Assembly (NCBI GenBank): GCA_030680175.1
Contig: JAUXWO010000021.1
Location: forward strand, 1 to 64,000
Direction: 5' to 3'
DNA: 64,000 nt
Source of the DNA: Vicinamibacterales bacterium
Lineage (GTDB): Bacteria; Acidobacteriota; Vicinamibacteria; Vicinamibacterales; UBA2999
Shown here: positions 1-64,000 of the stretch, piece by piece
Layout: the number at the start of each line of letters is the position of its first letter
Numbering within the stretch: position 1 is the stretch's first letter
Position numbers and translations under genes: made by a program
Notes under the pieces: model-generated
The model's input: only the letters and a program-made list of their open reading frames with translations
Databases searched by the model: none
What the model was told of the DNA's origin: nothing

Positions 1-1305
1 GGCGCCATCAGCGACACAGCGGGGTTCTTCGCCGCGGGGGGCGCCCTGCTGGTCGCGGGCCTCGTGGCCGCGTCGGTGCGGCTCTGGTCACCGGCGCCGT
101 CCTCGCTCGCCCCCGGCCAGCCGGCCGTGCTCGTGCGATTCGGCCTGCGGCACGCACGGTGGCGTCCCACGCGCAGCGTGCTGTCGCTGGCGCTCATCGC
201 GTTTGCCACCTTCGTGCTGGTCACCGTCGGCGCATTCCGCCGCGACGCGTCGGGCCTCTCCCTCGCGCCCGACAGCGGCACCGGGGGCTACGTGCTGATG
301 GCGGAAGCGGTGACGCCGCTGCTGCACGACCCCAACACCACGCAGGGCCGCGGCGACTTCAGCCTGACCGACGACGACCTGGCCGGCGCCCGGGTGGCGC
401 GCTTCCGGCTGCGGCCGGGCGACGAGGCCAGCTGCCTGACGCTGTACCGGCCACAACAGCCGCGGCTGATCGCCCCGGCGCCGGAGTTCGTCGCCGAGAG
501 CCGGTTCCGCTTCGCGGCCTCGCTGGCGGAGACGCCCGAGGAGATCGCGAACCCCTGGCGGCTCCTCGAGCGGCGGTTCCCGGACGGCGCCGTCCCGGTG
601 ATCATCGATGCCACGTCCCTCACGTACGTGTTCCACCTGTCGCTCGGCGACGACTTCACGATGCCTGTCCCCGGCGGCCCGGACCTGACGCTTCGCGTCG
701 TCGCCACGCTCGCCGACAGCGTCTTTCAGTCGGAGGTCGTGATGGGCGAGGCGGACTTCACGCGCCTCTTCCCGCGCCAGGAGGGCTACCGCGTGTGGCT
801 CATCGAGGCGCCCGAGGCGCGTGCCGGTGAGATCGCGACGCTGCTCGAGGATCGCCTGTCGGACTTCGGCGTGGACGTGATCGACACGCGCGCGCGGCTC
901 GCGGCGTATCACCGCGTGGAGAACACCTACCTCTCGACGTTCCAGGCGCTCGGCGCGCTCGGCCTGCTCGTCGGGACACTCGGGCTCGGCGCGGTGCTCG
1001 CACGCAACGTGCTCGAACGGCGGCGCGAGCTCGGCCTGCTGCGCGCCGTCGGCTACGAGACAGGCGCCGTCCGCCGGCTGGTGCTCGCCGAGAGCGGCGG
1101 GTTGCTCGCGGGCGGACTGGGGCTCGGCGCCGGCGCCGCGCTCATCGCGATCGCGCCCGCCCTCATGGCGCGGGGCGGGGTCGTCCCGATCGGCACCTTG
1201 CTGACAGTCGGCAGCATCGTGATCGCCACCGGACTCCTCGCGACGCTGCTGGCCGCACGGCTGGCGACGACGACGGGGATCGTGGCGGCGATCAAGAGCG
1301 AGTGA
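1..1305 (+). CDS. ABC transporter permease, FtsX domain (5' end outside window)
   Basis: The frame is open from the first base, so the start lies upstream; the stop is TGA at 1303. The visible part has a membrane segment at its beginning, a second one starting near residue 55, a roughly 200-residue extracytoplasmic region, and three C-terminal membrane segments. The cytoplasmic loop RRRELGLLRAVGYE between the first two of these is typical of FtsX/MacB-type permeases. Such proteins work with an ATP-binding subunit, which is not in the window. Substrate cannot be told. Family assignment is good; role is inferred. Confidence 0.8.
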   Translation, partial: GAISDTAGFFAAGGALLVAGLVAASVRLWSPAPSSLAPGQPAVLVRFGLRHARWRPTRSVLSLALIAFATFVLVTVGAFRRDASGLSLAPDSGTGGYVLMAEAVTPLLHDPNTTQGRGDFSLTDDDLAGARVARFRLRPGDEASCLTLYRPQQPRLIAPAPEFVAESRFRFAASLAETPEEIANPWRLLERRFPDGAVPVIIDATSLTYVFHLSLGDDFTMPVPGGPDLTLRVVATLADSVFQSEVVMGEADFTRLFPRQEGYRVWLIEAPEARAGEIATLLEDRLSDFGVDVIDTRARLAAYHRVENTYLSTFQALGALGLLVGTLGLGAVLARNVLERRRELGLLRAVGYETGAVRRLVLAESGGLLAGGLGLGAGAALIAIAPALMARGGVVPIGTLLTVGSIVIATGLLATLLAARLATTTGIVAAIKSE

Positions 1306-1315
1306 GACAGGCGAA

Positions 1316-1385
1316 CGGCTGTCGGCTCTCGGCTGTCGGCGATCGGCGATCAGCTTTCGGCGATCAGCGATCGGCTTTCGGCTTC
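1316..1385. repeat. 7-nt tandem array, left arm
   Basis: Ten consecutive heptamers of the form CGGCTNT / CGGCGAT / CAGCTTT start 11 bases after the permease stop codon. An array of reverse-complement type (AGCCGAA/AGCTGAC words) lies at 1507-1663, so the two could pair across a unique centre of about 120 bases. Confidence 0.85.
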
Positions 1386-1459
1386 GACATCCGGAAGCCG
1401 GCGACACCGGTGACCGGCAGCGAGGCGTATACGTGGTCTGTAGCGGAGCGAACAACGGA

Positions 1460-2878
1460 ATGAAGTCACGAGCCGAACGTGAACGGAATACGGCGGATAG
1501 TTGCTCCAGCGCCGGAAGCCGAAAGCTGATAGCTGACAGCCTTTTGCGTGCCGAAAGCCGAGAGCCGAAAGCCGGGAGCCTTTCACGCGCCGAAAGCCGA
1601 AAGCTGACAGCTGGCAGCCTTTTACGTGCCGAAAGCCGAAAGCTGACAGCTGACAGCTTTCGGGCCGCCGCGTGGATCGCCCTGGGACTTCTCGTCTGCC
1701 AGGGCGGCATCGCGGCGGCGCAGTCGTGGCCGCAGTGGCGGGGACCCGCGGGTGATGCGATCGTGGCGGACTTCCGCGCCCCGTCGGCCTGGCCCGAGCG
1801 CCTCGTGAAGCGGTGGGAGGCGCCGGTGGGCGCCGGCCACGCCTCGCCGGTGGTCGCGGGATCCCGTCTCGTCGTCCACACACGACAGGGCGAGGATGAG
1901 GTGGTGGCGGCGTTCGACCTCGAGTCGGGGAAAGCGTTGTGGCGCGATCGCCATCCGGCGCCGTACACGATGAACCCGGCGGCGCGCGGCCACGGTCCCG
2001 GCCCGAAGTCCACGCCCGCCATCGCCGACGGACGCGTGTTCACGCTCGGCATCACGGGCATTCTCTCGGCGCTGGATCTGGCGACCGGCAAGGTGCTGTG
2101 GCGTACGCCGGCCGCAGGCACGCTGCCGCTCTACGGCACCGCGACGTCCCCGATCGTCGACGGCACCGCGGTCATCGCGTTCATGGGCGGGCACGACCGG
2201 GGCGCGCTCACGGCGTTCGACGCCGCCACCGGCGAGGTCCGCTGGCGCTGGGAGGGGGACGGTCCCGGCTACGCGACGCCGATCCTCGCCACGCTGGCCG
2301 GCACGCGCCAGCTCGTGACGCAGTCGCAGGGGCGCGTCCTCGGCCTCGACGCCGGCACGGGCCGCCTGCTCTGGGAGATCCCGTTCACCACCAACTTCGA
2401 TCAGAACTCCGTCACGCCGATGATCGTCAACGGCCTCGTCGTCTACTCGGGCCTCGAGAACGGCACGACCGCGGTGCGCATCACGCGCGCCGGCTCTGGC
2501 TACACGGCCGAGCGCGTGTGGCACAACGCCGAGGTCTCGATGTACATGAGTTCGCCGGCGCTCGTGGACGGCCGGCTGATCGGGTTGTCGCACCGCAACC
2601 GCGGGCAGTTCTTCGCCCTCGAACCGGCCACCGGCACGACGCTCTGGCTGACGCGCGGCCGCGAGGCCGACAACGCCTCGCTCCTGGCCGCCGGATCGCA
2701 CCTGCTGATCGGCACATCCAACGCGGAGCTGATCGTGGCACGCCCCAACGGCGAGGGCCTCCAGGAGGTGCGGCGCTACCAGATGGCCGACTCCGCCGTC
2801 TGGGCGCACCCGGCCGTCTCAGGGCAGCGCCTGATCGTCAAGGACGCCGACACGCTGATCGTCTGGACGCTGCCCTGA
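1460..2878 (+). CDS. Secreted PQQ-binding-like beta-propeller protein with repeat-derived N-terminus
   Basis: The protein from about 1655 on has a hydrophobic signal segment (WIALGLLVCQGGIAAAQ), then WPQWRGP, the usual opening of acidobacterial and planctomycetal outer-membrane PQQ-like propellers. Blade motifs such as LDLATGKVLWRTPA, FDAATGEVRWRWEG and LDAGTGRLLWEIP follow. It is probably periplasmic; whether it binds PQQ or is only a scaffold is not visible. No ATG, GTG or TTG lies between the repeat array and the signal segment. The nearest in-frame starts are ATG 1460 and GTG 1433, on the far side of the array, so translation would pass through about 65 repeat-encoded residues. The native start seems to have been overwritten. 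Start confidence is low, product confidence high. Confidence 0.75.
   Translation: MKSRAERERNTADSCSSAGSRKLIADSLLRAESREPKAGSLSRAESRKLTAGSLLRAESRKLTADSFRAAAWIALGLLVCQGGIAAAQSWPQWRGPAGDAIVADFRAPSAWPERLVKRWEAPVGAGHASPVVAGSRLVVHTRQGEDEVVAAFDLESGKALWRDRHPAPYTMNPAARGHGPGPKSTPAIADGRVFTLGITGILSALDLATGKVLWRTPAAGTLPLYGTATSPIVDGTAVIAFMGGHDRGALTAFDAATGEVRWRWEGDGPGYATPILATLAGTRQLVTQSQGRVLGLDAGTGRLLWEIPFTTNFDQNSVTPMIVNGLVVYSGLENGTTAVRITRAGSGYTAERVWHNAEVSMYMSSPALVDGRLIGLSHRNRGQFFALEPATGTTLWLTRGREADNASLLAAGSHLLIGTSNAELIVARPNGEGLQEVRRYQMADSAVWAHPAVSGQRLIVKDADTLIVWTLP
1507..1663. repeat. 7-nt tandem array with 39-nt higher-order unit, right arm
   Basis: Heptamers such as GCCGAAA and GCTGACA are organised in 39-nt units starting at 1538, 1577 and 1616, with a fourth beginning at 1655. 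Since 39 is divisible by three, the array stays open in the frame of the following gene and would encode a 13-residue repeat (SLLRAESRKLTAD type). It ends exactly where the signal peptide of the PQQ-type protein begins. Confidence 0.85.
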
Positions 2879-2906
2879 CGCCGCCCCCACGCGGCGCGCT
2901 CTGGCC

Positions 2907-3356
2907 TCAGCCTTGCGGCCGGTAGTAGAGCACCATCCCCGCGCCGGCCGCGGCCATCAGGAAGCCCACGTAGAGCAACGGGCTCGGCGCCTCCTTCGGG
3001 GGATGGAGGATGACGGTGGCGATCACGTTGATGAGCGGCGCGCCGCCGAACACGAGCGGCATCACGTAGAGCGGCGACCCGCCCGCGCGAAACGCGTAGA
3101 TGATGCACACGGCCCCCAGCGCCCCGAGCGTCCCCGCCGCGGTGGCGATGAGCGTGCCGGACACGGTGAAGTTCCGAAGCTCCCCCTGCGCGGACAGCGC
3201 CACGAGGGGCACCAGCACGCCGATCAGGAAGTAGGCGATCCCCACACACAGCAGGGCGCGCAACGGATTCCCGAGCGCCACCTGCCCCTTGTGCAGCGAC
3301 ACGCCATACAACCCCCAGGACAACACCGCCCCACCCACAAACGCAATCCACGACAT
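2907..3356 (-). CDS. Small DMT-like integral membrane protein
   Basis: 149 residues with about five hydrophobic segments, a GAxP-type loop (FGGAPLINVIATVI) and a C-terminal YRPQG tail. It resembles one half of an EamA/DMT carrier, which would need to dimerise. The start ATG at 3356 is preceded by GAGGAA, an acceptable ribosome site. It converges with the PQQ-type gene 28 bases away. Substrate unknown. Confidence 0.6.
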   Translation of the reverse strand: MSWIAFVGGAVLSWGLYGVSLHKGQVALGNPLRALLCVGIAYFLIGVLVPLVALSAQGELRNFTVSGTLIATAAGTLGALGAVCIIYAFRAGGSPLYVMPLVFGGAPLINVIATVILHPPKEAPSPLLYVGFLMAAAGAGMVLYYRPQG

Positions 3357-3384
3357 CGGGGTTCCTCGCTTCGCTCGGTTGTTA

Positions 3385-3468
3385 GCTGTCGGCTGTCGGC
3401 CATCAGCGATCAGCTATCGGCTATCGGCTATCGGCTATCGGCTATCGGCTATCGGCTATCGGCCGATG
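3385..3468. repeat. 7-nt tandem array (GCTATCG), left flank of the four-helix-bundle gene
   Basis: Twelve heptamers, the last eight identical GCTATCG, preceded by GCTGTCG, GCCATCA and GCGATCA variants. The sequence is of reverse-complement type to the array at 3981-4043 on the other side of the gene at 3589-4020. Confidence 0.9.
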
Positions 3469-3554
3469 ATGTTAGCGCTTTCTGCGACTTCTTGAGAGGC
3501 GGGCCGTGCAGATTCTGGAGCCCACAAGGCCGCAGCACGAGGATTCACGCAGAA

Positions 3555-3566
3555 ATCCACGTGGAT
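3555..3566. promoter_or_regulatory. 12-bp perfect palindrome upstream of the four-helix-bundle gene
   Basis: ATCCACGTGGAT lies 22 bases before the start codon. It could be an operator or a chance site; no -10 hexamer is obvious next to it. Confidence 0.3.
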
Positions 3567-3588
3567 CCGTTCTTGCGACGACCAACGC

Positions 3589-4020
3589 ATGAGCCGCAAC
3601 TACTCCAACCTCCGCGTGTTCGTGCTTGCCGACGCGCTGGTCCTCGACGTCTATGCCGCCAGCCGCCAACTCCCCGAGGAAGAACGCTTCGGGCTGCAAT
3701 CGCAGCTGCGTCGCGCCGCGACCTCAGTGGCCACCAACATTGTCGAAGGCTCCACCCGGCGTTCCGACAAAGCCTACCTGACGTTCCTCGAAACGGCGCT
3801 TGGTTCCGCGTCCGAGACCGCGTACCTTCTGTCGGTCGCCATGCGCGTCGGCGCGCTTTCAGTGACTGCGGCCGCCCCACTCGTGGAGCGCTACGCGGGT
3901 CTGGTGCGCCAGCTCGAGGCGCTCATCACAAAGATCGCCTCAGACCTGCCCGCCCGACCCGTCCGCCGGGCAGGCGCAGCGCCGGGAGCTGGGAGCTGGG
4001 AGCCGAAAGCTGATCGCTGA
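3589..4020 (+). CDS. Four-helix-bundle protein, S23/23S rRNA intervening-sequence type
   Basis: 143 residues, helical, with the family hallmarks: an N-terminal LRVFVLADALVLDVY helix, LPEEERFGLQSQLRRAA, SVATNIVEGSTR, and LTFLETALGSASETAYLL. These proteins were first met inside 23S rRNA intervening sequences and share a fold with the Avd accessory protein of diversity-generating retroelements, but most free-standing copies have no known function. No reverse transcriptase or rRNA is nearby. The gene sits between two inverted 7-nt arrays, and its last roughly ten residues and stop codon come from the right-hand array. Start ATG 3589 has no convincing Shine-Dalgarno. Confidence 0.85.
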   Translation: MSRNYSNLRVFVLADALVLDVYAASRQLPEEERFGLQSQLRRAATSVATNIVEGSTRRSDKAYLTFLETALGSASETAYLLSVAMRVGALSVTAAAPLVERYAGLVRQLEALITKIASDLPARPVRRAGAAPGAGSWEPKADR

Positions 4021-4043
4021 TCGCTGACAGCCGATCGCCGCTA
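3981..4043. repeat. 7-nt tandem array, right flank of the four-helix-bundle gene
   Basis: Nine heptamers (GCCGGGA, GCTGGGA twice, GCCGAAA, GCTGATC twice, GCTGACA, GCCGATC, GCCGCTA). It overlaps the 3' end of the four-helix gene and reaches to within ten bases of the TonB receptor stop codon. Confidence 0.85.
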
Positions 4044-4052
4044 TACGTGCGC

Positions 4053-7000
4053 TCAGAACCTCACCCGCACGCCCAGCTGCACCTGCCGCGCCGAGGTGAT
4101 CGTGTTGCGGATGCGGCCGAAGCTGGCGAGCGGCGCTTCATTGTCGGCCACCCCGGCGAAGGCCGTGAGCGCGGGGATGCCGAAGTTCGCGCGGTTGAAG
4201 ACGTTGAACATCTCCACCCGCAGCTCCGCTCGGCCGCCGGGGCCGAAGGCGGGCAGGCGAACGTCCTTCACGAGCGACAGGTCCACGGTGCGCAGGTCGG
4301 GGCCGATGAAGTCGCCGCGGCCCGTGTCGCCGAACGTGCCCGCCGCCGGCGTCACGAACGCGGCCGGGTTGAACCACTGATCGGGATTGCCCGTGACCGC
4401 GTTGCCGGGCCCGAAGCCAGGCGCGTAGCTCGCGCGGTCGCGCCCGATGCCGGGGCCGAGCGACGGCTGCCAGAGCGACCGCGACCGGTTGTTCTGCACG
4501 AACACGGTGAGCGGGCTCCCGGTGCGCATGTTCATGATCCCCGACAGCCGCCAGCCATCGAGCACCGCGCCGGCCGCCCCCGTCAGCGCGCGTGCGAACG
4601 GCACGTCCCAGCTCACGCTCACCACCCAGTTGTGCTCGGCATGGAAGTCCGAGAGCCCCTTGTTGTAGCCGGCGATGAACTCGGGGAACGCGGACGTCGT
4701 GCCGTTGGTCGCATCCGAGAAGAAGGTGGACGCCTGCGTCGTGTCCTCGGACTTCGACCAGGTGTACGACGACTGGAACATCAGCCCATCCGTGAACCGG
4801 CGCCGGAGTTCGACGATGAACGCGCGGTACCAGGAGTCGCCGTCGGCGCTCTTGAGCTCGATGGTGGTCCACGCGGTGTTCTGCCGCGGCCCGCCGGCCG
4901 GGAAGAACGGCCGGCCATCGGCGCCGGTCACCGGGATCGCGGTGTTCACGTCGTTGCTGCGCAGCAGGTGGCGGCCGCGCGACCCCGCGTACCCAATCGT
5001 GGCGGCGATCTGCCCGGGCAGCTCCTGCTGCACGTTCACGTTCCACACGTGGACGCGCGGCGTCTTGTAGTCCCATTGCACCGGACGAATCGAGTTGCCG
5101 GACGCGCGCTCGAAGGGCGGGTTCGGGAACGTCGGCGCCGGGAACACCACGCGCGGCGTGGCCGGCGGATTCGTCACGGTGACGATCAGGTTCTGGTAGC
5201 TGTTGGTGTTGTAGTACAGCCCGTAGCCGCCGCGCACGGCGGTGCGGCCCGCGCCATCCACGTTCCACGCAAACCCGAGGCGGGGCGAGAGGTTCGTGTA
5301 GCCGGGGCTGTCGAAGAGCCGGCCCGTCGACGGCGCGCGGTCCGTCAGGTTCACGAGCGCCGAGTCGCGGCCATTGATGTCCGAGGGCATCGTCGTGAAC
5401 TCGTAGCGCAGCCCGGCGTTCAGCGACAGCCGCGACGACGCCTGGTACTCGTGCTGCACGTAGGCGCCCATCAGCCAGAAGCGCCAGTAGCGGTCGAACT
5501 GCCCGTCGGGCCGGAGGCCGATGAAGCTCGTGGCGCGGTTCTCGAGCAACGCGCGCAGGTTGGCGAAGGAGTACGTGCCCAGGCTGAACGTCGGGTTCAC
5601 CATGTCCTGCAGGTAGCGTTCGGCGAGCCCGCCGAACTTCACCACGTGGCGTCCACGCGCGTAGGTCGAGTCCTGCTGCAGGCTGAAGACGTGCTGCAGG
5701 AATCGCACGTCGACCGAGCTCTGCGTCCCGAAGCGGTTCAACCCGCCGACGTCGATGTTGCCGACATACGAGCGGCCCGGGACAAACGGCGCGAGCGGCG
5801 TCGTGGTCGCCACCTCGACATCCTGCCCGACGCGGGTGCGGCTCAGGCCGGCGCGGAACGTGCCGAGCAGGCGCGGCGACCACACGCGGCGCAACTCGAG
5901 CGTCGCGAACTGGTTGCGCGAGACGAACGACCGCGGGAACTGCGGATAGTCCGTCGGCAGCCGCTGCGCCGCATCGTCGAATGTGTAGCGCGCGAAGAGC
6001 TGTGTGCCCGGGCTGGCGTGGTAGTCGAGGCGGCCCTGGAGGAAGTCCTGGTCGAGCACCTGGTCGAACTGAAATCGGTAGAGCGCCGTGCCGTCGCCGA
6101 GCGCGGCGCCGTTGGCGCGCGGGTACTCGGCCAGGTACGGCGCCACACCGGGATGGATGCCGACGTTCAGGAACTGGCCCGGCCGCGCCGGATCCGGCAG
6201 CAGGCCGAGACGCGCGTTGTCGTCGGGCACGGTGGACGTGATCGTCCGGCCGAGGTTCTCGCGCAGCGCCTCGACGCCGACGAAGTAGAACAGCCGGTCG
6301 CGCCGCACCGGGCCGCCGAACGCCCCCCCGAACTGGTTCCGCGTGAAGGGCGGCTTCTCGACGTCGAAGTAGTTCTTCGCGTCCATCCGGTCGTTGCGGT
6401 GGAACTCGTAGGCGCTCCCGCGCACCTGGTTGGTGCCCGACCGCGTGAGCACGTTGATCTGCGCCCCCGAGTTGCGTCCGAACTCCGCGCCGTAGGCGTT
6501 GGTCTCGACGCGGAACTCCTGCACCGTCTCCATGCCGAGCGCGGTGCCGGCGGCGCTCCCCGCCGGGCCGTTCGTCATGTCGTTCAGCAGCGTGCCATCG
6601 AGCAGGTAGACGTTGGACCGCGGGTCCTGGCCGTTCACGCTCATCCCGAGCCCGTGCGCCACGACCGACCCCCCGTCGCGGTGCGGATACGCGACGACCG
6701 ATGGCTGCAGCAGGGCCAGGTCCGTGTAGTTGCGGCCATTGAGCGGCAGCTCCTCGATGGCGCGGCCCGCCACGAGGTACGACAGCTCGCCGCTGCGGGT
6801 GTTCACGACGCCGGCGCCGGCGCTCACCATGACCACCTCATTCACCCCGCCCACCTCGAGCGTGAGATTGACGACGGCGATCTCGGTGACGGTCAGCGTG
6901 ACGCCTTCGCGCACAAGGGGCCGGAAGCCGTCCAGCGTCGCACGGATCTCGTACGCGCCCACCGGCAGCGTGGCCACCGTGTACCGGCCGTCGGCGTCGG

Positions 7001-7169
7001 TCGTGACGGCCCGCGTCAAGCCCGTGTCGACCTGGCGCACGACGAGGCTCACGCCGGGAAGCACGGCGCCGCTGCCGTCGACGACGCGGCCGGCGAGGGT
7101 GGCGGTGGTCTGGGCCGCCGCGGTCAACGGCAGGCTCAGCAGCAGCGTAATCACACAGACGATGCGCAT
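4053..7169 (-). CDS. TonB-dependent receptor, Oar-like, with carboxypeptidase-regulatory domain
   Basis: 1038 residues. Signal peptide MRIVCVITLLLSLPLTAAAQ, a carboxypeptidase-regulatory-like domain over about residues 22-110 (LAGRVVDGSGAVLPGVSLVV), a plug with the acidobacterial motif ELPLNGRNYTDLALLQP, then a long beta-barrel ending in aromatic VQLGVRVRF. Such receptors import large or scarce nutrients across the outer membrane using TonB energy. The frame stays open far upstream on this strand through the neighbouring gene, but the signal peptide fixes the start at ATG 7169. It is divergent from the TAXI/TRAP importer genes, which could move the same or a related solute across the inner membrane. 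Confidence 0.9.
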   Translation of the reverse strand: MRIVCVITLLLSLPLTAAAQTTATLAGRVVDGSGAVLPGVSLVVRQVDTGLTRAVTTDADGRYTVATLPVGAYEIRATLDGFRPLVREGVTLTVTEIAVVNLTLEVGGVNEVVMVSAGAGVVNTRSGELSYLVAGRAIEELPLNGRNYTDLALLQPSVVAYPHRDGGSVVAHGLGMSVNGQDPRSNVYLLDGTLLNDMTNGPAGSAAGTALGMETVQEFRVETNAYGAEFGRNSGAQINVLTRSGTNQVRGSAYEFHRNDRMDAKNYFDVEKPPFTRNQFGGAFGGPVRRDRLFYFVGVEALRENLGRTITSTVPDDNARLGLLPDPARPGQFLNVGIHPGVAPYLAEYPRANGAALGDGTALYRFQFDQVLDQDFLQGRLDYHASPGTQLFARYTFDDAAQRLPTDYPQFPRSFVSRNQFATLELRRVWSPRLLGTFRAGLSRTRVGQDVEVATTTPLAPFVPGRSYVGNIDVGGLNRFGTQSSVDVRFLQHVFSLQQDSTYARGRHVVKFGGLAERYLQDMVNPTFSLGTYSFANLRALLENRATSFIGLRPDGQFDRYWRFWLMGAYVQHEYQASSRLSLNAGLRYEFTTMPSDINGRDSALVNLTDRAPSTGRLFDSPGYTNLSPRLGFAWNVDGAGRTAVRGGYGLYYNTNSYQNLIVTVTNPPATPRVVFPAPTFPNPPFERASGNSIRPVQWDYKTPRVHVWNVNVQQELPGQIAATIGYAGSRGRHLLRSNDVNTAIPVTGADGRPFFPAGGPRQNTAWTTIELKSADGDSWYRAFIVELRRRFTDGLMFQSSYTWSKSEDTTQASTFFSDATNGTTSAFPEFIAGYNKGLSDFHAEHNWVVSVSWDVPFARALTGAAGAVLDGWRLSGIMNMRTGSPLTVFVQNNRSRSLWQPSLGPGIGRDRASYAPGFGPGNAVTGNPDQWFNPAAFVTPAAGTFGDTGRGDFIGPDLRTVDLSLVKDVRLPAFGPGGRAELRVEMFNVFNRANFGIPALTAFAGVADNEAPLASFGRIRNTITSARQVQLGVRVRF

Positions 7170-7313
7170 GGGGAACCCGGGCGGCGCGTGGCCGCAAGTC
7201 AGGACAGCCTCATGAGATACTACCTGCGCGGCGGGCTCACGGCGAGCGGCCGGCGTATTTATCGTGGTTTGGACGCCGAACGCGCGGTTCGGGTCCCCTC
7301 GACCGAGGTCTCC

Positions 7314-8285
7314 ATGTTTCGATTCGTCCGGCCACTGGCCCTCGCGACCCTCGCGGCGGTCGCCACTGCCTGCGGCGGCGGCAGTGAGGCGCCCGCGCGC
7401 ACCTTCGTCAACGTCGGCACGGCGCCGCCCGGCGGCGCCTTCTTCGTCGTCGGCAGCGCGCTCAGCGAAGTGCTCGGCGCGGCGGGCGCGGAGCGCGGCT
7501 GGCAGGTCACGGCCGAAGCCACGAGCGGCTCGCAGGAGAACATCCGCCGGCTCACCCAGGGCGAACTCGACTTCGCGCTCTCGAACGCCGCCATCACCTA
7601 CTTTGCCGTTCGTGGGGGCGAAGGGTGGGACCGGGAGTACCCGATGCGATCGGTGATGACCCTGGCCCCGAACATCGCGCTGTTCCTCGCGCCGCGCGGC
7701 GGCAGCGTCCAGACCATCGCGGACCTGCGCGGCAAGCGCGTGGTCATCGGCCCGGCCGGGGCGGGCTTCGAGTACTTCGTCCAGCCGATCCTGGCCGCCC
7801 ACGGCATCGCGTATTCGGACTTCACGCCCCTGAACGCCACGCAGTCGGCCGCGGTGGACATGCTGACGGACGGCTCGGCCGCGGCGGTGTTCCTCGGCGG
7901 GGCGATCCCGACGGCGTCGATCACGCAGGCCGCCTCGTCCATGGACCTCGTCTACGTGCCGTTCGACGAGGACGCGCGCACGCGCCTCGCGGCTGACTAC
8001 TCGTTCTTCAGCCACGCGACGATCCCCGCCGGCACCTACCGCGGGCAGGACACGGACTTCCAGGCGCTCGACGTCGGGTCGATGCACCTCATCGCCGCCG
8101 CGGATCAGGACGAGGATCTGGTCTACCAGGTGACGAAGGCGCTCTGGGAGCGCCGCGAGGAGGTGAGCCAGAAGCACCCGGCCGGGCGGGCCATCAACCC
8201 GGCCAACGCGGTGCGTGACACCGGCACGCCGTTCCATCCCGGCGCGATCCGCTACTACCGCGAGATCGGCATCTGGCCGAACTAG
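7314..8285 (+). CDS. TRAP transporter solute-binding protein, TAXI family (lipoprotein)
   Basis: 323 residues. The N-terminus ends in the lipobox-like VATACGGG, so the mature protein is probably lipid-anchored. Family motifs include NVGTAPPGGAFFVVG, ATSGSQENIRRL, GELDFALSNA and RGKRVVIGPAGAGFEYF. TAXI proteins bind carboxylates such as glutamate or oxoglutarate and hand them to a fused DctQM permease, encoded 9 bases downstream. Start ATG 7314 opens the signal peptide; the frame is open further upstream but without a signal. Confidence 0.88.
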   Translation: MFRFVRPLALATLAAVATACGGGSEAPARTFVNVGTAPPGGAFFVVGSALSEVLGAAGAERGWQVTAEATSGSQENIRRLTQGELDFALSNAAITYFAVRGGEGWDREYPMRSVMTLAPNIALFLAPRGGSVQTIADLRGKRVVIGPAGAGFEYFVQPILAAHGIAYSDFTPLNATQSAAVDMLTDGSAAAVFLGGAIPTASITQAASSMDLVYVPFDEDARTRLAADYSFFSHATIPAGTYRGQDTDFQALDVGSMHLIAAADQDEDLVYQVTKALWERREEVSQKHPAGRAINPANAVRDTGTPFHPGAIRYYREIGIWPN

Positions 8286-8294
8286 TCCCCTGAC

Positions 8295-10265
8295 ATGGCT
8301 GCTTCCGACGCCCAGCCGCGGCTGCCGCGGCTCACGCTGGGCCTGAGCCTGGCGATCTGCGCCTTCACACTGGCCGAGGTCAACTACCCACGGCTCAGCC
8401 CGCAGTCGCAGCTCGCGATCTTCACCGGCCTCGGACTGCTGCTCTGCTTCCTGAACGTCCCGGCGGCGCCGTCGCTCGCCGCCTCGCGCGCGGCACGGGC
8501 CGTCGACGGCCTGCTCGCCCTGCTCACCCTCGCCTGCTGCGGTTTCATCGTCTGGCAAACGGAGCCGGCGTTCACGAGTTCGTGGCTCGACGGCCGGTCG
8601 CTCGGGAACCGCGGCGGCTACGAGACCTCCACCGACATCGCCGTCGCCATCGTCGGCCTCGGCCTGGTGATGGAGGCGGCGCGCCGCACGCTCGGCTGGG
8701 CGCTGCCGCTGCTCTCGAGCGTGTTCCTGCTCTATGCCTACTTCGGCGCCTACGCGCCGGACTGGTTCTTCCCGCACCGCGGCTACAACGTCGACCGCAT
8801 CGTGGCGCAGACGTTCCTCCACACGCAGGGCGTGTTCGGCGTCGCGCTGTCGGTGATGTTCACCTACGTGTTCCTGTTCGTGGTGTTCGGCGCGGTGCTC
8901 GGCGCCACCGGGGCCACGCGGTTCGTGATCCAGGCGGCGGCGCGCGCGTTCGGCCGGACCCCGGGCGGACCCGCCAAGGTGGCGGTGATCAGCAGCGGGC
9001 TGATGGGGTCGCTCTCGGGGAGCGCGGTCGCCAACACGGCCGCGACCGGGACGTTCACGATCCCGATGATGCGCAGCGCCGGGTTCTCGCCGCACATGGC
9101 GGCGGGCATCGAGGCCGCGGCGAGCTCCGGCGGCGCGCTCGTGCCGCCGGTGATGGGCGCCGGCGCCTACATGATGCTGGAGCTGGTCCAGCCGCCCGTC
9201 ACCTACCTGCAGATCGTGCAGGCCGCGATCATCCCCGCGATCCTCTATTACCTGTCGCTGTTCCTCTTCGTCCACTTCTCGGCGCGGCGGCTCGCGCTCG
9301 AGGCTCCCGCGGCGCCGGTCGCGCCAGGCGGCACGGACGATCCGCTCTGGTTCCAGGGGCTCGTGTTCGTGACGGCCCTCGGCAGCCTCGTGGCCTTCCT
9401 CTTCGCCGGCTACACGGCGTTCCGCGCGGTGTCCCTGTCGCTCGCGGCGACGATCGCCGTCAGCTTCCTCCACCCCAGCACCCGCGTCGGCCTGCCGGCG
9501 GCGCGGAAGGCGGTGCTCAACGCCGCGCGTGACGTGGTGCCGCTCATCGCCGCCGCCGCGTGCGTCGGCATCGTGATCGGGGTGGTGACGATGTCGGGGG
9601 TCGGGACGCGGCTGCCGGCGACGATCCTGCCGCTGGCGGAGGACAACCTGTTCCTCGCGCTCGTCGTGATCATGATCTCGTCGCTCGTGCTGGGCATGGG
9701 GCTGCCGTCGGCGGTGACGTACCTGCTGCTGGCGACGCTGATCGGCCCGGTGCTGGGCGAACTGGGCGTGGTGCCGCTGGCGGCGCACCTGTTCATCTTC
9801 TACTTCGGGATGATGGCGATGGTCACGCCCCCGGTGGCGCTGGCGGCGTATGCCGCGGCGTCGATTGCCGGCGCCGACATCATGCGAAGCGGCGTCGCGG
9901 CGTTCCGGATCGCGCTGGCCGGCTTCACGCTGCCGTTCATCTTCGTCTTCCGGCCCGAGCTGCTCTTCCTGTCACCAGACGGCGCACCCGCGATGATCGA
10001 CGTCGTGCAGGCCGTCGCCGCCGGGGCGCTGGGCATCGCGGCCTTCGCGGCGGGCCTGGCCGGCTACCTCTTCGCCCCGACGCCGATCGTGCAGCGTCTG
10101 CTGCTGTACGCCGCCTCCGCCCTGCTCCTGGCGCCAGGGCCGACGGTCTTCGTCGCCGGCGTCCCGCTGCACGTGCTCGACACGACCGGCCTCGTGATCG
10201 GGGTGGTGGTGGCGGCGATGAACTGGCGGGGGCGTGGGCGGGGAGTGGTAGTGGGTAGTGGGTAG
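8295..10265 (+). CDS. TRAP transporter fused permease (DctQM type), TAXI partner
   Basis: 656 residues, about sixteen hydrophobic segments: a four-helix small-subunit part up to about residue 150 joined to the large DctM-type part. Characteristic stretches are SGLMGSLSGSAVANTAATG, AAASSGGALVPPVMGAG and LVLGMGLPSAVTYLLLA. It is a Na+-driven secondary importer working with the preceding binding protein. The last residues (GRGVVVGSG) and the TAG stop lie inside the GTGGGTA array, so the natural C-terminus may have been replaced. Confidence 0.9.
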   Translation: MAASDAQPRLPRLTLGLSLAICAFTLAEVNYPRLSPQSQLAIFTGLGLLLCFLNVPAAPSLAASRAARAVDGLLALLTLACCGFIVWQTEPAFTSSWLDGRSLGNRGGYETSTDIAVAIVGLGLVMEAARRTLGWALPLLSSVFLLYAYFGAYAPDWFFPHRGYNVDRIVAQTFLHTQGVFGVALSVMFTYVFLFVVFGAVLGATGATRFVIQAAARAFGRTPGGPAKVAVISSGLMGSLSGSAVANTAATGTFTIPMMRSAGFSPHMAAGIEAAASSGGALVPPVMGAGAYMMLELVQPPVTYLQIVQAAIIPAILYYLSLFLFVHFSARRLALEAPAAPVAPGGTDDPLWFQGLVFVTALGSLVAFLFAGYTAFRAVSLSLAATIAVSFLHPSTRVGLPAARKAVLNAARDVVPLIAAAACVGIVIGVVTMSGVGTRLPATILPLAEDNLFLALVVIMISSLVLGMGLPSAVTYLLLATLIGPVLGELGVVPLAAHLFIFYFGMMAMVTPPVALAAYAAASIAGADIMRSGVAAFRIALAGFTLPFIFVFRPELLFLSPDGAPAMIDVVQAVAAGALGIAAFAAGLAGYLFAPTPIVQRLLLYAASALLLAPGPTVFVAGVPLHVLDTTGLVIGVVVAAMNWRGRGRGVVVGSG

Positions 10266-10516
10266 TAGCGAGTGGGTAGTGGGTAGTGGGTAGTGGCGAG
10301 TGGCGAGTGGGTAGTGGCGGGTGGGTAGTGGCGAGTGGGTGGTGGCGAGTGGGTAGTGGCGAGTGGGTAGTGGCGAGTGGGTGTAACGAGTGGGTGGTGA
10401 CGGGACTACCTACTACCTACTACCTACTACCCACTACCTACTACCCACTACCTACTACCCACTACCTACTACCCACTACCCACTACCTACTAGCCACTAC
10501 CCACTACTACCTACTC
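10244..10516. repeat. Inverted 7-nt arrays (GTGGGTA / TACCCAC) between convergent genes
   Basis: A G-rich arm of GTGGGTA and GAGTGGC heptamers (about 10244-10395) faces a C-rich arm of CCCACTA/CCTACTA words (about 10405-10516). Both flanking genes read into the G-rich strand at their 3' ends, and both TAG stop codons (10263-10265 and, on the minus strand, 10511-10513) fall inside the arrays. The G-rich strand has many GGG runs spaced four bases apart. Confidence 0.9.
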
Positions 10517-11995
10517 CCCACGTTCCTCCGCCACTCGCCTGGCGATCCGGCCGTTCACGCGAATCCACGTCACCGCGCCGCTGCCGTCGCGGATGAACTC
10601 GACAGCCATGCCGGGGAAGGCGCCAGGACCTGTGGCGTACGCCATGTCGGGCGCCCAGAAGCGCAGACCGTAGCGGCCATCGCCGGATCCCACGGTCAGC
10701 CCATCGCCCTCGACCTGCACGTTGACCTCGCCGACCGGCGGACGCGTGTAGAGTCCGACGTACTCATCGAGCCGCGGCTGCGTGGCGAGTGGTTCGGCGT
10801 GGATCCTCATGCGCTCGTTGCCGCCACGATTGCCGCCCGTCCGCTGGCCCGGCGCCAGCCCGATGTCCTCGTACGTGCGGAGGATGTCCGCCGCAACGTC
10901 CTCGTTCAGCTGCCATCCGTCGGCGTGGTTCGTGAGAATCGCAAAACACAGGTCGCGTTCGGGCACGAGCTGTACGTGCAGGCAGTGGCCGCCGAGCGTC
11001 CCTCCGTGCTGCGCGGTCAGCACGCCGTCCAGCGTGCGCAGGTGCCATCCCAGGCCCATCTCGTCCGACGAGGTGTTTTTCCGGAGGCGAGGCGTTCGGA
11101 TCGCCTCGAGCGACGCCCTGGATAAGAGGCGCTCGCCTGCCGGGCTGCTTCCGTCTCCGAGATGGAAGCGGGCGTAGCGGAGCAGATCGTCGACGCTCAT
11201 GGCGCACCCGCCCGCGGCCACGTTGGCTGGTAATTGGAACGGACGCACGGCGACCGTCCGTCCGTCCTGTTCCCGATGCGGCGCGGCAAACCGGTACGAC
11301 ATCGCCACGCCGGTCGAGGACGTGGCACGCTCGAGCCCGAGCGGCTCCAAGACGAGGGCCGACAGCGCCTCGCCGATCGTGGTGCCGGTGACGACCTCGA
11401 GGACGCGTCCCGCCACGCCCCAGCCGGCATTGTTGTAGCTCCACACCTCACCGGGCCGCGCGAGCTGCGGCAGGTCGTGCAACGTCTCGATGAAGTGCTC
11501 GAGCGTGGCGGGGCCCCGGTCCGGCGTGGTGAGCTGGCCTTCCCATCCGGGCGTATGCGTCAGCAGATGCCAGATCCTCACCTCGCGCGCCGCCGCCGCG
11601 TCCGCCAGGCGGAAGCCGGGGAGGTACTGGGCCACCGGCGCCTCGACATCGACACGCTGCTGGTCGAACAGCCGCATCATGGCGGTCGCCACGACGGTCT
11701 TCGAAATCGATGCGATGGGGAAGACGGTGTCGGACGTGACGGGCTGCGGGTTGTCGATGTTCGTGAGGCCGAAGCCCCGGCTGCGGGACGCCCCGGACTT
11801 GGAGAGGGCAAAGGCCACGCCCGTCGTCCGGTACTCCGCCATCTTCGCGTCGATCGCCCGGCTGATGCGATCGAACCGGTCGTCGTCCTGACGGGCCCCG
11901 TCAGCGGGCAGGACGTCTGGCGCGTTCCCGAGGAGCGAACGCCCGCCGCCCACCACACCCGCGCCCACCACACCGAGAAAGTGCCGTCTGTGCAT
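10511..11995 (-). CDS. Serine hydrolase, beta-lactamase/penicillin-binding-protein family
   Basis: 494 residues. The N-terminus MHRRHFLGVVGAGVVGGG looks like a Tat signal. SxxK is present as S96-I-S-K99, and the second motif as YNN in WSYNNAGW; HLLTHTPGWEG is the usual family loop. A C-terminal domain after about residue 395 is lipocalin-like. The substrate could be a D-amino acid peptide, ester or beta-lactam. ATG 11995 lies 4 bases after the stop codon of the NhaC gene, so the two form an operon. The stop codon sits in the GTGGGTA array. Confidence 0.85.
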   Translation of the reverse strand: MHRRHFLGVVGAGVVGGGRSLLGNAPDVLPADGARQDDDRFDRISRAIDAKMAEYRTTGVAFALSKSGASRSRGFGLTNIDNPQPVTSDTVFPIASISKTVVATAMMRLFDQQRVDVEAPVAQYLPGFRLADAAAAREVRIWHLLTHTPGWEGQLTTPDRGPATLEHFIETLHDLPQLARPGEVWSYNNAGWGVAGRVLEVVTGTTIGEALSALVLEPLGLERATSSTGVAMSYRFAAPHREQDGRTVAVRPFQLPANVAAGGCAMSVDDLLRYARFHLGDGSSPAGERLLSRASLEAIRTPRLRKNTSSDEMGLGWHLRTLDGVLTAQHGGTLGGHCLHVQLVPERDLCFAILTNHADGWQLNEDVAADILRTYEDIGLAPGQRTGGNRGGNERMRIHAEPLATQPRLDEYVGLYTRPPVGEVNVQVEGDGLTVGSGDGRYGLRFWAPDMAYATGPGAFPGMAVEFIRDGSGAVTWIRVNGRIARRVAEERGE

Positions 11996-11999
11996 CGTG

Positions 12000-13499
12000 T
12001 CAGACTCCGAGCATCCCGGCCACGAAGTACATCGTCAGGGCACCCGCGCCGCACAGCAGCGCATAGGGGAGCTGCGTGCGGACGTGGTCGATGTGGTCGC
12101 TCGCGGAGGCCATCGACGACACCACCGTCGTGTCACTGATCGGCGAGCAGTGGTCCCCGAACACGCCGCCGCCGAGGACGGCGCTCACGACGAGCGGCAG
12201 CGACACGGCCGCCCCCTCCGCGTTGAACTGGCCGACGAGCGGCGCGGCCAGCGGGATCATGATCGCGAACGTGCCCCAGCTCGTACCCGTCGAGAACGCG
12301 ATGGCACACGAGACGAGGAAGACGAGCGGCGCCACGAGGACCGGCGTCAGATAGGGCCGCACCTGCTCGGCGACCCAGGGGCCGGTGCCGAGCGCGTTGC
12401 AGGTCATGCCGATGCCGAAGGCCAGCACGAGGAGCGTGGCGATGGGCAGCATGCCGCCCGCGCCCTTGAAGCCGAGGTCGATGAACTCCTGCGGCGACAC
12501 GGCGCGTTGCGCGATGAGCAGGCCGCCGGCCATGACCAGGCCGAACAGCACGCCCCAGAGGACCGAGGTCGAGCCCGACGCCTGGTTGAGGTAGTCCATC
12601 ACCCCGGGCGCCTCGAGGCCGGCCGCGCGCACGCCGATCGTCCCGGTGATCGCAATGCCCGCCGCCACCATGGCGACCATCCCGAACAGGGGCGCCAGGA
12701 TGTTCACGAGACGCGGCGGCAGCCCTTCCTTGCGCGGCACGAAGATCGCCGATTCATCCACCACCGGGTGCGCGCCGTCGGCCAGCACCTTGCCTTCCTC
12801 GCGCGCGCGCCGCTCGGCCCGCGCCATCGGCCCGAAGTCCCATCCCGTGCCGGCGACGGTGAAGACCATGATGACCGAAAGGATGGCGTAGAAGTTGAGC
12901 GGGATGGCCGCGACGAAGACACCGAAGGGGGTCTGATTCCCGAGCGTGCCGGCCGCCGCCTGCACCGTGAGGATGCCAAGCACGGTGGCGCCCCAGCCGT
13001 TGAACGGGATCAGGATGCAGACGGGCGCGGAGGTCGAGTCGCAGATGTAGGCGAGCTTCTCGCGCGAGATCTTCAGCCGGTCGAACAGCGGCCGTGACAC
13101 CGTGCCGACCACCAGGACGGTGATTGTGGATTCGATGAAGACGCCGAGCCCGATGCAGGCGGCCATGAGCTGCGCCCCCCGCCGCGTGGCCGACCACTTC
13201 CACTGCGACACCCACGCGAGGAAGCCGTCCACGCCGCCGCCACGCTGCAGCAGCAGGAGCAGCGACCCCATCAGCATGGTGAAGATGATGACGCGGGTGT
13301 TGCCGGCGTCCCCGAACACGGTCACGAGCGTCTGGATGGCGGAGGCGGTGCCGGTGAGCAGATCGCCCCCGGCATGAATCACCCACCCGACCCAGATGCC
13401 GGCCGTGAGCGAGATGATGACCTGGCGCGTCGCGATGGCCAGTCCGATGGCGAGAAGCGGGGGAAGGATCGACAGCCAGCCGTACGCGTGCTCAGTCAT
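12000..13499 (-). CDS. nhaC: Na+/H+ antiporter, NhaC family
   Basis: 499 residues with about twelve hydrophobic segments. Family stretches include LPPLLAIGLAIATRQVI, HCSPISDTTVVSSM, ISREKLAYICDSTSAPVC and FSTGTSWGTFAIMIPLA. It exchanges cytoplasmic Na+, or an organic cation or acid, for protons across the inner membrane; NhaC homologues also carry malate/lactate. It is the first gene of an operon with the serine hydrolase. A CATAAT hexamer ends 8 bases before ATG 13499, with no Shine-Dalgarno. Confidence 0.88.
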   Translation of the reverse strand: MTEHAYGWLSILPPLLAIGLAIATRQVIISLTAGIWVGWVIHAGGDLLTGTASAIQTLVTVFGDAGNTRVIIFTMLMGSLLLLLQRGGGVDGFLAWVSQWKWSATRRGAQLMAACIGLGVFIESTITVLVVGTVSRPLFDRLKISREKLAYICDSTSAPVCILIPFNGWGATVLGILTVQAAAGTLGNQTPFGVFVAAIPLNFYAILSVIMVFTVAGTGWDFGPMARAERRAREEGKVLADGAHPVVDESAIFVPRKEGLPPRLVNILAPLFGMVAMVAAGIAITGTIGVRAAGLEAPGVMDYLNQASGSTSVLWGVLFGLVMAGGLLIAQRAVSPQEFIDLGFKGAGGMLPIATLLVLAFGIGMTCNALGTGPWVAEQVRPYLTPVLVAPLVFLVSCAIAFSTGTSWGTFAIMIPLAAPLVGQFNAEGAAVSLPLVVSAVLGGGVFGDHCSPISDTTVVSSMASASDHIDHVRTQLPYALLCGAGALTMYFVAGMLGV

Positions 13500-13507
13500 C
13501 GCCCGCC

Positions 13508-13513
13508 ATTATG
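13508..13513 (-). promoter_or_regulatory. -10 hexamer CATAAT, near-leaderless promoter of nhaC
   Basis: Five of six bases match TATAAT; it ends 8 bases before the ATG at 13499. Confidence 0.5.
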
Positions 13514-13523
13514 GGAGGGCAGG

Positions 13524-13541
13524 TGGAAAGCGCAAAGTTCA
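13524..13541. repeat. Short AAAGTTC heptamer array
   Basis: About two and a half AAAGTTC heptamers upstream of nhaC. The same word, in a longer array, recurs at 53330-53362. Confidence 0.5.
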
Positions 13542-13605
13542 AAGTTTTGGGCGGGGGCCGTGATGGCCACCCGCCCATGAGGTACCGCGCAGTGGAGCGG
13601 CGCAG

Positions 13606-14331
13606 CTAGTTGAGCGTCAGGTCCGGTCCCCAGACCGCCTTGGTCTGGCGCCAGTCGCTGTCGAGGATCGACCAGAGGTGCTGGTCGAGGCGCTCGCCGC
13701 GGTGCACGAACGATCCGCGGAGCCGGCCCTCACAGACCGCCCCCATCTTGCGCAGCGCACCGTTGCCCCGGCCGTTGGCCACCGCGGCCCGGGCCTCGAG
13801 CCGCTGCACACCGAGCGTCTCGAAGGCGAACGCCAGGACGAGGGCCGCCCCGGCCGTGAAGAGGCCCGTGCCCCAGTGCGACGACCCGATGGCGAAGCCC
13901 CACTCGGCCGTGCGGAAGCCCGCCTCGAGCTGCCGCACCTGGAAGAGCCCCACCGCCGTGTCGCTGCCCTCAGGCACGACGGCGAAGCACACGTAGTTGC
14001 CCGCCGCCTGTTCGCGCTGCGCCCACTCGATGAAGCGCTCGAAGCCCTCCACCGTGGTCGGCGGCGGCGAGATGAACCGCGTCACCTCCTCCGTCGTCAG
14101 CAGCGACAGCAGCGAGGCGGCGTCGGACACGCGAAGGCCGCGCAGGGTGATCCCGTGCCCCATCAGCACCGGCAGCGTCTGCCGCCAGTCGGTGGTGACC
14201 GTCGCGGGGATAGTCACAGGTGCCGGAACGGAGACGGTGGCCGGCTGTGCCGCGTGCATGTGAGTCATCTGTGCCGCTCCAAGCGATGCCTGAACGTGCG
14301 CGTCGGAGTGATGAGGCGCCTGCTGAATCAC
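13606..14331 (-). CDS. GNAT N-acetyltransferase, RimJ/RimL type
   Basis: 241 residues. After a 45-residue leader of low complexity comes the acetyltransferase domain: ITLRGLRVSDAASLLSLLT, ECGFAIGSSHWGTG-like (AEWGFAIGSSHWGTGLFT), and a final QRLEARAAVANGRGNGALRKM acetyl-CoA-binding segment. It would acetylate a protein N-terminus or a small amine. GTG 14331 overlaps the TGA stop of the subtilase gene as GTGA, so translation may be coupled. An internal ATG before the GHGITLRG segment would give a shorter, more typical protein. Confidence 0.8.
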   Translation of the reverse strand: MIQQAPHHSDAHVQASLGAAQMTHMHAAQPATVSVPAPVTIPATVTTDWRQTLPVLMGHGITLRGLRVSDAASLLSLLTTEEVTRFISPPPTTVEGFERFIEWAQREQAAGNYVCFAVVPEGSDTAVGLFQVRQLEAGFRTAEWGFAIGSSHWGTGLFTAGAALVLAFAFETLGVQRLEARAAVANGRGNGALRKMGAVCEGRLRGSFVHRGERLDQHLWSILDSDWRQTKAVWGPDLTLN

Positions 14332-16787
14332 AGCCCACCTCCCGTCGAGGTCGAGGTCGTCGGCTCAGTCACCTCCTCGGTGGTCGACTCCTCGAAGAAC
14401 AGCTCCCCGTCGATCACCTCGGTCGTCGGTGAGGTCACCGGCTCATCAATGGCGAACTCCTCGGCAGCCGGCTCCGTCACCGGCTCTTCGACGACCGGCT
14501 CCGTCACCGGCTCCTCGACGACCGGCTCCGTCACCGGCTCTTCGATGACCGGCTCCTGAGGAAGCTCCGGCTCGTCGGGCACCGTCACGCTGACAGGCCA
14601 GGCGTCGCCGAAGATCATCGGTTCGGTCACCGCTGCCGGATCGACCTCCTCGGCAGGATTCCACATGCCGATGGCCCCGCCGCCGAAGCCCCACACGATG
14701 TTGTCACCCGTGTCATTGCCCCAGACGATGTTGTCGTCAAGACCCCACACGATGTTGTCGTCATAGTCGAGGCCCCACACGATGTTGTCGTCGAAGTCGA
14801 GGCCCCACACGATGTTGTCGTCGAGGCTGTTACCCCAGACGATGTTGTCCTCGTCGAGGCCCCACACGATGTTGTCGAGCTGCGAATTGCCCCACACGAT
14901 GTTGTCGCAATCGCCGCCACCGCAGTCCATGCCCCAGACGATGTTGTCGAGCTCGAAGTGGTTACCCCAGACGATGTTGTCGCCGGTGTCGTTACCCCAG
15001 ACGATGTTGTCGCCGGCGTCGTTGCCCCACACGATGTTGTCGAAGTCGAGACCCCAGACGATGTTGTCGTCGCCGGTGTCGTTGCCCCACACGATGTTGT
15101 CGCAGGCCTCACCGCAGGTGTTGCCCCAGACGATGTTGTCCCAGTCGTTGCCCCAGACGATGTTGTCGTCCCAGGCGTTCGCGCCGGGCACGAGCACGCC
15201 GCCGGCGACCCGATAGTTGCCCCAGAGGATGTGCCGGCTCCAGGTGGCGTCCATCGGATAGAGGGCGCCCGGCTGCGCGTCCGTGAAGAACCGCGACAGG
15301 CGCACGGCGCCGAGCGTGTTGAGGAACCCGGCCCCCTGGCTCAGGCGGTCGATCGCCGGCTGGCTCTCCGCGGTGTACTGCAGAATCGCCTTCACCAGAT
15401 TCGGCGTGAGCGTCGGGTTGGCCTCCAGCATCAGCGCGATGCTGCCGGCCACCACGGGCGAGGCCATCGACGTGCCGCTCAAGCTCAAGTAGGGCTTGTA
15501 CGGGGTCGAGACGCTGCCGTCGAGCAGCGCGTGCGGCCGCGTGGCGTAGTAGTGGCTGTTCGGATCGCTCAGCGAGACGATCCCGACGCCCGGTGCGACG
15601 ATGTCGGGCTTGGCCTGCCAGTCGATGTAGGTGGGCCCGCGCGAGCTGAACGGCGCGACGTCGTCGTCCTGCCGGTTGATCGTGCCCTTGTGGTTCGACG
15701 CGCCCACGGCGATGACCCACGGCGCGTTGGCGGGCGCCGTGACGGTGCCGTAGCGCGGGCCGTCGGGCCCGTAGCCCAGGTTGCCGGCGGCGGCCACGAC
15801 CACGATCCCGGCGTCCACCGCGCGCTTGGCGGCCAGCGTCAGGGGATCGGTCCAGTACGACTCGCTGATGGGCGCGCCGATGGACAGGTTGATGACGCGG
15901 ATGTTGAAGATGTCCTTGACGGCCACCGCGTAGTCGAAGGCCGCGATGACGTCGCTCATGTAGCCCGCACCGAGGTGGTCGAGCGCCTTGAGCACGACGA
16001 GATCGGCGTCAGGCGCAATGCCCGCGCGCCGCCCGTCGCTGTCATAGCCGCTGCCGGCGATGGTGCCGGCGACGTGCGTGCCGTGGCCGTTGTCATCGTA
16101 GGGCTGCGACTGGCCGCCCACGAAGTCGGCGAAGTGCCGGACCCGCTGGTTGCCGTAGGGGTACCCCGTCGGACCCGCGCCCGTCAGGTCGTCATGCCAT
16201 CCGGTGACGCCGGAGTCGATGACGGCCACGCCGATCCCGCGTCCCGTGAAGCCGTACTGCTGGTGCACCAGGCTGGCCCCGATGGTCACGGCGGTGCGGT
16301 TGAGCAGCTGCGCCACGGGCCGGTCCACGTGGATGCTCTCCACGGCCGGGTGCCGTGACAGGGCACGCAGGGCGGAGTTGGGCAGTTCGACCACCTGGCC
16401 GCTGATGAGGCCAAGCCGGCGGCCCATCCGGCCGCCGAGGCCGCGCGCCGCCGTCCCGATGTCCATGCCGGGCTTGAGGCGCACGATGACGCGCGAGCGC
16501 CCGCCGCGATCCGCGCGCGCCTCGAGGGCGCGGTCGAGCCGGGGCGCGATCTGCCGCGCCGCGATGCGCGCGGCGCGTGAGGATGGACGAAGGGAGGGTC
16601 CGGCCTCGCGCGCCACCTGAGGTGACTGCGCCTTGGCGCCGCGGGCACCGGGCTGGGCTTCCACCGGCCCCACCTGGCCCCCGAGCACCATGGCTGCGAT
16701 GACCAGCAACGTTGCCGGCCGCCGGAGGCGAGCACCCCAGTGAGGGCTCGCCACCCGTGCGTGCGAAGCGTTCATGTCAGGTCTCAT
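14328..16787 (-). CDS. Secreted S8 subtilisin-family peptidase with 16 DNIVWG repeats
   Basis: 819 residues from ATG 16787 (ATG 16775 is equally possible; the frame is open to 16913). A signal peptide ends near residue 45. An I9-like propeptide (RVIVRLKPGMDIG, about 98-165) precedes the S8 domain with the triad Asp191 in AVIDSGVTG, His235 in NGHGTHVAG and Ser in SGTSMASPVVAG. After the catalytic domain, residues of roughly 540-700 hold sixteen copies of DNIVWG separated by 2-8 residues, often as GNDTGDNIVWG. An acidic tail with EEPVTEPVV repeats follows. The repeat region may bind Ca2+ or a partner; this is not shown. The gene overlaps the acetyltransferase gene by 4 bases. Confidence 0.92.
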   Translation of the reverse strand: MRPDMNASHARVASPHWGARLRRPATLLVIAAMVLGGQVGPVEAQPGARGAKAQSPQVAREAGPSLRPSSRAARIAARQIAPRLDRALEARADRGGRSRVIVRLKPGMDIGTAARGLGGRMGRRLGLISGQVVELPNSALRALSRHPAVESIHVDRPVAQLLNRTAVTIGASLVHQQYGFTGRGIGVAVIDSGVTGWHDDLTGAGPTGYPYGNQRVRHFADFVGGQSQPYDDNGHGTHVAGTIAGSGYDSDGRRAGIAPDADLVVLKALDHLGAGYMSDVIAAFDYAVAVKDIFNIRVINLSIGAPISESYWTDPLTLAAKRAVDAGIVVVAAAGNLGYGPDGPRYGTVTAPANAPWVIAVGASNHKGTINRQDDDVAPFSSRGPTYIDWQAKPDIVAPGVGIVSLSDPNSHYYATRPHALLDGSVSTPYKPYLSLSGTSMASPVVAGSIALMLEANPTLTPNLVKAILQYTAESQPAIDRLSQGAGFLNTLGAVRLSRFFTDAQPGALYPMDATWSRHILWGNYRVAGGVLVPGANAWDDNIVWGNDWDNIVWGNTCGEACDNIVWGNDTGDDNIVWGLDFDNIVWGNDAGDNIVWGNDTGDNIVWGNHFELDNIVWGMDCGGGDCDNIVWGNSQLDNIVWGLDEDNIVWGNSLDDNIVWGLDFDDNIVWGLDYDDNIVWGLDDNIVWGNDTGDNIVWGFGGGAIGMWNPAEEVDPAAVTEPMIFGDAWPVSVTVPDEPELPQEPVIEEPVTEPVVEEPVTEPVVEEPVTEPAAEEFAIDEPVTSPTTEVIDGELFFEESTTEEVTEPTTSTSTGGGL
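14692..15172 (-). repeat. Coding repeat: 16 units of DNIVWG
   Basis: At DNA level each unit is close to GACAACATCGTCTGGGG, with almost no synonymous drift, while spacer lengths vary. Strong DNA identity suggests recent amplification or gene conversion. Confidence 0.9.
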
Positions 16788-17146
16788 GGGTCTACCGCCC
16801 GTTATCAATGGCCGTGCGACCGAAGCGAGAACGACGAGAGTGACCGAGACCCGTAAGAGCAAGTTCGCTGCCGTGATGACAATCGTGGTCGGAATCACCG
16901 GCAAGTGACTCAAACAACAGTCACTTCGGGGTCCCTCGAGTCATCTCGAGCGTTGGCACCAGAGACGCCAGTGTTGCGTTAGAGCACACACAGACACCAC
17001 AACTGCGCGCAACATCCACTTAAACCATTGCGTAAAATGGCTTTGCAAGTGCCTGTTCAGTTACGGAGCATTCAATGACCGAAACTGCCCCTGTATGAGG
17101 CAATGGCTGCTTCGGATTTGGGGGGAAGGGCGCTCAGGCCGCGGCG
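16788..17146. other. Long, less G+C-rich leader of the subtilase gene
   Basis: Roughly 360 bases without a gene. It contains inverted repeats: AGTGACT...AGTCACT around 16909-16924, two CTCGAG sites four bases apart, and a nested stem CACTT/AAGTG outside CCATT/AATGG near 17019-17053. A GATAAC hexamer lies 13 bases before ATG 16787. It may be a structured 5' leader, an operator region or a small RNA. Confidence 0.4.
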
Positions 17147-17188
17147 CCCACTACCCACTACCCACTACCCACTACCCACTACCCACTC
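17147..17188. repeat. 7-nt tandem array (CCCACTA) at the 3' end of the amidohydrolase gene
   Basis: Six CCCACTA heptamers. On the coding strand of the amidohydrolase this is GTGGGTA, beginning 3 bases after its TAA stop, the same word and orientation as at 10244. Confidence 0.9.
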
Positions 17189-17191
17189 GCT

Positions 17192-18034
17192 TTAGATCCG
17201 CCGAAGCAATGATCCGAGCCCCAGCGGCGCCGCCTGGACGTCGAGCTTGAAGAGCGCGGCGGCGTTCTCCCAGAGCATCAGCTCCTTGTCCTTCGGCGGC
17301 AGCTTCAGCTCGTCCATGAACTGCAGGTAGGACTCCATGGTGGCGAGCGGCCAGTCGGTGCCGAACAGCACCTTGCGGGGATTCACGCCCCACAGGATCA
17401 TCTCCTTCAACTGCTGCCGCATGTAGGCCTCGAAGCGATCCGAGAAGTCGCCGAGCGTGAGGCCGGAGATATCCGTGTAGACGTTGTCGTTCTTGTAGAC
17501 CACCTCCATGCAGTCCCGGAACCAGGGATTGCCGAGGTGGCAGATCAGGAACTTCACCTTCGGAAAGTCCACCGCCAGTTCGTCCACGTTGAGCGGGTGC
17601 GAGTACTTCACCTTGCCGGTCGGCGAGTACGTATCGCCCGAGTGGATCATCACCGGGACGTCGAACTCCTCGGCGAGGCGGTACGCCGGTTCGAGCTTCG
17701 GGTCCGCCGGGTAGAACGGCTCGTAGCCGGGGTACAGCTTCAGCCCCTTGATCTCCCCGGCCTCCAGCATCCCCCGCAGCTCGACGACGTCCTCGTCGCA
17801 GAAGGTCTTCCACGACAGGCCCGCGACGACGTGGATGTTGGGGAGGTGGCGGGTGGCCTCCACCACCGCGCGGGTGGAGGGACGGCCGGGTGTGACCTTG
17901 TAGGAGGTGAGCACCATCGACACGTCCACGCGGTTGCGCCGCATGGTGGCCTGCATCCGCGCCAGGCACCCCGCGAGGTCGTCTGTTGCCTCGTCCTGGT
18001 AGTTGATGAGGTGCGTGTGGCAGTCAACGATCAT
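17192..18034 (-). CDS. Metal-dependent amidohydrolase (TIM barrel, Amidohydro_2 type)
   Basis: 280 residues. It opens with the metal-binding MIVDCHTHLINY, then KGLKLYPGYEPF, PVMIHSGDTY, FLICHLGNPWF and VLFGTDWPLATMESY, the order of ligands in the Amidohydro_2 group. These enzymes hydrolyse or decarboxylate small cyclic or aromatic substrates; the substrate cannot be told. Start ATG 18034 has a GGGGAGG sequence about ten bases upstream. No signal peptide, so it is cytoplasmic. Confidence 0.85.
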   Translation of the reverse strand: MIVDCHTHLINYQDEATDDLAGCLARMQATMRRNRVDVSMVLTSYKVTPGRPSTRAVVEATRHLPNIHVVAGLSWKTFCDEDVVELRGMLEAGEIKGLKLYPGYEPFYPADPKLEPAYRLAEEFDVPVMIHSGDTYSPTGKVKYSHPLNVDELAVDFPKVKFLICHLGNPWFRDCMEVVYKNDNVYTDISGLTLGDFSDRFEAYMRQQLKEMILWGVNPRKVLFGTDWPLATMESYLQFMDELKLPPKDKELMLWENAAALFKLDVQAAPLGLGSLLRRI

Positions 18035-18095
18035 CGGGCTCTCGCCTCCCCAAAGCGCGCGTGAACGGACCCGCCGGCGGGGGCCACCCCCATGC

Positions 18096-18101
18096 TACAC
18101 T
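18096..18101 (+). promoter_or_regulatory. -10 hexamer TACACT upstream of the cytochrome gene
   Basis: It ends 11 bases before ATG 18113, leaving a leader of only a few bases. Confidence 0.5.
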
Positions 18102-18112
18102 CCCGCCCCATC

Positions 18113-19657
18113 ATGGCCCGACGAGCTGGAGACGCGCGTGCCGCCTGGCGCCTCACCATGGCGTTGATGATGAGCGTGATGGCGGCGTGCGGCCGGCCCC
18201 CGGCGCCTGAGACGGCATGGACACCCGAGATCCCGCGCACCTGGGACGCGGACGCCCTGCACGCCTTCGAGGTGCCGCTGGCCGACCCGGCGCAATCTCC
18301 GGTGCACGTCCCGGCCGACTATTACTACGCCCTGCCCGAGCGGCCCATCTACAAGAGCTACCCGGTGTACGCGCCGGGGCGCGAGCCGGACGGCTACATG
18401 GAGTGGATCGCGGCGCAGCCGCCGGAGATCGTCTTCGACCCGGCAACGCTCCAAACCGAAGCCGACTGGATCGCCGCAGGCGCGCTGGTCTTCGAGGCGC
18501 CCATCGCCTACGACGCGATCATCCGCGTGGCGGATCTCCGCAACCCCGACCTCTACGCACGCCTGCACGTGCCCACCACGCCAGACGGCATCGTCCCCTT
18601 CGCCCGCTACGTCGTACTGGAGCCGGGCAAGGTTGCACTCGGGAATGTGGCCTGCGCGATGTGTCACACGCGGGTGCTGGACGATGGACGCGTGGTGACG
18701 GGGGCGCAGGGGAACTTCCCCTTCGATGCGGTGCTGGGGATGACCTCGCTACGCGGCATGCCGGACGGGGCCGCCGGTTTCCTCAACCGCCTGCTGTTTG
18801 GCGCGCCCTGGGTCAGCCACCCGTCGGTGGCCACGACCGAGGCGTTGACCGGCGCCGAAACGGTCGAGGCCTTCGGCGCGATTCCCGCGGGCGTGCTCGC
18901 GCGCCAGGGCACCAGCCTGCTCCACCCTCCGCGGGTGCCCGACCTGATCGGCCTCACGGACCGGCGCTACCTCGACAGCACGGGTGTCAACCGCCATCAC
19001 GGGATTGGCGACGTCATGCGCTACGCCGCCCTGAACCAGGGCATGGATACGCTCAGCCAGTACGGCCCCTTCGTGCCCGATAGCGAGGATGGCCGGACGC
19101 GGCCGGCGCCGGGGCAGGGGCAGTTCACCGGCGCCTCGTCGCGCTACAGCGAGGCGCAGCTCTACGCGCTCGGCCTCTACTTGTACTCGCTGACGCCGCC
19201 GCCCAACCCGCACCAGCCGAGCCCGATCACGGCGCGCGGCCAGGAGGTGTTCCAGCGCACGGGGTGCGCGACGTGCCATCCTCCGCCGCTGTACACAAGC
19301 AACCGGCTGACGCCGGTGGACGGCTTCGACGTCCCCGACGAGGCGCTCGCCACCGACGACATCCATCCCGTCGGCGTCGGCACGGACCCGGCGCTGGCGC
19401 TGACGACGCGCCGGGGGACCGGGTACTACAAGGTGCCGTCGCTCAAGGGCGTGTGGTACCGCGGGCCGTTCGAGCACAACGGTTCGGTGGCCACGCTCGA
19501 GGACTGGTTCGACCCGCGCCGGCTGCGCGACGACTACGTCCCGACCGGCTACCGAGGCTTCCGGGTCGAACGCCGTGCGGTCCCCGGCCATCGCTTCGGT
19601 CTCGACCTGTCGAACGAGGACAAGGCGGCGCTGATTGCCTTTCTGAAGACGCTGTAG
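18113..19657 (+). CDS. Di-haem c-type cytochrome lipoprotein
   Basis: 514 residues. A signal with lipobox SVMAACGRP suggests lipid anchoring. Two haem-attachment motifs are present, CAMCH (in VACAMCHTRV) and CATCH (in GCATCHPPPLY), with a later FEHNGSVATLEDWFDP segment that matches the cytochrome c peroxidase/MauG-like group. It may transfer electrons or act as a peroxidase in the periplasm; no redox partner is adjacent. ATG 18092 is an alternative start but overlaps the -10 hexamer, so ATG 18113 is preferred. Confidence 0.85.
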   Translation: MARRAGDARAAWRLTMALMMSVMAACGRPPAPETAWTPEIPRTWDADALHAFEVPLADPAQSPVHVPADYYYALPERPIYKSYPVYAPGREPDGYMEWIAAQPPEIVFDPATLQTEADWIAAGALVFEAPIAYDAIIRVADLRNPDLYARLHVPTTPDGIVPFARYVVLEPGKVALGNVACAMCHTRVLDDGRVVTGAQGNFPFDAVLGMTSLRGMPDGAAGFLNRLLFGAPWVSHPSVATTEALTGAETVEAFGAIPAGVLARQGTSLLHPPRVPDLIGLTDRRYLDSTGVNRHHGIGDVMRYAALNQGMDTLSQYGPFVPDSEDGRTRPAPGQGQFTGASSRYSEAQLYALGLYLYSLTPPPNPHQPSPITARGQEVFQRTGCATCHPPPLYTSNRLTPVDGFDVPDEALATDDIHPVGVGTDPALALTTRRGTGYYKVPSLKGVWYRGPFEHNGSVATLEDWFDPRRLRDDYVPTGYRGFRVERRAVPGHRFGLDLSNEDKAALIAFLKTL

Positions 19658-19674
19658 ACGGGCGAGCACGTACA

Positions 19675-19710
19675 AACACGAAGAACGCGAAGGCCACGAA
19701 GACGCACGAA
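19675..19710. repeat. 9-nt tandem array (AACACGAAG type)
   Basis: Four 9-mers, AACACGAAG, AACGCGAAG, GCCACGAAG and ACGCACGAA, just after the cytochrome stop codon. Confidence 0.7.
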
Positions 19711-19758
19711 CCTCATGGAGGTCTCAGGCCTGGTCTGCCGCTGTCCCGCCGCCCGATG

Positions 19759-19764
19759 TACACT
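19759..19764 (+). promoter_or_regulatory. -10 hexamer TACACT, leaderless promoter of the esterase gene
   Basis: It ends 7 bases before ATG 19772, with no Shine-Dalgarno. Confidence 0.6.
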
Positions 19765-19771
19765 CCGGCAC

Positions 19772-21514
19772 ATGAAACGCCATCTGTTTGCCGTCGCCCT
19801 GGCCGTGACCGTGGCCGGGCTCGTTGCCCCCATCGCGCGGCCTGCCGCTCAGGACGGGCCGCTGCGCGTGACCGTCAGCCTGCCGGCCACCGAGCGTGGG
19901 CCGGTCGATGGACGGCTGCTGCTGATCATCTCGAAACGCGAGGGCGCGGAGCCGCGCTTCCAGGTGAGCGACGGGCCCACCGGCCAGCCGATCTTCGGCA
20001 TGGACGTCGACGGGTGGACGGCCTCGGCGCCCGCGGTGTTCGATGGCGCCATCGCGGGATTCCCGCTGGCGAGCCTCAACGACCTGCCGGGCGGCACCTA
20101 CACCGTGCAGGCCTTGCTGCACCGATACGAAACGTTTCGCCGGAGTGATGGCCACACGGTGAAGATGCCCATGGACCGCGGCGAGGGCCAGCAGTGGAAC
20201 CAGGCGCCCGGCAACCTCTACTCGACCCCGCGCTCGGTGACGATCGATCCGCGCACGGGCGGCACGATCGCGATTGCCCTCGACCAGGTCATCCCGCCGA
20301 TCCCCCCGCCCGCCGACACGAAGTACATCAAACACGAACGGATCGAGAGCGCGCTGCTCACGAAGTTCTGGGGACGGCCGATGCACCTGGGCGCCAACGT
20401 CCTGCTGCCCGAGGGGTGGGACACGCATCCGGAGGCCCGCTATCCGCTCTTCATCTACCACGGGCACTTCCCGTATACGTTCACGGGGTTCCGCGAGGAG
20501 CCGCCCGACCCGAACCTCGCGCCGGACTTCGCCGCGCGCTTCAACCTCAGGGGCTATAACCGCATCCAGCAGGAGCACGCGCACGACTTCTTCAAGGAGT
20601 GGACCGGACCGGGCTTCCCGCGCGCGATCGTGATCGAGATCCAGCATCCGACGCCGTTCTACGACGACAGCTACGCCGTGAACTCCGCCAACCAGGGGCC
20701 CTACGGCGACGCGATCGTCAGGGAACTGATTCCGTATCTCGAGCAGAAGTACCGGGGGCTCGGGGAAGGCTGGGCGCGGTTCATGTACGGCGGCTCCACC
20801 GGCGGGTGGGAGGCCATGGCCGCGCAGGTCTTCTACCCCGACGAGTTCAACGGCGCGTACATCGCGTGCCCGGACCCCATCGACTTCCGCGCGTTCACCG
20901 TTGTGAACCTGTACGAGGACGAGAACGCGTACTTCATCGCGAGCGACTGGAAGCGGACGCCACGTCCGGGCCGGCGCGACTACCTCGGGCATGTCGCCTC
21001 CACGCTCGAGGAGATGAACCGGCTCGAGCTCGTCCTCGGCACGAAGACCCGGTCGGGCCAGCAGTGGGACGTCTGGGAGGCCACCTACTCGCCGGTGGGG
21101 CCCGACGGGTACCCGGCGCGCATCTGGGACAAGCGCACCGGCGTCATCGACAAGAAGGTCGCCGAGCACTGGCGTGAACACTACGATCTGTCGCACATCC
21201 TGCGCCGCGACTGGGAGCAGGGCCTCGGGCGGAAGCTCGAAGGCAAACTGCACATCTACGTCGGCGACATGGACAACTACTACCTGAACAACGCCGTGTA
21301 CCTCGTCGAGGACTTCCTGAAGTCCACGACCAACCCGCCCTACGGCGGCGAGGTGGACTACGGCGATCGCGCCGAGCACTGCTGGAACGGCGACCACACG
21401 CGCCCCAATGCGCTCTCGCGGCTCCGCTACCACCAGATGTTCATCCCGAAGGCCGTCGAGCGCATGGAGAAGACGGCCCCGGCCGGCGCGGATCTGAGGA
21501 GCTGGAGGTACTGA
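19772..21514 (+). CDS. Secreted putative esterase-like hydrolase
   Basis: 580 residues. Signal peptide MKRHLFAVALAVTVAGLVAP, then a beta-rich domain, then an alpha/beta-hydrolase-like part with LFIYHGHFPYTF, the nucleophile elbow GGSTGGWEAMA, and KLEGKLHIYVGDMDNYYLN. This is the layout of the enterochelin-esterase-like putative esterases that acidobacteria have in number. The natural substrate is unknown; ester or sugar-ester cleavage in the periplasm is likely. The His near the end (DRAEHCWNGDHTR) may complete the triad. Confidence 0.75.
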   Translation: MKRHLFAVALAVTVAGLVAPIARPAAQDGPLRVTVSLPATERGPVDGRLLLIISKREGAEPRFQVSDGPTGQPIFGMDVDGWTASAPAVFDGAIAGFPLASLNDLPGGTYTVQALLHRYETFRRSDGHTVKMPMDRGEGQQWNQAPGNLYSTPRSVTIDPRTGGTIAIALDQVIPPIPPPADTKYIKHERIESALLTKFWGRPMHLGANVLLPEGWDTHPEARYPLFIYHGHFPYTFTGFREEPPDPNLAPDFAARFNLRGYNRIQQEHAHDFFKEWTGPGFPRAIVIEIQHPTPFYDDSYAVNSANQGPYGDAIVRELIPYLEQKYRGLGEGWARFMYGGSTGGWEAMAAQVFYPDEFNGAYIACPDPIDFRAFTVVNLYEDENAYFIASDWKRTPRPGRRDYLGHVASTLEEMNRLELVLGTKTRSGQQWDVWEATYSPVGPDGYPARIWDKRTGVIDKKVAEHWREHYDLSHILRRDWEQGLGRKLEGKLHIYVGDMDNYYLNNAVYLVEDFLKSTTNPPYGGEVDYGDRAEHCWNGDHTRPNALSRLRYHQMFIPKAVERMEKTAPAGADLRSWRY

Positions 21515-21650
21515 GAGCTCTCGGCGAGCGGCAGTCAGCTGTCGGCTTTCGGCTCTCGGCTCTTCACAGCCGCCCGCGCGGGAGCAGCGGTGCGGAGGGT
21601 CGCAGCCGGAAGCCGAAAGCTGAACGCCGATCGCTGAGAGCCTCAGCGTA
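21515..21650. repeat. Inverted 7-nt arrays between two same-strand genes
   Basis: CGGCTTT/CGGCTCT words at about 21517-21562 face CCGAAAGC/CGATCGC words at about 21601-21648 around a G+C-rich centre. This is the same vocabulary as 1316-1663 and 3385-4043. Confidence 0.8.
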
Positions 21651-21657
21651 AGTCCCC

Positions 21658-22869
21658 ATGGATCCCGTCATCGTCGCCGTCTTCGTGCTCGTCTACGCCG
21701 GCATGGTCCTTGGGGAGCTGCCGGGGCTGGCGCTCGATCGCACGGGCATCGCGCTGCTCGGAGCCATCGCGATCGTCGCCACCGATCGCCTGTCCCTCGC
21801 TGCCGCCTGGGCCGCGATCGACGTGCCCACAATCGCCCTCCTCCTCGGGCTGATGGTGATCTCGGCGCAGTTCCGCCTCGGGGGGTTCTACACCGCGCTC
21901 ACGCGACGGCTCGGGGAGGGCGACCACACCCCCGAGCGGTTGCTGGCGCTCGTCGTCCTTGCCGCGGGCGGGCTGTCGGCGGTGCTGGCCAACGACATCG
22001 TCTGCCTGGCCATGGCGCCGGTCCTCGTGGAGATCTGCGCGCGGCGCCGGCTCGACCCGGTGCCGTACCTGCTGGCGCTCGCCTGCGCGTCGAACGTCGG
22101 GTCGGCCGCCACGCTCATCGGCAACCCGCAGAACATGCTGATCGGCCAGTCGCTGCGCCTGTCGTTTGCGGGGTACCTCGGACAGGGCGGCGTGCCGGCG
22201 CTCGCCGGCCTGGTGATCGTCTGGGCGGCCATCCGGTGGGGCTACCGTGGGCGGTGGACGGGCGGCGGGCCCGTGCCCGACATCCAGGCGCCGCCGTTCG
22301 ATCGGTGGCAGACGCTGAAGGGCCTCGTCGTCGTCGGCGCCGTGATGGCGGCGTTCCTCGTCGCGCCGTGGCCGCGCGAGGTGGTGGCGCTCACGGCCGC
22401 GGGCGTGCTGCTGCTCAGCCGGCGCATGGCGTCACGCGACGTGCTGGGGCTGGTCGACTGGCAACTGCTCGTGCTGTTCGCGGGGCTCTTCGTCGTCAAC
22501 GCCGCGCTCGCGGAGTCGGGCTTCCTCGGGTTCCTGTTGACGATGTTCCGGATGGCGGGGCTGGACCTGGCGAACCCGGCGGCCCTCTTCGGGGTGACGG
22601 CCGTGCTGTCGAACCTCGTCTCGAACGTGCCGGCGGTCATGCTGCTGCTGCCCGGGGCGCGGCACGAGCTGGCCGGCCCGATCCTGGCGCTGGCGTCGAC
22701 GCTGGCGGGGAACCTCCTGATCGTCGGCAGCATCGCCAACATCATCGTCGTGGATCAGGCGGCGCGCCTCGGCATCACCATCGACTGGCGGACGCACGCG
22801 CGGATCGGCGTGCCGGTGACGCTGCTGACCCTGGCGCTGGCGGCCGGCTGGCTCGTTATCGTTTCGTGA
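21658..22869 (+). CDS. SLC13/ArsB-superfamily anion permease
   Basis: 403 residues with about eleven hydrophobic segments. The ion-transporter motifs SAVLANDIVCLAMAPV, GSAATLIGNPQNMLIG and LSNLVSNVPAVMLLLPG (two opposed hairpins) mark the SLC13/CitMHS/ArsB group. It would move dicarboxylate, sulfate, citrate or arsenite; the sequence does not decide. It overlaps the convergent channel-like gene by 14 bases. Confidence 0.82.
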   Translation: MDPVIVAVFVLVYAGMVLGELPGLALDRTGIALLGAIAIVATDRLSLAAAWAAIDVPTIALLLGLMVISAQFRLGGFYTALTRRLGEGDHTPERLLALVVLAAGGLSAVLANDIVCLAMAPVLVEICARRRLDPVPYLLALACASNVGSAATLIGNPQNMLIGQSLRLSFAGYLGQGGVPALAGLVIVWAAIRWGYRGRWTGGGPVPDIQAPPFDRWQTLKGLVVVGAVMAAFLVAPWPREVVALTAAGVLLLSRRMASRDVLGLVDWQLLVLFAGLFVVNAALAESGFLGFLLTMFRMAGLDLANPAALFGVTAVLSNLVSNVPAVMLLLPGARHELAGPILALASTLAGNLLIVGSIANIIVVDQAARLGITIDWRTHARIGVPVTLLTLALAAGWLVIVS

Positions 22870-23518
22870 GCCGGTTGATGACCTGGGCGGCCCACTCGCG
22901 CCCGCCCAGCCCGAACGCCAGGGCCGCGGCGAGGCACACCGCGGCAAATGCGATCTGGAACGCCGAGACGAGGACCTCGCTGCGGATGGCGAGCTGCTCG
23001 GCGGCCATGAAGATGACGAAGACGAGCAGCGCGTAGCGCGCGAGCGCGCCGATCGGCTCCGCGCCGGCGCTGCCGATGTTGCTCAGGTAGCTGTAGACGA
23101 GCCCGCCGACCACACGCGCGAGCAGCGATCCGAACACGAGGATGCCCACGGCCAGGACCAGGTTGGGCACGAAGTGCACCATGCGCGTCAGCAGCTCGCC
23201 CGCCGTGCGCAGGCCGAGCGCGTCGAGCAGCGCGATGAACACGCCCGCCAGGATCAGCCAGTAGACGGTGTTGGCCAGCAGGGTGACGGCCGTCACCTTC
23301 ACGCCGCCCTGGATCAGGAAGTCCTCGACGCCCGCCCGCTCGGCCAGTTCGTCGGCGCGCACCCCGCGCAGCGCGCGAATCAGCCCGCGCCGCACCAGCT
23401 TGGCCAGCAGCCACCCGGCCACCAGCAGGACGAGCGCGAGCCCGAGGTCTGGCAGCGCCTCGACGATCCGCGCCCACGTATCGCCGAGCGAACGGATGAG
23501 CACGCTGGATTCGGTCAT
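22856..23518 (-). CDS. Small mechanosensitive-channel-like membrane protein (conserved TM-helix family)
   Basis: 220 residues, four to five membrane segments. Repeated segments of the form PNLVLAVGILVFGSLLARVV and PDLGLALVLLVAGWLLAKLV match the conserved TM helix found in CmpX-like relatives of MscS. The pore-forming MscS beta domain is missing, so channel function is unsure. ATG 23518 has AGGGAGG upstream. Its 3' end overlaps the SLC13-like gene. Confidence 0.65.
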   Translation of the reverse strand: MTESSVLIRSLGDTWARIVEALPDLGLALVLLVAGWLLAKLVRRGLIRALRGVRADELAERAGVEDFLIQGGVKVTAVTLLANTVYWLILAGVFIALLDALGLRTAGELLTRMVHFVPNLVLAVGILVFGSLLARVVGGLVYSYLSNIGSAGAEPIGALARYALLVFVIFMAAEQLAIRSEVLVSAFQIAFAAVCLAAALAFGLGGREWAAQVINRLTKR

Positions 23519-23602
23519 CGATCACGCCTCCCTGGGCATCGTACTGCGCCCCCCCGTCCCACGCAACGCGCCGGCCACCGTGCACCGTGCACCGCCCTGA
23601 TC

Positions 23603-23608
23603 TACCAT
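23603..23608 (+). promoter_or_regulatory. -10 hexamer TACCAT, leaderless promoter of the cupin gene
   Basis: It ends 6 bases before ATG 23615, with no Shine-Dalgarno. Confidence 0.55.
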
Positions 23609-23614
23609 CGACCG

Positions 23615-24352
23615 ATGACCCGCACGACCATCGTCGTCCTTCTGGCCCTGGCCCTGGCGGCCCCCGCGTCGACCCACGCCGCGCAGGCGCGCAAGCCCGC
23701 CCCCACGACCACGATGACGCTGGTCGTCACCGACGGGCGGGGCACGCCGATCGAGGGGGTGACGGTGACGGCCACCGGGCCGATCGACCGGGAGGGCACC
23801 ACGGTCGAGGCCGGCACCCTGCGGTTCACCGGCGTCCGCGCCGGCACCTACCGGCTGCGCTTCTCGCACGAGGGGTTCGTGACGTTCGAGAAGGAGGTCG
23901 CGTGGCGCGCCGGCCAGGCGGCGCCCGAGGTACCGGTGACGCTCAGCGACGCGGACCTGCCGCCCGCGCCGCCGCCTGCCCCTGAACCACCGCCCCCGCC
24001 GCCGCCGCCCGCGCCCGGACCGGCGCGCACGCTGTCGCTGCCGGGCTTCATCGAGCAGAACTTCATCAGCAACCGCGAGCCCCAGAAGACCTCCAGTCTC
24101 GGGTGCAGCGGGTTGTCGGAAGCCCTCGTGTGGCAGGTGCGCGATCCGTGGCTGGACCGTCTGAACCCGGATGCCGATGTGATGGTCTACGTGGTCGGCG
24201 GCGAGGGCGCCCTCCGGCTGGCTGACCGCGTCGTCCCGATCTCCGCGGGCACATTTGCGGTGGTGCCGCGCGGGACGACGTACGGCCTGACACGCCAGGG
24301 CCGCAACCCGCTGATCGTCCTGGCCATCGTCTCCGGCCCCCCCTGCCCGTAG
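23615..24352 (+). CDS. Secreted protein: carboxypeptidase-regulatory-like domain, Pro-rich linker, cupin
   Basis: 245 residues. Signal peptide to about residue 23; then a beta-sandwich of the carboxypeptidase-regulatory type ([37 protein letters not shown]); a linker of nearly pure proline at about 112-135; and a C-terminal cupin ([33 protein letters not shown]). The cupin lacks an obvious His-rich metal site. Function is unknown; attachment or sugar binding in the periplasm is conceivable. Confidence 0.75.
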
Positions 24353-24377
24353 CGCCCCCCGGCACCGCGAGCCCCCC

Positions 24378-24640
24378 GGGCACCCTGACACCCTTGGGCA
24401 CCCTGGGCACCCTGGCCACCCTGGGCACCCTGGGCACTCTGGGCCCCCTGGGCACCTTGGGCACCCTGGGCCCCCTGGGCACCTTGGGCACCCTGGGCAC
24501 CTTGGGCACCCTGTGCACTCTGGGCACTCTGGGCACCCTGGGCACCCTGGGCACCTTGGGCACCTTGGGCACCTTGGGCACCTTGGGCACCCTGGGCACC
24601 TTGGGCACCCTGGGCACCTTGGGCACCTTGGGCACCCTAG
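24378..24640. repeat. 9-nt tandem array (TGGGCACCC/TGGGCACCT), about 29 units
   Basis: The array fills the whole gap between the cupin gene and glnS and ends one base before the glnS -10 hexamer. Units alternate CTGGGCACC and TTGGGCACC in irregular order. Confidence 0.9.
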
Positions 24641-24646
24641 TAGAAT
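24641..24646 (+). promoter_or_regulatory. -10 hexamer TAGAAT, leaderless promoter of glnS
   Basis: It ends 7 bases before ATG 24654. The upstream -35 region is entirely 9-nt repeat. Confidence 0.6.
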
Positions 24647-24653
24647 GCTGTCC

Positions 24654-26354
<1,701 letters not shown>

Positions 26355-26384
26355 CCACCGCCACGGACGACGGGCACCACCCGT

Positions 26385-26530
26385 CCACCGACAGGTCACC
26401 AGATAGATCCCAGATCACCAGATAGATCAGCAGATCCCAAGATAGATCAACAGATCACCAGATCGATCGCCAGATCTCTACATCGAACATCCCATCTCCA
26501 GATCACCACATCACCAAATCACCAGATCGC
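26385..26530. repeat. AGATCACCAGATAGATC repeat region between glnS and the aminotransferase gene
   Basis: Irregular repeats of AGATCACC and AGATAGATC. The same words occur in inverted form at 27797-28124 and 33409-33756. No promoter is clear here. Confidence 0.75.
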
Positions 26531-26542
26531 GAGTTCCCTCCC

Positions 26543-27796
26543 ATGCCCCAGCTTTCCTCCCTCGTTCGGTCCCAGATGGCCCATCCGTCGCCGATCCGCC
26601 AGATCATGAAGATGGCGGAGCGGCAGAACATCCTCGCGCTCGGTCTGAACCCGGACGATGTGATCTCGTTTGGCGGCGGCTGGGTGAACCACCCGGCGCC
26701 CGAGGAATTCAGGCAGGCGTACGAAGAGGTGGTCTCCGACCCGGCGCTCTTCCACAAGAGCGGCGGCTACACGGCGACGCTCGGCGAGCTGGAGTGCCGC
26801 GAGCAGATCGCGCGTTTCGACGAGCACCTCTTCGGCGTGCAGGGCCTGGGCCCCGAGCACATCGCGGTGGGGGTCGGCAGCACCCAGCTCACGCACGACC
26901 TCTTCCGCACGCTGCTCGATCCCGGCGACACGGTCATGCTGCTCGACCCGACGTACGCCAACTACGAGGGGCAGGTCGCGTTTGCGGCGCCCGGCAGCCC
27001 GATCGTCCGGCTGCCCGTGATCGATCCGGAGACCTGGGCGTACCTCCCCGTCACCGACCCCGGGCGTGTGATTGCGGAGTTCACGCGGCTCTTCGACGAG
27101 CACCGCCCGCGCGTCGTGATCTTCGGCGCGCCCGACAACCCGACGAGCCAGATCCTGCCGCAGGCGGTGGCGGACGCGATGTCGGCGCGCACCGCGGAGG
27201 CTGGCGCCTGGCTGCTCATCGACTTCGCCTACAAGTGCCAGTGTTTCGGCACGCCGCCGGCCTACTACGCCTGGTCGCCGGCCGAGCATCCGCACGTCAT
27301 CGGCATCCACTCGAACTCGAAGTGGGCGCGCGCGCTCGGACGCCGCCTCGGCTGGATCGAGGCCGCCCCCGCCGTGATCGACGGCCTCGAGCGCGTGCAG
27401 CAGTGCAGCCTGCTCTGCCCCGACACGCTTTCGCAGATGACGATGGCGCGGTACGTGAAGCGGGCGATCGCGGATGGATCGCTCCGGGCGTACGTGGACC
27501 GCACGAGCGCCCTGTACGCGGCGGCGGCGCGGACGACGATCGACGCGGTGGATGAGTACCTGCAGCGCCCGCGCCTCGTGCCCTCGGGGGGGCTGTACAC
27601 CGTCGTGGACGTCGGCGAGAACGCCGACGCGTTCGTGCCCAAGGCGCTGCAAGCCACCGGCGTCCTCGTCGTCCCGGGCCGCGGCTTCGGCCCCTCGATC
27701 ACCAACGGCGTCCGTATCTCCTACGGCCCGATGGTGATGACGCCGGACAAGATCAGGGAGGGGCTGGAGAGGCTGGGGGGATACATGAGGAGATAG
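26543..27796 (+). CDS. PLP-dependent class I/II aminotransferase
   Basis: 417 residues. Fold-type I motifs include FGGGWVNHPAPEEF, AVGVGSTQLTHDLF, LLDPTYANYEGQ, FGAPDNPTSQI, and the Schiff-base lysine K260 in SNSKWARALG. The closest well-known relatives are multisubstrate aminotransferases of the MocR/2-aminoadipate type without the DNA-binding domain. It ends with MRR and a TAG stop that is part of the (GATA)n run. Confidence 0.88.
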   Translation: MPQLSSLVRSQMAHPSPIRQIMKMAERQNILALGLNPDDVISFGGGWVNHPAPEEFRQAYEEVVSDPALFHKSGGYTATLGELECREQIARFDEHLFGVQGLGPEHIAVGVGSTQLTHDLFRTLLDPGDTVMLLDPTYANYEGQVAFAAPGSPIVRLPVIDPETWAYLPVTDPGRVIAEFTRLFDEHRPRVVIFGAPDNPTSQILPQAVADAMSARTAEAGAWLLIDFAYKCQCFGTPPAYYAWSPAEHPHVIGIHSNSKWARALGRRLGWIEAAPAVIDGLERVQQCSLLCPDTLSQMTMARYVKRAIADGSLRAYVDRTSALYAAAARTTIDAVDEYLQRPRLVPSGGLYTVVDVGENADAFVPKALQATGVLVVPGRGFGPSITNGVRISYGPMVMTPDKIREGLERLGGYMRR

Positions 27797-28133
27797 ATAG
27801 ATAGATAGATAGGTCGACAGATCCTAATCTGGTGATCTCGTGATGTGGTGATGTGGTGATCGGATGTCCGATGTGGCCATCTCGGGATCTAGCTGCTGAT
27901 CTTCCGATCTATCTTCTGATCTTCTGATCTTCTGATCTGGTGACCCGGGCACCGTGCCTCGTTCAGCAGCTATATCTTCGACGCGGGAGCGCCGCCGATC
28001 AGCAGATAGATCTCCCGCCCGGCGCGGGAGCGCCGGGCCGCCGACATCGTGACATCGGCACTTCCATCGTCACGTCACCACATCACGAGATCACCAGATG
28101 TCTCCCTCATCTATCTATCTCCCTTCATCTATC
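27792..28133. repeat. Inverted (GATA)n / GTGATGTGGTGAT module between convergent genes
   Basis: From the aminotransferase stop: (GATA)5, then CTCGTGATGTGGTGATGTGG. From the other side: (TATC)n at the DinB 3' end, then the complementary CACCACATCACGAGATC. A partly unique centre with ATCTTCTGATCTTCTG repeats lies between. The outer arms recur almost unchanged at 33404-33760. Confidence 0.85.
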
Positions 28134-28694
28134 TATCTTCTCCTTCACCTTTTTGGCTTGCCAGAGGTGGCGGCGATCGTGGGCCGGGATGACGAGCAGC
28201 GCCGTCGATACCGTCATGGTGATCCTGGGGAAGAGCGGGTTCGGCGCCGTGATGCGGTTCGTGTCGACCGCCGCGCAGGCCTCGACGAGCGCGCGGAACG
28301 GGGCGTGGCTGGCGAGGAAGCCCTCCACGGCCTCGGCCTTGCCGATCGTCGAGGCGGGCACGAACTGCGGCCGGGCCGGCGCCTTCAACGATGGCGGCGG
28401 TTCGAGGCTGCGCACGAACCAGCGTCCCATCCACCCCGGGTGCAGGCTGACGAACGGCCCGCGGCCCTCCGCCGAGGCGCGCGCCACCGCGACGGCAAAC
28501 GCGTCCAAGTACGAGGCGTTGATCTTCGCCAGATGATCCAGGCACTGGCCGATGCTCCAGCTTCGGCCGGGCTGAGGCTGCCAGTTGATCTGCGCCTCGG
28601 AGAGATCGTCCACGAGCGTTCGCGCGTCGCGTTCGCACGCGGCGATCTCGTCGAGCAGGCGGTCGAGCGCCGCCGGTCGCGCACCGGTGTCCAT
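28125..28694 (-). CDS. DinB-family metal-binding four-helix protein
   Basis: 189 residues. DinB-superfamily features are GQCLDHLAKINASY with the first His, and the paired His in IPAHDRRHLWQAKK, which with it form the usual three-His metal site. Relatives include thiol-S-transferases for bacillithiol or mycothiol, but many have no known role. ATG 28694 has GAGGAGA upstream; an earlier in-frame ATG at 28763 lies in a hairpin and is less likely. The last codons (IDR) and TGA belong to a GATA run. Confidence 0.8.
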   Translation of the reverse strand: MDTGARPAALDRLLDEIAACERDARTLVDDLSEAQINWQPQPGRSWSIGQCLDHLAKINASYLDAFAVAVARASAEGRGPFVSLHPGWMGRWFVRSLEPPPSLKAPARPQFVPASTIGKAEAVEGFLASHAPFRALVEACAAVDTNRITAPNPLFPRITMTVSTALLVIPAHDRRHLWQAKKVKEKIDR

Positions 28695-28743
28695 CCGCGT
28701 GTCTCCTCGCCCTGAGCGAAGGGCTGAGTCGAAGCCCGAAGGG

Positions 28744-28773
28744 CGGACTATTCGCACCGTCATGAATAGTCCG
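28744..28773 (-). terminator. 10-bp perfect hairpin after the Tat-exported protein gene
   Basis: CGGACTATTC and GAATAGTCCG flank a 10-base loop just past the stop codon at 28776. There is no T tract, so it would be a weak intrinsic terminator or an RNA-stabilising hairpin. The next 30 bases carry a TGAGCGAAGGGCTGAG word resembling the one at 45748-45770. Confidence 0.45.
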
Positions 28774-28775
28774 GG

Positions 28776-29207
28776 CTAGCGCGCGTCGTACGGCACGCCG
28801 ACGAACCCCGCCGTGGCATCCGGCCGCAGCACGACGGCGGTGAACATGAACAGGAGCGTGTAGCGGCCGTCGGGCAGCCGGCTCACGCTGAGCGGCTGCG
28901 CGTTGCGCACGTGCCAGTCGTAGAGTTCGAAGAACACGTCGGTGGCCACCTCCATGTGATCCGGAAACTTCTGGCTCGCGCGCAGGAACAAGGTCATGCC
29001 GTCACGGACGCGCGTGACGGCATCGCACGTCCCCGTGAAGCACCCGGCGTTGGCCTTCTGGAACTCGAGGGCCACCGCCTCGAGCTGCCGGCGGATGCGA
29101 GACACCTCGTCGACCACGCGCGGATCGGTCTGGGCCTCGACCCCGCCAGCATGTCCCACCGCCGCTCCGAACACGCCGCCCGTCAACATGTCGCGTCTCG
29201 AAATCAT
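28776..29207 (-). CDS. Small Tat-exported protein of unknown function
   Basis: 143 residues. MISRRDMLTGGVFGAAVG is a clear Tat signal. The mature part is helical (VSRIRRQLEAVALEFQKAN) with two cysteines in AGCFTGTCD, which could form a disulfide, and ends with FVGVPYDAR. I do not recognise the family. AAAGGAA lies upstream of ATG 29207. Confidence 0.7.
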   Translation of the reverse strand: MISRRDMLTGGVFGAAVGHAGGVEAQTDPRVVDEVSRIRRQLEAVALEFQKANAGCFTGTCDAVTRVRDGMTLFLRASQKFPDHMEVATDVFFELYDWHVRNAQPLSVSRLPDGRYTLLFMFTAVVLRPDATAGFVGVPYDAR

Positions 29208-29328
29208 CGTGGTTCCTTTCGCGCTGGCCTCCATAATTTATCAGGGACGGGTGCGGCCGGGCCGTCTAGCGGAGGCCCCTGGGACCCGAACCGTCCATTC
29301 CGGCGTCTCACTCGCCATAGCCATCCGC

Positions 29329-29943
29329 ATGTGGAGTGTGTCAATTCGCCGCCGCTGGCCGCTCGTGGCCCTCGCCGCCCTGGTGCCACTCGTGGCCCTC
29401 GCCGCCGCGTGGTACCAGCCCCTGGCCGGCATCGTCGCCCTCGCACCGGAGTCGGTCCCGGGGTCCGTCTACGACCTCACCGTCGAGGATCTCGGCGGTC
29501 ATGCGGTGGCGCTCGACGCGTATGCGGGACACGTCGCACTCGTCGTCAACGTCGCGAGTGAATGCAGCCTCGCCACGCAGTACCCGGGTATCGAGGCGCT
29601 CTATCAGCGGTACCGGGCGCGCGGCTTCGTCGTGCTCGGCTTTCCCAGCAACGACTTCGGTGGCCAGGAGCCGGGCACATCGCACGACATCCGGCGGTTC
29701 TGCCACTTGCGCGGCGTCACCTTCCCGGTCTTTGCGCGCACCGGAGTTCGGCCGCAGGACGGCCAGTCACCCGTCTATGCCCTCCTGACAGCCACGGGCC
29801 CACACCCCGCCTGGAACTTCGCGAAGTATCTGGTCGGCCGGGACGGACGGCCGCGCGCCTACTTCGGCAGCTTCGTCGCCCCGCACGACGGGACCCTCGC
29901 ATCAGCAATCGAGTCCGCGTTGTCCGCCCCCCACACCCCCTAG
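29329..29943 (+). CDS. Glutathione peroxidase family protein, membrane-anchored
   Basis: 204 residues. An N-terminal hydrophobic helix (residues 11-28) replaces a cleavable signal. The GPx core follows: NVASECSLATQY with the peroxidatic C79, FPSNDFGGQEPG with the catalytic Gln, and HPAWNFAKYLVG with the Trp-Asn pair. In many Cys-GPx enzymes FPCNQF carries a resolving Cys; here it is Ser, so thiol recycling may use the Cys in RRFCHLRG or an outside partner. It would reduce peroxides at the membrane. Confidence 0.88.
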   Translation: MWSVSIRRRWPLVALAALVPLVALAAAWYQPLAGIVALAPESVPGSVYDLTVEDLGGHAVALDAYAGHVALVVNVASECSLATQYPGIEALYQRYRARGFVVLGFPSNDFGGQEPGTSHDIRRFCHLRGVTFPVFARTGVRPQDGQSPVYALLTATGPHPAWNFAKYLVGRDGRPRAYFGSFVAPHDGTLASAIESALSAPHTP

Positions 29944-29944
29944 C

Positions 29945-29991
29945 GCACCTCGGCACCCTCGGCACCCCGGCACCCTCGGCACCCGGCACCC
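29945..29991. repeat. 8/9-nt tandem array (GCACCCTCG)
   Basis: Five to six units start one base after the GPx stop codon and end just before the TAGAAT hexamer of the next gene. Confidence 0.8.
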
Positions 29992-29999
29992 GAGTGTCA

Positions 30000-30005
30000 T
30001 AGAAT
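30000..30005 (+). promoter_or_regulatory. -10 hexamer TAGAAT, leaderless promoter of the universal stress protein gene
   Basis: It ends 6 bases before GTG 30012. Confidence 0.6.
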
Positions 30006-30011
30006 GCCCCT

Positions 30012-30815
30012 GTGACGCCCTTCCGCTCCGTCCTGTGTGCCCTCGACTTCTCCGACCACTCGCGCGCCGTGCTCTACCACGCCGCCGGGATCGCCGGCGC
30101 GTCCGGCGCCCGCCTGACGTTGCTGCACGTCGGCGGCGGGGACGCGGCTGATGTCGAGCGCCAGCTGCAAAGCCTCTACTTCGAGACCGTGCCGTACGGC
30201 GCACCGTACCTGGCCGACCCGCACGTGGAGGCCCGAGACGGCCAGCGGGCCGACGCCATCCTCGCCGCCGCACGCGACCGGGCGGTCGATCTGATCGTGA
30301 CCGGGACGCGCGCGCGCGGCATGATCGCGCGGATGCTGCTCGGCTCGACGACCACGCGGCTCCTGCAGGAGACCGATCGGCCCGTGCTGCTCGTCCCTCC
30401 GAGCGGCCTCGAGGTCGTCTCGCTCTCCACCGACCGCGTCGGCCTCCACTTCGGGGCCGTCGTCGCCGCGGTGGACCTCGCCGAGCGCAACGACGCGCAG
30501 TTGCGGCTGGCCAGCGCGCTGGCGGCGCTGGCGCGCCAGCCGCTGATGCTCCTTTCGGTGGGCGACGCGTCCGCTGACGAGCACGAGATCGCCCGCGCCC
30601 TGCGCGCCCGCGCGAAGGAGGCCGACGTGACGATTGGCGCCGTCATCGTCCGCAAGGGGCAGGTCGCAGAAGAGATCGGCCGGGCCGCGAAGCACGAGCA
30701 GGCGGGCATTGTGGTGATGGGCCTCCGGAAGGCGGCGCGCGGCACGCCCGGGGCCGTCGCGAGTGCGGTACTGGAGTCGGGTCGTACGCTGGTGCTCGCC
30801 GTCCCCGAGGTCTGA
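30012..30815 (+). CDS. Universal stress protein, two tandem Usp domains
   Basis: 267 residues. First Usp domain about 1-140 (VLCALDFSDHSRAVLYHA, DLIVTGTRARGMIARMLLGSTT), with the G-2x-G-9x-G-S/T ATP loop mostly kept; the second, about 145-265 (GAVVAAVDLAERND, AGIVVMGLRKAARG), has a weaker loop. Cytoplasmic, likely nucleotide-binding, induced by stress. GTG start is supported by the hexamer 6 bases upstream. Confidence 0.88.
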   Translation: MTPFRSVLCALDFSDHSRAVLYHAAGIAGASGARLTLLHVGGGDAADVERQLQSLYFETVPYGAPYLADPHVEARDGQRADAILAAARDRAVDLIVTGTRARGMIARMLLGSTTTRLLQETDRPVLLVPPSGLEVVSLSTDRVGLHFGAVVAAVDLAERNDAQLRLASALAALARQPLMLLSVGDASADEHEIARALRARAKEADVTIGAVIVRKGQVAEEIGRAAKHEQAGIVVMGLRKAARGTPGAVASAVLESGRTLVLAVPEV

Positions 30816-30827
30816 GATCGCCTGTGG

Positions 30828-30833
30828 TACAAA
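30828..30833 (+). promoter_or_regulatory. -10-like hexamer TACAAA before the aminopeptidase gene
   Basis: It ends 7 bases before ATG 30841; no Shine-Dalgarno. Confidence 0.4.
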
Positions 30834-30840
30834 GGGTGCC

Positions 30841-33756
<2,916 letters not shown>

Positions 33757-33760
<4 letters not shown>

Positions 33761-35022
33761 CTGACGATCTTGCCCCCTTTCATCACCATCGTGACTCGGC
33801 GGAGGGCGGTGACGTCGGTGGTGGGGTCGCCGTCCACGGCGATGAGATCGGCGAGCAGGCCGGGCGCGACGCGGCCGAGCCGGTCGTCGAGGTGGAACAG
33901 CCGGGCGTTCACCGACGTCGCCGCGCGCACGACCGCGAGCGGGGTCATGCCGTGGTCGGCCATCAACTCCAGCTCCCGCGCGTTGTCGCCATGCGGGTAC
34001 ACGCCCACGTCGCCGCCGAAGCAGATCGTGACGCCCGCCGCCAGCGCTGCGGTGAAGTTCGCGCGCTTGTCGCGGAGGCGCGCGGGGGCCGGCTCGACGC
34101 CCTTCTTCCAGCCGCCGTACTGCGCGATCGCGTCGGGGGCGGCGAGCGTCGGGCAGAGGGCCACGTTGCGCTCGACCATCAGGCGCCAGATCTCTGGCGT
34201 GCCACCGTCGCCGTGCTCGATCGTCTCCACGCCGGCCAGAATCGCGCGGCGCATGCCCTCCGGCGTCGCCGCGTGCGCCACCACCGGACGGCCGCTGCTC
34301 CCCGCCACCGCGACGATCGCCGTCAGCTCCTCGAGCGTGAACGTCGGGCGCGCCTCGCCGTTGGGCCCCCACCGGTAATCGGCGTACACCTTGATGAAGT
34401 CGGCGCCCTTGCCGACCTGCCTCCGCGCGACGCGCGTGACGCCCTCGATGCCGTCCGCCTCCTCGGCGCCCTGCAGCACGTCCATCTCGGGCGCGAACCC
34501 CTTCGGCGCGTAGCTGCCCGTCGCCACCATGGCCGGGCCCGCCACCAGCATGCGCGGACCGGGAATCACGCCGTCGTCGATCGCCTGCTTCAACCCGATG
34601 TCCGCGTACGCCGCACCCTCGGCGCCGAGGTCGCGCACCGTGGTCACCCCGGCCAGCAGCGTGGCTTCGGCGTGGACGACGGCGCGAGCCGTGCGGTAGG
34701 CCAGCGATTCGCGCAGCACCTGATCGTTCCACGGCGTCTCGTCGTAGGGGTGCAGCAGCAGGTGCGAGTGGCCCTCGATGAGTCCGGGCATCAGCGTGCG
34801 GCCGGGCAGAAGCACCTCCCGCGCACCCGGCGGCACCGGTGTGCTGGCGGCCGGTCCCGCCGCGTCGATGCGGTCGCCGCGCACGATCACCACCCACCCC
34901 GCACGGAGCGTGTCGCCATCGAAGACGTGATCCGCGCGGAGCACGAGCGCGGGGGGTGGGGCCTGCGCCAGAAGCGATGGCGTCCCCAGGATGAGCAGCA
35001 GCGCGAGCAGGCGTGGCGTCAT
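33757..35022 (-). CDS. Secreted amidohydrolase (imidazolonepropionase/prolidase-like)
   Basis: 421 residues. Signal peptide MTPRLLALLLILGTPSLLAQ, then LMPGLIEGHSHLLLHP with the HxH metal pair, GADFIKVYADY with the bridging Lys, VVAHAATPEG and GVETIEHGDGG with the two His ligands, and CFGGDVGVYPHG with the Asp. It probably cleaves dipeptides or cyclic amides in the periplasm. The stop TAG lies in AGATAG of the GATA module. ATG 35022 is fixed by the signal peptide and a TATACT hexamer. Confidence 0.88.
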
Positions 35023-35028
35023 GCCGGG

Positions 35029-35034
35029 AGTATA
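35029..35034 (-). promoter_or_regulatory. -10 hexamer TATACT, leaderless promoter of the secreted amidohydrolase
   Basis: Five of six bases match TATAAT; it ends 6 bases before ATG 35022. Confidence 0.65.
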
Positions 35035-35053
35035 CGGCCACGCCGCCGCGACG

Positions 35054-35917
35054 TCACGGCGAGGGGCGGTCGAGCCGCACCAGTTCCCCGCGCGCCTGAT
35101 CGATGTACACCGGTCCGAGCAGCGCGAGCGGGAGCAGGCCCGCATCCGCCCGCGTCGCGCCCCCGGCCATGACCACCCCCGGCAGATCAGGCCAGGCGCC
35201 CTCACCGGCCTCGACCCGTCCCGGCCGAAGGCCGGACGCAAGGACGGCGTGACCGGCGGTCCGTACCAGCCGGCCGTGCGCTCCGCCGACGCGGCGGCCT
35301 GCGACGAAGGGCGATTCGGCAAACAGCACCACCGCCGTCGCCCCGCTGTCGACCACGAGCGGCACGGGGGTCTCCCCGAGCCACGAGACGCGGACCATCA
35401 CCCGCAGCCGCCCCGTCGCGTCACGCGTGAACGGCACGCGTGCGCCCTCAGGCCTCCCCCACGCCGGCACGATCAACCGGCGGGCGCCGCCATCGATGAC
35501 GACATCCACGCGGCCGAGCACGTCCTGTCCGATCACACCGTGGAGCCGTCCTTCAGAGGCCCGCAGGTGCTCGAGGGGCGCGACGATCACGGGGACCGCC
35601 GACATCTGGAGGCCGCCCACGAGGAAGGTGCCGGCCGCGGACACCGCCGCCTCGATCTCGCCGGCGCTCGTCCGCATCCGCGCGCCCGGCACCACGACGA
35701 GCCCCAGGCGGTGGGCCACCGCCGGGTCCACCACGGTGCGGCTCGCGCCCGTGTCGACGACGAAGGTGAAGGGGCCTTGGCCATTGAGCGTGACGGGCGC
35801 GGTCAGCAGCCCGCCCGCCGTCCGGCCGAGCCGCACGGTGCGATCGAGGTCGCTGCCTGACCCGAGGGCGGGAACCAGAACCAGCCCAAGGAGCAGCGTG
35901 AGCACCAGATGATGCAT
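35054..35917 (-). CDS. Retropepsin-like aspartic protease with two lobes, secreted
   Basis: 287 residues with a signal peptide to about residue 20. Two active-site motifs are seen, FVVDTGASRTVVD near 52-64 and LVVDSGATAVVL about 140 residues later, each followed by a hydrophobic-Gly region (GVIGQDVL, ALLGPVY). Retropepsin-like proteins usually have one such motif and dimerise; here both lobes lie in one chain. Substrate unknown. GGGGAGG lies upstream of ATG 35917. Confidence 0.8.
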   Translation of the reverse strand: MHHLVLTLLLGLVLVPALGSGSDLDRTVRLGRTAGGLLTAPVTLNGQGPFTFVVDTGASRTVVDPAVAHRLGLVVVPGARMRTSAGEIEAAVSAAGTFLVGGLQMSAVPVIVAPLEHLRASEGRLHGVIGQDVLGRVDVVIDGGARRLIVPAWGRPEGARVPFTRDATGRLRVMVRVSWLGETPVPLVVDSGATAVVLFAESPFVAGRRVGGAHGRLVRTAGHAVLASGLRPGRVEAGEGAWPDLPGVVMAGGATRADAGLLPLALLGPVYIDQARGELVRLDRPSP

Positions 35918-36202
35918 CGAAGCCTCCCCGCGGGCCTGAAGCGGCCCGGCGTGTCAGCGACAATGCGGCGAGGGGGCTGTGGAAGTCCGGACGTGGCGGT
36001 GCGCTTTCTCCCGCCGGGACGTGATGAAACGCTGATGTCGTGTGAACTCGCTGCGGACGCAGGGGTTACTCTGCCGGCGCTCGCCGGTCAGACGGCGCGC
36101 CATCCGGGCGCAATCGGCATCTGCACGACGAGGCGCGGCGACTGTGGCCGGCGCCGCCCCGTGTAAGCTTGAAGGCGGCACGGCAACAGGAAGGGAGCGC
36201 GC
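35918..36202. other. Intergenic region, divergent promoters
   Basis: No gene seen. A TAAGCT hexamer at 36164-36169 would start the DAO transcript with a leader of about 27 bases holding the ribosome site AGGAAGGGA at 36188-36196. Confidence 0.45.
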
Positions 36203-37387
36203 GTGGCGGTCGAATCGGCGGAGGTCTGCATCATCGGTGGCGGCTGCATGGGGGCCAGCACGGCGTATCATCTGGCCCGGCTCGGCATCCGCGACATCGT
36301 CGTCATCGAGCGGGAGGCGCAACTGGCGACCGGCTCGACCGGGCGCAATGCCGGCGGCGTGCGGCATCAGTTTTCGGATCCGGCCAACATCGCGCTGTCG
36401 ATCGAGTCGATCGCGCTGCTCGAGCGCTTCGAAGCCGAGACCGGCACGCCGATCGATTTCTGGCAGGACGGGTACCTGTTCCTGCTCTCGAGTGAGGCCA
36501 GCGAGGCAGCGTTCCGCGCGAACGTGTCCCTCCAGCGGACGGCCGGTGTGGAGGTCGAGTGGCTGGACGCGGGCGAAGCCGCGCGGCGTGTCCCGGGACT
36601 GGTGGTCGATGGTGTGCGGGCGGCCACCTTCTGCGCCCGCGACGGCATCGCGGATCCGAACGGCGTGACGATGGGGTTTGCGAAGGCGGCGCAGGCGGCC
36701 GGGGTGCGCGTGATGCGCGACACGGAGGTCACCGGCATCGACATCGAGGGCGGGCGCGTCACTGGCGTCGTCACCTCACGCGGGCGGATCAGCACGCCGA
36801 TGATCGTGAACGCGGCGGGGCCATGGGCGCGGCAGATTGGCGCGATGGCCGGCGTCACCGTGCCGATCGATCCGCTGCGCCGTCACATCTTCATCGCGCA
36901 GCCCGAGAAGGGTGCGAGTTGGGATGCGCCGGTGCATCGCGGGAAGGTGCCGGAGAGCCGGCTGATGGTGATCGACTTCGAAACCAGCTTCTACTTCCAC
37001 CGCGAGGGCGCGGGGCTGCTGTTCGGGATGGGCGATCCGGCGGAAGCGAGCGGCTTCGACACGACGGTGCGGTGGGACTTCCTGCCGCAGGTGACGGAGG
37101 TCGCCATGACGCGCCTGCCCGCGCTGGGCGATGCGGCGATCACGCATGCGTGGGCGGGGCTCTACGAGATGACGCCGGACCACAACCCGATCATCGGGCC
37201 GGCCGGTGATGTGGCGGGGGTGTTCACGATCGCGGGGTTCAGCGGGCACGGCTTCATGCACGCGCCGGCGGCGGGCCGTGCGCTCGCCGATGTGATTGCG
37301 GGCCGCGACCCGAAGCTGAACCTGTCGCCCTTCGCCCACGCGCGGTTCGCGGCGGGGCGTGCGGGCGGCGAGCAGAACGTCGTGTGA
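36203..37387 (+). CDS. FAD-dependent oxidoreductase, DAO/sarcosine oxidase beta type
   Basis: 394 residues. The dinucleotide motif EVCIIGGGCMGASTAYHL opens the protein; TGSTGRNAGGVRHQF is the second FAD contact typical of DAO enzymes, and the C-terminus has THAWAGLYEMTPDHNPIIG and FSGHGFMHAPAAG. It oxidises a secondary or D-amine in the cytoplasm, giving an imine and reduced FAD. GTG start with AGGAAGGGA seven bases upstream. No partner subunits nearby. Confidence 0.9.
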   Translation: MAVESAEVCIIGGGCMGASTAYHLARLGIRDIVVIEREAQLATGSTGRNAGGVRHQFSDPANIALSIESIALLERFEAETGTPIDFWQDGYLFLLSSEASEAAFRANVSLQRTAGVEVEWLDAGEAARRVPGLVVDGVRAATFCARDGIADPNGVTMGFAKAAQAAGVRVMRDTEVTGIDIEGGRVTGVVTSRGRISTPMIVNAAGPWARQIGAMAGVTVPIDPLRRHIFIAQPEKGASWDAPVHRGKVPESRLMVIDFETSFYFHREGAGLLFGMGDPAEASGFDTTVRWDFLPQVTEVAMTRLPALGDAAITHAWAGLYEMTPDHNPIIGPAGDVAGVFTIAGFSGHGFMHAPAAGRALADVIAGRDPKLNLSPFAHARFAAGRAGGEQNVV

Positions 37388-37392
37388 AGAGG

Positions 37393-37455
37393 GGGGTCAG
37401 GACATGAATCGTGAATTGGGGCCGTGCCCCAATTCACGATTCATGACCTGACCCC
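37393..37455. repeat. Near-perfect 63-bp palindrome, GGGGTCAGG type, between convergent genes
   Basis: 30-base arms at 37393-37422 and 37426-37455 differ at one position and flank a 3-base centre. It begins GGGGTCAGGACATG and ends CATGACCTGACCCC. It fills almost the whole gap, could serve as a bidirectional terminator, and shares 20 bases with a single arm near the transposase at 38431-38451. Confidence 0.92.
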
Positions 37456-37461
37456 TTCCCC

Positions 37462-38298
37462 TCACCTTGTCCCCGTTCCACGCACGAACGCCGCAATCGC
37501 AGCCAGCGCCGCGTCGCCCTCGTTCGCCAGGTTCCGCCAGATCGTCGTGTGGTTGCGGCCGCTGATCTCCTGCGTGCGCACGCTCGTATGGCCCGTGGCG
37601 GTGAGCGCCGCCGCCAGGTCGCGGCTCTCCTGCTTCCGATCCGGCGCATCCCCATCCGCGTAGAGCAGCAGGAACGGCGGCGCGTCCTTGCGCGCGTAGG
37701 CTGCAGACGAGGCCTTCGGCCACGTCGACGGATCCGCTCCCCACGTGTCCTTCGGACGATCTGGTGCCACGCGCTCGACGTGGTGGAACCCGCTGATCGG
37801 CACCACCCCGCGCAGGGCTGCGGGTGTGAGCTGGTGCGCCGAGAGATACTGGCCGTCCAGCGCAACGAGTGCCGCGAGGTACGCACCGGCGGACCAGCCG
37901 AGGACGAACGTCCGGTCAGGGTCGCCGCCATGTTCGCCAATCGTCCGCTTCGTCCACGCGATGGCCGCCGCCAGGTCCTGCACGTGCGCGGGGTGCTCAA
38001 CGCCAGGTGACAGCCGGTAGTTGATCACGACGGCGCCGAGGCCGTCGGCCGCAAGGCGCCGGCCAATCGCGGCTTCCTCCTTCTTGTCACCCTGGCGCAG
38101 CCCGCCGCCGAAGACCACGACAACAACGGGAAAGCGCGTGGGGGTGTCGGGCAGGTAGAGGTCGAGCGTCTGGTTCGGGCTGAGACTGCCCTGCACGTAG
38201 GGGATGTCGAGCATCACGCGCGGCGCCTGCGCGAGGGCCGCGCTCGGCAGCGAGAGGGCGAGCGTCAGAGCGAGAGCAGCGGTACGTCGAGCAGACAT
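37462..38298 (-). CDS. Secreted alpha/beta hydrolase (esterase-like)
   Basis: 278 residues. Signal peptide to about residue 23, oxyanion-hole region VVVVVFGGGLRQGDK, nucleophile elbow GWSAGAYLAAL, acid in LLYADGDAPDRKQ and His in ISGRNHTTIW complete a triad. It resembles carboxylesterase/acetylxylan-esterase-type enzymes of the HSL/BD-FAE group. Exported, substrate unknown. Confidence 0.85.
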   Translation of the reverse strand: MSARRTAALALTLALSLPSAALAQAPRVMLDIPYVQGSLSPNQTLDLYLPDTPTRFPVVVVVFGGGLRQGDKKEEAAIGRRLAADGLGAVVINYRLSPGVEHPAHVQDLAAAIAWTKRTIGEHGGDPDRTFVLGWSAGAYLAALVALDGQYLSAHQLTPAALRGVVPISGFHHVERVAPDRPKDTWGADPSTWPKASSAAYARKDAPPFLLLYADGDAPDRKQESRDLAAALTATGHTSVRTQEISGRNHTTIWRNLANEGDAALAAIAAFVRGTGTR

Positions 38299-38321
38299 GG
38301 GAACTCCCGGGGTGGTGGCAC

Positions 38322-38370
38322 CGGTGGACGGTGGACAGCGATCAGCAATCGGCGCTCAGCAATCGGCGCC
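38322..38370. repeat. 7-nt tandem array upstream of the esterase and transposase genes
   Basis: Seven heptamers: CGGTGGA twice, CAGCGAT, CAGCAAT, CGGCGCT, CAGCAAT, CGGCGCC. Confidence 0.8.
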
Positions 38371-38407
38371 TGGCATGCGACGGAGTCTCGCGCGAAATAT
38401 AGCATGC

Positions 38408-38451
38408 GGGGGTCAGGTCAGGAGCATGTGGGGGTCAGGTCATGAATCGTG
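38408..38451. repeat. GGGGTCAGG direct repeats near the transposase
   Basis: Two GGGGGTCAGGTCA copies 22 bases apart. The second continues through CATGAATCGTG, identical to one arm of the palindrome at 37393-37455. Confidence 0.8.
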
Positions 38452-38581
38452 CCCGTTTGCAGATCTCGCAGCCCGCCGTCGACCAAAACACGCATTTTCT
38501 GCCACGACCATTCCGGACCCCTCTAATTCAGGCCTGTTCCAGCCGCCATACCTGGCCCTCACCTTGCGACCTCACACACGC

Positions 38582-39316
38582 ATGGCCAGACGCCCTCGAC
38601 TCCAGTTCCCCGGTGCGCTCTACCACGTGATGTCACGTGGCAACCGGAAGTCCTCCATCTTCGACACCGACGCCGACCGGGATCGCTTCATGCGGCTCCT
38701 GGCCGACACCGCACTCGCCTACGACGCGCGGGTGTACGCCGCCTGCGCCATGGGGACGCACTACCACCTGCTGCTCGACACGCCGCGCGGCAATCTGTCG
38801 GAGATGATGCGACAACTGAACGCGGTCTTCTCCCAGTGCGGCAACCGCCTCTACCAGCGCACGGGGCACACCTTCGAGTCCCGCTTCCACTCCATCGTCG
38901 TCCAGCGGGAGCGCCACCTCCGCCGCGTCGCGCGGTATGTGGTGTGGAATCCTGTCAAGGCGGGCCTGTGTGGGGATCCTGGCCGCTGGCCGTGGACGAC
39001 GTACCGGGCGACGGCCGGACTCGAGCCCGCGCCGCGCTGGCTCCACGTGGAGTGGATCGACTGGGCATTCAGGGCGGCGACACGCCGGCCGAACTCGCTG
39101 GTCTCGAAGCCCGGCGGCTCGAGACCGGGTACGTCGATGCGTTCCTCCTGGCCAGCGCGTACGCGGAGATCGGCGACGCCGCGCGCGCGTTCGCGTGGCT
39201 GGACGAGGCCATCACCGACCGCAGCGCCTACGTGCCGATGCTCGTGGTGGATCCGGTCTGGACACACTTCCACGCCGACGCGCGGTTTCTGCGGCGGGTG
39301 GAACAGGTGGGGCTGA
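38582..39316 (+). CDS. REP-associated tyrosine transposase (RAYT), C-terminus altered
   Basis: 244 residues. The Y1/HUH transposase core is clear: MARRPRLQFPGALYHVMSRG, the HUH pair in GTHYHLLLDTP, QLNAVFSQCGNRLYQRTGH, and the catalytic-Tyr helix RRVARYVVWNPVKAG. RAYTs mobilise short palindromes by single-strand transfer. After about residue 160 (HVEWIDW) the sequence stops looking like a RAYT and becomes an out-of-frame reading of a TPR-protein fragment. The enzyme core may still be active. GGGGTCAGG repeats upstream are its likely targets. Confidence 0.82.
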   Translation: MARRPRLQFPGALYHVMSRGNRKSSIFDTDADRDRFMRLLADTALAYDARVYAACAMGTHYHLLLDTPRGNLSEMMRQLNAVFSQCGNRLYQRTGHTFESRFHSIVVQRERHLRRVARYVVWNPVKAGLCGDPGRWPWTTYRATAGLEPAPRWLHVEWIDWAFRAATRRPNSLVSKPGGSRPGTSMRSSWPARTRRSATPRARSRGWTRPSPTAAPTCRCSWWIRSGHTSTPTRGFCGGWNRWG

Positions 39317-39357
39317 TCTCCGTCCTCGCCCGGGTCAGCGGCCAGCGGGCGGAGTAG
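39110..39357 (+). pseudogene. C-terminal fragment of a TPR-repeat protein
   Basis: In the frame of position 39110 the DNA encodes VDAFLLASAYAEIGDAARA, FAWLDEAITDRSAYV and HFHADARFLRRVEQVGL, the end of the TPR tail that many acidobacterial winged-helix or kinase regulators carry. No matching upstream part exists; it is fused, out of frame, to the transposase. Junction lies near 39065-39110. Confidence 0.65.
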
Positions 39358-40027
39358 CCGCTGCGCCCGTGCGGGACGCGGGGCGGCGAGGCGGACCGGT
39401 CTCGCCTGGGATCGTCACCTGCACGACGACCCACGTCGTGACCTCGTGCTCGCCATCCGAGACGGTGTACTCGAACGCGTCCACGTCGCGGAAGCGCTCG
39501 TGCGCGCGGTAGACGACCGCCGCCCCGTCCTCGATGATCGACACCGAGCCGCGTGCTCCGTCGGTCACGCCGACGATGCGCAGGGCGTCGAGGTTGGCGT
39601 CGGAATCGTTCCAGAGCACATCGAGGCGGGCGGCGTCGAGTGCCTCTTGCCACGTGAGCGTGAATAGGTCGTGCCGCGGCTCTGGCGGATCGTTGACGGG
39701 CAGGACGGTGACCGTGATGGTACCGATTACCAGGCGTCCGGCGCGGTCTTCGAGCGTGTAGGTGAAGCGATCCTCGCCGCGGTACCGGGTCGCGGGGGTG
39801 TAGACGACGGTCCCCGGCGCACCGGTCTGCGCGAGCCCATGTACGGGCTGGGACACGGAGGCCACACGCAGTTCGCCGGGCGGCGTGCCCTCGGGCACCA
39901 CGGCGATGGTGACGACGCCGCGCTCGGGCACTGACGCGGCGAGATCGGCAGCCGGAGCGGGCGCACACGCGGCACCGCCCAGCCATACCACCACGATCCC
40001 CATCGCCAGCGTTCGACGGCTTTCCAA
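39335..40027 (-). CDS. Lipoprotein with cadherin/Ig-like tandem domains
   Basis: 230 residues from TTG 40027 (MESRRTLAMGIVVVWL), with lipobox GGAACAP. Two beta-sandwich domains follow, each ending RFTYTLEDRAG or FEYTVSDGEH, the signature of tandem-95/cadherin-like repeats (VLPVNDPPEPRHDLF). Probably surface or periplasmic, adhesive or structural. GAGGGGGG is upstream of the TTG. Alternative start: ATG 40003. The 3' end overlaps the TPR fragment by 23 bases. Confidence 0.72.
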   Translation of the reverse strand: MESRRTLAMGIVVVWLGGAACAPAPAADLAASVPERGVVTIAVVPEGTPPGELRVASVSQPVHGLAQTGAPGTVVYTPATRYRGEDRFTYTLEDRAGRLVIGTITVTVLPVNDPPEPRHDLFTLTWQEALDAARLDVLWNDSDANLDALRIVGVTDGARGSVSIIEDGAAVVYRAHERFRDVDAFEYTVSDGEHEVTTWVVVQVTIPGETGPPRRPASRTGAAATPPAGR

Positions 40028-40049
40028 TCGGTCCCCCCTCGGGAGAATA

Positions 40050-40215
40050 CCAGTGTCCTGGAGCCGTGATTCGTCACACAACTCCCGGGCGGGGCATCCC
40101 GGCTGGCGGCGTTGCTCCTCCCTCAAATACGCCCAGTATGCTCGGTCGTCGCGCCTGGCCAGCCGGGCGCCGCGCTCCGGGACTTGTGCAACGAATCACG
40201 GTTCCAGGACACTGG
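40050..40215. mobile_element. 166-bp inverted-repeat element, copy 1
   Basis: 30-base terminal arms (CCAGTGTCCTGGAGCCGTGA at left) match with three mismatches. The centre holds GGGCGGGGCATCCCGGCTGG, AATACGCCCAGTATGCTCG and GCCAGCCGGGCGCCGCGCTC, forming further stems. Copy 2 at 51804-51969 has exactly the same length and a closely similar centre. No coding capacity, so MITE-like or a structured RNA element. Confidence 0.88.
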
Positions 40216-40254
40216 GTCACGGCTCGCCTCGCCGTGTTCCTGAAAGGATCAGCC

Positions 40255-40890
40255 ATGACCCGCTCTGCTGTGTGGAAGGCGGCCCCGGCCGCGATCGCGA
40301 TCGCCTGGGTCTCGGCGTGCGGCGCACCGCCCTCGGAGGAGGCCGCGACGCCCCCCGCGCAGGAAGCCGCCGCCTCCGAGCTTCCGGCGGAACAGGAGGC
40401 GTTCTGGGCGCGCTTCGCCGCCCACTGCGGACGGGCCTACGGTGGCACCGTCTCCGATGTAACGCCCTACTATGCGCCGGGGCTGGAGGGCCGGCGGCTG
40501 GTCATGCACGTGCTCGAGTGCAGTGACGACCGGATCCACGCCGCCCTGCACGAGAACGACGACCGATCGCGAAACTGGATCCTGACGCGGGTGGGCGGGA
40601 CGATCCGTCTCAAGCACGATCACCGGCACGAAGACGGGAGCGAAGACACCATCACCCAGTACGGCGGCGATGCCCCGGTGCCGGGACTGGCGCACCGGCA
40701 GATCTTCCCGGCCGACGCACACACGGCCGCCATCCTGCCGGACCGTGCCGACAACTTCTGGTTCTTCGACTTCGTCGATGCCGACACGCTGCAGTACGGC
40801 GTGCACTGGCCTAAATTCGGGCACTCGGTGCGGCTGGAGTTCGACCTCTCCACTCCCGTGGAGGCGCCACCCCGCCCCTGGGGCTACTGA
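40255..40890 (+). CDS. Lipoprotein of unknown function
   Basis: 211 residues. The signal ends in lipobox VSACGAP followed by an Ala/Pro/Glu linker. The domain has FWARFAAHCGRAYGG, VMHVLECSDDRIH, LKHDHRHEDGSED and YGVHWPKFGHSVRLEFDLS; a similar secreted protein is common in Proteobacteria, with no function known to me. His/Asp-rich HDHRHEDG may bind metal. AAAGGA precedes ATG 40255. Confidence 0.72.
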   Translation: MTRSAVWKAAPAAIAIAWVSACGAPPSEEAATPPAQEAAASELPAEQEAFWARFAAHCGRAYGGTVSDVTPYYAPGLEGRRLVMHVLECSDDRIHAALHENDDRSRNWILTRVGGTIRLKHDHRHEDGSEDTITQYGGDAPVPGLAHRQIFPADAHTAAILPDRADNFWFFDFVDADTLQYGVHWPKFGHSVRLEFDLSTPVEAPPRPWGY

Positions 40891-40956
40891 CCTATTGGGG
40901 TCAGACCTATTGGGGTCAGATCTTGATTCTGAGCGCAACGATCAAGATCTGACCCC
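40891..40956. repeat. GGGGTCAGA palindrome between convergent genes
   Basis: CCTATTGGGGTCAGA occurs twice in tandem from 40891. The second copy starts a perfect 16-base inverted repeat (40912-40927 with 40941-40956) around a 13-base loop. It occupies the whole gap between two convergent genes, one base after the stop codon. Confidence 0.9.
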
Positions 40957-40959
40957 TGT

Positions 40960-42021
40960 TCAGAAGATGCCGTGCCGCTTCAGCGTGGCGGTCGGGTTGA
41001 TGGTCAGGAGCAGCTCGAAGCGACGCTGGTTGGGGATGGGGTACGCGGTGTTGAAGGCGTGGCCCTGGAACCAGCCGATCGAGACGTCGCGGGTCAGGGC
41101 GAGGCTGCCGATCGAGTAGAACCGCGTCCCCACCTCGTAGCGATCCGCGTTGAGCGGGCCGTAGCGCCGGTCGATCGACGTCACGCCGAGCGTCACGCCG
41201 ACGCGCGGATGCGGCCGCAGATCGGCCATCACGTTGAACCCCTGCGCCGGCTCCGGGTCGAGACGCTCGTACGCTTCGAGCCGGACGGTCGTCAGCAGGG
41301 GCACCGTCGCCGGCATCCGGACCGACAGCCCCTGCCGCAGGATCTCGCGACCGGCCTCGTGCGTGTAGTCAACCGACAGGCGCACGCGCGGGCCGAGACG
41401 CACGCCGACGAGCACCTGCCCGTAGTTCCACTCGGTCAACCGGTGCAGCCGCTCGAACACGTTCGGCTCCCGGAAGTCGCCGATGTAGCCGGCCGTGGCC
41501 GACACCTCGGCCAGCCGGCCCTCGCTGGGCCGCCACGACGCGCGCTGGCCCACGATGTAGGCGTCGTTGTCGTAGGTCGTCACCTCGGTGCTCTCGCCCC
41601 GCAGCATGTACAACCCGCCGATCTGCAGGTCCAGGCCGGCCACCGGCTGCGCCGACACAAACAACTGCTTGATGTTGAAGTCCCCGGTGAACACGCCGAC
41701 GCCGCCGCCGGTGTTGTTCCATCCCGAGATGAACTGGCTGCCGCTGAAGGCGCCGACGTGCAGGCTGTACTTCTTGTCGCGGTCGAACAGCAGCCGCGCG
41801 CGCACCTGCGGCTGCCACTGCACGGTGCTCGACATCAGCCGGCCGTCCGAGGCCTCGACCCATCGATAGCGGGAGGACAGGTGCACGTGCTGGAGGTCGA
41901 TCCAGCGGCGGATGGCCGGAGGCGGCGGCCCTTCGGACGCCTGCGCGGAGGGCGGCGCCGGGGTCTGGGCCCACACGGGCACCGCGGCAAGGACGGCGAG
42001 CAGGACGACGATCACGGTCAT
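40960..42021 (-). CDS. Outer-membrane beta-barrel protein (porin-like)
   Basis: 353 residues from ATG 42021. Signal peptide MTVIVVLLAVLAAVPVWAQ, then alternating beta strands such as VQWQPQVRARLLFDRDKKY, LHVGAFSGSQFISGWNN, QIGGLYMLRGESTE and VRLSVDYTHEAG, with a strand-like end but no C-terminal Phe-rich segment beyond KRHGIF. Probably a 12-16-strand outer-membrane pore. ATG 42039 is possible but overlaps the -10 hexamer. The operator with 11-bp phased repeats upstream suggests control by an OmpR/PhoB-family regulator. Confidence 0.75.
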   Translation of the reverse strand: MTVIVVLLAVLAAVPVWAQTPAPPSAQASEGPPPPAIRRWIDLQHVHLSSRYRWVEASDGRLMSSTVQWQPQVRARLLFDRDKKYSLHVGAFSGSQFISGWNNTGGGVGVFTGDFNIKQLFVSAQPVAGLDLQIGGLYMLRGESTEVTTYDNDAYIVGQRASWRPSEGRLAEVSATAGYIGDFREPNVFERLHRLTEWNYGQVLVGVRLGPRVRLSVDYTHEAGREILRQGLSVRMPATVPLLTTVRLEAYERLDPEPAQGFNVMADLRPHPRVGVTLGVTSIDRRYGPLNADRYEVGTRFYSIGSLALTRDVSIGWFQGHAFNTAYPIPNQRRFELLLTINPTATLKRHGIF

Positions 42022-42032
42022 AGGCACGGGCC

Positions 42033-42038
42033 GTATCA
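42033..42038 (-). promoter_or_regulatory. -10-like hexamer TGATAC of the outer-membrane protein gene
   Basis: It ends 11 bases before ATG 42021 and lies 12 bases downstream of the last GTAAC repeat. Confidence 0.4.
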
Positions 42039-42050
42039 TCGCCGCTGCAC

Positions 42051-42088
42051 GTTACATGCGCGTTACCCGCGCGTTACTTCTGTGTTAC
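42051..42088 (-). promoter_or_regulatory. Four GTAAC direct repeats with exact 11-bp period
   Basis: On the plus strand GTTAC occurs at 42051, 42062, 42073 and 42084. 11-bp direct repeats in the -35 region are the hallmark of OmpR/PhoB-family winged-helix response regulators (Pho boxes). Confidence 0.7.
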
Positions 42089-42129
42089 GGCGAGCCACAA
42101 CAGGGGTCCGTCCCCGTCTCCCCGCGCGA

Positions 42130-43131
42130 TCAGACGACCAGCAGGTCCCGGCCGAGGATCACCTCACCCGCGAAGTGCTTCCGGACGCCGTCGATCCACA
42201 TGGCATCGGTCACCGTGGGATCGGCGCCAGGGACGAAGTGCGAGAGCACCACCGTCTTCACGCCCGCCGCGGCGGCGACGCGGCCCACGTCCTCGGTCGT
42301 CGTGTGGCTGTCGATGATGTGCTGCCGGAGGCGTCGCGCGTTGGAGTCGGTGCCGAGAATCCGATCGATGCCCGGCGCGTAGAGCACCTCGTGCACGAGC
42401 ACATCCGCGTCCTTCGCCAGCGCGATCACCGCGTCCGAGACGTTCGTGTCGCCGGAGATCACGATGGATCGATCCGCGGTGTCGAAGCGGTATGCGAACG
42501 AGGGGGCCACGGGCGGATGCACATTGAGTGCCGCGGTCACGCGGACGTGCGCGTCCTCGTGCACGAGCCCGCCCTCGCGGATCTCACGCACGCCGATGAG
42601 CGGCGCGAGCGGCGGCCGGCCTTCGTCGGCGATGCGCGTCTCGATGTCGTAGGCCTGCATCTCGAGAAAGAGCGCCGTCATCCGCGCGAGCGGCGGCGGC
42701 CCGTACGCCGCCACGCGGTGCGACAACCCGCTCGTCCACCCGAGCAGGAACAGGTTGCCGAAGTCCGCGTTGTGATCGGAGTGCTGATGCGTGAGGAACA
42801 CGCCACGCAGCGCGGGAAAGCCGAGGCCCGCCCGCACGTACTGCCGCGGCGTGCCATTGCCGCAATCCACGACATAGACCGCGTCGCCAACGACGATGGC
42901 CTGGGCCGGGGCGGAGCGATCGGGCTTCGGGCTCGGCCCGCCGCCGGTGCCGAGGAGCACGAGGCGCGTCGCGCCGGCCGGGCGGCTGTCCGGCGGCGGC
43001 GCCTGGGCGCCCGCCGCCGTCCCCGCGACGGTCAGGGCCGCCGACTGCGCGAGAAACGCGCGGCGGCTGACACGCCGGATCGCCCCGTCGTCAGACAATC
43101 CCGCCGCACGGTCTCGGGGCGCATCCGGCAC
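42130..43131 (-). CDS. Metallo-beta-lactamase-fold hydrolase, Tat-exported, RNase Z-like
   Basis: 333 residues. Tat signal in RRVSRRAFLAQSAALTVAG. The metal site is intact: THQHSDHNADFG (HxHxDH), DTNVSD with the bridging Asp, HEVLYAPG and VLSHFVPG. Close relatives are arylsulfatase/quorum-quenching-type RNase Z-like enzymes. GTG 43131 with GGAGA upstream lies 12 bases after the preceding hydrolase gene, so both share an operon. Confidence 0.85.
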   Translation of the reverse strand: MPDAPRDRAAGLSDDGAIRRVSRRAFLAQSAALTVAGTAAGAQAPPPDSRPAGATRLVLLGTGGGPSPKPDRSAPAQAIVVGDAVYVVDCGNGTPRQYVRAGLGFPALRGVFLTHQHSDHNADFGNLFLLGWTSGLSHRVAAYGPPPLARMTALFLEMQAYDIETRIADEGRPPLAPLIGVREIREGGLVHEDAHVRVTAALNVHPPVAPSFAYRFDTADRSIVISGDTNVSDAVIALAKDADVLVHEVLYAPGIDRILGTDSNARRLRQHIIDSHTTTEDVGRVAAAAGVKTVVLSHFVPGADPTVTDAMWIDGVRKHFAGEVILGRDLLVV

Positions 43132-43143
43132 CAGCGTCTCCGT

Positions 43144-44067
43144 TCAGCGCGTCGTCTGCTTCGTCAGGAAGCCGACCCCGTGCTCGAGCATCAGGTTGAC
43201 GCGCGTGAAGAGCTCCGAGTAGTTCGCGCCGCTCACCTGCACGACGGTGACGGGCGTCCCCTCGAGCTTGCCCTCGTACGCCTTGGCGGAGGCGAGCGAT
43301 TCCTCGTCGCCCGTGCCCACGACCCACAGCGTCGGCACCTTCAGTTCGCCTGGCTCGAACGGCGGGTAGTCGAGCATCGCCGTCTGGAGCGAGACCATCA
43401 CCTCCAGCGTGCCGCGCTGCAGCGTCTCGCGGTCGCTGTCGGTCAGGCGCATCTTGCCGATGGTGCCATCGCGCTGCGCGTCGAAGAGCGGCTGCCACTT
43501 CGCCGCGAGGCCGCGCGCGGCGAGGGCGAGCGTCTCCGACAGCGCGGGCCCGAACGGGACGCCCACATACACCATTGACTGCACGCGCTCGGAGCGCGCC
43601 GCCAGGTAGCGTGCGAACACCGCCCCGCGGCCGTAGCCCCACACGGAGAAGCGATCGACGCCGGCGGCATCCGCCACCGCCAGCAGATCCGCCACCTGCT
43701 GATCCACGCCGTAGGCCGACGCCGTCGTCGGCTTGCCGCTGTCGCCGAACCCGCGGCCGTCCACGAGGATGACGGTGAAGCGTTCGGCCAGCGGGGTGAC
43801 GTAGCCGAGCGTGTCCCATTCGCGCCGGGTCTGCCCGGCGCCGTGCACGAGCATCACGGCGGGGCCGGTGCCCCGCACCTCGTACGCGATGCGAGTGCCA
43901 TCGGCCGACGCGGCGAACCGCGTGGCCCCATCAGCGGCGGACTGTGCCGACGCCGCGCTGGCCGCCGGGGCGGCCTGCGTCGTGGCACAGGCCGTTCCGG
44001 CCAGCGCCAGCATCACCGCCAGCGCGGCCGTCTGCCCGGGAAGAGAAATGCGTCTCCGATCGCCCAT
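43144..44067 (-). CDS. Alpha/beta-hydrolase-fold lipoprotein lacking the nucleophile Ser
   Basis: 307 residues. Signal with lipobox-like LAGTACATT. The fold is clear: VMLVHGAGQTRREWD, VILVDGRGFGDSGKP, VPTLWVVGTGDEES. At the nucleophile elbow the usual GxSxG reads GYGRGA, so Ser is Gly, and the region where the catalytic His is expected reads VSGANYSELF without His. It may bind a ligand without cleaving it. GAGGGAG precedes ATG 44067. First gene of an operon with the metallo-beta-lactamase-fold gene. Confidence 0.8.
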   Translation of the reverse strand: MGDRRRISLPGQTAALAVMLALAGTACATTQAAPAASAASAQSAADGATRFAASADGTRIAYEVRGTGPAVMLVHGAGQTRREWDTLGYVTPLAERFTVILVDGRGFGDSGKPTTASAYGVDQQVADLLAVADAAGVDRFSVWGYGRGAVFARYLAARSERVQSMVYVGVPFGPALSETLALAARGLAAKWQPLFDAQRDGTIGKMRLTDSDRETLQRGTLEVMVSLQTAMLDYPPFEPGELKVPTLWVVGTGDEESLASAKAYEGKLEGTPVTVVQVSGANYSELFTRVNLMLEHGVGFLTKQTTR

Positions 44068-44372
44068 GCGCCAACTCCCTCTTGAATGATGTCGCACGGC
44101 CTCGCGCCCCCCGCCTGTGGCGGTCTGCGACGGCCGGTCCGTCACAGTCTACGACACTCGCGGGGTCAGGGCACGGTCGAGATGGGTACGGGTCCGCGCC
44201 GCGCTCGACGTGCCGCCGTCCACGCCGTCCTGACGCCCGCCGCCTCCACGGCCGCGCCGGGTGACAGCCCGAGACATCCCGGGGGCCGCCCTGTTAGAAT
44301 CGGGGGTCCTCCCGGAACGGAGGCACGGCACCGGAACGCCCAACCACCGCCTCGACAGGCGCCACGTCATCC
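44068..44372. other. Intergenic region upstream of cystathionine beta-synthase
   Basis: No gene seen. TAGAAT at 44295-44300 would give a leader of about 66 bases containing a small GGGGGTCCTCCC hairpin. The ribosome site before ATG 44373 is weak. Confidence 0.4.
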
Positions 44373-45746
44373 ATGACCAAGAAGATCTGCGACACCATCC
44401 TCGAGACCATCGGCCAGACCCCGCTCGTGCGGCTCCACCGGATTCACCGCGGCGTCGTCGCGGCGGACGTGCTCGCCAAGATCGAGACCGTGAACCCCGG
44501 CAACTCGATCAAGGACCGCATGGCCGTCAAGATGATCGAAGACGCCGAGCGCGCGGGGCTGCTGAAGCCCGGCGGCACGATCATCGAGGGCACGTCGGGC
44601 AACACCGGCATGGGCCTGGCGATCGCGGCCGTCGTGAAGGGCTACTCGTGCATCTTCACGACCACCGACAAGCAGTCGAAGGAGAAGGTGGACGCGCTCC
44701 GCGCGTTCGGCGCCGAGGTGATCGTCTGCCCGACGGACGTGGATCCCGAGGACCCGCGGTCCTACTACTCCGTCTCCTCGCGGCTCGAGCGCGACACGCC
44801 GAACTCGTGGAAGGCCAACCAGTACGACAACCCGTCGAACGCGGTGGCCCATTACGAGCAGACCGGCCCGGAGATCTGGGACCAGACCGGCGGCGCCATC
44901 GATCACCTGGTGGTCGGCGTCGGCACGGGCGGCACCATCAGCGGCACCGGCCGGTTCCTGAAGGAGCGGAAGCCCTCCGTGAAGGTGTGGGGCATCGACA
45001 CCTACGGATCGGTGTTCAAGAAGTACAAGGAAACGGGCGTCTTCGACAAGAACGAGATCTACCCGTACATCACCGAGGGCATCGGTGAGGACTTCCTGCC
45101 GAAGAACGTGGACTTCTCGGTGATCGATCACTTCGAGAAGGTCACGGATCGCGACGCCGCGATCATGACGAGCCGCATCGCGCGCGAGGAGGGCATCTTC
45201 GCCGGCAACTCCGCGGGGTCGGCGATGGCCGGCCTGCTGCAGCTCGCCGATCGCTTCAAGGCGGGCGAGACGGTCGTCGTGATCTTCCACGACCACGGCA
45301 CCCGCTACCTCGGCAAGATGTACAACCCCGAGTGGATGCGGGCCAAGGGCTTCGTCGACAAGTCGGGGCTCACCGCGCGCGACCTCGTCTCGCACATGCA
45401 GAAGGCGCCGCTCGTGACGATCGATCGCCAGGCCCCGGTCTCCCAGGCGGCGCAGCTGATGATGGCGAACGACTACTCCCAGATGCCCGTCACCGCCGAC
45501 GGCCGCCTCGTCGGGTCGCTTACGGAGACGCACCTCTACGAGGAGATCGTCAAGCACCCCGAGGCCGCGAAAGGCCCCATCGAGGCCATCATGGCCCCGG
45601 CGTTTCCGTTCGTGGACGTGACGACGAGCGTGGACGCGCTGGCGGGAATGCTGACGGCGGAGAACCCGGCCGTCCTCGTGCGGGACTTCAAGAGCGACCA
45701 GACCTACATCATCACGCGCTGGGACGTGATCGGCGCGCTGAGCTGA
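44373..45746 (+). CDS. cbs: Cystathionine beta-synthase with C-terminal CBS pair
   Basis: 457 residues. PLP fold-type II: Schiff-base K47 in NSIKDRM, GTSGNTG at 73-79, phosphate-binding VGVGTGGTISG, and FAGNSAGSAMAG. Two CBS domains follow from about residue 340 (TIDRQAPVSQAAQLM, VTTSVDALAGML). This is the layout of cystathionine beta-synthase rather than cysteine synthase, so it joins homocysteine and serine; activity on O-acetylserine is possible. The CBS pair may bind an adenosyl ligand. Confidence 0.9.
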   Translation: MTKKICDTILETIGQTPLVRLHRIHRGVVAADVLAKIETVNPGNSIKDRMAVKMIEDAERAGLLKPGGTIIEGTSGNTGMGLAIAAVVKGYSCIFTTTDKQSKEKVDALRAFGAEVIVCPTDVDPEDPRSYYSVSSRLERDTPNSWKANQYDNPSNAVAHYEQTGPEIWDQTGGAIDHLVVGVGTGGTISGTGRFLKERKPSVKVWGIDTYGSVFKKYKETGVFDKNEIYPYITEGIGEDFLPKNVDFSVIDHFEKVTDRDAAIMTSRIAREEGIFAGNSAGSAMAGLLQLADRFKAGETVVVIFHDHGTRYLGKMYNPEWMRAKGFVDKSGLTARDLVSHMQKAPLVTIDRQAPVSQAAQLMMANDYSQMPVTADGRLVGSLTETHLYEEIVKHPEAAKGPIEAIMAPAFPFVDVTTSVDALAGMLTAENPAVLVRDFKSDQTYIITRWDVIGALS

Positions 45747-45772
45747 GCCCCTTCGACGGCGCTCAGGGCAAG

Positions 45773-45815
45773 CGGACCCGTCGGACCCGTCGGACCTGCC
45801 GGACCCGTCCGGACC
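45773..45815. repeat. 9-nt tandem array (CGGACCCGT) between convergent genes
   Basis: About five units, reaching the VWFA stop codon. Just before it lies CCCCTTCGACGGCGCTCAGG, a word resembling the one at 28705-28735. Confidence 0.8.
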
Positions 45816-47690
45816 CTACTGAATCCGCAGTTCCGCTCGGCACCCAGGCAGCGGCTGCTCGCCGGCGAGCAGCACCAGCTCGAGTTCGCCCGGCGGCAGT
45901 GGCGCCGGCAGCGCGATCTCGAAGCGCCACAACCCGTTGCTGATCTGGCGCGGCCGTTCGACTTCGAACACGAGCGAGGTATCGCTCCCCGGCGCCGTGA
46001 CCCCAAACGCCATCGGCACGCCTTCGGGCAGCGAGCGCGCCGAGACCACGGTGGCCACCATGATGGGGTGGCTGGCGTTGAACACACGGGTCACGTTCGG
46101 CCGCACCTGTCCGCCCTCGCTCTGCACGAACATGAAGCCGCCGCACATGGCCATGTCCGCGCCCGGCCGCGGCACCTCGAGGTTGGCAAACGCCACGCCC
46201 TCCTGCACCAGCGCGCCGATTTCGGCGACGAGCCGCACCTGGTAGCGGCCCGGCGCCAGGGTCATGCGCTGCAGGCCGCGCGCCACACCGCCGGCCGCCT
46301 GCAGCGTGCCCTTGGTGCCGGCGGCCTGGCGGCCACGCCCGTCGATCGCCACCAGCGAGTAGGCGACCTCCGTCCCGTCCGTCAGACCGGACCCCAGTTC
46401 GAAGGGCACGGCGACCGACGCGCCGCCCGACGGATCGGGGAAGAGCGTGGGCGCCAGCACCACGGGCACCCCGCCGCCCGGCAGCGGCGACGCCACGAGG
46501 CTGCGCGCCGGCAGGGCCGTCGCCGGCGACCGCGGCGCGTAGGCACGCCTGTGGAGGAGGTCCACGCCCGCGGCGCGGGTGCGTACCTCGATCCGTCGCG
46601 CCCGTGTGCTCGTGCCCGACGACACGGGTTCATACCCCAGCAGGTAGTAGAAGCGGTTCTCGCGTGTGATCCGCTCGTAGGACTCGTTGATCTCGTTGGT
46701 GCTCACGACGGCGCGGCCGCCGGTGGCGGTCGCCAGGTCGCGCAACCCGTCGACGCCCGGATCGCCGGTGACCGGCAGCGGCGTCTCGGCGATGCTGGGT
46801 TCGGTCGAGCCGCGGAGTCCGCGTGGATCGATCGTGTAGATCGCGACGTTGCCTTCGCGGGCCGCGGCGAGGAGGCGGCGCATCGGGTCGAACGACCGCG
46901 CGGTCTGGTCGTTGGCCAGCGCCTCGATATCGAACGAGATGCCCTGGCTGAAGAGGAGCACCGCCTTGCGGCGCCCCGGAATCGGCGCCAGGTACTCGAC
47001 GACCCGCTGGAGCATGACGAGGCTCTGCTCGGCCTGGATGCGCGCCTCGCCGCCCACCTCGAGCAGGGCCAGGTCGCTGAAATCGGCGAGCACGGGCGTG
47101 TCGCTGCCCGGCATCGGGACCTCTTCGGTCTCGGCGCCGGTGATGCTGGCCGCGTCGCCGCCGCCACGGCGTCCCGACGCCTGCGCGATCACGGGCGTGA
47201 CCAGTGCATGGTCGGTCGTGAGCATCAGCCCGCTGTCGGCGCCCGAGCGGACCACCGCCAGGTAGTCCTGCGGCTGCACGTGCTCGTCGACGAAGCGGCG
47301 CGCCCACCGCCGCACGTACGGCGTGTGACGCGCATCGATCATCATCTCGTCGACGACCATCGCGAAGACGGCGCCCGGCTCGGCCGTGTTGCTGAAGACG
47401 CCAGGCGGATCGGGGCTGCGCTCCGAGGCACGCTCGAGATCGACGACCTGGAACTGTCGCACGACCTGCGGCCGCCCGTCCTCGAAGATCTCGAAGTCGT
47501 CGACCGTGAGGTCGCGCGCGAGGTTCCCGTCGGCGCGGGTCGCCACGACATCCACGAGCACGAGTTCGGTGCTCGCCCGAAACTGCTGGCCCGCCATGCG
47601 GGTGTCCCCGGCCACCAGGGCGAGCAGCGCCACGCCGAGCGCAGCCCTGCGGCGCGCGAGTCCGGATGAGGAGAAAAGGGGTGGTGCCAT
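45816..47690 (-). CDS. Secreted VWFA-related protein of acidobacterial type
   Basis: 624 residues. Signal peptide, then TELVLVDVVATRADG and LTVDDFEIFEDGRPQ, the opening of the acidobacterial VWFA-related family; the VWA core has VFAMVVDEMMIDARH, KAVLLFSQGISFD and NVAIYTIDPRGLRG. The DxSxS metal site reads DEMMI and is degenerate. A beta-rich C-terminus follows. The role is unknown, probably adhesive or regulatory in the periplasm. ATG 47690 is chosen because TAGAAT ends 7 bases before it; ATG 47699 is in the hexamer. Confidence 0.82.
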   Translation of the reverse strand: MAPPLFSSSGLARRRAALGVALLALVAGDTRMAGQQFRASTELVLVDVVATRADGNLARDLTVDDFEIFEDGRPQVVRQFQVVDLERASERSPDPPGVFSNTAEPGAVFAMVVDEMMIDARHTPYVRRWARRFVDEHVQPQDYLAVVRSGADSGLMLTTDHALVTPVIAQASGRRGGGDAASITGAETEEVPMPGSDTPVLADFSDLALLEVGGEARIQAEQSLVMLQRVVEYLAPIPGRRKAVLLFSQGISFDIEALANDQTARSFDPMRRLLAAAREGNVAIYTIDPRGLRGSTEPSIAETPLPVTGDPGVDGLRDLATATGGRAVVSTNEINESYERITRENRFYYLLGYEPVSSGTSTRARRIEVRTRAAGVDLLHRRAYAPRSPATALPARSLVASPLPGGGVPVVLAPTLFPDPSGGASVAVPFELGSGLTDGTEVAYSLVAIDGRGRQAAGTKGTLQAAGGVARGLQRMTLAPGRYQVRLVAEIGALVQEGVAFANLEVPRPGADMAMCGGFMFVQSEGGQVRPNVTRVFNASHPIMVATVVSARSLPEGVPMAFGVTAPGSDTSLVFEVERPRQISNGLWRFEIALPAPLPPGELELVLLAGEQPLPGCRAELRIQ

Positions 47691-47697
47691 GCCCTCC

Positions 47698-47703
47698 ATT
47701 CTA
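47698..47703 (-). promoter_or_regulatory. -10 hexamer TAGAAT, leaderless promoter of the VWFA gene
   Basis: It ends 7 bases before ATG 47690. Confidence 0.6.
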
Positions 47704-47762
47704 CGAGGGTTTGCGCCGAGGGGAAGCCGGGAGGCGCCCGGGGTGGGACGAGCGGCACGGGC

Positions 47763-47820
47763 AGAGTGCCTGGGTGCCGGGGTGCCGAAGTGCCGGGGGC
47801 CGGAGTGCCCGAGTGCCGGC
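47763..47820. repeat. 8/9-nt tandem array (GTGCCGGGG type) in a divergent promoter region
   Basis: About six GTGCCNNAG-like units between the VWFA promoter and a TACACT hexamer at 47824. Confidence 0.7.
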
Positions 47821-47876
47821 TGATACACTGCGTCGCAGTTCCGCGCCAGCCGGGCGCGGGAGGGAGGCGCGGCGCG

Positions 47877-48413
47877 ATGAGGGATCTTGGACTCGGCGTG
47901 GGGGCGGCCGTGTGGGCCGCCGTGGCCATGACGGCGGGCGACTGGATCTGGGCCACGCTCGCGCTGGAGCACCGGCCGCAGTACGGCCTCGCACACGGCA
48001 CCCTGCTCTGCGTGTGGATGGGCGGATACTTCGGCCTCGTGGCCGGCCGGATCGCGATGGGCAAGCTCCTCGGCGGGCTCGTCGGGCTGCTGGCAGCAGC
48101 CAGCTTCTATGTGCTGGCGCCGGTCTTCGGCTACAGCGCGATGTTCCTCTCGTGGGTCGGGCTGTGGTTCGGCCTCGCAGCCGTGGTGCAGTACCTCTCG
48201 GGCGGCGCAATCACCGCCAGGCCCGCACTGGTGCGCGCGGGCCTCGCCGCCACCGGGTCCGGCGTGGCGTTCTACGCCGTCTCCGGCATCTGGATGCACC
48301 CGGCCGCCGAGGTCAACTACCTCTGGCACTTCGCCGCCTGGACGATCGCGTTCGCACCGGGATGCCTCGCGCTACTGGGCAGGGGGAGGGGGGGGAGGGG
48401 TCTGGCACCGTGA
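47877..48413 (+). CDS. Integral membrane protein of unknown function
   Basis: 178 residues, five to six hydrophobic segments, conserved-looking ALEHRPQYGLAHG and GIWMHPAAEVNYLWHFAAW with His and Trp that suggest a haem or copper contact. I do not recognise the family. GGGAGGGAGG precedes ATG 47877. The final residues (GRGGRGLAP) and TGA stop come from the left arm of a 138-bp palindrome, so the native end is lost or remodelled. Confidence 0.65.
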   Translation: MRDLGLGVGAAVWAAVAMTAGDWIWATLALEHRPQYGLAHGTLLCVWMGGYFGLVAGRIAMGKLLGGLVGLLAAASFYVLAPVFGYSAMFLSWVGLWFGLAAVVQYLSGGAITARPALVRAGLAATGSGVAFYAVSGIWMHPAAEVNYLWHFAAWTIAFAPGCLALLGRGRGGRGLAP

Positions 48414-48528
48414 CATCGAAAACGGTGCAGTCCCTGCACCCCCCTCTGTTGAAGAGTTGTTGATGCACTTCTACCGGGGGTGTAGGAACTGCACCGTTTT
48501 CGATGTCACGGTGCCAGACCCCTCCCCC
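48391..48528. repeat. 138-bp palindrome with 53-bp arms (GGGGTCTGG type)
   Basis: Arms at 48391-48443 and 48476-48528 match at 51 of 53 positions around a 32-base centre. The core word GGGGTCTGGCACCGTGACAT pairs with its complement at the far end. It carries the stop codon of the upstream gene and ends 4 bases before the -10 hexamer of the next. Confidence 0.93.
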
Positions 48529-48532
48529 GATT

Positions 48533-48538
48533 TAGAAT
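48533..48538 (+). promoter_or_regulatory. -10 hexamer TAGAAT, leaderless promoter of the second DinB gene
   Basis: It ends 6 bases before ATG 48545. Confidence 0.6.
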
Positions 48539-48544
48539 GGCCGC

Positions 48545-49018
48545 ATGCTGGCCTACCACCGTCGCCTGCTCGCCTTTGATCACTGGGCCAATCTCGAGAC
48601 CCTGGCCGCCGTGACGCCCATCGCCGCCCGCGTGCCGCAGTCGGTGGCGTGGCTCGCCCACATCATGGCGGCCAAGCGCCTCTGGTTCGCGCGCGTGGCC
48701 GGCACCACGCCGCCCTTCACCGTGAACCCGGCGCTCGGCGTGGACGCCCTGCGCGCCGAGTTCGTGACGGCACACGACGAGTGGCAGGACCTGCTCGCGA
48801 CGCGCGCCGACGCGGATCTGGCGGGGATCGTGCGCTATCAGAACACCAGGGGTGATGCCTTCGAGAGCACGCTCGGCGACATCCTCACGCACCTGCCCAT
48901 CCACGGGCAGCACCACCGCGGCCAGATCGCCGCCCACCTGCGCGTGTCGAGCGGTGTGCCGCCGGTGATCGACTTCATCCACGCCGCGCGCAGCGGCCAT
49001 CTCGCGGTGACACCATGA
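48545..49018 (+). CDS. DinB-family protein
   Basis: 157 residues, normal DinB length. FDHWANLETLAAV and WLAHIMAAKRLWFARV give the first His, and LPIHGQHHRGQIAAHL the other two, so the three-His metal site is intact. Function unknown; relatives transfer or use thiols. Its stop overlaps the start of the next gene as ATGA, so the two are translated together. Confidence 0.88.
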   Translation: MLAYHRRLLAFDHWANLETLAAVTPIAARVPQSVAWLAHIMAAKRLWFARVAGTTPPFTVNPALGVDALRAEFVTAHDEWQDLLATRADADLAGIVRYQNTRGDAFESTLGDILTHLPIHGQHHRGQIAAHLRVSSGVPPVIDFIHAARSGHLAVTP

Positions 49019-49428
49019 CAGCGCCTCGCCTGATCCTCGCACTCTCGGCGCTCGCGTTCCTTGGGTTCGGCGTGGCGTTTCTCGTCTCCCCCGCGCCGAT
49101 GGCCGCGTTCGTCGACCTCACGGTCCTGACCCCCACGGCGCACACCGAGATCCGCGCGATGTACGGCGGGCTCGAAATCGGACTCGGCATCGTGCTGCTC
49201 ACGCTCCTCGGACGCCAGGACCATGTCGTGGTGGGATTGCGCGTCGCGCTCTTCGCCTTCGCCGGGATGGCCGTCGCACGGCTCGCCGGGCTCGTCGTGG
49301 ACGGCGCATGGCAGCCCGTGATGTGGCTGCTCGCCGCGATTGAAGTGATCGCCACGGCACTGGTCGCGTGGGCGCTCCGCAGCATCCCGGTGGCACGCCA
49401 CGCGGCGGAGGCGACGCCGCCCGCCTGA
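49015..49428 (+). CDS. DUF4345-like small membrane protein
   Basis: 137 residues with four hydrophobic segments; the sequence IRAMYGGLEIGLGIVLL and ARLAGLVVDGAWQPVMW match the DUF4345 pattern (RAxYGGxxxG). Function unknown. ATG 49015 overlaps the DinB stop by four bases. Confidence 0.75.
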   Translation: MTAPRLILALSALAFLGFGVAFLVSPAPMAAFVDLTVLTPTAHTEIRAMYGGLEIGLGIVLLTLLGRQDHVVVGLRVALFAFAGMAVARLAGLVVDGAWQPVMWLLAAIEVIATALVAWALRSIPVARHAAEATPPA

Positions 49429-49506
49429 CGCAGCCGTCCGCGCGTCTCCCCGCCCGCGCGTAACGCACGGGCGTGACGAGTGCCGTGACGAGGCGCTGCC
49501 GCGCAA

Positions 49507-50016
49507 TCAGGTCGGCCCGTCGCCGGCCGCGGCGAGCAGGCCGCGGAGGTCGAGGGCGCGGGTGAACATGGCCAGGGCGCCGTCCGGCGCCCGCGGCCAC
49601 TCGGCTTCGGGGCGGTCCCAGTACAGCTCGACGCCGTTCTCGTCGGGGTCGCGCAGGTAGAGCGCCTCGCTCACACCGTGGTCGGCGGCGCCGTCGAGCG
49701 GGAGGCCCGCGTCGCGCACCCGCCGGAGCGCGTCGCCGAGCGCGGCCCGTGTCGGATAGCGAATCGCCGTGTGGAAGAGCCCGGTCGTCCCGGGGGGCGG
49801 CGGGGCGCCGCCCGCGCTCTCCCAGGTGTTCAACCCGAGATGATGGTGGTAGCCGCCGGCGGAGATGAACGCGGCGCCGGGCAGGCGCTGCGTCAGCTGG
49901 AAGCCCAGCACGCCGCAATAGAACCCCAGCGCGCGATCGAGATCGGCCACCTTGAGATGCACATGGCCGATATCGACGCCGGCATCAATCGGACGCGAGG
50001 ACTCGGGAGCGGACAT
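49507..50016 (-). CDS. VOC-family (glyoxalase/dioxygenase-like) protein
   Basis: 169 residues. IGHVHLKVADLDRALGFYCGV opens the first beta-alpha module with the His ligand; HHHLGLNTWES and LYLRDPDENGVELYWDR give the second His and the Glu. The two modules make a metal site as in catechol 2,3-dioxygenase-like proteins. Substrate unknown. CAGAAT ends 6 bases before ATG 50016. Confidence 0.85.
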   Translation of the reverse strand: MSAPESSRPIDAGVDIGHVHLKVADLDRALGFYCGVLGFQLTQRLPGAAFISAGGYHHHLGLNTWESAGGAPPPPGTTGLFHTAIRYPTRAALGDALRRVRDAGLPLDGAADHGVSEALYLRDPDENGVELYWDRPEAEWPRAPDGALAMFTRALDLRGLLAAAGDGPT

Positions 50017-50022
50017 GGCGCC

Positions 50023-50028
50023 ATTCTG
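50023..50028 (-). promoter_or_regulatory. -10 hexamer CAGAAT, leaderless promoter of the VOC gene
   Basis: It ends 6 bases before ATG 50016. Confidence 0.5.
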
Positions 50029-50077
50029 ACAGGCGCGGTGCCGCGTGTGAAGCGTGGGTGCGCCTGACGCTTTCGCA

Positions 50078-50083
50078 TACACT
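50078..50083 (+). promoter_or_regulatory. -10 hexamer TACACT, leaderless promoter of the HupE-like gene
   Basis: It ends 6 bases before GTG 50090. With CAGAAT at 50023 it forms a compact divergent promoter pair. Confidence 0.6.
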
Positions 50084-50089
50084 CGCCCG

Positions 50090-51190
50090 GTGCGCACGCG
50101 TCTGCTCCTCCTCATACTCGGCTTTCTCGGTCTGAGCAGCACCGCCGGCGCACACCCGGCGCCGTTCAGCTACCTCGACCTCCGGGCCGAGGGCGGGACC
50201 CTGCAGGGCTCGCTGGTCGTCCACGACTTCGATGCCGCGTACGAACTCGGACTGCCCTCCCCGGAGGCGCTCCTCGACCCGGCGGTCGCCCGGACGCACC
50301 GCGCGCGCCTGCTCGCGACGATCGAGGCGCGGCTCGCCATCACCCGCGACGGGGCGCGCGCGACCCTTACCTGGGGCGATGTGGAGGTCCTCCCCGATCG
50401 GCAGAGCCTCTGGCTGCCTTTCCGCCTCGAGCCGGGCCCTGTCGCGCAGCTCGCCGTGGAGGCCCGGCTCTTCCCGTACGACCCCCTGCACCAGACGTTC
50501 GTCAACATCTACGAGGACGGCGCCCTCCGGTCGCAGGCGATCCTCGATGGCCGCCGCACCCGGATGGACTACTACGCCGGCACGGTGCAGGGCACGCTCT
50601 CGGTCATCGGCGTCTTCATCCCCGCCGGCATCGAGCACATCCTGATTGGTCCGGACCATGTGCTGTTCCTCGTGGCGCTGCTACTGCCCGGGGGATCGCT
50701 CTGGCGGCTGGCCGCCATCGTGACGGCGTTCACGGTGGGGCACAGCCTCACGCTGTCGCTCGCCGTGCTCGGCCTGGTCTCGCCACCGGCCGCGCTCGTC
50801 GAGCCGCTCATCGCGCTCAGTATCGTCGTGGTCGGCGTGGACAACCTGCTCGTCTGGCGGGAGCGGCGCGACCTGGCGGCGCAGGCGTCGCGTCTGCGCG
50901 ACATCCGCGCGTGGGTGGCCGGGGCCTTCGGGTTGATCCACGGCTTCGGGTTTGCGTCGGTGCTGCAGGCGTTCGGCCTGCCCGCGACGGCGGTCGGATG
51001 GTCGCTCTTCGCCTTCAACGTCGGCGTCGAGGCCGGGCAGCTCGCGATCGTAATCGTCGTGACCACCGCGCTCGGCGTCGTGCGCCGCCGCCGGCCGTCG
51101 TTGACCGCCCCGCTGCTGGTGGGCGGATCGATTGCGGTTATCCTTGCCGGGACGTACTGGTTCGTCGACCGCGTCTTCCTCGGCGCGTGA
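50090..51190 (+). CDS. HupE/UreJ-like membrane protein with extracytoplasmic N-domain
   Basis: 366 residues. A signal peptide (LLLLILGFLGLSSTAGA) and about 150-residue beta-rich N-domain lead to the HupE/UreJ_2 part: GIEHILIGPDHVLFLVALL, FTVGHSLTLSLAVLG, and GLIHGFGFASVLQAFGLP, with the His residues thought to bind nickel or another metal. Seven or so membrane helices. No hydrogenase or urease genes nearby, so a general metal or other solute role is open. GTG start is set by the TACACT hexamer. Confidence 0.85.
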   Translation: MRTRLLLLILGFLGLSSTAGAHPAPFSYLDLRAEGGTLQGSLVVHDFDAAYELGLPSPEALLDPAVARTHRARLLATIEARLAITRDGARATLTWGDVEVLPDRQSLWLPFRLEPGPVAQLAVEARLFPYDPLHQTFVNIYEDGALRSQAILDGRRTRMDYYAGTVQGTLSVIGVFIPAGIEHILIGPDHVLFLVALLLPGGSLWRLAAIVTAFTVGHSLTLSLAVLGLVSPPAALVEPLIALSIVVVGVDNLLVWRERRDLAAQASRLRDIRAWVAGAFGLIHGFGFASVLQAFGLPATAVGWSLFAFNVGVEAGQLAIVIVVTTALGVVRRRRPSLTAPLLVGGSIAVILAGTYWFVDRVFLGA

Positions 51191-51204
51191 CCCCGACAGG
51201 AGGG

Positions 51205-51807
51205 ATGATGTCCGCTCGCTCCATGCCGCTGCTCGTCGCCGCGGCCGTGACCGTGGTCGTCGGCGCCGCCGCGGCCTTCCTGCCCTCCCTGCCCGGCGAC
51301 GTCGCCGTGGCACGAGTCATCCAGAGCATCGTGCCGAACGGCGGCTGGGTGCCGGCCGTCATCACGACCGCGTATGCGCCACAGAAGCTCGTGCTGATGC
51401 TGCTGGCCGTCGTCGCCGCCTTCTACTTCGGCGGCGTGCGGGGCGCCCTCGTGCTTGTCATCGCGATCGCCGTCGAGCAGTCGTTCGGCGAAGGCAGCAA
51501 GCAGCTGTTCACACGCCCGCGTCCCTCGCCCGAGCTCATCGCGGTGACGGGCAGTCCCTCGGGCTTTTCGTTCCCCTCCACCTTCGTCACGCTCTACAGC
51601 GTGACGTTCGGCGGCGTGCTCCTCATCGCGGCGCGCGCGGCGCGCAGTACGGCGCGCACCGCCGTCCTCGGGGTGTGCGCCGCGGCGCTCGTCGTGGCGG
51701 GACTCGCCCGTGTCGTGCCAGGAGCGCACTGGCCGAGCGACGTGCTCGGCACCTACGCGATCTGCCTCACCTGGCTGCACGCGGCCCTGGTGATGGGGCG
51801 CCGCTAG
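51205..51807 (+). CDS. PAP2-like membrane phosphatase with altered second motif
   Basis: 200 residues. Motif 1 KQLFTRPRP and motif 3 ARVVPGAHWPSD are kept, but the middle motif, usually PSGH, reads PSTF in GFSFPSTFVTLY. The missing His normally protonates the leaving group, so activity may be low or different. Six hydrophobic segments. AGGAGGG lies at 51198-51204; ATG 51208 gives better spacing than 51205. The TAG stop is part of the 166-bp element. Confidence 0.78.
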   Translation: MMSARSMPLLVAAAVTVVVGAAAAFLPSLPGDVAVARVIQSIVPNGGWVPAVITTAYAPQKLVLMLLAVVAAFYFGGVRGALVLVIAIAVEQSFGEGSKQLFTRPRPSPELIAVTGSPSGFSFPSTFVTLYSVTFGGVLLIAARAARSTARTAVLGVCAAALVVAGLARVVPGAHWPSDVLGTYAICLTWLHAALVMGRR

Positions 51808-51969
51808 TCCCCTGGACGCGTGATTCCTCGCACCAATACCGGGCGGGGCATCCCGGCTGGCGGCGTTGCTCATCGCTCACATATGCGCAATATGCTCGCT
51901 CTTCGCGCCTTGCCATCCGGGCGCCGCGCTCCGGGACTTGTGCAAGGCATCACGCGTCCAGGGGACTAG
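51804..51969. mobile_element. 166-bp inverted-repeat element, copy 2
   Basis: 30-base arms at 51804-51833 and 51940-51969 (CTAGTCCCCTGGACGCGTGA at left) match with two mismatches. The centre is closely similar to copy 1 at 40050-40215. It lies between convergent genes, with the PAP2 stop codon inside its left end. Confidence 0.9.
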
Positions 51970-51982
51970 CCGGACCGCCCAG

Positions 51983-52900
51983 TCAGGCGTGGCCGTCCTG
52001 GTACGGCTTGAGCACGGTCGCGACGAAGCGGTGGATCGGCGTCGGTACGCCCACCTCGCGGCCGAGACGCACCACCGCACCGCTCAGCCAGGGCAGCTCC
52101 AGGCGGCGGCCGCGCTCGAGGTCCTCGAGCATCGATGCCTTCGCGTTCGGCGGCAGGTCCCGCACCATCGCCTTGATCTCCTCCATCACCGTCTCGCTGA
52201 GCGGCACGCCGTGGGCGCGTCCCACGGCGAGCGATTCCGCGACCGCCTCCTCGAGGAGGGCCAGCAGGTCGGGGTCGCTTCGGAGGACGCCGATCGGCGA
52301 CCGCGTGACCGTCGTCATGCTGCTGAACACCGAGAGCCGCGCGAACTTCGACCAGAGGTCGACCTTGATGTGCGGGCTGACGGCCGCCTCGACGCCCGAT
52401 GCCACCAGCGCCGCGCGAAACGCCTCGAGCCGGGGCGAGGGACGTCCGTCGAGCTCGCCGAAGATGAGTCGGTTGAGTGCCGTGTGGCGGATGACGCCAG
52501 GGGCGTCGATGACGGCGGCGACATAGGCCACGCCGCCCGCGACATGCGCGGCGCCCACGTGCCGCGCGACGATGGCGGTGGCCTCGACGCCGTTCTGCAG
52601 CGTGACGACGACGGTGTCGGGACCGAGCAGCGGGGCCAGTTGCGCCGCGGCCTCCTCGAGGTCGTACATCTTCACGGTCAGCACGACGACATCCACCGGC
52701 CCGATCGTCGAGACGTCGGCGGTCGCCAGCACCGGGGCGACGTGCGCGTCGCCGAGCGGGCTGACCAGGCGCAGGCCCCCGGCCTGCAGGGCGGCCAGGT
52801 GCGCGCCGCGGGCGACGAATGTCACGTCGTGCCCATGCTGCGCCAGCCGCCCCCCGAAGTAGCCCCCGACGCCGCCGCTCCCGAACATCACGATCTTCAT
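51983..52900 (-). CDS. Ketopantoate reductase family (PanE/ApbA) protein
   Basis: 305 residues. The NADPH motif MKIVMFGSGGVGGYFGGRLA is textbook, followed by VVVLTVKMYDLEEAA, TLQNGVEA, and in the C-domain KVDLWSKFARLSVFSSM with the catalytic Lys and ERGRRLELPWLSG. It reduces 2-dehydropantoate to pantoate in coenzyme A synthesis or a related oxo-acid; paralogues with other substrates are common. AAGGA lies upstream of ATG 52900. Confidence 0.88.
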   Translation of the reverse strand: MKIVMFGSGGVGGYFGGRLAQHGHDVTFVARGAHLAALQAGGLRLVSPLGDAHVAPVLATADVSTIGPVDVVVLTVKMYDLEEAAAQLAPLLGPDTVVVTLQNGVEATAIVARHVGAAHVAGGVAYVAAVIDAPGVIRHTALNRLIFGELDGRPSPRLEAFRAALVASGVEAAVSPHIKVDLWSKFARLSVFSSMTTVTRSPIGVLRSDPDLLALLEEAVAESLAVGRAHGVPLSETVMEEIKAMVRDLPPNAKASMLEDLERGRRLELPWLSGAVVRLGREVGVPTPIHRFVATVLKPYQDGHA

Positions 52901-52908
52901 TCTGGTCC

Positions 52909-52996
52909 TTCGCTATTCGCTATTCGCTGTTCGCTGTTCGCTATTCGCTATTCGCAATCTCTCGATCTCGCAATCTTGCGAACTTGCGATCTCGCG
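52909..52996. repeat. 7-nt tandem array (TTCGCTA) upstream of the panE-like gene
   Basis: Seven TTCGCTA/TTCGCTG heptamers, then a second vocabulary (CTTGCGA, TCTCGCA words) up to the cupin stop codon. The same first word recurs at 63614. Confidence 0.88.
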
Positions 52997-53004
52997 TACG
53001 CCGC

Positions 53005-53313
53005 TCACAGCTTGATGGCATCCAGGCTCACGACCGGGTCGTCACCGATGACCCGGGCGTTGTGGCGCACGCCGCGCGGGATCTCGATCCAGTCGCCGGG
53101 ACCGAGCATCGCGAGGTGGCCCGCCACGACCAGGCGGAACCGCCCCGACACCACCGCATCGACCTTGTCGGCTTCGTGCAGGTGGTCCGGGAACTCGGTG
53201 CCGGGCGGGTACACGTACCGCGCCACGGTGTAGCCGAGCCCCTCGAGCTTGCGCCGGAGCGCCGCCTCCGTCATCGGCCCGTCGGCCGTTTCGTTCCAAT
53301 GCCGCACGCCCAT
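53005..53313 (-). CDS. Small cupin-domain protein
   Basis: 102 residues, a single cupin barrel. PPGTEFPDHLHEADKVDAVV and GPGDWIEIPRGVRHNARV hold the two cupin motifs with His ligands. Role unknown; it may be an isomerase, dioxygenase or regulator. A CACCAT hexamer lies 7 bases before ATG 53313. Confidence 0.85.
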   Translation of the reverse strand: MGVRHWNETADGPMTEAALRRKLEGLGYTVARYVYPPGTEFPDHLHEADKVDAVVSGRFRLVVAGHLAMLGPGDWIEIPRGVRHNARVIGDDPVVSLDAIKL

Positions 53314-53329
53314 GGCACCTATGGTGTCA

Positions 53330-53362
53330 GGTCAAACTTCAAAGTTCAAAGTTCAAAGTTTC
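53330..53362. repeat. 7-nt tandem array (CAAAGTT)
   Basis: About four AAAGTTC heptamers between the divergent cupin and DUF1697 promoters; same word as at 13524. Confidence 0.85.
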
Positions 53363-53365
53363 ATG

Positions 53366-53371
53366 TACGCT
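53366..53371 (+). promoter_or_regulatory. -10-like hexamer TACGCT, leaderless promoter of the DUF1697 gene
   Basis: It ends 6 bases before ATG 53378; the -35 region is the AAAGTTC array. Confidence 0.5.
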
Positions 53372-53377
53372 CTTGGC

Positions 53378-53974
53378 ATGTCACGCCGGCGTGTGGCGCT
53401 GCTGCGCGGAATCAACATCGGGACGGCCAAGCGCGTCGCCATGAGCGACCTGCGCACGCTGGTCTCGTCACTCGGCTACACCGAGGCGGAGACGCTGCTC
53501 AACAGCGGCAACGTCGTGTTCACCGCGCCCGCCGGGGTTCGTGGCGACCCTGCGCCGCGGATCGAACGCGCCATCGCCACGGAACTCCAGGTCTCGTCCC
53601 GGGTCACGGTGCTGACCGCGGCGGAACTGGACGCCATCATCGGCGGCAACCCGCTGCTCGCGCGCATGGACAATCCCAGCCGCATGCACGTGGCGGTCCT
53701 CTTCGACACGGCCAGCGAGACGGCGGTGGCGCCGCTCCTCGCCGCCGACTGGGGCGCCGAGGCGATGGCCCTCGGGCCGAGGGCCGTGTACGTCTGGTGC
53801 CCGGCGGGTGTCATCGACAGCGCGGCCCTGAAGGCGCTTGGCAAAGCCGTGCGCCAGGCGGTGACCGTCAGGACCTGGTCTACCATGCTCAAACTCCAGG
53901 CGCGCGCCGGCGCGGCCGGCCCGCCTCCCGCGGCGGCCCGCACGGCGCGCCCCCCTCGCCGGAAGGAACGTTGA
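53378..53974 (+). CDS. DUF1697 family protein
   Basis: 198 residues. The opening VALLRGINIGTAKRVAMSDL and TLLNSGNVVF are the DUF1697 signature, with WSTMLKL near the end. Widespread, small, cytoplasmic, function unknown. A basic Arg/Pro-rich tail (TARPPRRKER) is extra. Its stop overlaps the next start as ATGA-type (TGATG). Confidence 0.9.
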   Translation: MSRRRVALLRGINIGTAKRVAMSDLRTLVSSLGYTEAETLLNSGNVVFTAPAGVRGDPAPRIERAIATELQVSSRVTVLTAAELDAIIGGNPLLARMDNPSRMHVAVLFDTASETAVAPLLAADWGAEAMALGPRAVYVWCPAGVIDSAALKALGKAVRQAVTVRTWSTMLKLQARAGAAGPPPAAARTARPPRRKER

Positions 53975-56487
53975 TGATGCGCGCCCGCCTGCTGTCCGCC
54001 GTCCTGCTGCCCTGCGCCGTCGCGGTCGTCACGGCACAACCTCAGACGCCCTCCGGCGACCCGATCGACGCGATCGTCCGCGAGGCGATGGCCGCACAGC
54101 GCATTCCCGGCGTCGCGGTGGCCATCGTTCAGGGTGGCCGCGTCATGAAGGCCCAGGGCTATGGCGTCGCGAACGTCGAGCACGACGTGCCCGTCACCGA
54201 CCAGACGATGTTCCAGTCGGGATCGGTGGGCAAGCAGTTCACCGCCGCGGCGATGATGCGGCTGGTCGACGATGGGGTGGTGGCGCTGGCGGACCCGGTC
54301 ACGCGGTTCTTCCCGGACGCGCCGGCGTCGTGGCGCGGCATCACGGTGCGGCATCTGTTGACGCACACCTCCGGGATTCCCAACTACACGGATGGCCGCG
54401 TCGACTACCGGCGCGACTACACGGAGGAGGCGCTGGCGCGCCTGGCCTACGATCTCCCGCTGGACTTCGCCCCCGGCGCCGAGTGGCGGTACAGCAACAC
54501 GGGCTACGTGCTGCTCGGCGCGATCATCCGGTCGCTCACGGGCGTGCACTACGGCGAGTTCCTGCGGGCGCGGATCTTCGACCCGGCCGGCATGCCGACG
54601 GCGCGGGTCATCAGCGAAGCGGACGTCGTGCCCCATCGGGCCGCGGGTTACCGCCTCGTGGACGGCGAGTGGCGCAATCAGTCGTGGGTGGCGCCCGTCC
54701 TCAACACGACGGCCGACGGCTCGCTGTACCTCTCGCTCCGCGACTACCTCGCCTGGGACCAGGCGCTCCGCGGGCGAACGCTCCTCTCCCCTTCCAGCTG
54801 GGCGGCCACCTTCGAGCCCGTCGCGCTCACGAGCGGCCGCCGGTATCCCTACGGCCTCGGCTGGGAGGTCGATCGCCTCGCGGGCCAGGAGGTCCACCGG
54901 CACGGCGGGTCGTGGCAGGGCTTCCAGACCTACGTCGCGCGGTACCTCGGGGACGACCTCACCGTGGTTGTGCTCGCGAACCTCGCGCAGGCCCGCCCCG
55001 GCGCGATCGCCGAGGCCATCGCGGCGCATCTGATCCCGGCCCTGGCGGCGCCCCCCACCTGGACCATCACCGGCGCCTCCATCGCGGATGGCACCGGCGC
55101 GCCGCTGCGGCGCGCGACCGTCCGGATCGCCGGCGGCACGATCGTGGCCGTGGGCGACGCCGTCGTCCCCGACCCGGCGGACCGCGTGATCGACGGCACC
55201 GGGCTCGTGCTGGCCCCGGGCATCATCGACATGCACAACCACTCCACCGACGGGCTCGAGCGCGAACCGGGCGCTGTCACGCAGATCTCGCAGGGCATCA
55301 CCACCATGGTGCTCGGGCAGGACGGCAGTTCGCCCTTCCCCGTCGGTGAGTACCTCGCGCGGCGGCGCGCGACGCCGCCCGCGACGAACGTCGCCGTGCT
55401 CGTCGGGCACGCCACCATCCGCCGCCAGGTGATGGGCGACGACTTCCGGCGCACCGCCACGCGCGCGGAGATCCGCCGGATGGAGGCGCTCGTCGATCAG
55501 GAGATGCGCGCGGGGGCGGCCGGACTCTCGTCCGGGCTCGAGTACGAGGTGGGCAGCTACGCCTCGACCGAGGAGGTCGTCGCGCTGGCGCGGGTGGCCG
55601 GCCGCCATCGCGGCTTCTACATCTCGCACATCCGCGACGAGGCGGACCGCGCGCTCGAGGCGGTCCGTGAAGCGATCCTCGTCGGCGAGCGCGCGCGGCT
55701 GCCCGTGCAGATCACGCACATCAAGCTCGGCACCGTCGGGGTCTGGGGCAAGGCCGGGGAGGTGGTGCAGATCATCGAGGCGGCGCGCCGCCGGGGCGTC
55801 GATGTCGTGGCCGATGCGTATCCGTATCTCGCGTGGAGTTCCAACCTGAAGGTGCTCGTGCCGAACCGCCAGTGGACGGATCCGGCCAGCGTCGCCCGGG
55901 CGCTCGCGGACGTCGGTGGCGGCATCAACGTCCAGATCACCCGGCTCCCGATGTTTCCGCAGCACGTGGGCAAGCGCCTGAGTCAGGCGGCCGCCGACGA
56001 AGGCATGAGCGAAGTGGACTTCTACATCCGCATCGTCGCCGACGAGGACGCCGGCGTCATCGGCCACACGATGACCGAGTCCGACCTGCGGGTCTTCTAC
56101 GAGCAGCCGTGGGTGATGGTCGCCAGCGACGGCGGCATCGGCGCGGTCCACCCGCGGGGCGCCGGCACGTTCCCGCGCGTGCTCGGCCGCTACGTGCGCG
56201 AGGAGGGCTGGCTGACGCTGCCCGAGGCCATCCGCCGGATGACGTCGCTGCCGGCCTCGCGTCTCGGGCTGACGGATCGCGGCGTGGTGCGCGCGGGGAT
56301 GAAGGCCGACCTGATGCTGTTCGACCCAGAGGCGATCATCGACCGATCGACGTTCGAGGAGGCGCGCGAACTCTCACGCGGCATGCACGCGGTCTTCGTC
56401 AACGGCACGGCCGTGTGGCTCAGGGAACGCCCGACCGGCAACCGCTCCGGCACGGTGCTGCAGGGCCGAACCCGCCAGTCACCCTAA
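53974..56487 (+). CDS. Fusion: serine beta-lactamase-like domain plus N-acyl-D-amino-acid deacylase
   Basis: 837 residues. Signal peptide to about 21. A serine-hydrolase domain (about 25-350) has S84-V-G-K87, the YSN motif in WRYSNTGY and HGGSWQG. From about 357 an amidohydrolase of the N-acyl-D-aminoacylase/D-glutamate deacylase group follows: GIIDMHNHSTDG, GLSSGLEYEVGSY, YISHIRDEAD, QITHIKLG and MVASDGGIG. Together they could split a D-amino-acid-containing peptide and free the D-amino acid, e.g. during peptidoglycan recycling. This is inference. GGAAGGA lies upstream; it is coupled to the DUF1697 gene. Confidence 0.9.
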   Translation: MMRARLLSAVLLPCAVAVVTAQPQTPSGDPIDAIVREAMAAQRIPGVAVAIVQGGRVMKAQGYGVANVEHDVPVTDQTMFQSGSVGKQFTAAAMMRLVDDGVVALADPVTRFFPDAPASWRGITVRHLLTHTSGIPNYTDGRVDYRRDYTEEALARLAYDLPLDFAPGAEWRYSNTGYVLLGAIIRSLTGVHYGEFLRARIFDPAGMPTARVISEADVVPHRAAGYRLVDGEWRNQSWVAPVLNTTADGSLYLSLRDYLAWDQALRGRTLLSPSSWAATFEPVALTSGRRYPYGLGWEVDRLAGQEVHRHGGSWQGFQTYVARYLGDDLTVVVLANLAQARPGAIAEAIAAHLIPALAAPPTWTITGASIADGTGAPLRRATVRIAGGTIVAVGDAVVPDPADRVIDGTGLVLAPGIIDMHNHSTDGLEREPGAVTQISQGITTMVLGQDGSSPFPVGEYLARRRATPPATNVAVLVGHATIRRQVMGDDFRRTATRAEIRRMEALVDQEMRAGAAGLSSGLEYEVGSYASTEEVVALARVAGRHRGFYISHIRDEADRALEAVREAILVGERARLPVQITHIKLGTVGVWGKAGEVVQIIEAARRRGVDVVADAYPYLAWSSNLKVLVPNRQWTDPASVARALADVGGGINVQITRLPMFPQHVGKRLSQAAADEGMSEVDFYIRIVADEDAGVIGHTMTESDLRVFYEQPWVMVASDGGIGAVHPRGAGTFPRVLGRYVREEGWLTLPEAIRRMTSLPASRLGLTDRGVVRAGMKADLMLFDPEAIIDRSTFEEARELSRGMHAVFVNGTAVWLRERPTGNRSGTVLQGRTRQSP

Positions 56488-56534
56488 GCACCCCGGCACC
56501 CCGGCACCCGGAGCACCCCGGCACCCAGGCACCT
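56488..56534. repeat. 8/9-nt tandem array (GCACCCCG) between convergent genes
   Basis: About five units start directly after the fusion gene's TAA and end 3 bases before the nrsF stop codon. The word is that of 29945-29991. Confidence 0.8.
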
Positions 56535-56537
56535 CCC

Positions 56538-57194
56538 CTATCGAAGCCGCCGGGCCCAGCCGAGGAGCACGTAGCCGGCTGCGGCGCCGACCGCGCCGAT
56601 CACGATGAGCGGGAGCACGTGCCAGACGAGCACGTGCATCGATCGATCGCTCGGACAGATCGCGGACGTCCCGAGGGCGCCCACGGCCCCCATCGCCATC
56701 AGCGCCAGCAGGCCCGCCCACATCGCCCGGAGCGGCGCGGCACGGCGGACCATCACGAACAGCACGGCGCCCGGCACGAAGCCCACCGCCATCACCTCGG
56801 CCGCGCAGCCCCAGGCGGCGCCGATACGCCAGTTGGCCGTGCCGGCGGCAGCGGCCGCCCCCAGTTCGCCCGCGATCCACAGCACGAGCGCGGCGACGAC
56901 CGCCAGGGGCAGCCAGCGGACCGCGGCCGTGCGTTCGGCGCCCGGCACGCTCAGCAGCAACGCCCCGGCGGCCGCCGTGATCGCCGTCAGGATGAGGAGC
57001 GCGGCCTTCACCTGGAAGGCCGGTGCCGCAAGGGCCACCGCGAGATCCTGCCGCGCGCCGAACGCCCACACCGCCGCGACGGCCGCGGCGACCGTGCACG
57101 CCGTCCAGACGGCCAGGCGCCACGGCACGGGCGCGAGCCGCGTGACCGGCGCCGCCTCCGCCGCCAGCTTGCGCACGAGCTCGTCAGTCCTCAC
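56538..57194 (-). CDS. nrsF: NrsF-type anti-sigma factor (DUF1109)
   Basis: 218 residues: a short cytoplasmic start with EELVRKLAAEA-like helix (MRTDELVRKLAAEAAPV) and six membrane segments. Two cysteines, C130 (AAWGCAAE) and C180 (SAICPSDRS), sit in the positions typical of the sensing pair in NrsF proteins. In Caulobacter NrsF holds SigF at the membrane until chromium or cadmium stress. The start overlaps the sigF gene by 11 bases. Confidence 0.85.
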   Translation of the reverse strand: MRTDELVRKLAAEAAPVTRLAPVPWRLAVWTACTVAAAVAAVWAFGARQDLAVALAAPAFQVKAALLILTAITAAAGALLLSVPGAERTAAVRWLPLAVVAALVLWIAGELGAAAAAGTANWRIGAAWGCAAEVMAVGFVPGAVLFVMVRRAAPLRAMWAGLLALMAMGAVGALGTSAICPSDRSMHVLVWHVLPLIVIGAVGAAAGYVLLGWARRLR

Positions 57195-57741
57195 GGCCCC
57201 ACTCCTCGATGCGACGCCGGAGCGCGCGGTAGCCCCGATGCGCCGTCACCTTGACGTTCGACTCGCTCATGCCGAGCTCCGCCGCGACATCGCGCACGCT
57301 CTTGTCCTCGAACTTCAGCAACTCGATCACGGTGCGCTGCTGCGTGGGCAAGCCCGACACGGCACGGCGCACGTCCTGCAGGATCAGGTCGCGCTCCTGC
57401 CGGGGCCGCGTGCCGGGCTCCATCCAGCCGGCGTCCGGCTGGACTTCACGGAGCAGCCGCCGCTTCTTCTGCCGCAGCGCATCGATCAGCCGGTTCTGTG
57501 CGATGGCGTACAGCCATGGGGCAAACGGCCGGGCCGGGTCATAGGTGTGGCGCGCCCGGTGAATCGCGATCAGGCACTCCTGCACGACATCGTCACCCCA
57601 GGCCACGTCGCCCACGCGGCGCCGGACGTAGCCGCGGACGAGCGACGCCACACGCGACAGGAGGTCCTCGTAGGCCTCGCGGTCGCCGTCCTGTCCCCGG
57701 ACCATCAGGCGTCCGAGTTCTGCTTCGTGTTCGGGGGTCAT
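57184..57741 (-). CDS. sigF: ECF sigma factor, SigF type
   Basis: 185 residues. Region 2 has DDVVQECLIAIHRARHTYD and PFAPWLYAIAQNRLID; region 4 has LPTQQRTVIELLKFED and GMSESNVKVTAHRGYRALR. No extra C-terminal domain. Paired with the NrsF anti-sigma gene it is expected to direct a metal or oxidative stress regulon. A GTAACC-N16-CGTA site upstream suggests it drives its own gene. Confidence 0.9.
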   Translation of the reverse strand: MTPEHEAELGRLMVRGQDGDREAYEDLLSRVASLVRGYVRRRVGDVAWGDDVVQECLIAIHRARHTYDPARPFAPWLYAIAQNRLIDALRQKKRRLLREVQPDAGWMEPGTRPRQERDLILQDVRRAVSGLPTQQRTVIELLKFEDKSVRDVAAELGMSESNVKVTAHRGYRALRRRIEEWGRED

Positions 57742-57772
57742 GCGCCGGCGGTTCCGTCCCCTCGTGCTCCAC

Positions 57773-57798
57773 TACGCCCCGCGGGCGGGCGTGGTTAC
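57773..57798 (-). promoter_or_regulatory. Putative SigF-dependent promoter, GTAACC-N16-CGTA
   Basis: GTAACC at 57798-57793 and CGTA at 57776-57773, exactly 16 bases apart, 31 bases before ATG 57741. It resembles the GTAACC/CGAA type reported for Caulobacter SigF. Confidence 0.55.
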
Positions 57799-57878
57799 GG
57801 ATCGTCCGCGCGGACGGCTCAGTGACGGGCCGTCCAGTGGCGGCAGTCCGGGCGCCGGCGTGAGGGGCGGGCGCGCCG

Positions 57879-59183
57879 TCAGGCCGAGGTCGCGGCGGCG
57901 TCCGGATCGACCGGCATGTCGGCCGGCGTCCAGAGGCCTTCGGTCTTCGCCAGCCAGGCGGCCGCCGTGAGATCGGTCCAGACGTTGACGGTGGTCCGCG
58001 ACATGTCGAGGATGCGGTCGATGCCGAGGACAATCGCGATGCCCTCGCCAGGAACGCCGAACATCGTCAGGATCCCGACCATCAGCGGGATGGAGCCGCC
58101 GGGCACCCCGGCCGCGCCAATGGCGGTCACCACCGCCATGACGACGACGATGCCCATCTGGGGGAGGGTGAGCGAGACGCCGAAGATCTGCGCGAGGAAG
58201 ATCACGGTGATGCCCTCGAAGATCGCCGTGCCGTTCATGCACATCGTCGCGCCGAGTGGCAGCGTGAAGCCGTAGATGCTGCGCGGCACGCCGAGCTGCG
58301 TCTCGGCGACGGCCATCGACGTCGGCAGGGTCGCGCTGCTCGAACTCGTCGAGAACGCCGTGATGAGCGCGGCCTTGATGCGCAGGAAGAAGCGCGGCGG
58401 GCTCACGCCAATCATGAAATGGACGATGAACGACAGCGTGAGCAGCACGTGCAGGGCGAGGCCGAGCAGGACGGTGCCGACGTAGGCCGCCACTGCCGTG
58501 AGGAGATCGAAGCCGAAGCTGGAGGCGACGGTGAAGATGAGGCCGGCCACACCGTAGGGGGCGATTCTCATCGCGAACCCGATGATCTTGATGACGACCT
58601 CGTTCAGGGCCTCGAGCACATCCACCATCGGCTTCGCCTTCGCCGCGGGCAGCAGCGTCAGGGCCGCGCCGAAGACCAGGCCGAAGAAGATGATGCCCAG
58701 CAGGTCCGTGCCTGCGGCCGCCTGCACGGGATTGCGCGGGATGACGTTGACGAAGGTGTTGATGCCGAACTCGGTGGTCGCCGCCGTCTCGACGCGCGCC
58801 GACGCGTCGCCGGCGAATCGCTCCATCAGCTCGACGCGTGTCTCCGGCGTCACGCGTTCCCACGGCTGGATGATGTTGACGACAATCAGGCCGAGCGTGG
58901 CCGCAAGCGCCGTCGTGACGAAGAAGTAGGCGAGCGCCTTGCCCCCGACGCGTCCCACCTTCCGGATGTCCCCCATCCCGGCCACACCCAGCGTGATCGA
59001 GGCAAACACCAGCGGGATCACGACCATGAAGAGCATCCGGAGGAAGATTTGCCCGATCGGGACCGCCAGGTAGTCGTTGATCCCGGCAATCACCGGATGC
59101 GTGGCGCCCACTGTCAGGTTGGCCACGACGCCGGCCGCGCCGCCAGCGGCCAGGCCCAGGAGGATCTTGTTGTGGAGCTTCAT
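57879..59183 (-). CDS. Dicarboxylate/amino acid:cation symporter (DAACS, GltP/DctA family)
   Basis: 434 residues from ATG 59183, the usual MKLHNKILLGLAAGG opening; ATG 59216 would add 11 residues. The family hairpin TAFSTSSSSATLPTSM, the TM7 motif CMNGTAIFEG (NMDGT counterpart) and GVPGGSIPLM plus DRILDMSRTTVNVWTD are present. It imports glutamate, aspartate or C4-dicarboxylates with Na+ or H+. The MNGT change in the Na+-binding NMDGT motif leaves the coupling ion open. Divergent from gltS. Confidence 0.9.
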   Translation of the reverse strand: MKLHNKILLGLAAGGAAGVVANLTVGATHPVIAGINDYLAVPIGQIFLRMLFMVVIPLVFASITLGVAGMGDIRKVGRVGGKALAYFFVTTALAATLGLIVVNIIQPWERVTPETRVELMERFAGDASARVETAATTEFGINTFVNVIPRNPVQAAAGTDLLGIIFFGLVFGAALTLLPAAKAKPMVDVLEALNEVVIKIIGFAMRIAPYGVAGLIFTVASSFGFDLLTAVAAYVGTVLLGLALHVLLTLSFIVHFMIGVSPPRFFLRIKAALITAFSTSSSSATLPTSMAVAETQLGVPRSIYGFTLPLGATMCMNGTAIFEGITVIFLAQIFGVSLTLPQMGIVVVMAVVTAIGAAGVPGGSIPLMVGILTMFGVPGEGIAIVLGIDRILDMSRTTVNVWTDLTAAAWLAKTEGLWTPADMPVDPDAAATSA

Positions 59184-59245
59184 CCCGCGACCATCTGAAC
59201 CCGGAGCTGTGCTCATGCGTGTGTGGCCTCGCGCTGCGCCTCGAA

Positions 59246-59288
59246 CCGTGTGCCCGACACGGCCGGCGCCGCGTGTCTCTCGAGACAC
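59246..59288. promoter_or_regulatory. Two dyads in the leader of the DAACS symporter gene
   Basis: CCGTGT-N5-ACACGG (59246-59262) and GTGTCTC-N2-GAGACAC (59273-59288) lie downstream of a TATCGT hexamer (59320-59315, minus strand). Operators or leader hairpins. Confidence 0.4.
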
Positions 59289-59423
59289 AGGGGGCGGGCG
59301 CGGCGGGCGACGCCACGATACCACAGCGTCCCGGCGTCGATGCCCTCCGCGCGGACCTGGCGGTCGCGCGCCCGGCGTGCGGTATCCTGTCCGCTGGCTC
59401 CTCTCGTGAGCCTGGAGGCCTGC

Positions 59424-60653
59424 GTGCCCGAGACCGTCGTCGCCCTGGACATGATCCAGTCGCTCGCCCTCGCCGCCGTCCTCCTCTTCCTCGGCTACGG
59501 CGTCCGCGCCCGCGTCCCCTTCCTGAATCGCTACAACATCCCCGCGCCGGTGATCGGCGGCTTCCTGTTCGCGGCGGCGGCCCTCGGGCTTCGCCTGGGT
59601 GAGGTCCTCCGCTTCACGTTCGACACGACGCTGCAGGCCCCGCTGATGATCGCGTTCTTCACGACCATCGGCCTGGGGGCGAGCCTCGGGCTGCTGAAGA
59701 AGGGCGGACCACAGGTCGTCCTCTTCTGGGCGCTGGCGAGCGCGCTGGCCATCGTCCAGAACCTCGTGGGGCTGGCGGCGGCTGCGGGGCTTGGCGTGCA
59801 CCCGGCACTCGGGCTCCTTGCTGGCTCGATCACGATGACCGGCGGGCACGGCACCGGGGCGGCGTTCGGCCCCCTCGTCGAGCAGCAGCACGGCGTGCCG
59901 GGCGCACTCGCGCTCGCCATGGGCGCCGCGACGTTTGGGCTCGTGGCAGGCGGCCTGATCGGCGGTCCGATTGCGACGGGCCTGATCCGGCGGTACGGCC
60001 TCACGCCCGCGGCCGCGCCGGCGCTCGTCCCGCCGGCTGCCGAGGGACCAGCGCCCGCGGCCTCCCCCTCGGAGGTGCTCGGGGGCGAGGCGGCCTCGTC
60101 GTACGGGCTGCTCAAGACCATCGCCATCATCCTCGTCGCGATGGCGCTTGGCAGCCTGCTGAGCCGTTTCCTCGGCCAGTTCACGACGCTGCCCGCCTAC
60201 ATTGGCGCCATGCTCGTGGCTGCGGCGATCCGCAACCTCGCCGACGCCAGCCGCCTGATTGCGCTCGATCAGCGCATCATCGACGACCTGGGCACGATCG
60301 CGCTCTCGCTCTTCCTCGCGATGGCGCTGATGTCGCTCAACCTGATCGAGTTGCTGGCGCTCGCCCTGCCGATGCTGGCCATCCTCGCGCTGCAGGTGGC
60401 GGTGCTGGCGGGCTTCGCCTGGTTCGTGACCTTCCGCGTGATGGGCCGTGACTACGACGCGGCGGTGATGGCGGGCGGCCACTGCGGCTTCGGCCTTGGC
60501 GCCACCCCAAACGCCGTCGCCAACATGGAATCCATCGTCGAGAAGTTCGGCGCCGCCCCGCGCGCCTTCCTCGTGGTGCCCATGGTGGGCGCCTTCTTCA
60601 TCGACTTCACGAACGCCGTCATCATCACGACGTTTCTCGGTGTCGTGCGGTGA
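59424..60653 (+). CDS. gltS: Sodium/glutamate symporter GltS
   Basis: 409 residues from GTG 59424, which has GGAGG five bases upstream. Two inverted halves: LNRYNIPAPVIGGFLF, GLLAGSITMTGGHGTGAAFG in the first, and MAGGHCGFGLGATPNAVANM in the second, the paired GGHG loops of GltS. It imports L- or D-glutamate with Na+. It has no relation in sequence to the DAACS carrier next door. Confidence 0.93.
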   Translation: MPETVVALDMIQSLALAAVLLFLGYGVRARVPFLNRYNIPAPVIGGFLFAAAALGLRLGEVLRFTFDTTLQAPLMIAFFTTIGLGASLGLLKKGGPQVVLFWALASALAIVQNLVGLAAAAGLGVHPALGLLAGSITMTGGHGTGAAFGPLVEQQHGVPGALALAMGAATFGLVAGGLIGGPIATGLIRRYGLTPAAAPALVPPAAEGPAPAASPSEVLGGEAASSYGLLKTIAIILVAMALGSLLSRFLGQFTTLPAYIGAMLVAAAIRNLADASRLIALDQRIIDDLGTIALSLFLAMALMSLNLIELLALALPMLAILALQVAVLAGFAWFVTFRVMGRDYDAAVMAGGHCGFGLGATPNAVANMESIVEKFGAAPRAFLVVPMVGAFFIDFTNAVIITTFLGVVR

Positions 60654-60798
60654 CCGCCCGGCCGGGCCGCTCGTGCCGGGACGGCGGCCCCCCTGCGACC
60701 CGCGGTGACGAATGGCCGTGCCGTGGGATCGTGACGCTCGTGGCCGAGCGCGACGGGGACGGGCGGCGCGGCCCTCGCCGCGCCCCTCCGCGTGCCTC

Positions 60799-61320
60799 TT
60801 ACTCGGCGGCCGTCGGGGACGCCGGCATGCCGGGCACCTTGCCCGACGCGAGTTCCTGGTCGATCATGAGCAGGCCGAGGCCGGTGTTGCCCGCGAGCTT
60901 GATGCGGCCGAGCACCGCGCGCGCCGCGGCCTCTTCCTCCATCTGCTCGTTGACGAACCACTGGAGCATCACCGCGGCGGGCCGGTCCTTGGCCTGGTCG
61001 GCCAACGCGCACAGGTTGTTGATCGAGGCCGTGACCTCGCGCTCGTTCTCGAGCACGTGGGCGCAGAGCGCCTCCGCGGAGTCCCACGTCGCGGGCGGCG
61101 CGGCCACCCCGGGCAGCACGACCGGCTGATCGCGCTCGACGAGGTGGTCGATGATCTTCTGCGCGTGCAGCAGTTCATCGGACGACTGCTGGCGCATCCA
61201 CTGGGCGAAGCCCGGCATGTCGTGCATCGAGAGCCAGACCGACATCGCCAGATATTCGTGGGAGGCGCGAAACTCCAGCTTGAGGTGTTCGTTGAGGCCG
61301 TGCAGCAGTTCTCGGTTCAT
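60799..61320 (-). CDS. Ferritin (bacterial non-haem, FtnA type)
   Basis: 173 residues. Ferroxidase ligands are in LEFRASHEYLAMSVWL, SSDELLHAQKI and NEREVTASINNL, with EEEAAARAVLGRIKLAG in the last long helix, as in FtnA. It oxidises and stores iron in the cytoplasm. ATG 61320 overlaps the stop of the TM2-type gene (ATGA), the last gene of a three-gene overlapping operon. Confidence 0.92.
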   Translation of the reverse strand: MNRELLHGLNEHLKLEFRASHEYLAMSVWLSMHDMPGFAQWMRQQSSDELLHAQKIIDHLVERDQPVVLPGVAAPPATWDSAEALCAHVLENEREVTASINNLCALADQAKDRPAAVMLQWFVNEQMEEEAAARAVLGRIKLAGNTGLGLLMIDQELASGKVPGMPASPTAAE

Positions 61321-61541
61321 GACTCTCGATTCTTTCGCTCCGCCCGGCGGTACGCGGTGTACGCCGACAGGAGATGGAAGGGCCAGCCGAACAGGCCCAC
61401 GGTCAGGATCCACGAACCGGTGGTGATCACCAGCCAGAACGCGCCGCGCAGGAAGTCGCCGTTGTAGACCTGCCCGAGGCCGGGGATCAGGACACTCAGC
61501 ACCGCCGCCGTGCCGGGGTTCCGGGTCGCCGCCGTGGTCAT
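61317..61541 (-). CDS. TM2-domain small membrane protein
   Basis: 74 residues. KNPGTAAVLS-type opening (RNPGTAAVLSVLIPGLGQVY), then NGDFLRGAFWLVITTG and a second hydrophobic helix: the TM2 domain pattern PGxGQxYxG. Unknown role. Both ends overlap neighbouring genes by four bases. Confidence 0.85.
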   Translation of the reverse strand: MTTAATRNPGTAAVLSVLIPGLGQVYNGDFLRGAFWLVITTGSWILTVGLFGWPFHLLSAYTAYRRAERKNRES

Positions 61542-61723
61542 GCAGACCGGCGCTTCGCCAGCTCGAAGCCGACACCGCCGAGGATCACGAACAGCAGCGT
61601 GCCCGTCAGTGCAATCGGCATCTGATCCTGACCGGCAAAGTAGAGGGCACCGCCCATCGCCGCCGCCGAGGCGGCAAACGAGAGGGCGACGGACCAACCA
61701 GGGGGTTTGTTCACGGGTTCCAT
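61538..61723 (-). CDS. Small two-helix membrane protein
   Basis: 61 residues with two hydrophobic helices and a basic end (ELAKRRSA). No family recognised. ATG 61723, or GTG 61714, which a TAAGAT hexamer precedes by 7 bases. First gene of the ferritin operon. Confidence 0.65.
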   Translation of the reverse strand: MEPVNKPPGWSVALSFAASAAAMGGALYFAGQDQMPIALTGTLLFVILGGVGFELAKRRSA

Positions 61724-61748
61724 CTTACGACGAGGGGGCGATCAGGGG

Positions 61749-62765
61749 CTACGGGCGCCCGATTTGGTCGCCGAGCAGGCCGACGCTCAGCGCGTAGGGA
61801 TGCGCGCAGTTGTAGGCCAGCAAGGCCTCGTAATTCCCGTAGACGAGGAAGTGGCGGCGGCCGGCGGTGACCAGCGAGGCCTCGCGGTCCACGGCGGGGA
61901 GCGCGCCACCGCCCACCGACCGCACGCCCATGGCCTGCCACGCCGCCAGCCCCTGGCGCACGCTCATCGTGCGGCGGGCGCGACATCCGCCCTCGAGGGT
62001 GCCGAGCGCCGCCGCCCGCGCGACCACCGCCGCGGAGAGCTGCACCTCGCGCCCCCACGTCTGCGTGTCGTCCCATCCGTGGTGCTTCAGGTAGTTCGCC
62101 ACCGACGCGAAGATGTCGGCGGGCGTCGCCCAGATGTCGCGGCGGCCGTCGCCATCGAAGTCCTCGGCGAACTTGAGGTAGCTCGACGGCATGAACTGCG
62201 GCTGCCCCATCGCGCCCGCCCACGAGCCCTTCATCGACGCGAGGTCGATGTGGCCACGGTCGACGATCTCGAGCGCGTTGATGAGCTCGCCGCGGAAGAA
62301 CGGCCCGCGGCGGCCATCCCAGGCCAGCGTCGCCAGCGCCTGGACCGTGGGTCGGACACCACTGAAGCGTCCGTAGTTCGACTCCATTCCCCAGACAGCC
62401 ACCAGGTAGCGCGCCTGGACGCCGTAGTGCGCAGAGACCCTGGCCAGAAGCTCACGGTGGGGCGCGGACCGGGTACGGCCGGTGCGCACCATGGCCGCCG
62501 TCACGCGGCGTCGAATGTAGTCGTCGGGGGCCTGAACGGTCTCGGCCTGGGTGCGATCGCGCTCGATGACGGTGGGCTCGAACGTGAGCCCCTCGAACGC
62601 GCGCGCGATGGTCTCGGCAGCAATCCCGCGCGCGATCGCCTCGTCACGCACTTCGCCAAGGAACGCGACGAACCGCTCGTCGTCAGGCCCGTCGGCCACG
62701 GGCTGCGCCTGCGGCCACGCCACCGCGGCGGCCGCAACGGCGAGGATCACAAGTGCCGTCCGCAT
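61749..62765 (-). CDS. mltB: Lytic murein transglycosylase, MltB family
   Basis: 338 residues. Signal peptide to about 20; catalytic Glu in VAVWGMESNYGRFSG; GAMGQPQFMPSSYLKFAED and DGRRDIWATPADIFASVANY are MltB hallmarks. It cleaves peptidoglycan glycan strands to anhydro-muropeptides in the periplasm. No lipobox, so a soluble MltB/SltB form. A TACCAT/CATACC hexamer lies 5-7 bases before ATG 62765. Confidence 0.92.
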   Translation of the reverse strand: MRTALVILAVAAAAVAWPQAQPVADGPDDERFVAFLGEVRDEAIARGIAAETIARAFEGLTFEPTVIERDRTQAETVQAPDDYIRRRVTAAMVRTGRTRSAPHRELLARVSAHYGVQARYLVAVWGMESNYGRFSGVRPTVQALATLAWDGRRGPFFRGELINALEIVDRGHIDLASMKGSWAGAMGQPQFMPSSYLKFAEDFDGDGRRDIWATPADIFASVANYLKHHGWDDTQTWGREVQLSAAVVARAAALGTLEGGCRARRTMSVRQGLAAWQAMGVRSVGGGALPAVDREASLVTAGRRHFLVYGNYEALLAYNCAHPYALSVGLLGDQIGRP

Positions 62766-62782
62766 GCCACATGGTATGACAG

Positions 62783-62824
62783 TTCACGGTGCACCGTTCA
62801 CCGTCCACCATTCACCGTCCACCG
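62783..62824. repeat. 7-nt tandem array (TTCACCG/TCCACCG)
   Basis: Six heptamers between the SDR stop codon and the mltB promoter. Confidence 0.85.
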
Positions 62825-62825
62825 C

Positions 62826-63614
62826 TCAGAGCGCGTTGCCGGCGGCGCCGTCGACCATGATCGCCTGGCCGGTGATGTAGCTGGCGGCGTCCGAGGCGAG
62901 GAACACGACGAGGTTCGCCAGCTCGTCAGGGCGGCCCAGCCGGCCGAGTGGAATCGAGGCGACCGAGGCCTGCTTCACGTCGGCGACCGGCTGCCCGCTC
63001 TTCTCGGCGTTGGCGCGGTCCAGCTCGTCGATGCGCTCGGTCTGCACGCGCCCGGGCGCGATGACGTTGACGAGGATGCCGTCCGGCGCCAGCTCGCGCG
63101 ACAGCGACTTCGCCAGCCCCCACACGCCCGCCCGCGTGGCATTCGACAACACGAGGTTCGGAATCGGCTGCTTGATGGACGAGGAGGCGATGGTCAGGAT
63201 GCGGCCGCCGCCCGCCTTCTTCATCTCGGGCACGGCGGCCGCGACGATGCGCACGAGGCTCATCAGGTTCTGCTCGATGGCTTTGGCCCACTGCGGCTCA
63301 CCGACCGCCTGGAAGTCGCCGGCCGGCGGCCCCCCCGCGTTGTGCACGACGATGTCGAGGCCCCCGTAGTGCTCGACGGCCAGCGCGACGAGGCGTTCGG
63401 CCTCGCGCGGGCCGCTGACGTCGGCGGCCACGGCGTGGACGCGCGCGCCGGTCTCCTGCCGGAGCCGCGCCGCCGCCTCCTCAATCCGTCCCTCGTCACG
63501 GCTGCAGATGATGAGATCGACGCCTTCGCGCGCCAGCCCCGCCGCGCAGGCGAAGCCGAGGCCCCGGCTGGCCGCCATCACGATCGCGCGCTTCCCGGTG
63601 AGCTTCAGGTTCAT
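62826..63614 (-). CDS. SDR-family oxidoreductase without canonical catalytic Tyr
   Basis: 262 residues. The Rossmann motif reads MAASRGLGFACA where TGxxxGxG is usual, and the YxxxK catalytic site is replaced by SNATRAGVWGLAKSL. VHNAGGPP, ILTIASSSIKQPIPN and the C-terminal ITGQAIMVDGA are normal. This matches a known divergent group of 3-oxoacyl-ACP-reductase-like SDRs. A TTCGCTA array abuts the ATG at 63614, with no ribosome site. Confidence 0.88.
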   Translation of the reverse strand: MNLKLTGKRAIVMAASRGLGFACAAGLAREGVDLIICSRDEGRIEEAAARLRQETGARVHAVAADVSGPREAERLVALAVEHYGGLDIVVHNAGGPPAGDFQAVGEPQWAKAIEQNLMSLVRIVAAAVPEMKKAGGGRILTIASSSIKQPIPNLVLSNATRAGVWGLAKSLSRELAPDGILVNVIAPGRVQTERIDELDRANAEKSGQPVADVKQASVASIPLGRLGRPDELANLVVFLASDAASYITGQAIMVDGAAGNAL

Positions 63615-63655
63615 TCGCTATTCGCTCTTCGCTCTTCGCAGTTCGCTATTCGCAG
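63614..63655. repeat. 7-nt tandem array (TTCGCTA) touching the SDR start codon
   Basis: Six heptamers, the first overlapping the T of the start codon (minus strand). Same word as 52909-52957. Confidence 0.88.
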
Positions 63656-63707
63656 TTCCTGCCCCGCCGAAGCGGCCTACGGCCGCGAAGGCGGGCGCTG
63701 TTCGCGG

Positions 63708-64000
63708 TCACGGACGGATGGTGACTCTGTTCACCACGGGCGGGACCGTGCGCAGGTAGGCGTAGATGGCGGCGAGGTCCTCGGCCTCCATCTCCGCGTA
63801 GACGTACCAGGGCATGTAGGTGTTCTCGCCCTGCTCGGCGTCGCTCATCGCGCGGTGCGGCGCGCCGTCGAACGCCTTGAACTTGTCGACGAACTGCTGC
63901 TCGGTCCACGTCCCGATACCGGTATCGGCATCCGGGGTGATGTTCGCGGTCCGAATGCGCTTCCCGTTCTTGAGCGGAAACTCGAAGCCGCCGGCGAACG
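63708..64000 (-). CDS. C-type cytochrome, C-terminal part (5' end outside window)
   Basis: Stop TGA at 63710-63708. The visible 96 residues include NGKRIRTANITPDADTGIGT, WTEQQFVDKFKAF, MPWYVYAEMEAEDLAAIYAY and LRTVPPVVNRV, the distal part of class I cytochrome c domains of the alcohol-dehydrogenase/c-type-cytochrome family, with the Met ligand in MPW. The CXXCH motif must lie upstream, beyond the window. Confidence 0.82.
   Translation of the reverse strand, partial: FAGGFEFPLKNGKRIRTANITPDADTGIGTWTEQQFVDKFKAFDGAPHRAMSDAEQGENTYMPWYVYAEMEAEDLAAIYAYLRTVPPVVNRVTIRP

Follow-up and report, generated by a model that had tools for sequence, protein, structure and literature searches.

The window, that is, the whole 64,000-nucleotide stretch of DNA analysed here from a Vicinamibacterales bacterium, contains what is probably one copy of a minimal mobile element, made up of an inverted pair of arrays with an S23 gene in the loop and encoding S23 only. 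Bracketing by inverted arrays is a general rule for S23 genes. Comparison of homologous sites shows the array-S23-array element to be gained and lost between genes as one unit, and the S23 protein appears to act in trans on array hairpins that have no gene.

The S23 cassette and the arrays of the window

The following features of the window are referred to below.

3378–4043, no strand: S23 cassette (left array, S23 gene and right array), from open reading frames and period scan
3378–3471, plus strand: left arm, GCTATCG/GCTGTCG heptamer array, from period scan
3589–4020, plus strand: S23/23S_rRNA_IVP four-helix-bundle gene, 143 amino acids, from open reading frame and profile matches
3978–4043, minus strand: right arm, reverse-complement-type heptamer array of about 8–9 heptamers, from period scan
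1310–1372, plus strand: left arm of a gene-less hairpin in the window vocabulary (GCTATCG), from array survey
1625–1665, minus strand: right arm of the same hairpin, separated from the left arm by 253 bp, from array survey
21527–21567, plus strand: left arm of a gene-less array in the window vocabulary (GCTATCG), from period scan and array survey
21602–21638, minus strand: right arm of a gene-less array in the window vocabulary (GCTATCG), from period scan
10246–10324, plus strand: left arm of a gene-less GGGTAGT hairpin, with its cognate S23 on contig C64 of the same genome (L009)
10399–10518, minus strand: right arm of a gene-less GGGTAGT hairpin
17137–17195, minus strand: single GGGTAGT-family array (CCCACTA)
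24383–24644, plus strand: 9-mer array CCCTGGGCA, with its cognate S23 on contig C102 (L012), from tandem finder and array survey
26490–26539, plus strand: 8-mer AGATCACC-family array, with its cognate S23 on contig C137 (L013)
27821–27870, minus strand: 8-mer AGATCACC-family array
33468–33511, minus strand: left arm of an 8-mer AGATCACC-family gene-less hairpin
33699–33747, plus strand: right arm of an 8-mer AGATCACC-family gene-less hairpin

The cassette fills the space between two minus-strand genes, one starting at 3356 and the other with its stop near 4053. The tandem finder (TRF) placed the left arm at 3385–3463 (period 7, 11.3 copies, 91% match). Heptamer arrays of opposite type do lie on either side of the gene, as the initial annotation had proposed. 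Its statement that the final codons and stop are built from the right array also stands, the open reading frame 3589–4020 ending within 3978–4043 with the C-terminus ...GSWEPKADR. The same is true of the recurrence of the arrays, minus the gene, at 1316–1663 and 21515–21650, where inverted pairs were located at 1310–1372/1625–1665 and near 21527–21567/21602–21638.

The product, with a pI of about 9.8, matches PF05635 (E-value=8.8e-27) and TIGR02436 (E-value=6.7e-27) in profile searches; its 93.9 bits exceed the curated cut-offs of 33.8 (PF05635) and 24 (TIGR02436) and place it in the S23/23S_rRNA_IVP family. A profile of the window protein also matches the solved pentamer 2gsc (XCC0516; E-value=4e-41). 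As RNA, the 666-nt cassette is predicted to fold with its two arms mutually paired (-316.9 kcal/mol, z -5.4). Aligning the left arm with the reverse complement of the right gave a score of 53; random slots (n=2095) in this repeat-rich genome score 30 or more in 4.5% of cases. The cassette does not lie inside an rRNA gene, its neighbours being protein-coding open reading frames and window positions 1–12000 giving no rRNA match. Rfam matches at the arrays, all sub-threshold microRNA hairpins, were set aside.

The window genome (4.98 Mb in 143 contigs) possesses five S23 genes, every one of them bracketed by inverted arrays and each by a separate repeat word: GCTATCG in the window, GGGTAGT, TTAGTTC, the 9-mer GGTGCCCGA and the 8-mer AGATCACC family. 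In a 464-kb sample the arrays are dense and mostly intergenic, those lacking a gene are more numerous than S23 genes, and the seven largest array families include all five S23 vocabularies. For the other two large families, ATTCGCT and GGGGATC, no S23 with either word was found in the window assembly; the S23 may have been lost or missed in assembly gaps, or another protein may serve these words. The ATTCGCT heptamers have five members in the 464 kb and are present in the window at 52901–52996 and 63609–63659, as well as at L194 and L199.

Other repeats were noted in the course of the survey. At L190 (12521–13990) a AGATCACC-family inverted pair surrounds a predicted peptidyl-prolyl isomerase-like gene with no S23; this is the only bracketed gene other than S23 in the own-genome sample, and the bracket is probably two separate arrays. 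A long tandem repeat, CCCCACACGATGTTGTC, with periods of 27–60 bases, lies at 14468–15168 of the window and is of another kind than the heptamer arrays. At 38618–38941 the window codes for a Y1 transposase domain (PF01797) with the 14-mer repeat GCGCTCAGCAATCG directly upstream (38338–38369), possibly a RAYT-type element.

Array bracketing and array vocabulary among S23 genes

S23 is present in 40 of 59 related genomes, and an array, usually inverted, lies within 300 bp of it in 28 of 40 loci read in relatives. Arrays are likewise associated with all ten plasmid S23 genes (nine cyanobacterial, one Gemmatimonadota). At a background density of 0.05 arrays per kb, they adjoin S23 in 30 of 80 loci spread over many phyla. 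The unit is mostly 7 bases, also 8–10 and longer; it is not always 7–10, since at L292 (contig C46 of G045) the inverted flanks of S23 are arrays of an approximately 20-base unit.

Flank complementarity was scored independently of array detection by aligning the 300 bp to the left of a gene with the 300 bp to its right, the latter reverse-complemented. Among cross-phylum S23 genes (n=75), 69% scored 30 or more, compared with 1.2% for mismatched pairs of left and right flanks and 0.8% for shifted slots (n=972); about 30% had no clear inverted flanks. The initial annotation had called for a comparison of array flanking around S23 with that around random genes, and by these figures it is far more frequent around S23 than at other positions. 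In the Vicinamibacterales 73% scored 40 or more, as against 1.3% of mismatched pairs and none of 323 shifted slots, these being taken from S23-bearing genomes other than that of the window. In 48 of 52 cross-phylum cases the G-rich arm is the 5' arm. S23 gave no match in a phage collection; putative viral contigs from IMG/VR do carry it with inverted flanks, and of 39 such contigs 82% scored 30 or more (vs 0.8%).

Array words were matched to the S23 of the same genome. Among the 59 relatives the 8-mer GGGCTAGC is found only in G029, the S23 of which bears GGGCTAGC. RCAGGGA occurs 118 times in G020, 58 times in G032 and 19 times in G030, each of which has an S23 bearing RCAGGGA, and 0–4 times in the remaining relatives (sisters G028 and G035, 4 and 0). 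The window word is common in just two genomes, that of the window (81) and G045 (58).

Predictions of the cognate S23 were made from array vocabulary alone and recorded before the loci were read; two proved correct, one was partly correct and one failed. The word CGATCGGG in G058 led to an S23 (L261) bracketed by exactly a CGATCGGG array, and AGGGACR in G037 to L262. From GCTGTCG in G045 the S23 at L294 was reached, the left array of which (GGCGGTC/GGCTGTC) is a fair, imperfect match. In G049, AGGGACR led to no S23 that is clearly bracketed by this word. The expectation that the closest S23 would have the same vocabulary was not borne out: L294 is 42% identical to the window S23, and L293, the closest to it at 61%, has a different word, and therefore half of the second prediction failed.

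Similar arms were shared by 46 pairs of S23 genes (identity of 45% or more, from different genomes, 74 loci), the permuted mean being 15.7 and the maximum 31 in 1000 permutations. About 13 of these pairs are orthologous sites and most of the others lack flank homology; since arms are shared mostly at non-homologous sites, they travel with the gene.

Sampling of 13 relatives with no intact S23 yielded four arrays in 300 kb, compared with 90 in 464 kb of the window genome and 48 in 354 kb, away from S23, of S23-bearing relatives. A rule that the presence of S23 makes a genome array-dense was rejected, as it fails within genus g21. There total array density is 0 and 2 per 100 kb with S23 and 2 and 1 per 140 kb without it, and because it is equally low in both, one S23 is insufficient for an array-rich genome. 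G020 and G032 each have one S23; overall they are as array-poor as their sisters and differ from them in the cognate vocabulary only.

Filled and empty sites

Homologous cyanobacterial plasmids have filled and empty sites with flanks 85–97% identical, the insert being array-S23-array and the empty sites lacking the arrays as well as the gene. The nrdB-nrdA gap holds 494 bp of array-S23-array in Nostoc edaphicum and is 13 bp long in Calothrix NIES-4105 (flanks 85% identical). At the TraM|hyp site, downstream of a TraM-domain gene, Nostoc C052 has a 477-bp insert where C057 has a plain spacer of 36 bp (flanks 91–96%); at this site pNsp_c of ATCC 53789 has a gene-less array hairpin. Site A contains a 417-bp insert in pNsp_a and pC052_D and is empty in pNsp_c and pC052_A, while at site B an insert of about 506 bp is present in pNsp_c and absent from pC052_A and pNsp_a. 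The states of pNsp_a and pNsp_c at the two sites are opposite, so that two plasmids of one strain are each filled where the other is empty. A further filled and empty pair was found in Calothrix/Tolypothrix. For the cyanobacterial members, orthologous sites are thus filled in some replicons and empty in others, and the ends are precise, as in a mobile element; the exact limits of the inserts are fuzzy because the ends are arrays. The sites read showed no consistent target-site duplication of the kind that marks DDE insertion sequences.

The initial annotation had suggested a mobile cassette and a search for empty sites in close relatives. Such sites exist on cyanobacterial plasmids, where array-S23-array is gained and lost as a unit; for the window copy no empty orthologous site was obtained. 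A clean empty site was not found for the G029 element either, the neighbours being different. In strain N6 a hairpin of 182 bp, in the same word and with no gene, splits the S23 gene at site A, from which it follows that non-autonomous copies move. This moved hairpin and the vocabulary shared genome by genome support the earlier proposal that S23 may act in trans on gene-less arrays.

Insertions are intergenic and in either orientation, some of them within operons, as at cas6|cas4 (type I-D CRISPR) and imuB|dnaE2. The imuB|dnaE2 copy in sister species has arms of a different word, with a decayed S23 in G028, and vocabularies therefore turn over. The cas6|cas4 gap is an insertion hotspot, and one relative has only a short array there. 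On two near-identical plasmids this gap is occupied by a GTTGGGTT repeat in Dolichospermum (L288, 1822–2094) and by an S23 element in Anabaena 90 (L283, 2121–2969). The pair (99% identity) was dropped as a clean empty site, the S23-free gap holding another repeat. Array inserts were also observed within the dnaE2 coding sequence, at the same place in three congeneric species (L071, 6630–6690; L167; L168), each insert using the array words of the genome that carries it and, in G020, with the reading frame kept.

Mode of movement, alternatives and related systems

S23 proteins are basic, with a median pI of 9.1, and we know of no enzymatic activity for the family. By homology the protein would form a toroid of five four-helix bundles, which may recognise, in single-stranded DNA or RNA, the hairpin that the arms of its element form. 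It would gather the folded arms, and host enzymes of replication or repair would copy or join the hairpin into new intergenic sites; hairpins with no gene would be non-autonomous copies that S23 serves in trans, in the way that RAYT proteins serve REP hairpins. The chemistry of movement is the least certain part of this scheme and the joining step is a guess. For that step alone we tentatively prefer a hairpin at the replication fork as the intermediate, which the replication and repair machinery of the host would join, because there is no consistent target-site duplication and no RVT_1 is needed.

The unit might instead be moved in trans by a known transposase or reverse transcriptase, be it a Y1/RAYT enzyme of the IS200/IS605 kind or that of a retroelement, with S23 as accessory cargo. 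S23 is homologous to Avd, an accessory protein of diversity-generating retroelements (DGRs; PMC10053308), the lack of consistent target duplications is reminiscent of IS200/IS605, and most S23 genomes have some Y1 gene. Against this, RVT_1 reverse transcriptase gave no match in G000 (the window genome), G020, G027, G029, G030, G037, G049 and G058, so that at least eight S23-bearing genomes, two of them single-contig, are without it, and DGR-like spreading was rejected as a requirement. Nor was a Y1 transposase matched in G015, G041 and G051, draft assemblies with 5–17 S23 genes and arrays at most loci read; judging by these drafts a Y1/RAYT helper is not required either, and we regard movement by a known enzyme as quite unlikely. 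Were the arrays independent dispersed repeats, produced by slippage, template switching or another enzyme, S23 could be a passenger in existing hairpin loops. Such an origin would agree with the excess of gene-less arrays over S23 genes, the families ATTCGCT and GGGGATC with no S23, the differing arm words of sister species at imuB|dnaE2 and the lone short array at cas6|cas4. It seems unlikely to us, since the 13 sampled genomes with no intact S23 are almost array-free, vocabularies served to predict S23 loci, protein and arms are inherited together even where the sites are unrelated, and arrays and gene are missing together from empty sites.

The long RNA stems predicted from the arms, and the cutting of the Coxiella intervening-sequence stem by RNase III (PMC4990558), would suit a structure for processing or autoregulation of the S23 transcript that has no role in movement. 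The same arrays, however, stand at many gene-free places and, at precise sites, are gained and lost along with the gene, which makes this explanation improbable. That simple repeats merely pile up in the long intergenic gaps that hold S23 would fit the dense, mostly intergenic arrays of the window genome; it is already contradicted by the empty sites, and flanks match their own partner and not those of other S23 genes, shifted slots giving no match, so that we give it almost no credence.

Returning to the mobile element that we prefer, for which the evidence is sequence comparison throughout, we lean slightly towards a wider proposal. S23 genes would constitute a mobile-element class that spans phyla, has no recognisable recombinase or polymerase, encodes a nucleic-acid-binding pentamer as its sole protein and ends in freely evolving arrays of 7–10-base words. 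Each S23 would drive a separate family of arrays without a gene, and the same activity would have produced the 23S rRNA intervening sequences and the orphan heptamers of cyanobacteria and Xanthomonas. S23 has been without a known function since its discovery in rRNA intervening sequences and heptamer repeats have been orphans for decades; the link would explain both, and S23 elements may account for the origin of many scattered bacterial heptamer repeats. Movement that required nothing beyond S23 and host enzymes would fall outside the known transposase, integrase and reverse-transcriptase classes. For annotation, "four helix bundle protein" genes in nrdB|nrdA, cas6|cas4 and imuB|dnaE2 are insertions and not operon members. 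No connection between S23 and heptamer arrays was found in the open-access literature; most subscription papers and preprints were beyond its scope, and an earlier description is therefore possible.

Dispersed intergenic heptamer arrays resembling those described here are known as the STRR/heptamer repeats of cyanobacteria, TAACTGA in Beggiatoaceae and GGGAATC in Xanthomonas, described as orphans with no link to S23 drawn. The GGGAATC arrays form about 70 convergent inverted pairs, and heptamer arrays occur in Nostoc as well (PMC4692102); for TAACTGA, a repeat-binding protein was suggested as a possible mobile element (MacGregor 2015; PMC4679880). Like MITEs, the S23 elements have short gene-less inverted-repeat copies, probably served in trans; they differ from MITEs in ending in tandem arrays, the unit and length of which vary, and in having a presumed helper other than a transposase. 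Avd is a four-helix-bundle pentamer homologous to S23 (PMC10053308), whereas the window genome and many other S23 genomes, in contrast to DGRs, give no RVT_1 match.

The REP/RAYT system comprises one gene flanked by hairpins, with many gene-less hairpins elsewhere and no clear target duplication, and gene-less hairpins of the same sequence are likewise dispersed in the genome of an S23 element. RAYT, however, is a Y1 HUH nuclease whereas the S23 element carries a PF05635 gene, the product of which is an unrelated four-helix bundle with no known activity, and REPs are single palindromes whereas S23 arms are tandem arrays; the S23 system works like REP/RAYT yet without its defining feature. In 23S rRNA intervening sequences an inverted-repeat stem carries in its loop the S23 open reading frame, which has no known function; these sequences are regarded as selfish and suspected to be mobile (PMC4990558). 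The window cassette shares with those of Coxiella and Leptospira the protein family and an open reading frame between inverted repeats that form a stem. Intervening sequences sit in rRNA helix tips on a unique stem of about 28 bp, whereas elements of the window type have a tandem-array stem, sites between protein genes and dispersed gene-less copies; the array-S23-array element is a free-standing sibling of the rRNA intervening sequences.

Follow-up and report, generated by a model that had tools for sequence, protein, structure and literature searches.

The window, that is, the whole 64,000-nt stretch of DNA that was analysed, contains on its minus strand a gene for a putative porin-like outer-membrane protein, and upstream of it a codirectional gene for a metallo-beta-lactamase-fold hydrolase (Table 1). 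Between both genes lie four copies of a 5-mer. An earlier note on this DNA had reported GTTAC at four places of the plus strand, and its positions are exact (units 1 to 4 in Table 1). As the barrel gene runs on the minus strand, this strand was preferred for reading the units, and the element then reads GTAAC ACAGAA GTAAC GCGCGG GTAAC GCGCAT GTAAC. Hence 42051-42088 comprises four direct repeat units of 11 nt in exact phase, at least two such units being expected of a PHO box.

Table 1. Features at the barrel locus and boxes elsewhere in the source genome (window positions, unless a contig is named)
Feature	Position	Strand	Basis or context
Putative Pho-box unit 1, GTAAC, farthest upstream	42084..42088	-	sequence and matrix match
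Putative Pho-box unit 2, GTAAC	42073..42077	-	sequence and matrix match
Putative Pho-box unit 3, GTAAC	42062..42066	-	sequence and matrix match
Putative Pho-box unit 4, GTAAC, near the expected -35 place	42051..42055	-	sequence and matrix match
Predicted -10 hexamer GATGAT, 10 nt after unit 4	42035..42040	-	sequence; spacing as at pst, regulator and many pit promoters and E. coli phoA
Porin-like outer-membrane beta-barrel gene	40960..42027 (ORF 40960-42039)	-	ORF and predicted structure
Metallo-beta-lactamase-fold hydrolase, codirectional upstream neighbour	42130..43131	-	Pfam PF12706/PF00753
pstS box, TTAAC-n6-TTAAC-n6-GAAAC-n6-GAAAC-N10-TACGCT-N7-ATG	C112:1912-1949		directly before pstS
Box of PhoB-like regulator gene, GTTAC-TTAAC-GTCAC-GAAAT-N10-TACGGT	C94:146068		before regulator gene C94:146284
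Box of TonB-dependent receptor gene, four units-N10-TACCCT	C94:140414-140451 (stretch of about 140398-140451, L161:10399-10452)	-	

GTTAC-N6-GTTAC occurs three times in the window, always at 42051-42088, when 0.00 occurrences are expected from 100 dinucleotide shuffles. In the 4.98-Mb source genome the window site gives the only exact three-unit match, and the exact GTAAC-N6-GTAAC pair is present at a single further place, C52:22400, which scores at background level with the matrix described below. Since all four 5-mers are identical and the spacers of 6 nt have diverged, the element does not correspond to a recent tandem duplication. The GTAAC units were also considered as an ECF-sigma site, but their four-fold 11-bp phase and the parallels at pst genes led us to reject this reading. 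Elsewhere in the window, a REP-like sequence (GATCTTGATTCTGAGCGCAA...GATCAAGATCTGACCCC) at about 40890-40950 has a similar counterpart in the genome (L066, about 1550-1600), and ORF 38204-39316 resembles a Y1 (REP-associated) transposase.

The earlier note had proposed searching the genome for GTAAC-N6-GTAAC at Pho genes. The source genome was covered by pattern searches and in a few stretches. The exact pattern misses its Pho genes, whose units read TTAAC, GAAAC and GTCAC instead; they were recovered by a degenerate search (three units, up to 3 mismatches), which gave 28 matches, compared with 9 for the reversed pattern used as control. Both pstS and a PhoB-like regulator gene of this genome carry the box, and these are the genes at which its absence would have told against the earlier note. 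In both cases the 11-bp phase and the 10-nt distance to the -10 are those seen in the window. Downstream of the boxed pstS come pstC and, farther on, phoU (pst-phoU operon); PiT is absent from this genome.

To compare these sites, we used a matrix trained on 41 pstS and regulator promoters from genomes of the family other than the source genome. With this matrix, whose training sites were collected by a best-offset choice that favours this site shape, and in which the window site had no part, the window site scores 27.5 bits, the top of the 64 kb by a wide margin. When these repeats are read on the opposite strand or shifted, the score is at most 7.0 bits, the next separate site in the window scores below 0, and the maximum in a random control of 4 million positions was 8.4 bits. 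Besides the window site, the only high scorers in the degenerate search were the sites at pstS (50.0 bits), the regulator gene (46.0 bits) and the TonB-dependent receptor gene (29.0 bits); the matches C142:70291 (12.2 bits) and C56:18429 (9.2 bits) are questionable. We regard the boxed TonB-receptor genes as a candidate phosphate-regulated TonB uptake operon. The receptor comprises 948 aa and is followed by genes for a 450-aa product that matches no Pfam family and for a lipoprotein-like product of 171 aa, and genes similar to this group adjoin pit in relatives (L039, L211).

The element also precedes phosphate genes in the relatives. A multi-unit (four-unit) box is present at 26 of the 29 family pstS loci that were read and at all 11 regulator loci first scanned (the source genome and ten relatives), further boxed regulator loci being found beyond those. 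At nearly all boxed pstS and regulator promoters the box is followed by 10 nt and a NANNNT hexamer. When the pattern was searched in the sister genus with no regard to gene function, the promoter of a DUF47-PiT permease operon (PF01865, PF01384) was matched in four genomes. We then scored 30 such loci from the family, 28 of them readable, for GTAAC-N6-GTAAC in the 130 nt upstream, one mismatch being allowed. A two- or three-unit box was found at 19 of the 28, and at none of 252 equally long pieces of coding sequence; some pit promoters have other spacings. In other bacteria, pit is repressible by PhoB. Across the order (161 genomes), a function-blind scan with TGTAAC-N5-TGTAAC matched 47 times and its reversed control 7 times; of 30 matched loci that were read, half adjoin DUF47-pit or pst (pstB) genes. 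In another family of the order, a perfect four-unit TGTAAC array in 11-bp phase (L099:1501-1539, G067) is located by a TonB-receptor-like gene.

A scan for consensus sigma-70 promoters around the window element gave no match, as is to be expected if the box replaces the -35. The earlier note had pointed to TATCAT on the plus strand (42034-42039) as a -10-like hexamer. This reading needs correction in strand and position: GATGAT on the minus strand (42040-42035), offset by one base, fits better. It is a weak -10 hexamer, located exactly 10 nt past the last GTAAC, so that the four units would stand in place of a -35, at the expected distance from a predicted -10. The layout of the window promoter is then four units, N10, GATGAT, N7 and GTG. 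As the first ATG of the ORF (42039) falls inside the -10, translation likely starts at GTG 42027, 7 nt past the predicted -10, in which case the mRNA would be leaderless, or at ATG 42021; this assignment builds on the -10 and on the pst and pit promoters. A -10-like hexamer about 7 nt ahead of the start codon was observed at pst, pit and barrel promoters (L160:1912-1975, L112, window 42025-42055), and with this distance their mRNAs look leaderless or nearly so.

The barrel protein matches no Pfam or NCBIfam family. The earlier note had suggested a porin, and the predicted structure backs this fold: the model (pLDDT 77.7, pTM 0.74) has the 16-stranded fold of general porins. Among the fold matches listed are OmpM1, OmpT, OmpC and OmpF, with Z of 17-20 over about 250-288 residues and rmsd mostly of 3.1-4.1; identity to the general porins among them (OmpM1, OmpU, OmpF) is 4-13%. 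PhoE and OprP are not among the fold matches listed. The model thus suggests a 16-stranded porin without prior family classification. PhoE and OprP/OprO are Pho-regulated 16-stranded outer-membrane porins, and as phosphate-starvation porins PhoE and OprP would offer the natural analogy for its function.

Orthologues of the barrel are present in 13 of the 162 genomes of the order, and a scan of a contig collection with the barrel gave one relative, at 42% identity, in an Acidobacteria MAG. Those of the sister genus share 53-60% protein identity. In five sister-genus genomes, two of whose contigs end at or within the barrel gene, the exact GTAAC-N6-GTAAC is found in the intergenic region before this gene, opposite a divergent gene for a UbiX-like flavoprotein (PF02441). 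The box there has two clear units and is placed 11 bp farther upstream than in the window; the -10-like CACTAT follows 21 nt downstream of the box, one 11-bp turn beyond the spacing of the window. No box was found at the more distant orthologues scanned, which indicates that box control of the barrel gene is not ancient. Tentatively, the barrel might belong to a family of phosphate- or organophosphate-selective porins, of an origin apart from PhoE/OprP, that came to be controlled by a multi-unit, lineage-specific Pho box in the source genome and its sister genus alone; we consider this rather doubtful.

Seven full-length matches of PhoB/OmpR type are encoded in the source genome. The boxed regulator gene, C94:146284 (L129), has no adjoining kinase gene. 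Its product scores 232.1 bits with the PhoB equivalog TIGR02154, its best family; this is below the cut-off of 296.2 bits, and it is therefore named only PhoB-like. Its closest solved relative is RegX3, a phosphate regulator in mycobacteria, and PrrA and MtrA are also near it in sequence. In eight relatives its orthologues are located near the pst genes, on the pstS contig and the same strand, about 5-10 kb away from pstS. In the source genome the regulator gene and pstS are on separate contigs, each at a contig end. A CHAD-like gene seems to be truncated both at the end of C94 (L161:18813-19373) and at the start of C112 (L160:1-227), and regulator and pst operon are therefore probably neighbours here, as in the relatives. 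Judged from its relatives and from the place of its orthologues, the likely binder of the window element is the C94:146284 regulator. A second PhoB-like regulator, C94:133425 (L128), whose gene lacks a box and has a PhoR/PnpS-like kinase gene next to it on the downstream side, may be an alternative candidate.

In E. coli phoA, the promoter sequence GTCAT-AAAGTT-GTCAC-GGCCGAGACT-TATAGT shows N6 and N10 as in the window, and a PHO box is described in the literature as made of direct repeat units of 11 nt that are bound head-to-tail (PMC4415409). Taking into account this spacing and this description, the window element can be read as a four-unit Pho box that would replace the -35, and the presence of the four-part element before the phosphate-uptake genes of the family makes its identity as a Pho box very probable. 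Most likely it serves to activate the putative porin gene in phosphate starvation. The proposal of the earlier note that an 11-bp box of PhoB/OmpR type takes the place of the -35 is thereby supported at the level of sequence, the same layout being found at pst, pit and regulator promoters throughout the family. It had left the choice between phosphate and osmotic control of the porin; phosphate control is favoured by the boxes at phosphate genes, and osmotic control finds no support here. Upon phosphate starvation, a phosphorylated PhoB-like response regulator of the OmpR family would bind the four 11-bp units head-to-tail, from about -60 to -23, and, in substitution for the missing -35, would direct RNA polymerase to GATGAT as the -10. 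The 16-stranded porin would then be switched on, and phosphate or phosphate-bearing compounds could enter the periplasm for the Pst system. We infer that a PhoB-like protein binds the box and activates, not represses, the gene; start site and cargo of the porin are likewise deduced.

The box might instead belong to another OmpR-family regulator, of osmotic or envelope stress or of nitrogen in the manner of GlnR or MtrA, that also touches phosphate genes. The letters and phase of actinomycete GlnR boxes are nearly identical (PMC10704036), and both the proximity of PrrA and MtrA to the candidate regulator and the number of PhoB/OmpR-type proteins in the genome would allow for it. The recurrent targets are, however, pstS, pstB, DUF47-pit, the barrel gene, or the regulator gene, in relatives about 5-10 kb from pstS, and the best solved relative of the candidate regulator is a protein with a phosphate role; we regard this possibility as very unlikely. 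It is very unlikely that a Pho box at this place represses the porin or is transcriptionally inert when bound: many E. coli PhoB sites are reported to be inert, though these are intragenic (PMC10294691), and the window has the layout of the pstS promoters and E. coli phoA, a box standing for the -35 with 10 nt to the -10. A chance match or a neutral tandem repeat of 11 bp, to which the GCGC shared by the spacers of units 2 and 3 could point, is practically negligible, as none are expected in shuffles, the spacers have otherwise diverged, a matrix from other genomes ranks the site first, and a box is kept before orthologues at 53-60% protein identity.

For the family, which is probably acidobacterial, the analysis gives a sharp and testable definition of the box, about [GT]TAAC-n6-TTAAC-n6-G[AT][AC]AC-n6-GAAA[CT]-N10-TANNNT. 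In the literature searched, no description of an acidobacterial Pho box was found. The box would link an outer-membrane protein that falls outside Pfam and NCBIfam to a function in phosphate supply, and it makes phosphate regulons readable from uncultured genomes of the group.

Compared with known systems, the element resembles the PHO box of E. coli phoA in its 11-nt direct repeats at the -35 place, in N10 to the -10 and in its occurrence at pst genes. It differs in the units of the family (GTAAC/TTAAC/GAAAC, against GTCAT/GTCAC in phoA), in having four units rather than two, and in the near-leaderless start. As for PhoE and OprP/OprO, the product would be an outer-membrane porin, here predicted to be 16-stranded, under a Pho box; unlike them, the window barrel has no Pfam or NCBIfam family, and its fold matches general porins. 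Streptomyces PhoP operators likewise consist of 11-nt direct repeat units in variable number (PMC4415409) in a GC-rich host, but their unit is GTTCACC and their regulator comes from another lineage. The actinomycete GlnR box, gTnAc-n6-GaAAc-n6-GtnAC-n6-GAAAc (PMC10704036), also comprises four 5-mers in 11-bp phase, and its letters agree with those at the pst and regulator promoters of the family; GlnR controls nitrogen genes, whereas the recurrent targets here are phosphate genes.
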